DNA of 21,414 bases from a virus. Location: IMG/VR virus record IMGVR_UViG_3300050821_006905, positions 1 to 21,414 of that record; one strand, written 5' to 3'. The notes under the pieces were generated by a model that worked only from the letters and a program-made list of their open reading frames with translations, searched no databases and was not told the origin of the DNA. The translations under genes and the position numbers were made by a program. This document shows, piece after piece, positions 1 to 21,414 of the stretch (the first letter of the stretch is position 1; every line of letters starts with the position of its first letter).

Positions 1-534
1 GGATTGCGTCGCCAGGTTTAAGGTTCCTGCGAGATTATTGAAGTTTACGTTCTGCCATGTCCCTGCGCCTGGAGCAGTATTGACAACTGATTGCCCAACA
101 GAGCCGCCGCTAGGTAAAGCTCCGCCACCTCCGCCTGACCCTGCCGGGCCTTGCGGACCGAGATTCAGCCCCGTCGTAATCGTCACAGCGAAACTCCCGC
201 TCGTAAACGTTGTTACATCAGCGCAAATATCAGTAAAGCCATTCATCGAGTACGTTGTCGTGCCAGCCGTCGTAAGCGTTGCGGCGGTCGTCCACGACCC
301 ACCACCATTATTCGATTCGCGGATTGTTAAAGTGCCGGAAAATGTACCAGCAAGATTTACCGTTGCCGTAGCGGCATTTGACGGTAGCCGCTGCCATAAG
401 AAGCTTCCGCTCGTCAAGCACGTACCAGCATCTTGAACGGTTAAATTACCACCAAGGGGGTTAGAGTTTGTCGCTTGCGCGAATAGCGATATAGGTGATA
501 AGAAAAACAGAAGAGTTAGAAATAGTCGTTTCAT
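1..534 (-). CDS. Secreted-type phage appendage protein, 3' end beyond window
   Basis: Reading leftward from ATG 534, the frame stays open for all 178 codons to the window edge, so the C-terminus is missing. GGAG lies 5 bases upstream of the ATG. The N-terminus starts MKRLFLTLLFFLSPISLFAQ, a textbook Sec signal peptide: Lys-Arg, a hydrophobic core, then L-F-A|Q with predicted cleavage after residue 19. The mature part is Thr/Ser/Gly-rich with short beta-type segments and two cysteines. A GPQGPAG collagen-like stretch and a run of Gly follow at about residues 128-140, a common linker in phage fibres. It follows the tailspike gene by 22 bases and is probably a third receptor-binding or fibre protein. 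The function is inferred from position and composition; no enzymatic motif is visible. Confidence 0.75.
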   Translation of the reverse strand, partial: MKRLFLTLLFFLSPISLFAQATNSNPLGGNLTVQDAGTCLTSGSFLWQRLPSNAATATVNLAGTFSGTLTIRESNNGGGSWTTAATLTTAGTTTYSMNGFTDICADVTTFTSGSFAVTITTGLNLGPQGPAGSGGGGGALPSGGSVGQSVVNTAPGAGTWQNVNFNNLAGTLNLATQS

Positions 535-556
535 TGGGGCTCCATAGTTAAGGGGG

Positions 557-2662
557 TCATCGCGTCACCCTAATATTGTCTGTTTCCGCTACTGGCACGA
601 TAGCTCCAGCCGTAGGATTGAAATAAGCGCACGTTATGCTTCCAGCAGCAGGCCAGCACTGTGTTTTAAGCGGCGCGTTTGTTACGCTTTGCTGCGCGTT
701 TGGCGTGATGATGATTGTGTCTGTTGCGAGCACGTTCGCCACAGCCCCTCCCGTAATCGTTGGTGTCACGTTCGCTCCAAAAGCCCCCGCCGCAATCGCC
801 GCCGTGGTCATCGTGGCTGTGCCGCTGACGATGGTCTGGGTCTGCTGGAAAAAGGTTCCGTTGTTGTAGCTGCATTTCAGAACATGAAGTGTCGAATCGC
901 CATAACAGGCATCTTGATTTAGGGCTGCGCTAGGTGCTCCGGTTTCCAGCAAACTCCACCCGAATGGCATATTAAAGAGATTGTCATTCAGGGTGAATGT
1001 CCGCGCTGTGAACGGGTTGGTAGCCTGGAACTGATAGAAGTTTCCACCAATTTGGTGCTGCACCGAGAACACGTTCGTATTCGGGCCTGTGCCAACCAGG
1101 GCTGGGGAGGTCAACGAGCATCCTAAAGAAATACAGAAGGCGGCATTCGCTCCAGGGTCAGAGATTGATAGGTTTCGATTGGTGGCGGGATTATTGATGG
1201 TCAGGTTGTACTGATTAGCCCTCACGCCCGTAGCCGAATAACTGGCAAGGAATGGAACTGCCAACGGGTCTGGATTTAATGCTTTAGAGAGTGTTCCGGC
1301 AACGGTATAGGTAAATCCCCCGTTATCCGAGATTGCGCCGGATTCGATTGCTAATGTGTAGCCGCTGGGAATACTGTAGAAGGCTGCCCCACTGCAACCT
1401 GTACATTCCGACTTGAAAGCGAATGTCCCGCCAACAATCGTGTTCACGCCACTCGTGGGAAAGGTTGAGCCCGACATGGCGATAACGGTTGTGCCAGTAG
1501 CAGATGTGGTGTTTCCGGTTGCTTGCCAGATGCTCCCGTTATGAACACCGCCCTCGTAGCTAAAAGCAGTTTGATTCGCCAGCGTAGAGTATTTCAGCCC
1601 GTAGTAGCGGTTATATTGAAAGCTGGCGTTGTTTACGCTCGCCGTCGTCACGCTCCATCGGAAATCCTTTGTGTTTCCGAGTTGCGAGCCGGGAGTCTGT
1701 CCGCAAAACACGTTATTGACGATGTTAGCTTCGAAGAAGAAGTTCTTGTTCTCGAACCACATGCACGCGCCGCTCGCGCCCGTGAAGCCATCGGCAGCTA
1801 AATCATCAAAGCGCCCGCCTACCATGTCGCCGAGATGGAAAGCAACACCATTCGCTGTGCCTGTTCCGCGAACTGAGAATCCGCTCGTGCGAAACCCCGG
1901 AGTGATAACCGCCCCTGCTCCCTCTTGTGTATTGAAGCAATCCCCATTAACCGTACAGTTGAAAGTCAGGGCAGCAGCCCCTGGACCGCGCAGCCATAGG
2001 TACGGACTTCCGGCGTTTACTGTCGTTCCGCACGGAACCGGTTGAGAAGCGGAAGCGAGTGCGGTAAAGTCCACGATTCCAGAACGAAATCCCGCAACTA
2101 ATGGCAGATTGGAAATCTGAGTGTTTATAGCCGCGCAGGCATCACTACCAGCAGATGTTACGTAGAGAGTGCTGTCGATGCTCGTGGCCGTCACCGGCCC
2201 TGTGAAGGTCTCTGTCCCTGAGTGCGTGTTGTTCCCGGTGAAGTTGTTGTTGGCCCCAGTGCTAACATTCCCCGGTGCTCCTGCATAAAACGGCCCAAGA
2301 TTCACTCCGCCCGCAAGCGTAACCGTATAGTCGTAGCCTATCGCGTTCGACGCAACCCACACGCCCCAATTATTCTGGCTGTCAGGGGATGCGACGCAAG
2401 TCGTAGTTCCGTCACGAACGATTTGCGTAGAAGTCGAGCATGGAGTCGAGAGCGTTTGATCTGTATAGGTCGTAGCTAGATTCGTGCATGGAACGGCGTT
2501 TGCCGGATGAATGCAGAACTTCACTACTGGAGCAGCGGGAAGCGTAACGACGTTAGCCGCAATACCGACAGTGCCTTGCTGCGTCACGGTAGAGCTGAAG
2601 CGTATGCCTTGCGCGGCGGCGCTCGAAGCGAGAAGAAAGAAAAGAAATAAGAGACGTTTCAT
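557..2662 (-). CDS. Tailspike-like beta-helix protein with signal peptide
   Basis: This 701-aa protein is probably the main receptor-binding tailspike. The N-terminus (MKRLLFLFFLLASSAAAQ) is a clear signal peptide with predicted cleavage A17|Q18. The middle (about residues 170-400) reads like a pectate-lyase-type beta helix, with short repeated Gly/Asn/Asp turns such as HLGDMVGGRFDDLAADGF and FFFEANIVNNVFCG. The C-terminal 90 residues (TATMTTAAIAAG ... CWPAAGSITC ... NIRVTR) resemble a beta-sandwich module that recurs at the ends of phage tail proteins. It holds 18 cysteines, many in close pairs (NCTVNGDC, ECTGC, CISLGC), which is unusual for a cytoplasmically folded phage protein. The Shine-Dalgarno sequence is poor, so it may be coupled to the 24-aa ORF ending 9 bases upstream. 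No catalytic residues could be assigned, so depolymerase activity is unproven. Confidence 0.8.
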   Translation of the reverse strand: MKRLLFLFFLLASSAAAQGIRFSSTVTQQGTVGIAANVVTLPAAPVVKFCIHPANAVPCTNLATTYTDQTLSTPCSTSTQIVRDGTTTCVASPDSQNNWGVWVASNAIGYDYTVTLAGGVNLGPFYAGAPGNVSTGANNNFTGNNTHSGTETFTGPVTATSIDSTLYVTSAGSDACAAINTQISNLPLVAGFRSGIVDFTALASASQPVPCGTTVNAGSPYLWLRGPGAAALTFNCTVNGDCFNTQEGAGAVITPGFRTSGFSVRGTGTANGVAFHLGDMVGGRFDDLAADGFTGASGACMWFENKNFFFEANIVNNVFCGQTPGSQLGNTKDFRWSVTTASVNNASFQYNRYYGLKYSTLANQTAFSYEGGVHNGSIWQATGNTTSATGTTVIAMSGSTFPTSGVNTIVGGTFAFKSECTGCSGAAFYSIPSGYTLAIESGAISDNGGFTYTVAGTLSKALNPDPLAVPFLASYSATGVRANQYNLTINNPATNRNLSISDPGANAAFCISLGCSLTSPALVGTGPNTNVFSVQHQIGGNFYQFQATNPFTARTFTLNDNLFNMPFGWSLLETGAPSAALNQDACYGDSTLHVLKCSYNNGTFFQQTQTIVSGTATMTTAAIAAGAFGANVTPTITGGAVANVLATDTIIITPNAQQSVTNAPLKTQCWPAAGSITCAYFNPTAGAIVPVAETDNIRVTR

Positions 2663-2671
2663 AGTTCCATT

Positions 2672-2746
2672 TTACCGATGTAAATATTTAAATGCATGGA
2701 AATTAAGCCAAAGCCCAACAAAAGCAACATAAGTAAACCAATCCAT
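2672..2746 (-). CDS. 24-aa single-pass membrane microprotein
   Basis: A short ORF in the 93-base gap between the tail fibre and tailspike genes. It has the best ribosome binding site in the region: AGGAGG at 2757-2752, 5 bases before the ATG, overlapping the fibre gene's TAG stop. The peptide starts MDWFTYVAFVGLWLNF and ends in a His/Lys/Arg-rich tail (KYLHR), so residues 3-20 could span a membrane. It stops 9 bases before the tailspike ATG. It could be a small membrane peptide, such as a lysis or export helper, or simply a translated leader that feeds ribosomes to the poorly initiated tailspike. The ORF and its ribosome binding site are seen; the function is unknown. Confidence 0.5.
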   Translation of the reverse strand: MDWFTYVAFVGLWLNFHAFKYLHR

Positions 2747-2751
2747 AAAAG

Positions 2752-2757
2752 CCTCCT
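2752..2757 (-). promoter_or_regulatory. Strong ribosome binding site for the 24-aa ORF
   Basis: The minus strand reads AGGAGG, CTTTT, ATG: a perfect anti-16S match at good spacing, partly inside the TAG stop of the tail fibre gene. It is the main reason to treat the short ORF as translated. Confidence 0.65.
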
Positions 2758-3928
2758 ATCCAATCTTTTCTAGATATGGGTTTATGACATATCCTGGATT
2801 GCTAGTACACCCAGTTCCCAATGTATAGGTCGTTGAAAATTGAATATTTGTAGCAGATGCGGCTCTAATTAGCACCATCGGGGAAAGAATGTTTGACGAA
2901 GCGCTAATTGACAGCGGTTTACTTGCCGTTCCATTCCCCACGATTACAAAACCAGTATCAGCGGAAAATATTTGACTGGTTCCGCTCGATGGATCAGTCC
3001 ATAAAACGTTCGCTAGAATCGTAGTATTGCCGGTGCACCCAACCCCAACCACACCTTGATTTACATAAAAAACAATTCGATATACTGAAGAAAGTCCGAA
3101 ATTAATTGGTACCGCTGTCATCGTTGTAGCCGGTATAGACGTAGATGAAGAAGTTGAAGTGCTATAAACGATACCTGCTGCCAGGGCCCAAGTTCCATCG
3201 CCACGCCAAAAAGTAGAATTAGATGCATTGGTGCCGCTGTTTAAAAGCGTGACAGGGAAAAAATTCGCCGTTCCTCCAGCAGTACCGCTAAACGTAGGGC
3301 TTGCAATTGTTGGATTACCGGAAATCGTCCCTGTTATCGCGGGACTTACAATCGTTGGCGTTGTCAGCGTCTTATTCGTCAGCGTTTGCGTCCCCGTCAG
3401 CGTCACGAAGCAATCCCAAATCGTAGTAAATCCACGAAAGCATGGAATGTCGGACCTGTACGCAAGCTCTCCGGCTACGCTGCTCGGATCGACCGTCCCG
3501 CTTGCGACGATGAAGTTGCTGCCACTATTGATGATCGACCACGGATTTTTGTTGATTTCCTTCCAGAGCTGCGTTCCTTCGCTTACGCTACAAAGCGTAT
3601 TCGCAACGCCTGTATTCGCTACGATATCGTATCCGACGTTCGTCATCCAGACGGAAGCTTCTCCAGCAGCGTCAAGCGTAAGCGGGTTACTAAGTTGATT
3701 CACGCCGCCGGAATCGGCATAGATCGCTTGCCGCGTCGAAGTCCCTGTTGCGAAGAAATCCATACAGCCACTGGCGAGCGGTACACCTGTAGAAGAGAGA
3801 AACTGCTGGCGCGCGAGTTGAAGCGGAGCGACGGCGACTTGAGCGCGTCCTACGCACGAAAATAGTGCTAGAATAACGAACGTGCAAGTCGTTCTTCGCG
3901 TCGCTTTTATTTTTCTACTAATGTTCAT
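2756..3928 (-). CDS. Tail fibre protein with signal peptide
   Basis: A 390-aa fibre protein. Residues 1-29 form a signal peptide: a basic n-region (RKIK, RR), core CTFVILALFSCVGRA, then Q30. Residues 31-110 match the N-terminal virion-attachment module common in phage fibres (QQFLSSTGVPLASG, then an Ala/Thr stretch, NPLTLDAAGEASVWM). Around residues 180-250 it has the typical fibre repeats LTGTQTLTNKTLTTPTI and STFWRGDGTWA. The C-terminal 130 residues are beta-rich with two TGC or VGC sites and probably form the tip. Six cysteines remain after cleavage. GGAG lies 9 bases before the start, 23 bases after the ejection gene. The 3' third of the gene is visibly AT-richer, suggesting an exchanged tip. 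The fibre role is well supported by motifs; the meaning of the signal peptide is not known. Confidence 0.82.
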   Translation of the reverse strand: MNISRKIKATRRTTCTFVILALFSCVGRAQVAVAPLQLARQQFLSSTGVPLASGCMDFFATGTSTRQAIYADSGGVNQLSNPLTLDAAGEASVWMTNVGYDIVANTGVANTLCSVSEGTQLWKEINKNPWSIINSGSNFIVASGTVDPSSVAGELAYRSDIPCFRGFTTIWDCFVTLTGTQTLTNKTLTTPTIVSPAITGTISGNPTIASPTFSGTAGGTANFFPVTLLNSGTNASNSTFWRGDGTWALAAGIVYSTSTSSSTSIPATTMTAVPINFGLSSVYRIVFYVNQGVVGVGCTGNTTILANVLWTDPSSGTSQIFSADTGFVIVGNGTASKPLSISASSNILSPMVLIRAASATNIQFSTTYTLGTGCTSNPGYVINPYLEKIG

Positions 3929-3951
3929 CGTTCGCGTTCTCCAAGCTTTCT

Positions 3952-5475
3952 TTAGGGCGCTGATTGCTGTAATCGTTTCAAAAGCGCGTAACCGCCGAAA
4001 CCGCCGCCGAGCAAACCACTGCCAATCCCCGCAGTTACCCCAATCCTCTTTAATGCGTCCAAAGTGAAAGAACCGCTAGCCGGAAGTGGAGTATACGGCG
4101 AAGACTTCGGCATCTCTGGCACGGCAGCTTCCGCTTTCTGGACTGCGGTCTGCGGAGGCGTCCATTTACCGGCCATGTACTTTCCGGTATTCTGGCGCAC
4201 TACGTCTACTGCTTGCGCTAAATCCCCGTAATGCATATCTACGGTTTTCATGCCCGGTACGGCGTCGTGAAGATCGCTAGACACAGCGTTATAGATCGCG
4301 CGGCCTACGCCTCTCAGGGAATCGGTCGTAGCGTTCGGCCCGAAGTTTGCATCGTTCTTTAACGCTTGCCGGAGCGCTAATCCCTGCGTTGGCGTTGCTT
4401 GGCGAATGTTGTCAATCCCCAATTCCTGTTGGTGACTATTGATGATCTCAATCGCTTTCTCTTGTAAGCTTGGGTCTTTGATTCGATTCTTAATGACATT
4501 GAAAACAGACTTCCCTGCGTCGAATGTGACGCCACTCTCCGTTGCTTTGTCCGCCGTAGCTTGTACGGCTTTTCCCGCCGCTTGAAAGCGCGGGCCGATT
4601 ACCGCCGCTTGGTCCGGTGGCGTCATTTTTTGAAGCACTTCCGGTACGAATCCTTCCGCTTCGAGGCCACGCCCAGGTATCCCGTAAGCATTCGCAATAT
4701 CAGTGGAGCCTTTCCCGATACGAATAGTTTTCGAAGCTGAAGTTCCGATAGACTGGTTAAGGTCACTCCAATTCCCGAGTTGCCCTTGCGGTTGCGCGGC
4801 TTTCACGGCAGCGACGTTTGCTTGCCCTTCCGCTACTGCTTGAGCGCCCTTCTGTTCAACGGCCATGTAGCGCGCAAGATTCGCGTTCTTAGCTTCTTCG
4901 AGCGCTTTCGTATAGCCGGTTACATTACTCCAAAAATCTCCTAGCTTTTCAGCCGCTGGAGCGATAAGTTTTTTCCCGACCGACGATAAAGCAGTCGTTG
5001 CAAGTTCCGCCGCTGGCTGAAGAACCGTACCAGCAATCCCGGTTATTGCCGCTTCTCCAGGCGTAGCTCCCCCAGCTAGCGCTCCTGCTCCACTCCCCGC
5101 TCCAACAGCTCCTGCGCGTAAGAGCATCGTCGGAGCCGTACCGCCAGCCATTGCTCCTGCTGCTGTACCGGCAAACTTTGCCGACTCCCCTTGGTAAGCG
5201 CTACTAACATCCGCAGTTGGAGCAGTCGGCGGAAGATTCAAATCGTTTCGCAAACGGAGTTGTTCTTCAGGTTGTTTTGCTACTGCTTGCGCGGTAGGAG
5301 TTCCTAGATTCACTCCCGTCAAATGCGTGATATACCCCTTTTGGCTTTCGGGATCGAGGCCAGCAAAGCTCTTATCGACGGATGATAAATACGCGCGCTG
5401 TTGATCTGTATGCATAGCGCGAAACGTCGCGTCCTTACTCAGCGCGTCGTAGTCGATTTGTGGAGTATCAGCCAT
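3952..5475 (-). CDS. Ejection protein, P22 gp16-like position (507 aa)
   Basis: Probable internal virion protein injected with the DNA to help it cross the envelope. The start is taken at ATG 5475, which overlaps the upstream stop by one base (TAATG); an in-frame start 10 codons upstream lacks this coupling. Residues 1-60 are helical and polar. Residues 100-155 are a Gly/Ala-rich hydrophobic stretch (AGTAAGAMAGG, AGAVGAGSGAGALAGG), and a second glycine-zipper segment (GVTAGIGSGLLGGGFGGYAL) lies near the C-terminus. Both could insert in membranes. The part between is long amphipathic helix, including LRQALKNDANFG ... RAIYNAV ... AVPG, a pattern seen in many podophage ejection proteins. It has no cysteine. 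It is last of three ejection genes, as gp16 is in P22; the equivalence is by position and composition. Confidence 0.65.
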   Translation of the reverse strand: MADTPQIDYDALSKDATFRAMHTDQQRAYLSSVDKSFAGLDPESQKGYITHLTGVNLGTPTAQAVAKQPEEQLRLRNDLNLPPTAPTADVSSAYQGESAKFAGTAAGAMAGGTAPTMLLRAGAVGAGSGAGALAGGATPGEAAITGIAGTVLQPAAELATTALSSVGKKLIAPAAEKLGDFWSNVTGYTKALEEAKNANLARYMAVEQKGAQAVAEGQANVAAVKAAQPQGQLGNWSDLNQSIGTSASKTIRIGKGSTDIANAYGIPGRGLEAEGFVPEVLQKMTPPDQAAVIGPRFQAAGKAVQATADKATESGVTFDAGKSVFNVIKNRIKDPSLQEKAIEIINSHQQELGIDNIRQATPTQGLALRQALKNDANFGPNATTDSLRGVGRAIYNAVSSDLHDAVPGMKTVDMHYGDLAQAVDVVRQNTGKYMAGKWTPPQTAVQKAEAAVPEMPKSSPYTPLPASGSFTLDALKRIGVTAGIGSGLLGGGFGGYALLKRLQQSAP

Positions 5476-6956
5476 TATTGTGGTTTCTTTTGCTGCGCGA
5501 GCCATTCGGACGGAGAAAGAATTTTCTTAGCAGCAGGTTCTTCTCCGAAATTGGCTTTCCCTTGCCGTCCCTGCTCAACTTGCGCCTTGAGCGCATCACG
5601 CTTCGAGTTCATTAACTGAATCGCACTCGCAATAGCTCCTTTAAGCTGCGCCGAAGAGTTCGCAGCGCTGAACGGTTGCTCAACGGCCTTGATCTCCGCA
5701 TCCGTCGCTTGACCACCTTTGAAAACTTTCGACATTTCTCCAGCTAGAGCATTCTTCACAACATTGAAATTCGTTACCGCATCTTTGCCAAGCTCGACGT
5801 TCAAACGATTGCCGATCTTGTTGTAAGTCTGGAGATTCGTATTATCAAGCGCATTCGCATCTTCCTGCAACTGCTTCGCGTGCTCGATTGCTGTATTGAA
5901 GTTCGTAAGATTCGTCGCAATCGCTCCAGAAGTCGCGGATTTCATCACGCCTTTTTCGATGTCATAGTCCGCCGTCGAGTAATTCGGGTATTTCTCTAAA
6001 ATCTGATTAACCGCCGCTTGCTTTACGGCCATTGGTGCGCGCATCGGAATAACATCCGAAAGTTTTAACTTCGCACCAGGAGCAGCAAGAGCATCGATAA
6101 CCGTATCAGTTAGCGGAGCTTTCGCACCGCCAGCACCAAACTGCGCCATGATTTGCGCCATCGGATTAAGCGAAGCGTGCCATTTCGCAAAATCGGCTGG
6201 CCCTTTACCGGGATTTTTCGCAAGCCAATCGGCCATTACACGCTGATCAACAGGACCGCCTTGCGCCGTAAGCATCTTCGTATGTTCTTCCGTAGCTTTC
6301 GACGTGGCAGTCTCTTGTATCGCTCTTATAGAATCCTGCTTCGCTTTATCGGTATCTGCGGAAGTCTTCGCATCCGCAAGCATCTGCGCGTGCATGCCGA
6401 TAGCCGATTCCGTAGATTGCAAAGTATTATCATCGAAACTTTTCAATTGAAGCTTGGAAGTATCAACTCCAAGCTTTTGAAGGTTCGGTAATCCTGCTTG
6501 GAAAATAGCAGGCCGCTTCGTAACGTCCGGCTCGCTACGCATGCCTTCGAGTAATTCATAAGAAGCTTTATTTTTCGCCGCTTCGTTATTGCGAACCGTC
6601 TCCGCCGCCGAAGCAAGGTCTTTCGTTGTCGTCGCGTATTGCATACGCATTTGATTCACAGTCGAGGGATTGACTTGCTTCCCAAGTGCTTCGTTGAAAT
6701 ATCCTTCCGTATCGAATCCCGTTACGTTTCCTTTATCGTCTTTCGTGACGTGATTCGGAGCAAGAGATCGCAATGTCATTTGATCTTTAAGCGCCAACTC
6801 TCGCTGTTGATTCTCTTGGCCTAACGCCGTCTGCTGCAACTGCTGCGTCTGATTCTGCGATTGCGAATTGCGAATCTGCTGGAGTTTCGCATATAGCTCC
6901 AGTGGCGATTCTTGTTGCGTATGAACGGCAAGCGCGGGAAGTGGAATCGATGCCAT
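5475..6956 (-). CDS. Ejection / DNA-transfer protein, P22 gp20-like position
   Basis: A 493-aa, cysteine-free, mostly helical protein, probably packaged in the capsid and ejected with the genome. Residues 20-65 are very Gln-rich (QSQNQTQQLQQTALGQENQQ), which is typical of podophage ejection proteins. The C-terminal third (about residues 350-470) carries a helical pattern common in this group: NTAIEHAKQL, then ALDNTNLQTYNKIGNRL, AGEMSKVFKGG, ATDAEIKAVEQPFSAANS, AIQLMNSKRDAL. GGAG lies 8 bases before the ATG and the upstream stop sits inside that spacer. Its order (second of three) matches P22 gp20. No enzymatic motif was recognised. Confidence 0.65.
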   Translation of the reverse strand: MASIPLPALAVHTQQESPLELYAKLQQIRNSQSQNQTQQLQQTALGQENQQRELALKDQMTLRSLAPNHVTKDDKGNVTGFDTEGYFNEALGKQVNPSTVNQMRMQYATTTKDLASAAETVRNNEAAKNKASYELLEGMRSEPDVTKRPAIFQAGLPNLQKLGVDTSKLQLKSFDDNTLQSTESAIGMHAQMLADAKTSADTDKAKQDSIRAIQETATSKATEEHTKMLTAQGGPVDQRVMADWLAKNPGKGPADFAKWHASLNPMAQIMAQFGAGGAKAPLTDTVIDALAAPGAKLKLSDVIPMRAPMAVKQAAVNQILEKYPNYSTADYDIEKGVMKSATSGAIATNLTNFNTAIEHAKQLQEDANALDNTNLQTYNKIGNRLNVELGKDAVTNFNVVKNALAGEMSKVFKGGQATDAEIKAVEQPFSAANSSAQLKGAIASAIQLMNSKRDALKAQVEQGRQGKANFGEEPAAKKILSPSEWLAQQKKPQ

Positions 6957-6959
6957 CGC

Positions 6960-7772
6960 TTATTCTCCCGGCCCGTATCCAGTATTTCCTCCAGGCGCCT
7001 GCCCTGGAGGATAGAGATTCTTTAGCATTGCATATTGAGCAAGATTCCCGAACGCTCCGCCAATCGCATTCGCGCCACCAACGTAGCCACTCGCTTGCGC
7101 TGCCGCCGCGTTATTCATTTGCTGCCCGATCTGCGCGCCGCCAGTCAGCGAGATATTCGCAATGTTCCCTGCCGCTGCTTGTCCTTGATTGCCAAGCTGT
7201 GACGCGGAAGTCTGGCCGAGTCCCGCAAGCGAAGCGTAACGATTAAAGATATTTGATTGTCCTTGCTCGAACTGATTGTATCCTTGCTGATACTGCTGCA
7301 TCGCGCGGTTATAGACATTCTGATAGTTCTGCTCACCGGCCTGTTGCCCGAATTGCGTAAGCGCTTCGCCGGTATTCCCAGTAAGAAGATTCCCGCTCGC
7401 AGCGGCAGAGTTCGTAAGAGCATGTGTACCTTGCTCAAGTGCAAACTTATAACCTGGCTCATTTTGTGCTTGCTCCATCGTCGGAGCTTGAAATTGTCCC
7501 GTCCATGGCGCTAGCGGGCCTTGACCTGTAAGCGCTTGGTCCTGAAGGCCGGAAAGCGTGCCGATAGCACCTTGCCCCGCTTTGATCCACGGAGCCATGT
7601 TGCCTTGCTGCTGTTGCCATACTTGTTTCTGGAAATTTAGCGCATCCTGCTGCGACTGATACTGAAGCTGCGCGGCATTATTTGCAGCATCAGCTTGCGT
7701 ATGAGCAGCTAGGCCGGAACCTACAGCTCCAATGATCGCTCCACCGCCAATCGCTACGGCAATAAAGGACAT
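6960..7772 (-). CDS. Ejection / DNA-transfer protein, P22 gp7-like position
   Basis: A 270-aa protein beginning with a hydrophobic Gly-rich segment (FIAVAIGGGAIIGAVGSGLA, residues 3-22), followed by Gln-rich coiled helix (residues 28-60). The centre has a motif very common in phage DNA-transfer proteins: EPGYKFALEQGTHALTNSAA, then GNLLTGNTGEALTQFGQ, QNYQNVYNRA and NRYASLAGLGQTSA (about residues 105-190). The tail is Gly/Ala/Gln-rich. No cysteine. The start overlaps the end of the cupin-like gene by 19 bases. It is the first of the three ejection genes, as gp7 is in P22. The motif makes the DNA-transfer family assignment fairly safe; the exact role is inferred. Confidence 0.75.
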   Translation of the reverse strand: MSFIAVAIGGGAIIGAVGSGLAAHTQADAANNAAQLQYQSQQDALNFQKQVWQQQQGNMAPWIKAGQGAIGTLSGLQDQALTGQGPLAPWTGQFQAPTMEQAQNEPGYKFALEQGTHALTNSAAASGNLLTGNTGEALTQFGQQAGEQNYQNVYNRAMQQYQQGYNQFEQGQSNIFNRYASLAGLGQTSASQLGNQGQAAAGNIANISLTGGAQIGQQMNNAAAAQASGYVGGANAIGGAFGNLAQYAMLKNLYPPGQAPGGNTGYGPGE

Positions 7773-8215
7773 TCCTTGCCCCCTATCGCCGCGTTAAACT
7801 CCTCGAACGTATCGACTACGAGCAATTTTTCCGCTTTCTCCGCGTCTTTCTCGTTGCAAGCGTGGATAGTCGTCCACACTGTTTCTTCGTGAGCGTAACC
7901 AACTCGCTTGATTCCAGGCCGAGAAATAAGAGTCGCTGGAGCCTTGATTCGCTTAACGCCATTCTCCGTAAGAACGGAAATATCTCCCTTGGAGATGATA
8001 TTGATATGCTCGAAGAGATGAATTTTTCCGGTAAGCAAAGTTCCTTTAGGGATAGTGATTTCACGGGCGTACAAACCTTCCGCGAAATAATGAACAGGCT
8101 CTATTAGAATCTGTCCAGGCTGCTCGCGCATCTTGTCTTCTAACTGAAGAATCTTTTCGCGCAGCACGTCTTCACCGCTCGTAAGTGTAGCGGGCGAGTC
8201 GAAAGGATCAACCAT
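7754..8215 (-). CDS. Cupin-like phage structural-region protein (153 aa)
   Basis: A helical N-terminus (residues 14-33) is followed by a beta-rich domain with cupin-like character: HYFAEGLYAREITIPKGT, LLTGKIHLFEHINIISKGD, then RIKAPATLISRPGIKRVG and YAHEETVWTTIHA. Histidines at KIH, FEH, YAH and TIH could line a barrel. Similar small cupin-like proteins are, from general knowledge, often found among podophage structural genes with no established job. It lies between the gp10-like and gp7-like genes, where P22 carries the tail needle gp26 and gp14. ATG 8215 is chosen because it follows the previous stop by 11 bases; a GTG at 8257 would add 14 residues and overlap. Its Shine-Dalgarno is weak, so coupling is likely. 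Confidence 0.65.
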   Translation of the reverse strand: MVDPFDSPATLTSGEDVLREKILQLEDKMREQPGQILIEPVHYFAEGLYAREITIPKGTLLTGKIHLFEHINIISKGDISVLTENGVKRIKAPATLISRPGIKRVGYAHEETVWTTIHACNEKDAEKAEKLLVVDTFEEFNAAIGGKECPLLP

Positions 8216-8226
8216 TCGTTCAGCTT

Positions 8227-8478
8227 CTAGAACGCTACTGGCACGAACTTGATCCACTTGTTCACCGTCCCATCGTAAACGTAATAAAACCCGCCGCCCA
8301 CCGCCGTCTGTCCGTGTTGACCGGGAGAATTAGCGCTCACTGGTGCTTGCTGATTAGCTGGAGTCTTCAGCTGTTGCGCCGTAAGCTGTAAATGTATATC
8401 CCAATCGCGCGTCAATCTTCCATTCTTATCGGTGATCGGTACTTCCGACGGCGCGCGAAATGGAAGCTGCTGGCTCAT
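8227..8478 (-). CDS. Small phage tail-region protein (83 aa)
   Basis: The ATG at 8478 overlaps the stop of the gp10-like gene (ATGA), so translation is probably coupled; this start removes 34 spurious upstream codons that lie inside the gp10-like gene. The N-terminus (FRAPSEVPITDKNGRLTRDW) is followed by a helix, and the C-terminus ends GGGFYYVYDGTVNKWIKFVP. That ending resembles the short aromatic beta module (Y-Y-V-x-D-x-T-x-x-x-W) often seen at the end of small phage structural proteins. At 83 aa it is far too short to be a P22-type tail needle, although it is in that gene's position. Function unknown. Confidence 0.65.
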   Translation of the reverse strand: MSQQLPFRAPSEVPITDKNGRLTRDWDIHLQLTAQQLKTPANQQAPVSANSPGQHGQTAVGGGFYYVYDGTVNKWIKFVPVAF

Positions 8479-10037
8479 GCAACCTCCGCCATCTGATGCG
8501 TCAAGCGCTTCCGCGGCGATGGCTGCGTCTTCGGGTTCACATAAGCATCGATAAATCGCCACGGTACAGGATCGCTGCAAGAAACCTCGAATACCATGTC
8601 ACGTGCCCGCCCTAAGCGGCGGAACGAGGCGCGCTGGCTATACTTACCAGCTTGTCCGCAATCAGCTATGCGTGTCTGCCCGTAAGTATGCCCACCGTTA
8701 CGCGAACAGCGCAGCATGAGCTGCGGGCCGCGAGCATTTCCAGCCCCATCGAGCAGCGGCGGTTCTGGCCCAAGCCCCGTTTCCAGATAAACCTCCAATT
8801 CGTTGTAGCGCATCCATTGATGCTCGACATTGATATGCGGCGCGCGGCGCAAACGGCGAATCGGAGCGCCATTGTCAGTAACAAAATTCCACCCGCCTCC
8901 AGCTTGAACAGGGGATGACATTTGATACGTTCGTCCACTCTGACGATCTCCAACCAAATGCTTCCCAAAATTGAACGTATGGCAAATCGGGAGCGCTGCT
9001 TGATAAGCTCCGATGCGCTGATTCCAGAAACCGCATTTATGCCAGAGCCCCGTCGATACGTCGTACGCTAACGTTACTTGCGCGGAAGGAAAAGTAGTTC
9101 TCCAAATCGAATGACCATTCTCCTGATACGCAAAAGAAATGGCATCGGAAATCCTTGGGAACTGTTGCACCATCGTTTCTATAGCATGCGTCGAAATACG
9201 CTGAAAAGTAGCGCCGCTCGTCCGATAAGCGATTCCTTGCCCTTGATCGTTCCTCGCTCCCCACAAGAAAATCGCATTATCTAGCTGACTGATAGCAAGC
9301 GGAGCAGCGCAGCCTTGCTCTGCGAAACCGCTAGGCATTGGCGCTAACGGAAAAGGAAAGCCGCCAATGTCATAGTCCGATTCTGTTTGCTTCGCGCCAA
9401 ACATCCACAGGAACCGATGGTCGGCAATCATGCCAATGACGTTATCGGCATATGTATTGATTATTTTGATTTGAAGCGCGGACCATCCCGTAGCGGTCGC
9501 ATCAAAAGAGTTCGAGGAATATACAGTTTGCGACGAAGCAACGAGCAGGAAGAAGAAACTGTCAATAAAAGCAATCTCCGTTACTGTCGCAGGCTGCCAC
9601 GGTCCTGCTACTAGACCCGTAAACGTTCCAGCAACTATATTCGGAACTTGCTGTGTCGCAAGTTGGTAGGAATATAGATTCCCCGCGCTTACGATAGCAA
9701 GTTGCTGAGGACAAGCCGCGAAACTTACGAAGCTACCATCGTTTCCAACATTCCCGATAGCGGTTACGTTTCCATTCGCAAGCTCTTCATAGAGCGTAGC
9801 ATCAACTACTTTGAACGTTCTCCCGGCGCTTGGCCCCGTCGTGATCGTATAATTCCCGCGTACTTGATTCCCGCCAGGATTGTTGAATTGCGAAAGACCG
9901 GGAGTCGAATAGAGCGTCATCGCGGATACGCCCATCTCGCTTTCGACTTTCTCTGGGAGCAAATTAATACACTCCTGCGCGTCCGCGTTAACGGACTGCG
10001 AAGTGTATGTTCCGCCGCAAAAGCCGATTCTGCTCAT
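8475..10037 (-). CDS. P22 gp10-like packaged-DNA stabilisation / tail hub protein
   Basis: A 520-aa protein. In P22, gp10 closes the portal-gp4 channel after packaging and forms part of the tail hub (472 aa). The start resembles that family: CGGTYTSQSVNADAQECINL, then LPEKVESEMG and LYSTPGLSQF (residues 8-52), the usual N-terminal 'N-L-P ... S-T-P-G-L' arrangement. The rest is beta-rich with propeller-like strands (AFIDSFFFLLVAS, HRFLWMFGA, AIFLWGARNDQG). The C-terminus has SRNGGHTYGQ and RRLGRARDMVFEVSCSDPVP, which is frequent in this protein type. It follows the gp4-like adaptor by 12 bases with only a weak Shine-Dalgarno. Order and motifs agree well, but no search was run. Confidence 0.8.
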   Translation of the reverse strand: MSRIGFCGGTYTSQSVNADAQECINLLPEKVESEMGVSAMTLYSTPGLSQFNNPGGNQVRGNYTITTGPSAGRTFKVVDATLYEELANGNVTAIGNVGNDGSFVSFAACPQQLAIVSAGNLYSYQLATQQVPNIVAGTFTGLVAGPWQPATVTEIAFIDSFFFLLVASSQTVYSSNSFDATATGWSALQIKIINTYADNVIGMIADHRFLWMFGAKQTESDYDIGGFPFPLAPMPSGFAEQGCAAPLAISQLDNAIFLWGARNDQGQGIAYRTSGATFQRISTHAIETMVQQFPRISDAISFAYQENGHSIWRTTFPSAQVTLAYDVSTGLWHKCGFWNQRIGAYQAALPICHTFNFGKHLVGDRQSGRTYQMSSPVQAGGGWNFVTDNGAPIRRLRRAPHINVEHQWMRYNELEVYLETGLGPEPPLLDGAGNARGPQLMLRCSRNGGHTYGQTRIADCGQAGKYSQRASFRRLGRARDMVFEVSCSDPVPWRFIDAYVNPKTQPSPRKRLTHQMAEVA

Positions 10038-10049
10038 CGTTCAACACTC

Positions 10050-10898
10050 TTAGTCATTTGTCTGCTTCGACCGATAATTGTAATCACTTCTCTTCCCGCT
10101 ACCTCGTCCTCCAGGTATTCCAGCATCCCGCGTCCCTGCTACTGGCGAAGTGATATTTAGCACCGTAAACCGCCTTAGCGCTGCGCGCTTAAGCTGTTCT
10201 AGGTTCGCCGTCCACGGAAGATCGAAGTCCGGCGCTATCATTTCTGCGAGCGAATAGACGAACGCCATCGTTCCGCCTTGAGGAAGCTGGACACTATCCG
10301 CAAGCTGATACTGACTAAGCAGCGTTTGCACTAACAGTTCAAGCGGATATGCTACGGTCGGAACAACCCACATAAACATCGAGCCGTTCGGGTAATCTTC
10401 TTCGTAGTACATATCCGTTGGCGTGACGCTTTGTACTCCCGGAGCGGCTTTCCTTGACCACCACTTGCCTTTATCCTGATGGACTGTAACTTTTAAGCGT
10501 ACCGTTGTCTGCCCAATCCACGGAGCGGCGGCAAGCGCATTAAGTAGAATATTCGCGTCAAGAATCTTTACCGGGCGCTGAAGGATTCCAGCCGCTTGGT
10601 TGAAATTCGCCGTACCCGTAGGCCCAATTAAATGCGGCTGAAGGTTCGGCGTTAACTTACCAACGAAAAACGTATTAGCCCAAACGTAAGCTCTCGCAGC
10701 ATTCCACGAATCAATTAAGATATTCGCTTGCGCTTGAACATCGGCGGCCTCCGCCGCCTCCGGTATATCCGCGGGGTCAATAGCGCCAATCTTTACCATT
10801 GCCATCTTACAAAGATCGAGCAGTTTGAACGAACCCGTGCCTCCAGGGGCTAAGTACGACCCTGCAACTACGGGCACTTGTGGAGGAAGTACCGGCAT
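10050..10898 (-). CDS. P22 gp4-like head-tail adaptor
   Basis: A 282-aa protein, longer than P22 gp4 (166 aa). In P22, twelve gp4 copies bind the portal and start tail assembly. Residues 20-75 show the typical pattern of this adaptor group: KLLDLCKMAMVKIGAIDPAD, then an Ala/Glu-rich stretch, QAQANILIDSWNAARAYVWA. Near the C-terminus, LAEMIAPDFDLPWTANLEQL followed by KRAALRRF matches the helical end seen in such adaptors. The extra length may be a beta insertion at about residues 80-180 (VRLKVTVHQDKGKWWSRKAA). GGGAG lies 9 bases before the ATG; the previous stop is 12 bases upstream. Its neighbours (coat region upstream, gp10-like downstream) fit the same assignment. Confidence 0.75.
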   Translation of the reverse strand: MPVLPPQVPVVAGSYLAPGGTGSFKLLDLCKMAMVKIGAIDPADIPEAAEAADVQAQANILIDSWNAARAYVWANTFFVGKLTPNLQPHLIGPTGTANFNQAAGILQRPVKILDANILLNALAAAPWIGQTTVRLKVTVHQDKGKWWSRKAAPGVQSVTPTDMYYEEDYPNGSMFMWVVPTVAYPLELLVQTLLSQYQLADSVQLPQGGTMAFVYSLAEMIAPDFDLPWTANLEQLKRAALRRFTVLNITSPVAGTRDAGIPGGRGSGKRSDYNYRSKQTND

Positions 10899-10912
10899 TC
10901 AGAGCGCTCCCT

Positions 10913-11368
10913 TTACGCCGCTACTGTCTGAGCTTGTTCTTCCTGCTTCTGCTTCAATTCCGCCGCGAGTTCGCGCTCCAGCCGCTTAATGTTCTCGTCG
11001 CGCGGGACTGCACCACGTTGCAGCTTGTCGATATGCTTCTGAGTTGGCTTTGCCGTCCAACCCTTCTGCTTCATCAGCTCGCCGTACTCTTCCTCGTCTT
11101 CGACGCTTTTCATCGAGCCGCTTTCGTGATAGACGAGTTTCGGCCATGCTCCCGCAGGCGGAACTTGCTGGAAATGGTCCGGCGACTTTGCGATGCATAG
11201 CGCCTTGAGCTTCGCATCGAACGGCGCTTCGCCTTCGTTGATCATATGGCACATGATGCGTTCCATATTCTCATCGATGCGCTTGTCGGCTTTTCCGTTC
11301 GCGTCCTGGAACGCTTCCGGGAATTGCTGCTTGCATTCTTTGATGCTGAGACGCTTTTTCTTTGCCAT
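10913..11368 (-). CDS. Hypothetical phage protein (151 aa)
   Basis: Not recognised as a named family. It is highly charged, with a basic start (MAKKKRLSIKECKQQFPEAF). The middle carries WPKLVYHESGSMKSVEDEEE followed by YGELMKQKGW (about residues 75-107), which resembles a short motif in many small phage proteins ('P-x-x-x-Y-H ... V-x-x-x-E-E ... GW'). The C-terminus is a Lys/Glu/Gln coiled helix (NIKRLERELAAELKQKQEEQ). It sits between the probable decoration protein and the gp4-like adaptor, so a head-completion or connector role is possible but only inferred. Confidence 0.7.
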   Translation of the reverse strand: MAKKKRLSIKECKQQFPEAFQDANGKADKRIDENMERIMCHMINEGEAPFDAKLKALCIAKSPDHFQQVPPAGAWPKLVYHESGSMKSVEDEEEYGELMKQKGWTAKPTQKHIDKLQRGAVPRDENIKRLERELAAELKQKQEEQAQTVAA

Positions 11369-11378
11369 GCCTATCTCC

Positions 11379-12119
11379 TTATTTTGTAAACCACGTTCCG
11401 GCGGTCGTGCAATTGAAAATTAGCATCGTGCCAGCAGGCACAGCGATAGCAGTGTTTGCGGCAAGCAGGTTGATGTTTTCCCCTACTGCGGGGAACACAT
11501 TCATTGAGTTAGCCGCGGCCCTGTTAATAACGGTGATTTGCCCACCGACGTAAGACGCCGGCAAAGTAATAGAATCAGCTGCCGTAGCTACGATGGCGAC
11601 CGTATTCATCATCCGGTTGATCGCCGGGCCACCGCCCTGCCCACCACCCGCTTTTGCGACCAAGTTATCTTGCGAAGAAAGAGTTTGAAGGCCAGGCCCG
11701 CCGAAACCGGTTGCAAGCCCTTCCGTTTCCCAGAAACCTGCGAATGTACTGACATAGATGCAGACAGAATTCTGCATCTGGCTGACGCCAACAGCCGCCG
11801 CTTGACCATCGATAACATCTGCACCGGAACCAAATACCTGCATTGGATTCGCACCGCGATTAATGAGCATAATATCTAATCCAGGCGCGGCGGGCGGTAA
11901 TTTAACGGAATCTCCGGCAGTAGCGACCGTAGTTACTTTCGCTGTCTGGCCGGTGATCTGCGTAGCATTTGCTTGCCCACCTCCAGCGAAAGCTACGATA
12001 AGAGTCTGTGAAAACTCTTGAAATAAACCTTGAAACGTGAACCCTGAAAGAATCTGATCCATCGCATCTTTCGTGAATGCTCCGAATTTCGTAACGAGCG
12101 GCGCGCCTACTGAAGACAT
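11379..12119 (-). CDS. Probable capsid decoration / head-fibre protein with duplicated domain
   Basis: A 246-aa protein. After a helical N-terminus (residues 1-45), two copies of one beta domain appear, at about residues 60-132 and 172-246. They share VTTVATAGDSVKLP / VAIVATAADSITLP, then INRGANPMQVFG / INRAAANSMNVFP, a turn with DVIDG or ENINL, and end IYVSTFAGFW / FNCTTAGTWF. A Gly-rich linker (AGGGQGGGPA) joins them. This beta module is common in phage surface proteins. Position just after the coat gene suggests a decoration or head-fibre protein. AAAGGA lies upstream of the ATG, and a GC-rich stem-loop precedes the gene. Fold and role are inferred; the duplication is directly visible. Confidence 0.65.
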   Translation of the reverse strand: MSSVGAPLVTKFGAFTKDAMDQILSGFTFQGLFQEFSQTLIVAFAGGGQANATQITGQTAKVTTVATAGDSVKLPPAAPGLDIMLINRGANPMQVFGSGADVIDGQAAAVGVSQMQNSVCIYVSTFAGFWETEGLATGFGGPGLQTLSSQDNLVAKAGGGQGGGPAINRMMNTVAIVATAADSITLPASYVGGQITVINRAAANSMNVFPAVGENINLLAANTAIAVPAGTMLIFNCTTAGTWFTK

Positions 12120-12147
12120 ATTCTATTTCCTTTCAATGAAAAGGTGA

Positions 12148-12173
12148 GGGGAGGTCGGAAACAGACCCTCCCC
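12148..12173 (-). terminator. GC-rich stem-loop before the decoration gene (attenuator-like)
   Basis: On the minus strand GGGGAGGGTC pairs with GACCTCCCC around the 7-base loop TGTTTCC (9 bp, one bulged base). It is followed by TCACCTTTTC, a weak U-run. It lies in the 66-base gap between the 287-aa gene and the 246-aa gene. It could be a weak terminator lowering expression after the coat region, or an RNA-processing or stability element. The downstream genes have no visible separate promoter, so complete termination is unlikely. Confidence 0.45.
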
Positions 12174-12185
12174 CTGTTGAATTGT

Positions 12186-13049
12186 TTAACGGCTCGGATA
12201 CCACTTCCCGTCAGGTCCGTTCCACTGCCAGCATTGCATAATGCCAACAACTGCCGTAGTGGCGGCTCCGATGTTATTCGTCGCCGTAGTCGTGTAAGCA
12301 CCCGTAGGAATAACGCAGAATTGCGCCGTTTGTGAATTAACCGTTGCGGCTCCAGCAACACCGATATTCTGGTTCCCGGTGAACGTCCACGATGTAATCG
12401 CGTTCGCACCGGAAATCTTGAATACCGGCCCGCCAACGTTCGTAGCACCAGCAACGCTCGCAACAGTAGCTTGCGAAGCACCGAGCGGAAGCGCGGGATT
12501 ATTGAATCCCGGCGTCCAAACCAGTGAAGCTGCATTGCAATACCACTGCGTGCCGTTACGGATATTTACCCACGGCGAAACAACAACGTTATTCAAGATG
12601 CATGGCACATTGGAAGTGGAAGCAGAGCCTCCAATTCCGCTACTGCCAGGGTCTTGAACGTAGAAAAAACGCGGTGGCCCGAAGAGTACCATCGCACCGT
12701 TTGAGTGCGGCGTCGCTACAGTCGAGTTGATGCCGCGCACAACGGTTAGCGCCGTACCGTTTACGCCGATGACAAGCATCTCTTCGCGATCAACGAACAG
12801 CGCAGTTTGAAAGTTCGGCTGCCCTGCTGTAATCGCAAGAAGCGGGTTAGCGCCAACGATACTCGTTGCCGACGTAACGGTGATAATCGTCGGAGCAGGA
12901 ACGTTTCCCGTCGAGCCCGGCCCAAGATACTGACCGGCTACGGCGGCGGAAAGCGTTGTCTGCCCAAGGAAGTTCTGCTGCGCTTGGGCTGTCACTCCAC
13001 AAGCGGCAAGCAAAACTGCGAGAACTGCGAGTTTAAGATAGTTCTTCAT
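12186..13049 (-). CDS. Beta-rich surface-type protein with signal peptide, next to coat gene
   Basis: A 287-aa protein of unknown function. The frame opens with a GTG at 13070, but AAGGAG at 13064-13059 points to ATG 13049, giving MKNYLKLAVLAVLLAACGVT followed by AQA|QQ. That is a good signal peptide, cleaving after residue 23. It also contains LLAAC, a lipobox-like site with Cys17, so a lipoprotein is an alternative. The mature part has ALFVDREEMLVIGVNGTALT, then VVRGINSTVATPHSNGAMV and LFGPPRFF, a pattern seen in phage structural proteins near the head genes. It ends with aromatic modules (WVNIRNGTQWYC; CWQWNGPDGKWYPSR). Four cysteines remain after cleavage. Position suggests a minor capsid or surface protein, but the signal peptide argues for export; both are inference. 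Confidence 0.7.
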   Translation of the reverse strand: MKNYLKLAVLAVLLAACGVTAQAQQNFLGQTTLSAAVAGQYLGPGSTGNVPAPTIITVTSATSIVGANPLLAITAGQPNFQTALFVDREEMLVIGVNGTALTVVRGINSTVATPHSNGAMVLFGPPRFFYVQDPGSSGIGGSASTSNVPCILNNVVVSPWVNIRNGTQWYCNAASLVWTPGFNNPALPLGASQATVASVAGATNVGGPVFKISGANAITSWTFTGNQNIGVAGAATVNSQTAQFCVIPTGAYTTTATNNIGAATTAVVGIMQCWQWNGPDGKWYPSR

Positions 13050-13058
13050 GTTCGTTAG

Positions 13059-13064
13059 CTCCTT
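13059..13064 (-). promoter_or_regulatory. Ribosome binding site that fixes the 287-aa start
   Basis: AAGGAG, 9 bases before ATG 13049, overlaps the TAA stop of the coat gene (TTAAGGAG). It rules against the upstream GTG start, which would place the site inside the coding region and hide the signal peptide. Confidence 0.75.
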
Positions 13065-14304
13065 AACCACAGAGCACCCTCCCAGCGCAGCTATCGGCGT
13101 AATACTGGCCGAAGCCGATTAGCGTATCCCAACTATTCGTCATCTTCTTTTCCGTCGGTGAATACATCCTGACGAATCGAACCGGGATGCCCGTCTTTTT
13201 GTCGCGTGCTTGTGAAGTCAACTCCGTTGCTTTCGGAGATTGGAGTTTCAAGCCAACCATCGCGTAAGCATCTTTGTTGAGCCACAAGCCTTGAGCGCCG
13301 ACTTTCCCGTTCGGAGCCGCAGTGCCAGGAAATAGCGTTAACGCAGCGCCAGCAGCGGGCGTCGAATCAACGTTCTGATACTGCGAACCGGGTAGGAAAA
13401 TAGCCGGTGAAATGTTCAGCAAGTCCCCGCCACCGCCAACTGCGACAAGTGGAGACGTAACAGTGAAGGTTTTCTGAACCGTCGTAACGACACGGCGTGT
13501 CATCGGGTTGACAAGGTTGACGTTTGCGATTCCGATTACGTCGCCGACGTTGAACGTATCGCCAGCCGTCGCCGTAATCTGAAGCTGCGTCCCTCCAGCG
13601 CTTGCGACTGTAAGCGTAACGCCAGCCGCCCACGTTCCCGCCGTATGGCGGAAAAGCGATTCCGATTCGTACCAGTCGAAGTTCCAAAGACGGCCAAGAG
13701 AGCCTTCCTTGTACTGTTCGCTGATTTCATCGGACGGATTCAATAGCGCTTGAAGGACTGGAACCAACGCCGTATAGACGCTCGACGGAACGATCAGCGC
13801 GTTATCACTGCCGCGAGTCGCACCGGCCAAGTTCTTGAGGCGTTGCCGCGCTTGCATGAACGTTGTCGCTGAATTCGGATCGGTCCCGAGCGCGCCAACG
13901 ATGTTATTAGCGTTTTGATACGCGAATAGCGCAGCGCGCGTGTCCATTTCCTGCGCTATCTGCTCCATCGCTGGGCGCAGATACTGCTCCGAGATTTCCT
14001 CTTTCGAGCGCTCCATAAGCAGAGCTTCCTCGAAGTCGTCAAACTCGAAGTCAACGCCGAAAATCTGGTTGCACGCGACTGTCGTATTGATGCGGTTGAT
14101 CGGTTGCGGAGAATAGCCCAAGCCGTCGCGAATCAAAAAGCGCTGCGGAAGTTTCTTGCGAATAACTTCGCCAACAGGGAATTCCTTCTCGAATTCCTTG
14201 TTGTCGGAAGTATTCATATACTGGCAAACTTCCAGCATGTTGATCAGCAAACGGAGAGCTTCCTCGGCCACCCAATCGGGAAATACATATTGGCCTTCTG
14301 CCAT
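13063..14304 (-). CDS. Major capsid protein, P22 gp5-like coat
   Basis: A 413-aa coat protein (P22 gp5 is 430 aa) that forms the icosahedral shell. The N-terminal arm and helix (FPDWVAEEALRLLINML) are followed by a charged stretch (KEFEKEFPVGEVIRKKLPQR). RDGLGYSPQPINRINTTVAC and the helix with RSKEEISEQYLRPAMEQIAQ are typical of P22-type coats. The family signature RLWNFDWYESESLFRHTAG is at about residues 205-224. A beta insertion at about 225-330 (LTVASAGGTQLQITATAGD) corresponds to the P22 I-domain or telokin-like insertion. The C-terminus carries TGIPVRFVRMYSP. It sits directly after the scaffold gene, as in P22. The Shine-Dalgarno before the ATG is unexpectedly weak for a major protein. 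Confidence 0.88.
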   Translation of the reverse strand: MAEGQYVFPDWVAEEALRLLINMLEVCQYMNTSDNKEFEKEFPVGEVIRKKLPQRFLIRDGLGYSPQPINRINTTVACNQIFGVDFEFDDFEEALLMERSKEEISEQYLRPAMEQIAQEMDTRAALFAYQNANNIVGALGTDPNSATTFMQARQRLKNLAGATRGSDNALIVPSSVYTALVPVLQALLNPSDEISEQYKEGSLGRLWNFDWYESESLFRHTAGTWAAGVTLTVASAGGTQLQITATAGDTFNVGDVIGIANVNLVNPMTRRVVTTVQKTFTVTSPLVAVGGGGDLLNISPAIFLPGSQYQNVDSTPAAGAALTLFPGTAAPNGKVGAQGLWLNKDAYAMVGLKLQSPKATELTSQARDKKTGIPVRFVRMYSPTEKKMTNSWDTLIGFGQYYADSCAGRVLCG

Positions 14305-14357
14305 TGTCGTTTCTACTCTCTAGCGGTAGCATGCCGCTTAAATTCGCTCGGTCGTTT

Positions 14358-15410
14358 TCAGTTGACTTTCTTTTTCCGCTTTTCGCGATCTTCTTTATTC
14401 TTGCGCTCACGATAAAGCTCACCACGCTCGGAAGGCGACAAGTCCTTACGCCGCCATGCGGCATCGGCGGAACCGTCATCCTCGGGGGATGACGAACCGC
14501 CGCCAGCTTCAACGGGAGGCTTGCCAGCTTTCGTTAGATTTTCTTTTTTAACAGGCTCTTCTTTTTTTACCTGCTTAGACAATTCCGCCTTCACGCCAGC
14601 TTCGAGCGCAACTAGCTTGCGAATCGCCCGCGTTACGGTTTTCGGGTCTTTCGCTTCTGCAAGCAATTCGTCAAGCTTCGGGTCAGTACCGAGTACGTAA
14701 ACGAGATCGGTGAAAACCTCGGAATCGTTCAAGAACATGAAGAACGCCGGAGCCGCTTGGAGTGTTCCTGCAAGCGCGTCCACAGTTTTCTTTACGTCGA
14801 TTCCGTCAGCTTTCTCCCCGTACTTCGTTTTTAGCTCAGCTTGCCAAGTCTTGATCGATTGTTCTTGCTGTTGAGCAGCAGTACGAATCTGAACCTGCTG
14901 ATTCGTGTAGGCTTCCTTGTCGGTTTCGTATTTGTCGAGCGCCGCTTCATACTTCTCGTAATCCAAAGCGCCAGCGGCGTCGCGGAACTGCGCCATCGAC
15001 GGGCGTTTCGGGAGTTCGAGGAGTTTCGGTCCGGCATCCGCTTCGACTTTCTTTTCTTCTGGCTTTTTCTTTCCAGTGCGGAATTCTTCAAGTTCTTTCT
15101 CGGCAGCTTCTAGCTTTTCCCGCGCTGTATTACGCTCAGCTTCAAGCGTTCGCCAGTTCTCGTCTTGAGTACGTGCTTTTTTGCCCGGCCCTGACCCGGA
15201 CTTCTCTCCCCCATCTTCGGAGGCAGGTGTAGACGCTGCCGAGGCGTCTTTCGACTTATCGTCTGACGGCGAAACTTTTTTATCATCAGCGGGAGCTTCA
15301 AGCGCAGGCATCTTGCCCGTCTTGAGCCACTCCGTACGCTCCGCGTCGCTGAAATGCTCGACTTCTTTGTGTTGCGGCGGATTATTCACCGCCGGTGTTT
15401 GCGTTGCCAT
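14358..15410 (-). CDS. Capsid scaffolding protein (P22 gp8 position)
   Basis: A 350-aa, highly charged, Lys/Glu-rich protein between portal and coat, exactly where P22 has gp8 (303 aa). The start is ATG 15410: AAGGAG at 15422-15417 is 6 bases away, whereas the GTG one codon upstream is too close. Residues 30-80 are low-complexity (DDKKVSPSDDKSKDASAAS). Residues 82-115 form a coiled coil (NWRTLEAERNTAREKLEAAE). Helices rich in Gln/Lys follow. The C-terminus (LSPSERGELYRERKNKEDRE, then KRKKKVN) is strongly basic, as expected for the coat-binding end of P22-type scaffolds. It overlaps the portal gene by 29 bases. Assignment rests on position and composition. Confidence 0.72.
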   Translation of the reverse strand: MATQTPAVNNPPQHKEVEHFSDAERTEWLKTGKMPALEAPADDKKVSPSDDKSKDASAASTPASEDGGEKSGSGPGKKARTQDENWRTLEAERNTAREKLEAAEKELEEFRTGKKKPEEKKVEADAGPKLLELPKRPSMAQFRDAAGALDYEKYEAALDKYETDKEAYTNQQVQIRTAAQQQEQSIKTWQAELKTKYGEKADGIDVKKTVDALAGTLQAAPAFFMFLNDSEVFTDLVYVLGTDPKLDELLAEAKDPKTVTRAIRKLVALEAGVKAELSKQVKKEEPVKKENLTKAGKPPVEAGGGSSSPEDDGSADAAWRRKDLSPSERGELYRERKNKEDREKRKKKVN

Positions 15411-17610
15411 CACTTGCTCCTTGATCTTGCGGCTGTAGCGCAGCCGCTTGCGCCGCTAATTCCTTTTCGTGCCCGTGCTGCTCTTGCTGCATTCCAAGTT
15501 CATGCGCAGCACCGTGATTCTCTTTCCAGAACGCCATGAACGTTTCCATGCGCTGATTCATGTCCTGCGCTTTTGTCTGAACTTCCGCAATTAGCACCTT
15601 AACGTCCATATCAAGCTGGTGCATTTTCATCGCGTACTCGTTATCGATAACCTTTCCGGCTTTTTCGAGCTTCAACTTCTCAAGCTCTTGCTGCATCTCG
15701 ACGATAACTTTCTGCTGCATTTGCGCTTCTTGCTGCGCTTTTTGAAGCGCCGCGCCTTGCTGCTTCTGAGAGTCCGGCGGGTCGAGCGTATCCGCCATCT
15801 CATCGCCAAGAGGTCCGAGCGCCGCGAGACGGATATTCAACGCTAAGAGCTTCGCCGCCGCACCTGGAGGCGCTATCGCCGCAATCTGCTGAAGTTCACC
15901 CATCACGCCTTGGAGTAAGTCTTTTACTTCGTCGCGCTGTGAAGCGGAATCCTTGCCGGTCGATACCGTAACACCATGATCGCCGGTCACGGCATCGTAA
16001 TGCTGTTGTACCGCTTGCCCATCTTTTCCTTTCTCTATATACGTTTCGTCGTTAATCGTTAGCGTCTTGAACTCGCCATCGGCTTTCATAATCGCAATAT
16101 CGCGCTTCGTATCGTAAACGTATGGGAACCAAGCATCGATGATGCGGCCAGCGTGTTCGAGCGAGAAATTGAAGTTATCGATGAAGTGGAACGTTCCGCG
16201 ATCTTCGTTCGACTCGATTTCTTTCAGTGCAACGCCGGACTTTTCGTTTACGCGTTGCGCTGCTTCGGGGAGATTACTTCCACCGCATGCCGTACGAATC
16301 GCGCGCCGCGCGGCTTCGGCGAATACCTCATAAGATTGAAAGTTCGGCTGGAATTGCGGGCGGCTTGGTAACGGCAGTAATTTGTTCGGGTCCGTTGGGT
16401 CCGTAACAGGATCGACTTGAATAAACGGACGCGGAATCTTGTTCAAGTTCTCCCATGCGTCGCGGTCCGTTTCAAATTGCCCCGTATAACCTTGCACTGG
16501 CGACTTCGGAGCCATACCCGCTTCTTCTGCTTCTGAAGACCGGATGTAGCAATACGCCATGTAAGGATCACGCGCTAGCCGAATCAGCGATAGCAGTCGG
16601 CGCTTCGCACCGCTGCCTTCGTCAATCCACATCTCTTTACCGGCGACAAGTACGAGAGGAATCCAGCGAATCGGTATTTCATCGCTCTCTTCGAGAATCT
16701 CAAGCCCGTTCGTCCAATACTGTTTGATGCGCCGCGTTTCGATAGTGCGATCACGCCGAATGCGCTTCTTGTTCTTCTCGTCGGCGAGCCACTTATCTTC
16801 ACCGCCAGGAAGTTCGTCGCCGTAAAGTGCCGCGCGGTCTTCGACGTTCTTCAATCCATCAAGCAAGTACAATTTCTTCTTCTTAATGATTGCTTTGTAA
16901 TACGCTGCGACGCGAACAATCTTCTCTTGCTGCCAGCCGGGGGCTTCTTCGGCGTAGCTTCCTTGCCAATCCGTATAGCGAGCGTTCTTCCATCGCCGCT
17001 TAAACTCACTACGCTGGATACGCTCCTCGACGAAACATTCCGTCATATCGGAAGCGTCTTGCTCCTTGAAGGCTGGATTAGGAAGTACGCTGTTCGGATT
17101 TGGAATGCGATAAATATAGAGTTCTTGCTCGAAGAGTTTTTCTGGCGATGATGCTACTAACTCGCTGTATTGTTCCTCCGTCAGCCCATCAGCGACTAGC
17201 CGCGAATTGATGCCAAACCAGCCGAAGCTGCGCTCCGCAGCGCCTTGAAACGCTGTCGTAAATGCACTCTGTGCGCGCGAATTATACTGAATCTCACGCA
17301 TCTTATCTTCTCGCAACTGCGCTGTTACGTTCGTCGCTCCGGCGCCACGCGGATTAATCTTAATTGCGCGCTTATTCTGACGCGGGTCGTTTACGAGCTG
17401 ATTCACATACGGCGATAGTTCATCCCATGTCATTACCGGGCGGTCGTACTTATCCCGAAATTCGCGTTCTTTCGCTTCCCACGGATCGCCGCCAACAGCA
17501 AGCATATCCTTGTCGCCCTCTTCGCGGATAGGGCGCCAGGCTTCCTCAAAGGAAGTATAGTTCTCCCTGATTTCTTTAAGGATTGGCGAGTTGGAATTGG
17601 TTTCAGGCAT
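15382..17610 (-). CDS. Portal protein, P22 gp1-like
   Basis: A 742-aa portal (P22 gp1 is 725 aa), the twelve-fold ring through which DNA is packaged. N-terminal helices include YTSFEEAWRPIREEGDKDML and WDELSPYVNQLVNDPRQNKR, then AIKINPRG, a standard P22-portal segment. FQGAAERSFGWFGINSRLV follows. Around residues 450-480, SGVALKEIESNEDRGTFHF followed by IDNFNFSLEHAGRIIDAW matches the conserved 'SG-A ... TFH-FDN' signature. Residues about 613-690 are a long Gln/Glu/Lys coiled coil (QKVIVEMQQELEKLKLEKAG), corresponding to the C-terminal barrel that enters the capsid. The 70-aa gene ends two bases before its ATG; no clear Shine-Dalgarno, so coupling is likely. Confidence 0.88.
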   Translation of the reverse strand: MPETNSNSPILKEIRENYTSFEEAWRPIREEGDKDMLAVGGDPWEAKEREFRDKYDRPVMTWDELSPYVNQLVNDPRQNKRAIKINPRGAGATNVTAQLREDKMREIQYNSRAQSAFTTAFQGAAERSFGWFGINSRLVADGLTEEQYSELVASSPEKLFEQELYIYRIPNPNSVLPNPAFKEQDASDMTECFVEERIQRSEFKRRWKNARYTDWQGSYAEEAPGWQQEKIVRVAAYYKAIIKKKKLYLLDGLKNVEDRAALYGDELPGGEDKWLADEKNKKRIRRDRTIETRRIKQYWTNGLEILEESDEIPIRWIPLVLVAGKEMWIDEGSGAKRRLLSLIRLARDPYMAYCYIRSSEAEEAGMAPKSPVQGYTGQFETDRDAWENLNKIPRPFIQVDPVTDPTDPNKLLPLPSRPQFQPNFQSYEVFAEAARRAIRTACGGSNLPEAAQRVNEKSGVALKEIESNEDRGTFHFIDNFNFSLEHAGRIIDAWFPYVYDTKRDIAIMKADGEFKTLTINDETYIEKGKDGQAVQQHYDAVTGDHGVTVSTGKDSASQRDEVKDLLQGVMGELQQIAAIAPPGAAAKLLALNIRLAALGPLGDEMADTLDPPDSQKQQGAALQKAQQEAQMQQKVIVEMQQELEKLKLEKAGKVIDNEYAMKMHQLDMDVKVLIAEVQTKAQDMNQRMETFMAFWKENHGAAHELGMQQEQHGHEKELAAQAAALQPQDQGASDGNANTGGE

Positions 17611-17612
17611 GA

Positions 17613-17825
17613 CTAATAATGATAACTATGCGTCTCGCTTTCAAAATGCTGATTCCCACGCCTCACGCTACGCTGGCCACTTCGTTTCATTGCTTTACTG
17701 CCTTTCTTCTTGTGACCCATTGCAGGATTTGCATGCAATTCAACCTTCATCTTGTTTTTCTGCTGCTCACTAAGCGGTGAACCGCTTGACAAAAGTTTTT
17801 TAACTTGCTTGCGCGTCCAAGGCAA
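17613..17825 (-). CDS. Small basic protein with TTG start (70 aa)
   Basis: A small protein immediately before the portal gene. The frame is open upstream, but AAGGAG at 17837-17832 lies 6 bases before TTG 17825, giving a peptide that starts at the PWTRKQVKKLLSSGSPLSEQ segment. It continues KNKMKVELHANPAMGHKKKG and ends basic and His-rich. The 'PLS-QQK-KMK-ELH' pattern resembles small phage proteins found near terminase genes, function unknown. Its ribosome binding site and first 26 bases lie inside the 3' end of the homing endonuclease gene. The TTG start is inferred from the ribosome binding site. Confidence 0.6.
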   Translation of the reverse strand: MPWTRKQVKKLLSSGSPLSEQQKNKMKVELHANPAMGHKKKGSKAMKRSGQRSVRRGNQHFESETHSYHY

Positions 17826-18237
17826 GACGAACTCCTTTTCTATTTGCTTGCCGAATAAGCGATTGAAGTGTGCGATACCACGGCTTGCGCTCATAAGGTT
17901 TGTAAAGTTCTTGCACGACAGACCAAACAACAAAATAACCAGCAAGCTTCGTCTTCAACTTCAAATAAAACCATACTTTTTCTGCAAGCTCTAACGCACG
18001 AGCATGACTTAATCGCCACATATAGCGAGGTTTCCATGTGGGATTGGAAGATACGCGACTCTTATAAACATCTCCTCCAAACGTCCTCTTCAACCATCGA
18101 ACAAGCTTTATGTTCGTATTCAGAACTAAAATTCTAGGGACGTAAGAAGTCCTGCATCGCGCAATAGAAAAACATCCCTCGCCATCAAGAATACCTGCGA
18201 GATAAACAATGTCTTCTTTTCTATGCTTAATTGGCAT
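17800..18237 (-). CDS. LAGLIDADG homing endonuclease (single motif)
   Basis: A 145-aa protein with the LAGLIDADG signature near the N-terminus: YLAGILDGEGCFSI (residues 12-25), with the acidic GEG end that supplies the metal-binding residue. Single-motif enzymes work as homodimers that cut long DNA sites and promote their own copying. The remainder is basic (LVLNTNIKLVRWLKRTFGG, YMWRLSHARALELAEKVWFY), as expected of the DNA-binding fold. It lies free-standing between virion genes, not in a visible intron. Its ATG overlaps the upstream gene by 11 bases and its 3' end overlaps the next gene by 26. By hand count it is about 42% GC against 55-60% in sampled neighbouring lines, which suggests separate origin. 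Confidence 0.85.
   Translation of the reverse strand: MPIKHRKEDIVYLAGILDGEGCFSIARCRTSYVPRILVLNTNIKLVRWLKRTFGGDVYKSRVSSNPTWKPRYMWRLSHARALELAEKVWFYLKLKTKLAGYFVVWSVVQELYKPYERKPWYRTLQSLIRQANRKGVRLALDAQAS
17832..17837 (-). promoter_or_regulatory. Ribosome binding site inside the endonuclease gene
   Basis: AAGGAG on the minus strand, 6 bases before TTG 17825. It decides the start of the 70-aa gene and is itself coding for the endonuclease C-terminus. Confidence 0.65.
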
Positions 18238-18616
18238 TCACGCCACCCGGTAATTCGATTCCGCTCTTCGTCGTGCAATTCGCCGCTTGCATCGCTCTCT
18301 TCTCCAGCCCGCGCGCATAGACTTGAAACTGAAAGTCAGTAACCATCTTCCTTAAGTGATCGTGCTTATCGACACACTTAATACAAATCATCGCGTGCTG
18401 CCGAATCTTGAGATGCTTGTAGCCGATTTTCTTTCCTTTCAAGTCTGGGCCGCTACACTCAACGCAATGTAGCGGCAACTCTTCGCGCGGAATCTTGCGC
18501 TTGCAGTCGAAACAACGCCAGAGCGGAGCTTGCCCACGAAGATGCTTGAGTTCTTCGTTCCAGTGATGCTGCATCTGAAGAAGAAAGTCGCTCGGCTCTA
18601 GTGGGTGTTGAGACAT
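18227..18616 (-). CDS. Zinc-ribbon-like small protein (129 aa)
   Basis: Unknown function. A CxxC-x12-CxxC arrangement at about residues 35-54 (CFDCKRKIPREELPLHCVEC) and a third pair (CIKC, with HDH nearby) at about 78-81 suggest zinc binding. The rest is helical and polar. The ATG follows the previous gene's TAA directly (TAAATG), so translation is coupled. It could be a small nucleic-acid-binding accessory protein of the packaging region. The cysteine pattern is seen; zinc binding and role are inferred. Confidence 0.7.
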   Translation of the reverse strand: MSQHPLEPSDFLLQMQHHWNEELKHLRGQAPLWRCFDCKRKIPREELPLHCVECSGPDLKGKKIGYKHLKIRQHAMICIKCVDKHDHLRKMVTDFQFQVYARGLEKRAMQAANCTTKSGIELPGGVNAN

Positions 18617-18793
18617 TTAACGCTTCGCTACCGCGTCTAGCGGTTCCTTCTCCGCTTCGAGCTTCGCCACTTTTGCTTCGAGCGCCGCGACGCGCTGCTC
18701 GATTGTCTGCGGCGCTGGCGGCTCGACTCGATGCTGTACTCCATGTGCGTGCTGCGCAGCGTGCTCGGAACTGCCCTTGAATTCTGCGTCCAT
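18617..18793 (-). CDS. Short coiled-coil protein (58 aa)
   Basis: AAAAGGAG with a 7-base spacer points to ATG 18793; an ORF extended upstream of this overlaps the preceding gene. The first part is His-rich (SEHAAQHAHGVQHRVE), then a heptad-type coiled coil follows (TIEQRVAALEAKVAKLEAEK, residues about 30-50). It may multimerise. Function unknown. It ends one base before the next ATG. Confidence 0.65.
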   Translation of the reverse strand: MDAEFKGSSEHAAQHAHGVQHRVEPPAPQTIEQRVAALEAKVAKLEAEKEPLDAVAKR

Positions 18794-18794
18794 C

Positions 18795-18998
18795 TCATTT
18801 CTCCTTTTGCAAGTACCACAACCGAACTTCTTCCAAAAAAGGACTCTTGAAACTTTGCGAGCGTTCCGTCCCGCCGTGCTCTTCTGGGACGACCAGCCTC
18901 GGCTTAGGTAAGCACTCACTAGCTACCTGAGTGGCGGCATGATTGCCGCGTCCGCCGTCAGCGCTCGCTCTGCCGGTTCTTCCAGCGGGCAGAATCAT
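18795..18998 (-). CDS. Small hypothetical protein (67 aa)
   Basis: Its ATG overlaps the stop of the 94-aa gene (ATGA) and its stop lies one base before the next ATG, which supports a real coupled gene. The peptide has an Arg/Gly-rich start (MILPAGRTGRASADGGRGNH), a middle with KPRLVVPEEHGG, and a charged end (LEEVRLWYLQKEK). It is not recognised. The alternative is a non-coding link between the 94-aa and 58-aa genes; composition alone does not settle it. Confidence 0.45.
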   Translation of the reverse strand: MILPAGRTGRASADGGRGNHAATQVASECLPKPRLVVPEEHGGTERSQSFKSPFLEEVRLWYLQKEK

Positions 18999-19279
18999 TC
19001 TTTACCAGCTTCTCCGTCGCTTGGCGACGCTATCGTCCCTTCCGCGCGGCCCGGCATCTTAATCCCAAGATGTTTCTCGATATGCGCTGCGAGCTTATGG
19101 CCTTCATTAGCGCCAAAGACGTGTACTTCCGGCTTATGCTCGTAGTGCGTAAACGAATGCTCGGCCATCGCGCCGCCATTCTGCGCGGCAGTAAGCTCAA
19201 TATGATGCAAGATTTTCGGCATCTTCTTTTCTGCTGGAGCTGCTGTCGCTGCTTCTTGAACTCGTGCGCCGTGTGCCAT
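18995..19279 (-). CDS. His-rich small phage protein (94 aa)
   Basis: GGAGGA lies just upstream, and the previous stop TAA abuts the ATG. After an Ala-rich start, the core is KILHHIELTAAQNGGAMAEH followed by HYEHKPEVHVFGANEGHKLA and AHIEKHLGIKMPG (about residues 22-77). This His-rich pattern resembles small uncharacterised proteins in other podophage packaging regions. It could be a beta-hairpin plus helix fold; function unknown. Confidence 0.7.
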   Translation of the reverse strand: MAHGARVQEAATAAPAEKKMPKILHHIELTAAQNGGAMAEHSFTHYEHKPEVHVFGANEGHKLAAHIEKHLGIKMPGRAEGTIASPSDGEAGKE

Positions 19280-19393
19280 TTACTTTCCTCCTGCTACCAC
19301 CCGATTCGCCTTCGCCCTAATACGCGCCGCGCTTGCCGCTGACAATTTAACCGGCTGCTTCGAACGAACTACGCTGCGCTTAGAACGTTTCAT
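19280..19393 (-). CDS. Basic microprotein (37 aa) between terminase and accessory genes
   Basis: Starts at ATG 19393, which overlaps the large-terminase stop (ATGA), and ends at TAA directly before the next ATG. AAGGTGGGG precedes it. The peptide is very basic (MKRSKRSVVRSKQPVKL, later AARIRAKANRVVAGGK), about one third Lys/Arg. The perfectly fitted junctions on both sides support it. It could bind nucleic acid; nothing more can be said. Confidence 0.6.
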   Translation of the reverse strand: MKRSKRSVVRSKQPVKLSAASAARIRAKANRVVAGGK

Positions 19394-20754
19394 CCCCACC
19401 TTATTCCCGCCGCTACTCTCGACGGCTGCGGCTTAGGCCGCTCTTGCTTCTGTTCGCGTATCGTTACCGCAAGTGTGCGAAACGCATCCGCATCATGCGA
19501 AGCCCAATCGTGTAACGGTTTGCGCGAATACGTTCGCAAATCTTTGTCGAACTCATACTGATAACAGCGCAAGCCGCGAATACCAACAATCTGCTTCGTA
19601 ACAGGTAGCGTGAAGTTACAGCGCTCACTGTCGAAGTAACACTTCGGGAAGATCGCCCGTACCGCCGCAATGCCATCTTCTACACTTAATTGCCGCGCGC
19701 AACGCACACGGTCTTTACCAAATACACTCCATAGCTGCTCTTGAATACTCTTTCCGCTGCCTAACTCTCGCGCAGCGCCGTCCCAAGGCAACGTATGCAT
19801 TCCGTAATGATATTGTCGTTCTTGGAGTTGCTTGACATAAAATGCAAGCGACTCCAGTTCCCCGGCAATGTAATCAACAATTCTGTATTCCATCGGAAAC
19901 GATTGCGCAAGCCAGATGCGAGTATGCGCCGGGCCGATATCCCAAAACGTATCAACTGGCTTTGTTGGGTCATACGGTACACGCCCCGTTAGCCGCCCTC
20001 CAGTTTCGGCGGCTTGAAGTTCTTTCTTATAGATAGCGCCTTCTACTGTGCTTCGCGTCGTGCCTTCGTAGATGTGCTGGCATTCGTCCGGGTCGCGGCG
20101 CAATAAGTCTTCGCGCTCTTTGCGCAACACGTCGGGGAAGAATGGGTTATCGTGCCAGTTGATAAACGAGACCTGAGAATCTTGCGGGCGATTCTGCTCG
20201 ATAGCAAAGAGCTTATAAACTTCGTCGTCTTCAAACTCGGGATTGAAATCAAACCAAAGCTCGCTATCGTACTTGCGGCCCTCGACGAAAATATCACGGC
20301 GTATCGTTGGGAACACTACGTTCAGCGAACGCTTACTCATCGCTTCAGACTGCGAGCCCCACGCGATGTTGACGCCTTCGTAGGACTTTAAGTTGTCGAC
20401 GCTCTGCCGCACACCGGCAAAGAAGAACTCTGTACCGTTATTGCCGATGATGTTCTTTTGCTGGACGCGGTAAAAGTCGCTTAAGTGCATTAATCGGATT
20501 TGGTCAGTGAGAAGTTGATGCACAGATTCTTCAATGCTCCTCATCGTCTCGCGATAACAAAGCACACGAATGCCTTCATTACCGTACTGCTTCGACCAAC
20601 CAGGCCAAAGAAGATCGGGTTGCTTACCAATAAGAAGAAGCGCGCGCGCAATAGACCAAGACTTTGCAGAGCCACGGCCACCGTATGCGACTTTGTAACG
20701 TGAGGGTTGAAAAAGGAATTTCAGCTTCGGAGGGAACCAGACATCAACGTTCAT
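19390..20754 (-). CDS. terL: Terminase large subunit (packaging ATPase/nuclease)
   Basis: A 454-aa motor of the Sf6 gp2 / Terminase_3 type. It pumps DNA into the capsid and cuts it. ATG 20754 overlaps the small-subunit gene by 11 bases; 134 further in-frame codons upstream are only small-subunit DNA read in another frame. Walker A is GGRGSAKS (residues 25-32). The Walker B region, where relatives such as Sf6 gp2 read ICWVEEAEA, here reads IAWGSQSEA (130-138): the acidic pair is Ser134-Gln135. The FDFNP motif (168-172) is present. Nuclease acids are in place: FWDIG (D272), PWDGAAREL (D325) and SHDADAFR (D421/D423). Packaging role is safe; full ATPase activity is uncertain because of the Walker B change. 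Confidence 0.9.
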   Translation of the reverse strand: MNVDVWFPPKLKFLFQPSRYKVAYGGRGSAKSWSIARALLLIGKQPDLLWPGWSKQYGNEGIRVLCYRETMRSIEESVHQLLTDQIRLMHLSDFYRVQQKNIIGNNGTEFFFAGVRQSVDNLKSYEGVNIAWGSQSEAMSKRSLNVVFPTIRRDIFVEGRKYDSELWFDFNPEFEDDEVYKLFAIEQNRPQDSQVSFINWHDNPFFPDVLRKEREDLLRRDPDECQHIYEGTTRSTVEGAIYKKELQAAETGGRLTGRVPYDPTKPVDTFWDIGPAHTRIWLAQSFPMEYRIVDYIAGELESLAFYVKQLQERQYHYGMHTLPWDGAARELGSGKSIQEQLWSVFGKDRVRCARQLSVEDGIAAVRAIFPKCYFDSERCNFTLPVTKQIVGIRGLRCYQYEFDKDLRTYSRKPLHDWASHDADAFRTLAVTIREQKQERPKPQPSRVAAGIRWG

Positions 20755-21283
20755 TTGGCGGGGCGCTTCCGTCGCCGAAACGAATTGTATGGGCGATGGG
20801 ACCGCCGCCTTCGCCAACATGCTCGACGCGATCACGGAAAAGAGAAAGATGCTTACCGAGAAGCTCAAGCGCTTCGCGTTTACTCGCCAATCTGAACTTC
20901 GTACGCTTAATATCGCGTTTCTCTTTCCCGCGCCCCTCGCTGTATTCCTCGACAGTGACCTCTTGGATTGCAGCGGCTTTATCCCGATCAAGATTAGAGA
21001 AATCAACGTATGCATCACCATCCTGTACGCGGATAAAATCTTCCATGTTACTAAAAGCGAGAAGAGCGGTCTCACGGAGTACGCGATCTTTCGTGATTGC
21101 CAGTTCCTTACAAAGCGACTCAAGTAACTTGGCGACTTCTTGTTGAACGTTAACATTCGCTAACAGCCTCGATGCACCAGCTCGCGCCCCTTGCTCGCTA
21201 TAACCGGCGGCGATATAAGCTCGCGTTGCATTAAAATCTTGAACATATTCACGAACGAAAATCTTCTGTCGAGGATCGCGCAT
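20744..21283 (-). CDS. terS: Terminase small subunit
   Basis: A 179-aa protein that would recognise the packaging start site on the DNA and hand it to the large subunit. Residues 5-48 carry the Terminase_2 / XtmA-type signature: QKIFVREYVQDFNATRAYIA, then AGYSEQGARAGASRLLANVN, which forms the N-terminal DNA-binding helices. The middle has TALLAFSNMEDFIRVQDGDA and a helical oligomerisation part (RLASKREALELLGKHL). It lies directly upstream of terL with an 11-base overlap. No good Shine-Dalgarno is visible before ATG 21283. The hairpin tandem array ends 25 bases upstream and is a candidate binding site or leader element. Confidence 0.88.
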   Translation of the reverse strand: MRDPRQKIFVREYVQDFNATRAYIAAGYSEQGARAGASRLLANVNVQQEVAKLLESLCKELAITKDRVLRETALLAFSNMEDFIRVQDGDAYVDFSNLDRDKAAAIQEVTVEEYSEGRGKEKRDIKRTKFRLASKREALELLGKHLSLFRDRVEHVGEGGGPIAHTIRFGDGSAPPNER

Positions 21284-21308
21284 GTCATAGAGGCTCTAAG
21301 AATGATGC

Positions 21309-21414
21309 GGGTGACGAGTCTCTCTTCTCGCCACCCGCTTGGGGTGACGAGTCTCTCTTCTCGCCACCCGCTTGGGGTGACGAGTCTCTCTTCTCGCCAC
21401 CCGCTTGGGGTGAC
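21309..21414. repeat. 33-bp tandem repeat with internal hairpin, at window edge
   Basis: Three complete identical units (starting 21309, 21342 and 21375) and seven bases of a fourth that runs off the end. Each unit is GGGTGACGAG, loop TCTCTCTT, CTCGCCACCC, spacer GCTTG. The arms pair over 10 positions; read from the minus strand the single mismatch becomes a G-U pair, so the RNA hairpin is complete in the terminase direction. Because the arms alternate, each 3' arm can also pair with the next 5' arm across the 5-base spacer. There is no U-run, so it is not a standard terminator. Possible roles are a TerS binding site (pac/cos), a leader RNA switch, or a phage end repeat. The total copy number cannot be seen here. 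Bases 21284-21308 between the array and terS hold nothing recognisable. Confidence 0.85.

Follow-up and report, generated by a model that had tools for sequence, protein, structure and literature searches.

Assembly of tailed phages is taught as cytoplasmic, and virion proteins that use Sec leaders are known from filamentous phages, as in the M13 coat proteins pIII and pVIII. For one binding protein, the lack of a signal peptide was even counted as support for a phage origin (Benler 2018, PMC6199706). According to Israel 1967, as cited in PMC3741392, heads and tail parts of P22 join in vitro. The literature searched, which covered few subscription papers and leaves novelty unproven, yielded no description of tailspike export in a tailed phage.

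Here we analyzed the whole 21,414-nucleotide stretch (the window) of IMG/VR record IMGVR_UViG_3300050821_006905, which we read as late genes of a P22-like podophage that infects Acidobacteriota, probably Terriglobia. P22-type coat, portal, scaffold, Hc3 and ejection proteins are all present in that gene order, each with a PHROG match; the major coat protein has 301 relatives among viral contigs, and distant relatives bear the annotation P22 coat protein.

Predicted leaders in the late region

The first-pass annotation had assigned signal peptides to four genes, numbered here gene 1 (1-534), gene 2 (557-2662), gene 3 (2756-3928) and gene 4 (12186-13049). All four open reading frames were found at these positions on the minus strand, and a home-made scorer, used instead of SignalP, confirmed a predicted Sec/signal-peptidase-I-type leader at the start of each, with a net charge of +2 to +5 at the N-terminus, a core free of charged residues (mean Kyte-Doolittle hydropathy 2.9-3.4) and small residues acceptable at -3/-1. 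When whole sequences were shuffled, the observed leader score was reached in 0, 0, 39 and 1 of 2000 shuffles for genes 1, 2, 3 and 4, respectively, making the gene 3 leader the weakest of the four taken singly. The features are as follows, with a slash marking predicted cleavage.

1..471, minus strand: mature gene 1 protein, 2 Cys, collagen-like GPQGPAG (from the sequence)
472..534, minus strand: gene 1 predicted Sec signal peptide, LFA/Q or LFAQA/T (home-made scorer)
557..2611, minus strand: mature gene 2 protein, 684 aa, 18 Cys, probable second appendage protein
2612..2662, minus strand: gene 2 predicted Sec signal peptide, MKRLLFLFFLLASSAAA/QGIRFS (home-made scorer)
2756..3556, minus strand: gene 3 distal part, putative receptor-binding or enzymatic, 4 further Cys
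3557..3841, minus strand: gene 3 head-binding domain, mature residues 1-95, Cys pair 26/84 (profile match)
3842..3928, minus strand: gene 3 predicted Sec signal peptide, ending CVGRA/QVAVAP (home-made scorer; relatives' leaders)
6960..7772, minus strand: DNA ejection protein, no leader (phrog_598, E 2.5e-30)
8475..10037, minus strand: head closure Hc3/tail hub, no leader (phrog_578, E 1e-84)
12186..12980, minus strand: mature gene 4 protein, 264 aa, 4 Cys, directly downstream of the major coat gene
12981..13049, minus strand: gene 4 predicted Sec signal peptide, MKNYLKLAVLAVLLAACGVTAQA/QQNFLG (home-made scorer)
13063..14304, minus strand: major coat protein, P22-type, no leader (phrog_283, E 3e-49)
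15382..17610, minus strand: portal protein, no leader (phrog_156, E 9e-66)

That the other virion genes lack leaders was likewise borne out when the scorer was run on all window proteins, none of which showed the pattern outside genes 1-4: in the head-closure protein an AxA site is present with no hydrophobic core, and the ejection protein at 6960..7772 has a hydrophobic yet uncharged start. Across 60 related loci, the leader test was passed by 73 of 435 open reading frames downstream of the coat gene versus 9 of 241 upstream.

The predicted gene 3 leader comprises 29 residues, with its cleavage site at MNISRKIKATRRTTCTFVILALFSCVGRA/QVAVAP, and stronger leaders occur in four of its relatives (L083, L084, L172 and L173). 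A profile built from gene 3 with L083 and L084 matched the tail spike 9vyg (E 5.5e-5) and the "Tailspike head-binding domain" of 7eeq (E 3e-4), and profiles of the wider family matched this domain at E values of 1e-12 to 7e-16; gene 3 had no Pfam match. The domain aligns with the tailspike of Xanthomonas phage PBR31 from Met1 of the latter, and in leaderless relatives such as this one Met1 is exactly the predicted mature start of the cleaved protein. Tailspikes usually carry this domain at or near Met1 with no leader, a trait from which gene 3 departs, and the leader in front of a tailspike head-binding domain is a new feature. The mature gene 3 protein has six cysteines.

Gene 4 has a good Shine-Dalgarno sequence (GGAG) upstream of its start, and the leaders of most of its coat-linked relatives end in AxA/Q[QT]. 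Its N-terminal ~105 mature residues form a virion-type beta domain in an AF2 model (pLDDT 84, pTM 0.81); residues 1-105 of the model matched the JBD30 baseplate (8rk3_b, Z 9.8), the VP1 capsid (9in6_M, Z 9.0) and the GP4 tail (8jov_1, Z 8.0), and the gene 4 profile matched the phage Chi minor tail protein (8vjh_A, E 6e-8). Matches of the model to ATP synthase were judged to be common beta arrangements and not kin, and no gene 4 relative was found in INPHARED. A lipoprotein processed by signal peptidase II was also rejected: the lipobox-like LAAC occurs in the window leader only, and the family's leaders keep AxA/Q and not the lipobox [LVI][ASTVI][GAS]C.

Gene 1 is cut by the contig end, so that 178 residues are visible, and its predicted cleavage (MKRLFLTLLFFLSPISLFA/QA/T) may fall either before or after QA. 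The gene 2 leader is retained in relatives L163, L084 and L165, the first of which is 63% identical; the AF2 model of gene 2 was unusable (pLDDT 31).

Relatives, cysteine pairs and the residue after predicted cleavage

The comparison of homologues proposed by the first-pass annotation yielded relatives both with and without leaders, and the leaders are a trait of a phage group that extends beyond this one contig. Two cultured phages of Acidobacteria, Tunturi_1 and Tunturi_2, have five leader-bearing proteins each, and an Acidicapsa dinghuensis prophage likewise has such proteins. In Terriglobia genomes the leader was present in 10/10 relatives (8 by the scorer, 2 by eye), and at Pseudomonadota loci it was missing from 9 of 10. 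No such leaders were found in the virion region of Tunturi_3 and Tunturi_4, which infect Tunturiibacter, and export is thus not obligatory for that host. The same arrangement in one phage contig of a betaproteobacterial MAG (L171/G005:C94) means either that host restriction is not strict or that the contig is misbinned. The window phage is known from a metagenomic contig; Tunturi_1 and Tunturi_2, which are unrelated to it and have the same trait, are podoviruses (PMC11924767).

Among 105 non-redundant relatives compared over the head-binding domain, a cysteine pair inside the domain was found in 25 of 30 members with a leader versus 0 of 75 without; even cysteine totals occurred in 24/29 and 25/51 gene 3 family members, respectively. 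In the gene 4 family the mature cysteine count is even in all 43 non-redundant members (43/43), and paired positions shift together. The leader-linked pair and the even counts would be characteristic of proteins that are truly exported and disulfide-bonded. The domain pair is absent in 5/30 leader-bearing spikes, and also in several Terriglobia prophages. The tree of this short domain is weakly resolved, with 10 changes on the best tree and 2 forced by well-supported branches, so the leader and cysteine counts are not independent; a paired test on the tree was not significant, there being too few well-supported pairs.

Gln is the predicted +1 residue in genes 2, 3 and 4 (gene 1 is ambiguous) and in 51 of the 73 proteins that are coded downstream of coat genes and carry a leader. 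The shared A/Q site had been read as adaptation to one host's signal peptidase. This did not hold up: by the home-made scorer, Q ranks first among +1 residues in Acidicapsa, yet at about 26%, and it is equally common in a betaproteobacterial MAG (about 25%); a first, stricter count gave too few signal peptides for use, with none in E. coli 0-50 kb. N-terminal protection by pyroglutamate fits the frequent +1 Q of the phage proteins better. Acidicapsa, host of one prophage relative, encodes a glutaminyl cyclase (PF05096, E 6e-94), VKOR and DsbA-like proteins; no glutaminyl cyclase was found in three acidobacterial MAGs.

Proposed route of assembly and its rivals

We consider it probable that the adsorption proteins are exported, cleaved, oxidised and perhaps N-terminally cyclised, and then bind particles at lysis. 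Precursors with Sec signal peptides, namely the head-binding tailspike, at least one further appendage and the coat-adjacent protein, would be exported by SecYEG and cleaved at A/Q by signal peptidase I; in the oxidising periplasm they would fold and gain disulfide bonds, and the exposed Gln would probably be cyclised to pyroglutamate. Heads would be assembled and filled in the cytoplasm without the exported proteins, lysis would mix both pools, and the head-binding domains would fix the spikes onto the particles. The leader, cleavage position, head-binding domain, cysteine pairs and host enzymes are the sequence-supported parts of this route. Among the ideas first raised for these leaders, that of exported appendages joining finished particles at lysis has the best support, from a leader directly before a virion-attachment domain and from gained cysteine pairs; predicted export is well supported, and we infer that it takes place, that pyroglutamate forms and that the mature proteins join virions at lysis and are present on them. 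The trait suggests that in one group of short-tailed phages infecting soil Acidobacteria the tailspikes, along with a coat-adjacent protein, mature and gain disulfide bonds outside the cytoplasm and join the particle only at cell burst. We lean only slightly towards the wider claim that many tailed phages of Terriglobia pass their whole adsorption apparatus through Sec, have it disulfide-bonded and end-capped in the periplasm, and attach it to finished heads only at lysis, the leader having been gained or lost more than once together with disulfide gains.

Action on the host surface, another of the early ideas, is unlikely but keeps some plausibility: the exported proteins would not be virion parts and would serve in the periplasm or at the surface in receptor masking, superinfection exclusion or exopolysaccharide digestion, in the manner of lysogenic-conversion proteins from tail regions. 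One of these, lambda Lom, has a signal peptide and its gene lies between tail genes (PMC12309495), and some relatives are prophages within sequenced Terriglobia chromosomes. However, this role leaves unexplained why the head-binding domain is retained right behind the cleavage site; the loci examined, which are partial, gave no further copy of the domain without a leader as a candidate virion spike, and the arrangement also occurs in Tunturi_1 and Tunturi_2, for which neither an integrase nor a recombinase was annotated by the authors. Dual use, in which surplus exported spikes are freed as depolymerase or decoys while some of them attach to particles, appears improbable; gp14 of Tunturi_2 is annotated as a pectin lyase, with a PF12708 match just under the cut-off, and export would place such an enzyme outside ahead of lysis.

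It is very doubtful that the leader stays uncleaved in the virion as a hydrophobic anchor, as had also been suggested, or as a segment that pierces a membrane. Although the leaders are hydrophobic and N-terminal, and some ejection proteins (6960..7772) start hydrophobic, the small-x-small/Q site is conserved, the predicted mature start coincides with Met1 of leaderless relatives, cysteine pair gain is linked to the leader, and sequence drift is fast in the leader but not in the mature part (pN/pS 0.74 versus 0.25). Chance hydrophobic starts are rejected on shuffles and conservation and, together with wrong start codons, have a negligible probability, since, although the gene 3 leader is weak alone, leaders persist in dozens of relatives despite sequence divergence, and ribosome-binding sites precede many leader starts.

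Comparison with known systems

If a virion-attachment domain routinely passes Sec, a late assembly step would run across a membrane, disulfides would be open to phage adhesins, and tools that reject a "phage structural" annotation on account of a signal peptide would miss a class of receptor-binding proteins. Tunturi 1 and 2, the first cultured acidobacterial phages, carry the trait, which makes it testable now.

With P22-like tailspikes (7eeq, 9vyg/9vyh, PBR31), gene 3 shares the N-terminal domain and the late P22-like gene position; compared to them, its family adds a Sec leader, and most leader-bearing members gain the domain cysteine pair. As in the Bacteroidetes Q-rule for Sec/SPI substrates, predicted cleavage exposes a Gln and one prophage host has a glutaminyl cyclase, whereas here the phylum is Acidobacteriota, Q makes up about 26% of predicted +1 residues and the proteins are phage appendages. 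Lom and exported conversion proteins are, like the window proteins, signal-peptide proteins coded among tail genes, but Lom is described as an outer-membrane beta-barrel (PMC12309495) and the window proteins bear virion-attachment domains. Unlike filamentous phages, which assemble at the membrane, the window belongs to a tailed phage that encodes terminase, portal and scaffold and whose heads would be filled in the cytoplasm.

Late-gene content and predicted leaders

The window record is an IMG/VR viral contig of 21,414 bases, and its minus strand encodes the late genes of a P22-like podophage. On this strand, genes for the small and large terminase subunits, an HNH endonuclease, portal, scaffold and coat are followed by the gene at 12186-13049, adaptor-region genes, head closure Hc3, a short-tail-fibre adhesin, an ejection protein, two large cysteine-free proteins and, finally, the genes at 2756-3928, 557-2662 and 1-534. 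The features discussed here are as follows.

1-534, minus strand: gene 1, running off the contig end
557-2662, minus strand: gene 2
2756-3928, minus strand: gene 3
6960-7772, minus strand: ejection protein
8227-8580: short gene preceding the tail-fibre adhesin, in another frame than the Hc3 gene, whose end it overlaps; translation probably begins at an ATG towards the end of the overlap
8475-10037, minus strand: Hc3 gene
12186-13049, minus strand: gene 4, coat-adjacent
21310-21414: perfect tandem repeat of a 33-bp unit, GGGGTGACGAGTCTCTCTTCTCGCCACCCGCTT, present about three times; it lies at the contig end, upstream of the small terminase subunit gene, and may be an artefact of the assembly end or a repeat with a packaging or regulatory role

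Leaders were scored with a home-made scorer modelled on known E. coli leaders, which combines n-region charge, an uncharged hydrophobic core and a site matrix from -6 to -1. The first-pass annotation had assigned leaders to genes 1 to 4 alone, and this was borne out, as all four pass every scorer criterion and no other window gene meets them all. Whole-sequence shuffles matched the observed leader score 0, 0, 39 and 1 times per 2000 for the four genes, respectively. The ejection protein has a Gly/Ala-rich hydrophobic start, MSFIAVAIGGGAIIGAVGSGLAA, common to relatives and devoid of positive charge, which looks like a membrane-active segment rather than a signal peptide.

Leader-bearing proteins and their relatives

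The four genes had no good PHROG or Pfam family match, gene 4 matching tail-protein family phrog_1101 weakly (E 1.6e-4). In gene 3, a tailspike head-binding domain immediately follows the predicted cleavage site: a three-sequence profile matched the 9vyg tail spike (E 5.5e-5) and the 7eeq tailspike head-binding domain (E 3e-4), with wider domain profiles reaching E 7e-16. Met1 of leaderless relatives coincides with the predicted mature start, evident by alignment of QVAVAPLQLARQQFLSSTGVPLASG from the window with MAVQIAPLPVMRFYDNNNNPLAGG from the Xanthomonas phage PBR31 tailspike and with MAVVSPTAKAQFIDAAGIPLAGG; the corresponding part of the PBR31 tailspike was named the virion-binding domain by its authors (PMC10975493). 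The predicted structure of gene 4 (pLDDT 84, pTM 0.81) resembles, over its first ~105 residues, virion domains of phages JBD30, VP1 and GP4 (Z 9.8, 9.0 and 8.0), and its profile matched the phage Chi minor tail protein (E 6e-8). Their position, leaders and cysteine content mark genes 1 and 2 as putative appendages.

The leaders are a trait of the lineage, beyond this contig. Of 435 ORFs lying downstream of the coat gene in 60 related loci, 73 passed the leader test, compared to 9 of 241 upstream; because some of the downstream ORFs are spurious frames, this count understates the true fraction. In most relatives having the coat-adjacent gene, its leader ends AxA|QQ or A|QT, and loci without it usually carry a different, leaderless gene there. 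Appendage modules of relatives (loci L028 and L083) hold up to five leader genes within a few kilobases.

Coat-protein relatives, found in three Acidobacteriota MAGs, a prophage of the isolate Acidicapsa dinghuensis and one contig in a betaproteobacterial MAG, link the phage group to Acidobacteriota. In the Acidicapsa prophage, the coat-adjacent gene and a 706-aa spike both begin with leaders. Independently of the window lineage, the cultured acidobacterial podophages Tunturi_1 and Tunturi_2 each have leaders on five virion-region proteins (gp12, gp13, gp14, gp16 and gp17, with 20, 10, 21, 2 and 32-34 cysteines), while none was found in the regions examined of Tunturi_3 and Tunturi_4. In the paper describing these phages, signal peptides go unmentioned and no virion proteomics is reported (PMC11924767). 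Within the gp12-gp17 region (L176:10371-23028 in Tunturi_1; L179:9802-22744 in Tunturi_2), the up to 34 cysteines of the single protein gp17 are unusually many for a phage structural protein.

Among 399 genomes of Terriglobia, the class of Acidicapsa, the head-binding domain occurred in 10, several in contigs of 0.4 to 6.4 Mb, and all 10 copies had a hydrophobic leader (8 called by the scorer; L442 and L446 by eye). In Pseudomonadota, nine loci were leaderless and one, on phage contig G005:C94, had a leader (Fisher test by scorer, 0.0007 without this contig and 0.005 with it). L434, an acidobacteriote that only the phylum-wide draw reached and whose domain match is weak, was leaderless. Contig G005:C94 (L171/L452; 29,084 bp), binned into a betaproteobacterial MAG, has this leader-bearing appendage module too, and one of the module's proteins is 869 aa long with 20 cysteines; either the contig is misbinned or the trait reaches past Acidobacteriota.

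Cysteines and the cleavage site

Because disulfides form in the periplasm, truly exported proteins are expected to show even or paired cysteines. The first-pass annotation had proposed a search for homologues with and without the leader, and both were found: the 176 head-binding-domain proteins, reduced to 105 once near copies were removed, comprise 30 with and 75 without it. A cysteine pair within the domain is present in 25/30 with a leader versus 0/75 without (Fisher 1.5e-19, kinship ignored). Whole-protein cysteine content is 1.85% versus 0.68%, and the cysteine total is even in 24/29 (p 3e-4) versus 25/51. On the weakly resolved domain tree, the leader label needs 10 changes, and well-supported branches force 2 of these. 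The head-binding-domain proteins L409 and L417, with a leader but neither the cysteine pair nor Gln at +1, are possibly separate gains in another host group.

All 43 non-redundant gene-4 family members have 2, 4, 6 or 8 mature cysteines, whose positions move pairwise (QFC..QCW versus GCF..FCW). Mature cysteines in window genes 1 to 4 number 2 (truncated), 18, 6 and 4, and the scaffold and ejection proteins have 0. The leader is drifting (pN/pS 0.74), with its hydrophobicity maintained, whereas the mature part is constrained (0.25).

Gln occupies +1 in 51 of the 73 leader-bearing phage proteins. The A|Q site had been read as adaptation to one host's signal peptidase; this is not supported, since Gln at +1 of predicted signal peptidase I sites is about equally common in two bacterial genomes, being the commonest residue in Acidicapsa at only about 26% (L181-L184, L186-L190 and L231-L270) and reaching 25% in a betaproteobacterial MAG. 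In Bacteroidetes, Gln bared by signal peptidase I becomes pyroglutamate, stabilising exported proteins (PMC5837995, PMC10653852). Acidicapsa has a glutaminyl cyclase gene (E 6e-94), and the leader-bearing phage proteins may likewise carry pyroglutamate. The Acidicapsa +1 Gln share hints at a weak Q-rule in Acidobacteriota, a phylum that goes unmentioned in the 2018 paper on the Q-rule.

Export, assembly and known systems

Most likely, the precursors would be exported through Sec and cut; the mature proteins would undergo oxidation and fold in the periplasm, and would bind filled heads once lysis mixes the compartments. Acidicapsa has VKOR and DsbA-like genes. Late spike attachment is mechanically plausible because P22 heads join with tail parts in vitro (Israel, Anderson and Levine 1967, cited in PMC3741392). 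The main rival, in which the exported proteins work on the surface of the host cell without ever becoming particle parts, shares the export step; retention of the head-binding domain makes it less likely, as does the lack of a second, leaderless domain copy in the partial loci examined. A benefit of export followed by head binding might be tougher adhesins for acidic soil.

We found no report of tailed-phage tailspikes with a Sec leader in the literature searched, and one study took the absence of signal peptides to favour a phage origin of binding proteins (PMC6199706). Already known are tailspikes with this head-binding domain and exported conversion proteins encoded in tail regions, such as lambda Lom (PMC12309495).

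Follow-up and report, generated by a model that had tools for sequence, protein, structure and literature searches.

For late operons of 20-25 kb, phages require a means of full-length transcription. In lambda-type late control (PR', Q, tR'), a very long late operon is preceded by a single promoter with a short leader, and the lambda late promoter has an intrinsic terminator behind it that is overridden by the antiterminator protein. The put sequences of phage HK022 serve early promoters, not late ones, and their RNAs suppress pausing and termination through contact with the beta' zinc-binding domain of RNA polymerase. The put RNA is about 70 nt long and forms two stem-loops, putL is located just downstream of its promoter, and the RNA acts without a dedicated trans-acting protein (PMC9378689). 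The cos and pac packaging sites, for their part, are often found near or within terS (PMC9611059). Here we compare with these systems a tandem hairpin array that lies directly upstream of terS in a soil phage. Judged from sequence, the hairpin looks like a gene-control RNA, with a role as a packaging site disfavored, since both hairpin and promoter are retained across relatives with differing terminases.

The stretch of DNA that we analyzed (the window; 21,414 bp, the entire virus record) ends in this array. At positions 21309-21414, TRF reports a repeat of period 33 with 3.2 copies, 100% matches and a score of 212, which is by a wide margin the best tandem repeat in the window. The longest exact period-33 run measures 106 bp, compared with at most 45 bp in 200 mononucleotide shuffles of the window, and is the window's longest self-match for all periods from 10 to 200. 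Between the array and the terS ATG (position 21283) there are 25 nt. The place and perfect period reported in the earlier note were reproduced exactly by TRF. On the minus strand, each unit consists of a hairpin, GGGTGGCGAG-AAGAGAGA-CTCGTCACCC, with one G-U pair (hereafter HP2), plus a 5-nt CAAGC linker. Copies 3 (21375-21402) and 2 (21342-21369) have 10-bp stems, and in the copy nearest terS (21307-21338) the stem is lengthened to 12 bp, with one G-U pair and the 8-nt loop AAGAGAGA, and ends 23 nt from the ATG. Pairing across unit junctions is also possible (CTCGTCACCC-CAAGC-GGGTGGCGAG), and the minus-strand fold of 21287-21414 has a z-score of -6.5; the single-wobble hairpin and the exchange of partners between neighboring units, both anticipated earlier, are seen in the folds. 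As the remaining terS 5' untranslated leader (21284-21306, minus strand) contains an in-frame TAG, translation of terS does not include the array.

The first gene past the leader is terS (20744-21283, minus strand; 179 aa, Pfam Terminase_2), followed by terL (19390-20754, minus strand; 454 aa, Pfam Terminase_3, PHROG 3717 and 2) and the rest of the late operon (557-17610, minus strand), which encodes P22-like portal, coat, head closure and DNA ejection proteins. All large window genes down to position 557 are on the minus strand. Four large late proteins of 390-701 aa, encoded at 557-6956 (minus strand), have no PHROG match. Direct repeats of 97, 127 and 98 bp at the termini of three relatives (G009, G002 and G006, respectively; L128-L136) mark them as circular assemblies; these genomes, probably complete, measure 42.7, 43.7 and 40.7 kb. 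In the circular relatives whose gene order was mapped, an early and a late unit diverge from the intergenic region that holds the leader, the late unit covers about 25 kb on one strand, and no second leader copy was found elsewhere in the searched circular genomes, giving one leader per searched genome.

A TerL scan, run with the TerL of the window and that of one 87% relative, returned 14 contigs with TerLs 67-89% identical, in addition to the contig IMGVR_UViG_3300021088_000043 (L004). The latter is the sole other carrier of the 33-mer that we found and belongs to the same species as the window, being 99.98% identical across 14,976 bp (3 mismatches). Comparable leaders numbered 13, namely that of the window's species (read from L004) and those of 12 other soil-phage contigs, including L124 and the otherwise unrelated phage L006 (IMGVR_UViG_3300050821_005257). 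A strong HP2 is present in 13 of 13 leaders (-19.6 to -28.8 kcal/mol), approximately 23-44 nt ahead of the likely start at the terS position, a distance that depends on the start codons we picked for the first packaging gene. Strong hairpins occur in 7% of 57 more distant terL neighbors (p = 9e-8); the lower GC content of these neighbors (42%) explains part of this difference, and this and the other p-values are optimistic, as the leader sequences are mutually related.

The HP2 alignment has 91.3% of its cells paired, with changes on both sides in seven of nine pairs. Its covariation score of 0.446 compares with a shuffled mean of 0.258 (0 of 500 shuffles as high) and drops to 0.153 or less once the alignment is slid. 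Wobble mismatches read on the terS-sense strand comprise 10 G-U and 0 A-C (p = 0.002; 8:0 minus two edge pairs), where the null expectation for a DNA dyad or an opposite-strand RNA is that the two are equally common. In most members of the leader family, the sense strand folds more significantly than the antisense strand. The apical loop AAGAGASA is found on differing stems (L004/L006 and L117/L119), and the loop CCCCA is found in L113, L116 and L121. A 5' stem-loop (HP1) is clear in L006, L004, L113, L116, L121, L122 and L124, weak in L109, L117, L118 and L119, and not conserved family-wide; the whole leader block is about 75-130 nt long. Pairing between the loop AAGAGAGA and CTCTTC of the 5' motif, which can form in L004 and L006, is not kept in L028/L113 and was rejected.

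Upstream of HP2, at a nearly constant spacing, is a promoter-like signature comprising TWGAC at -35, a weak -10 and ACGTGAC near +1. The 12 leaders with upstream sequence have in common AATTnnCTWKACW, the hexamer of which begins 36-41 nt before CGTGAC, together with a weak GCGYTACTCT-like (TACTCT-like) -10 region. Counted from the -35, CGTGAC falls at about +1 to +6 of the predicted start site. The distance from CGTGA to the start of HP2 is 43-45 nt in L006, L109, L111, L112, L117, L119 and L004 (first copy), 61-82 nt in members with a larger 5' stem-loop, and 38 nt in L118. A promoter profile searched against 875 kb picked out the left-out L006 (E = 6e-4) and L124 (E = 7e-4) and made no outside hits in those tests; when the more diverged L109 and L112 were left out, they scored poorly or were missed. 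For the window phage itself, the promoter is beyond the contig end and was read from L004. Together, the covariation, the strand-specific G-U pairs and the promoter signature directly upstream support the view, raised as a second option in the earlier note, that the array encodes a structural RNA on the minus (terS-sense) strand. Position 1 of the 5,138-bp L116 contig is the conserved CGTGAC, the proposed transcription start, which is probably a coincidence.

The same leader stands ahead of TerLs of three families that show no similarity to one another: PHROG 3717/2 (L004), 979 (L006) and 38 (L124). BLASTP gave no meaningful match between the L006 and window TerLs, and the small gene at the terS position of L006 is DUF5681-like. 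Among leader carriers, TerS N-terminal domains are unrelated. The leaders of L117 and L119 differ, by our count, at 7 of about 82 positions, and their TerS proteins are unrelated (Terminase_2 in one, a 96-aa protein in the other). As L006 shares its replication protein (604 aa, DUF3854; 12316-14130) with L118 and L111 (56-64% identity to their counterparts) while the packaging modules are unrelated, we infer that packaging modules have been exchanged directly behind HP2. As a separate observation, TerS proteins with unrelated N-termini (window 20744-20830, minus strand, and L109-L122) share a C-terminal tail like GGPIEHTIRFGDG, which is absent from L006 and L124, the members with other TerLs; it is a probable TerL-docking tail.

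From these comparisons, the conserved unit is probably the promoter and structured 5' leader RNA of a late operon of more than 21 kb. Conservation of promoter and leader while terminase modules swap points to a host-facing control RNA, a ready target for assays. The mechanism we prefer is processive antitermination, suggested by likeness in layout to the HK022 put RNA. The conserved promoter (TWGAC -35, weak TACTCT-like -10) would start transcription at about ACGTGAC, the leader RNA would fold HP2, after a 5' HP1 in part of the family, and the transcript would continue from the leader into terS and then through more than 21 kb of head and tail genes. The nascent leader RNA may act in cis on host RNA polymerase, as put RNA does, and the polymerase so modified may read through the terminators of the long late operon; extra copies of HP2 would be tolerated or would strengthen the robustness of the signal. 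A host partner is plausible because unrelated phages share one leader. Several points count against antitermination: HP1 is not conserved family-wide, the spacing varies (38-82 nt), put acts at early promoters, and terminator-like sites are not enriched in the window operon (27 found, 27.1 expected from shuffles) and so give no sign that antitermination is needed. The statement as a whole, that a duplicated HP2 in a late leader RNA acts by antitermination, is tentative and falls a little short of an even chance.

The leader resembles putL and putR in being a short structured RNA directly behind a phage promoter-like signature (36-41 nt before CGTGAC, the predicted start), in forming two stem-loops in part of the family, and in belonging to a family common to several phage types; the likeness considered is one of layout. 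HP2 is present in all members and a clear HP1 in only some, and the block is about 75-130 nt long against about 70 nt for put. The leader differs from put in serving a late operon, in its one copy per searched genome and in a hairpin that can be tandemly duplicated. With lambda-type late control the leader shares the arrangement of one promoter and a short leader before a very long late operon, but it has no consistent terminator behind it and its hairpin is conserved together with its loop. At the gathering score, Rfam gave no match for any leader-bearing locus, and permissive thresholds gave chance models only, with no plausible sub-threshold match. No meaningful match to the leader was found in phage and plasmid records, nor any paper on a terS-leader RNA or a tandem hairpin in the open-licence literature. 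We rate this as an undescribed family of phage leader RNAs of a kind already known, those that control long phage operons. A pattern scan of the genomes of 84,980 species for a host origin yielded 16 same-arm hairpins with other loops and flanks, apparently chance matches or terminators; L125, from the last pattern scan, is a chance match within coding sequence; and no tRNA or tmRNA attachment site was found.

The main rival to antitermination is that the leader RNA is real but acts post-transcriptionally, with HP2 guarding the late mRNA from 5' decay or tuning terS translation. Hairpins at 5' ends commonly stabilize mRNA, every member carries HP2 a short way ahead of its likely start codon, and the stem sequence varies freely, as that of a simple barrier would. 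However, the apical loop and the initial transcribed sequence are conserved across differing stems and genes, beyond what a plain barrier needs, and HP2 does not cover the ribosome-binding site, so we regard this role as possible but on the unlikely side. Unlikely, too, is that the leaders of soil P22-like podoviruses and otherwise unrelated phages form a new family unrelated to put, one that would modify polymerase in cis at a single late promoter and use HP2 number as an expression tuner. We consider it improbable that HP2 is an attenuator, placed as an intrinsic terminator after the late promoter and ahead of terS and overridden by a Q-like antiterminator protein, as at the lambda late promoter. 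The window's last HP2 copy does score as terminator-like (5 T in 8), and U-rich stretches follow HP2 in L113 and L111, but the combination of GC-rich hairpin and U-tract is marginal in the window's species and absent in most relatives. Since most members lack a U-tract after the stem (e.g., L006, L112, L118, L119, L121 and L124), attenuation is less likely, and intrinsic terminators have no need of conserved loops.

The earlier note had proposed that the repeat serves TerS binding, which would make the array a cos or pac site with repeated TerS-binding sites. The position directly upstream of terS, where such sites are often found, counts for this reading, and the leader has repeats and dyads in common with packaging sites. 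A cognate TerS site should, however, change with its terminase, and the leader does not: it is the same beside TerLs of three unrelated families and beside TerS proteins of unrelated types, which weakens the proposal. The hairpin is also present in a single copy in all relatives, with repetition in one species only, the 10:0 polarity of G-U pairs indicates selection on one RNA strand, and a promoter signature lies upstream. TerS binding is thus left unsupported and a packaging site is, in our estimate, quite improbable; repeats beside terS need not be packaging sites.

More doubtful still is that the unit is part of a replication origin or a homology linker for module exchange, kept for recombination and not for expression. 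Phage-specific iteron-like repeats occur just upstream, packaging modules are exchanged directly behind the unit, and similarity between L004 and L006 ends sharply at either side of a single shared 86-bp block (89.5% identity, from ACGTGAC through the end of one hairpin). A linker, however, would preserve neither compensatory pairs and strand-polar wobbles nor a nearly fixed distance from promoter to hairpin.

In L006 there is one unit only, with hairpin and loop identical to those of L004, which argues that the array arose from one pre-existing HP2 by tandem duplication. L004 spans the array with both flanks present and holds 71 bp of it, two complete units and 5 bp more (2.15 units). A minimum of two units is therefore real and their number varies, given at least 3.2 in the window, where the array reaches the contig end and the edge hides the true copy number. 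These sequences identify the array as a recent duplication that is variable in copy number, and CACCC, common to the flank and the 3' arm, could have seeded slippage. Natural carriers of one, two and at least three HP2 copies form a built-in dose series. The hairpin is kept upstream of terS throughout the 13-leader set; its repetition is special to the window's species. A contig break inside an array, also proposed earlier, is supported. The window piece from 21308 to the contig end, starting one base before the array, is 107 nt long, which is weakly suggestive of an assembler halting at k=107 as it ran into a longer array. That the copies are nonexistent, an assembly artefact suggested by the array's location at a contig end, is extremely improbable against an independent contig, L004, that resolves 2.15 units with both flanks.

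Upstream of the array, away from terS, L004 continues with ACGTGACTCTTCGCCTCCAACGCGAAGCAACTGCC, followed by an intergenic region that is iteron-like and then by the gene for a D5-like primase. Direct and inverted iteron-like repeats (GTGCGAAGGGG, GTGAGCACTCG, AAGAGTAC and GAGTGCAAGAGTGC) are located after the replication module and ahead of the late promoter (L004, 980-1122; L006, 11765-11956; L113, ~4300-4510; L121, ~4250-4450). The repeated word is different in each phage, and these repeats are likely a replication origin or operators.
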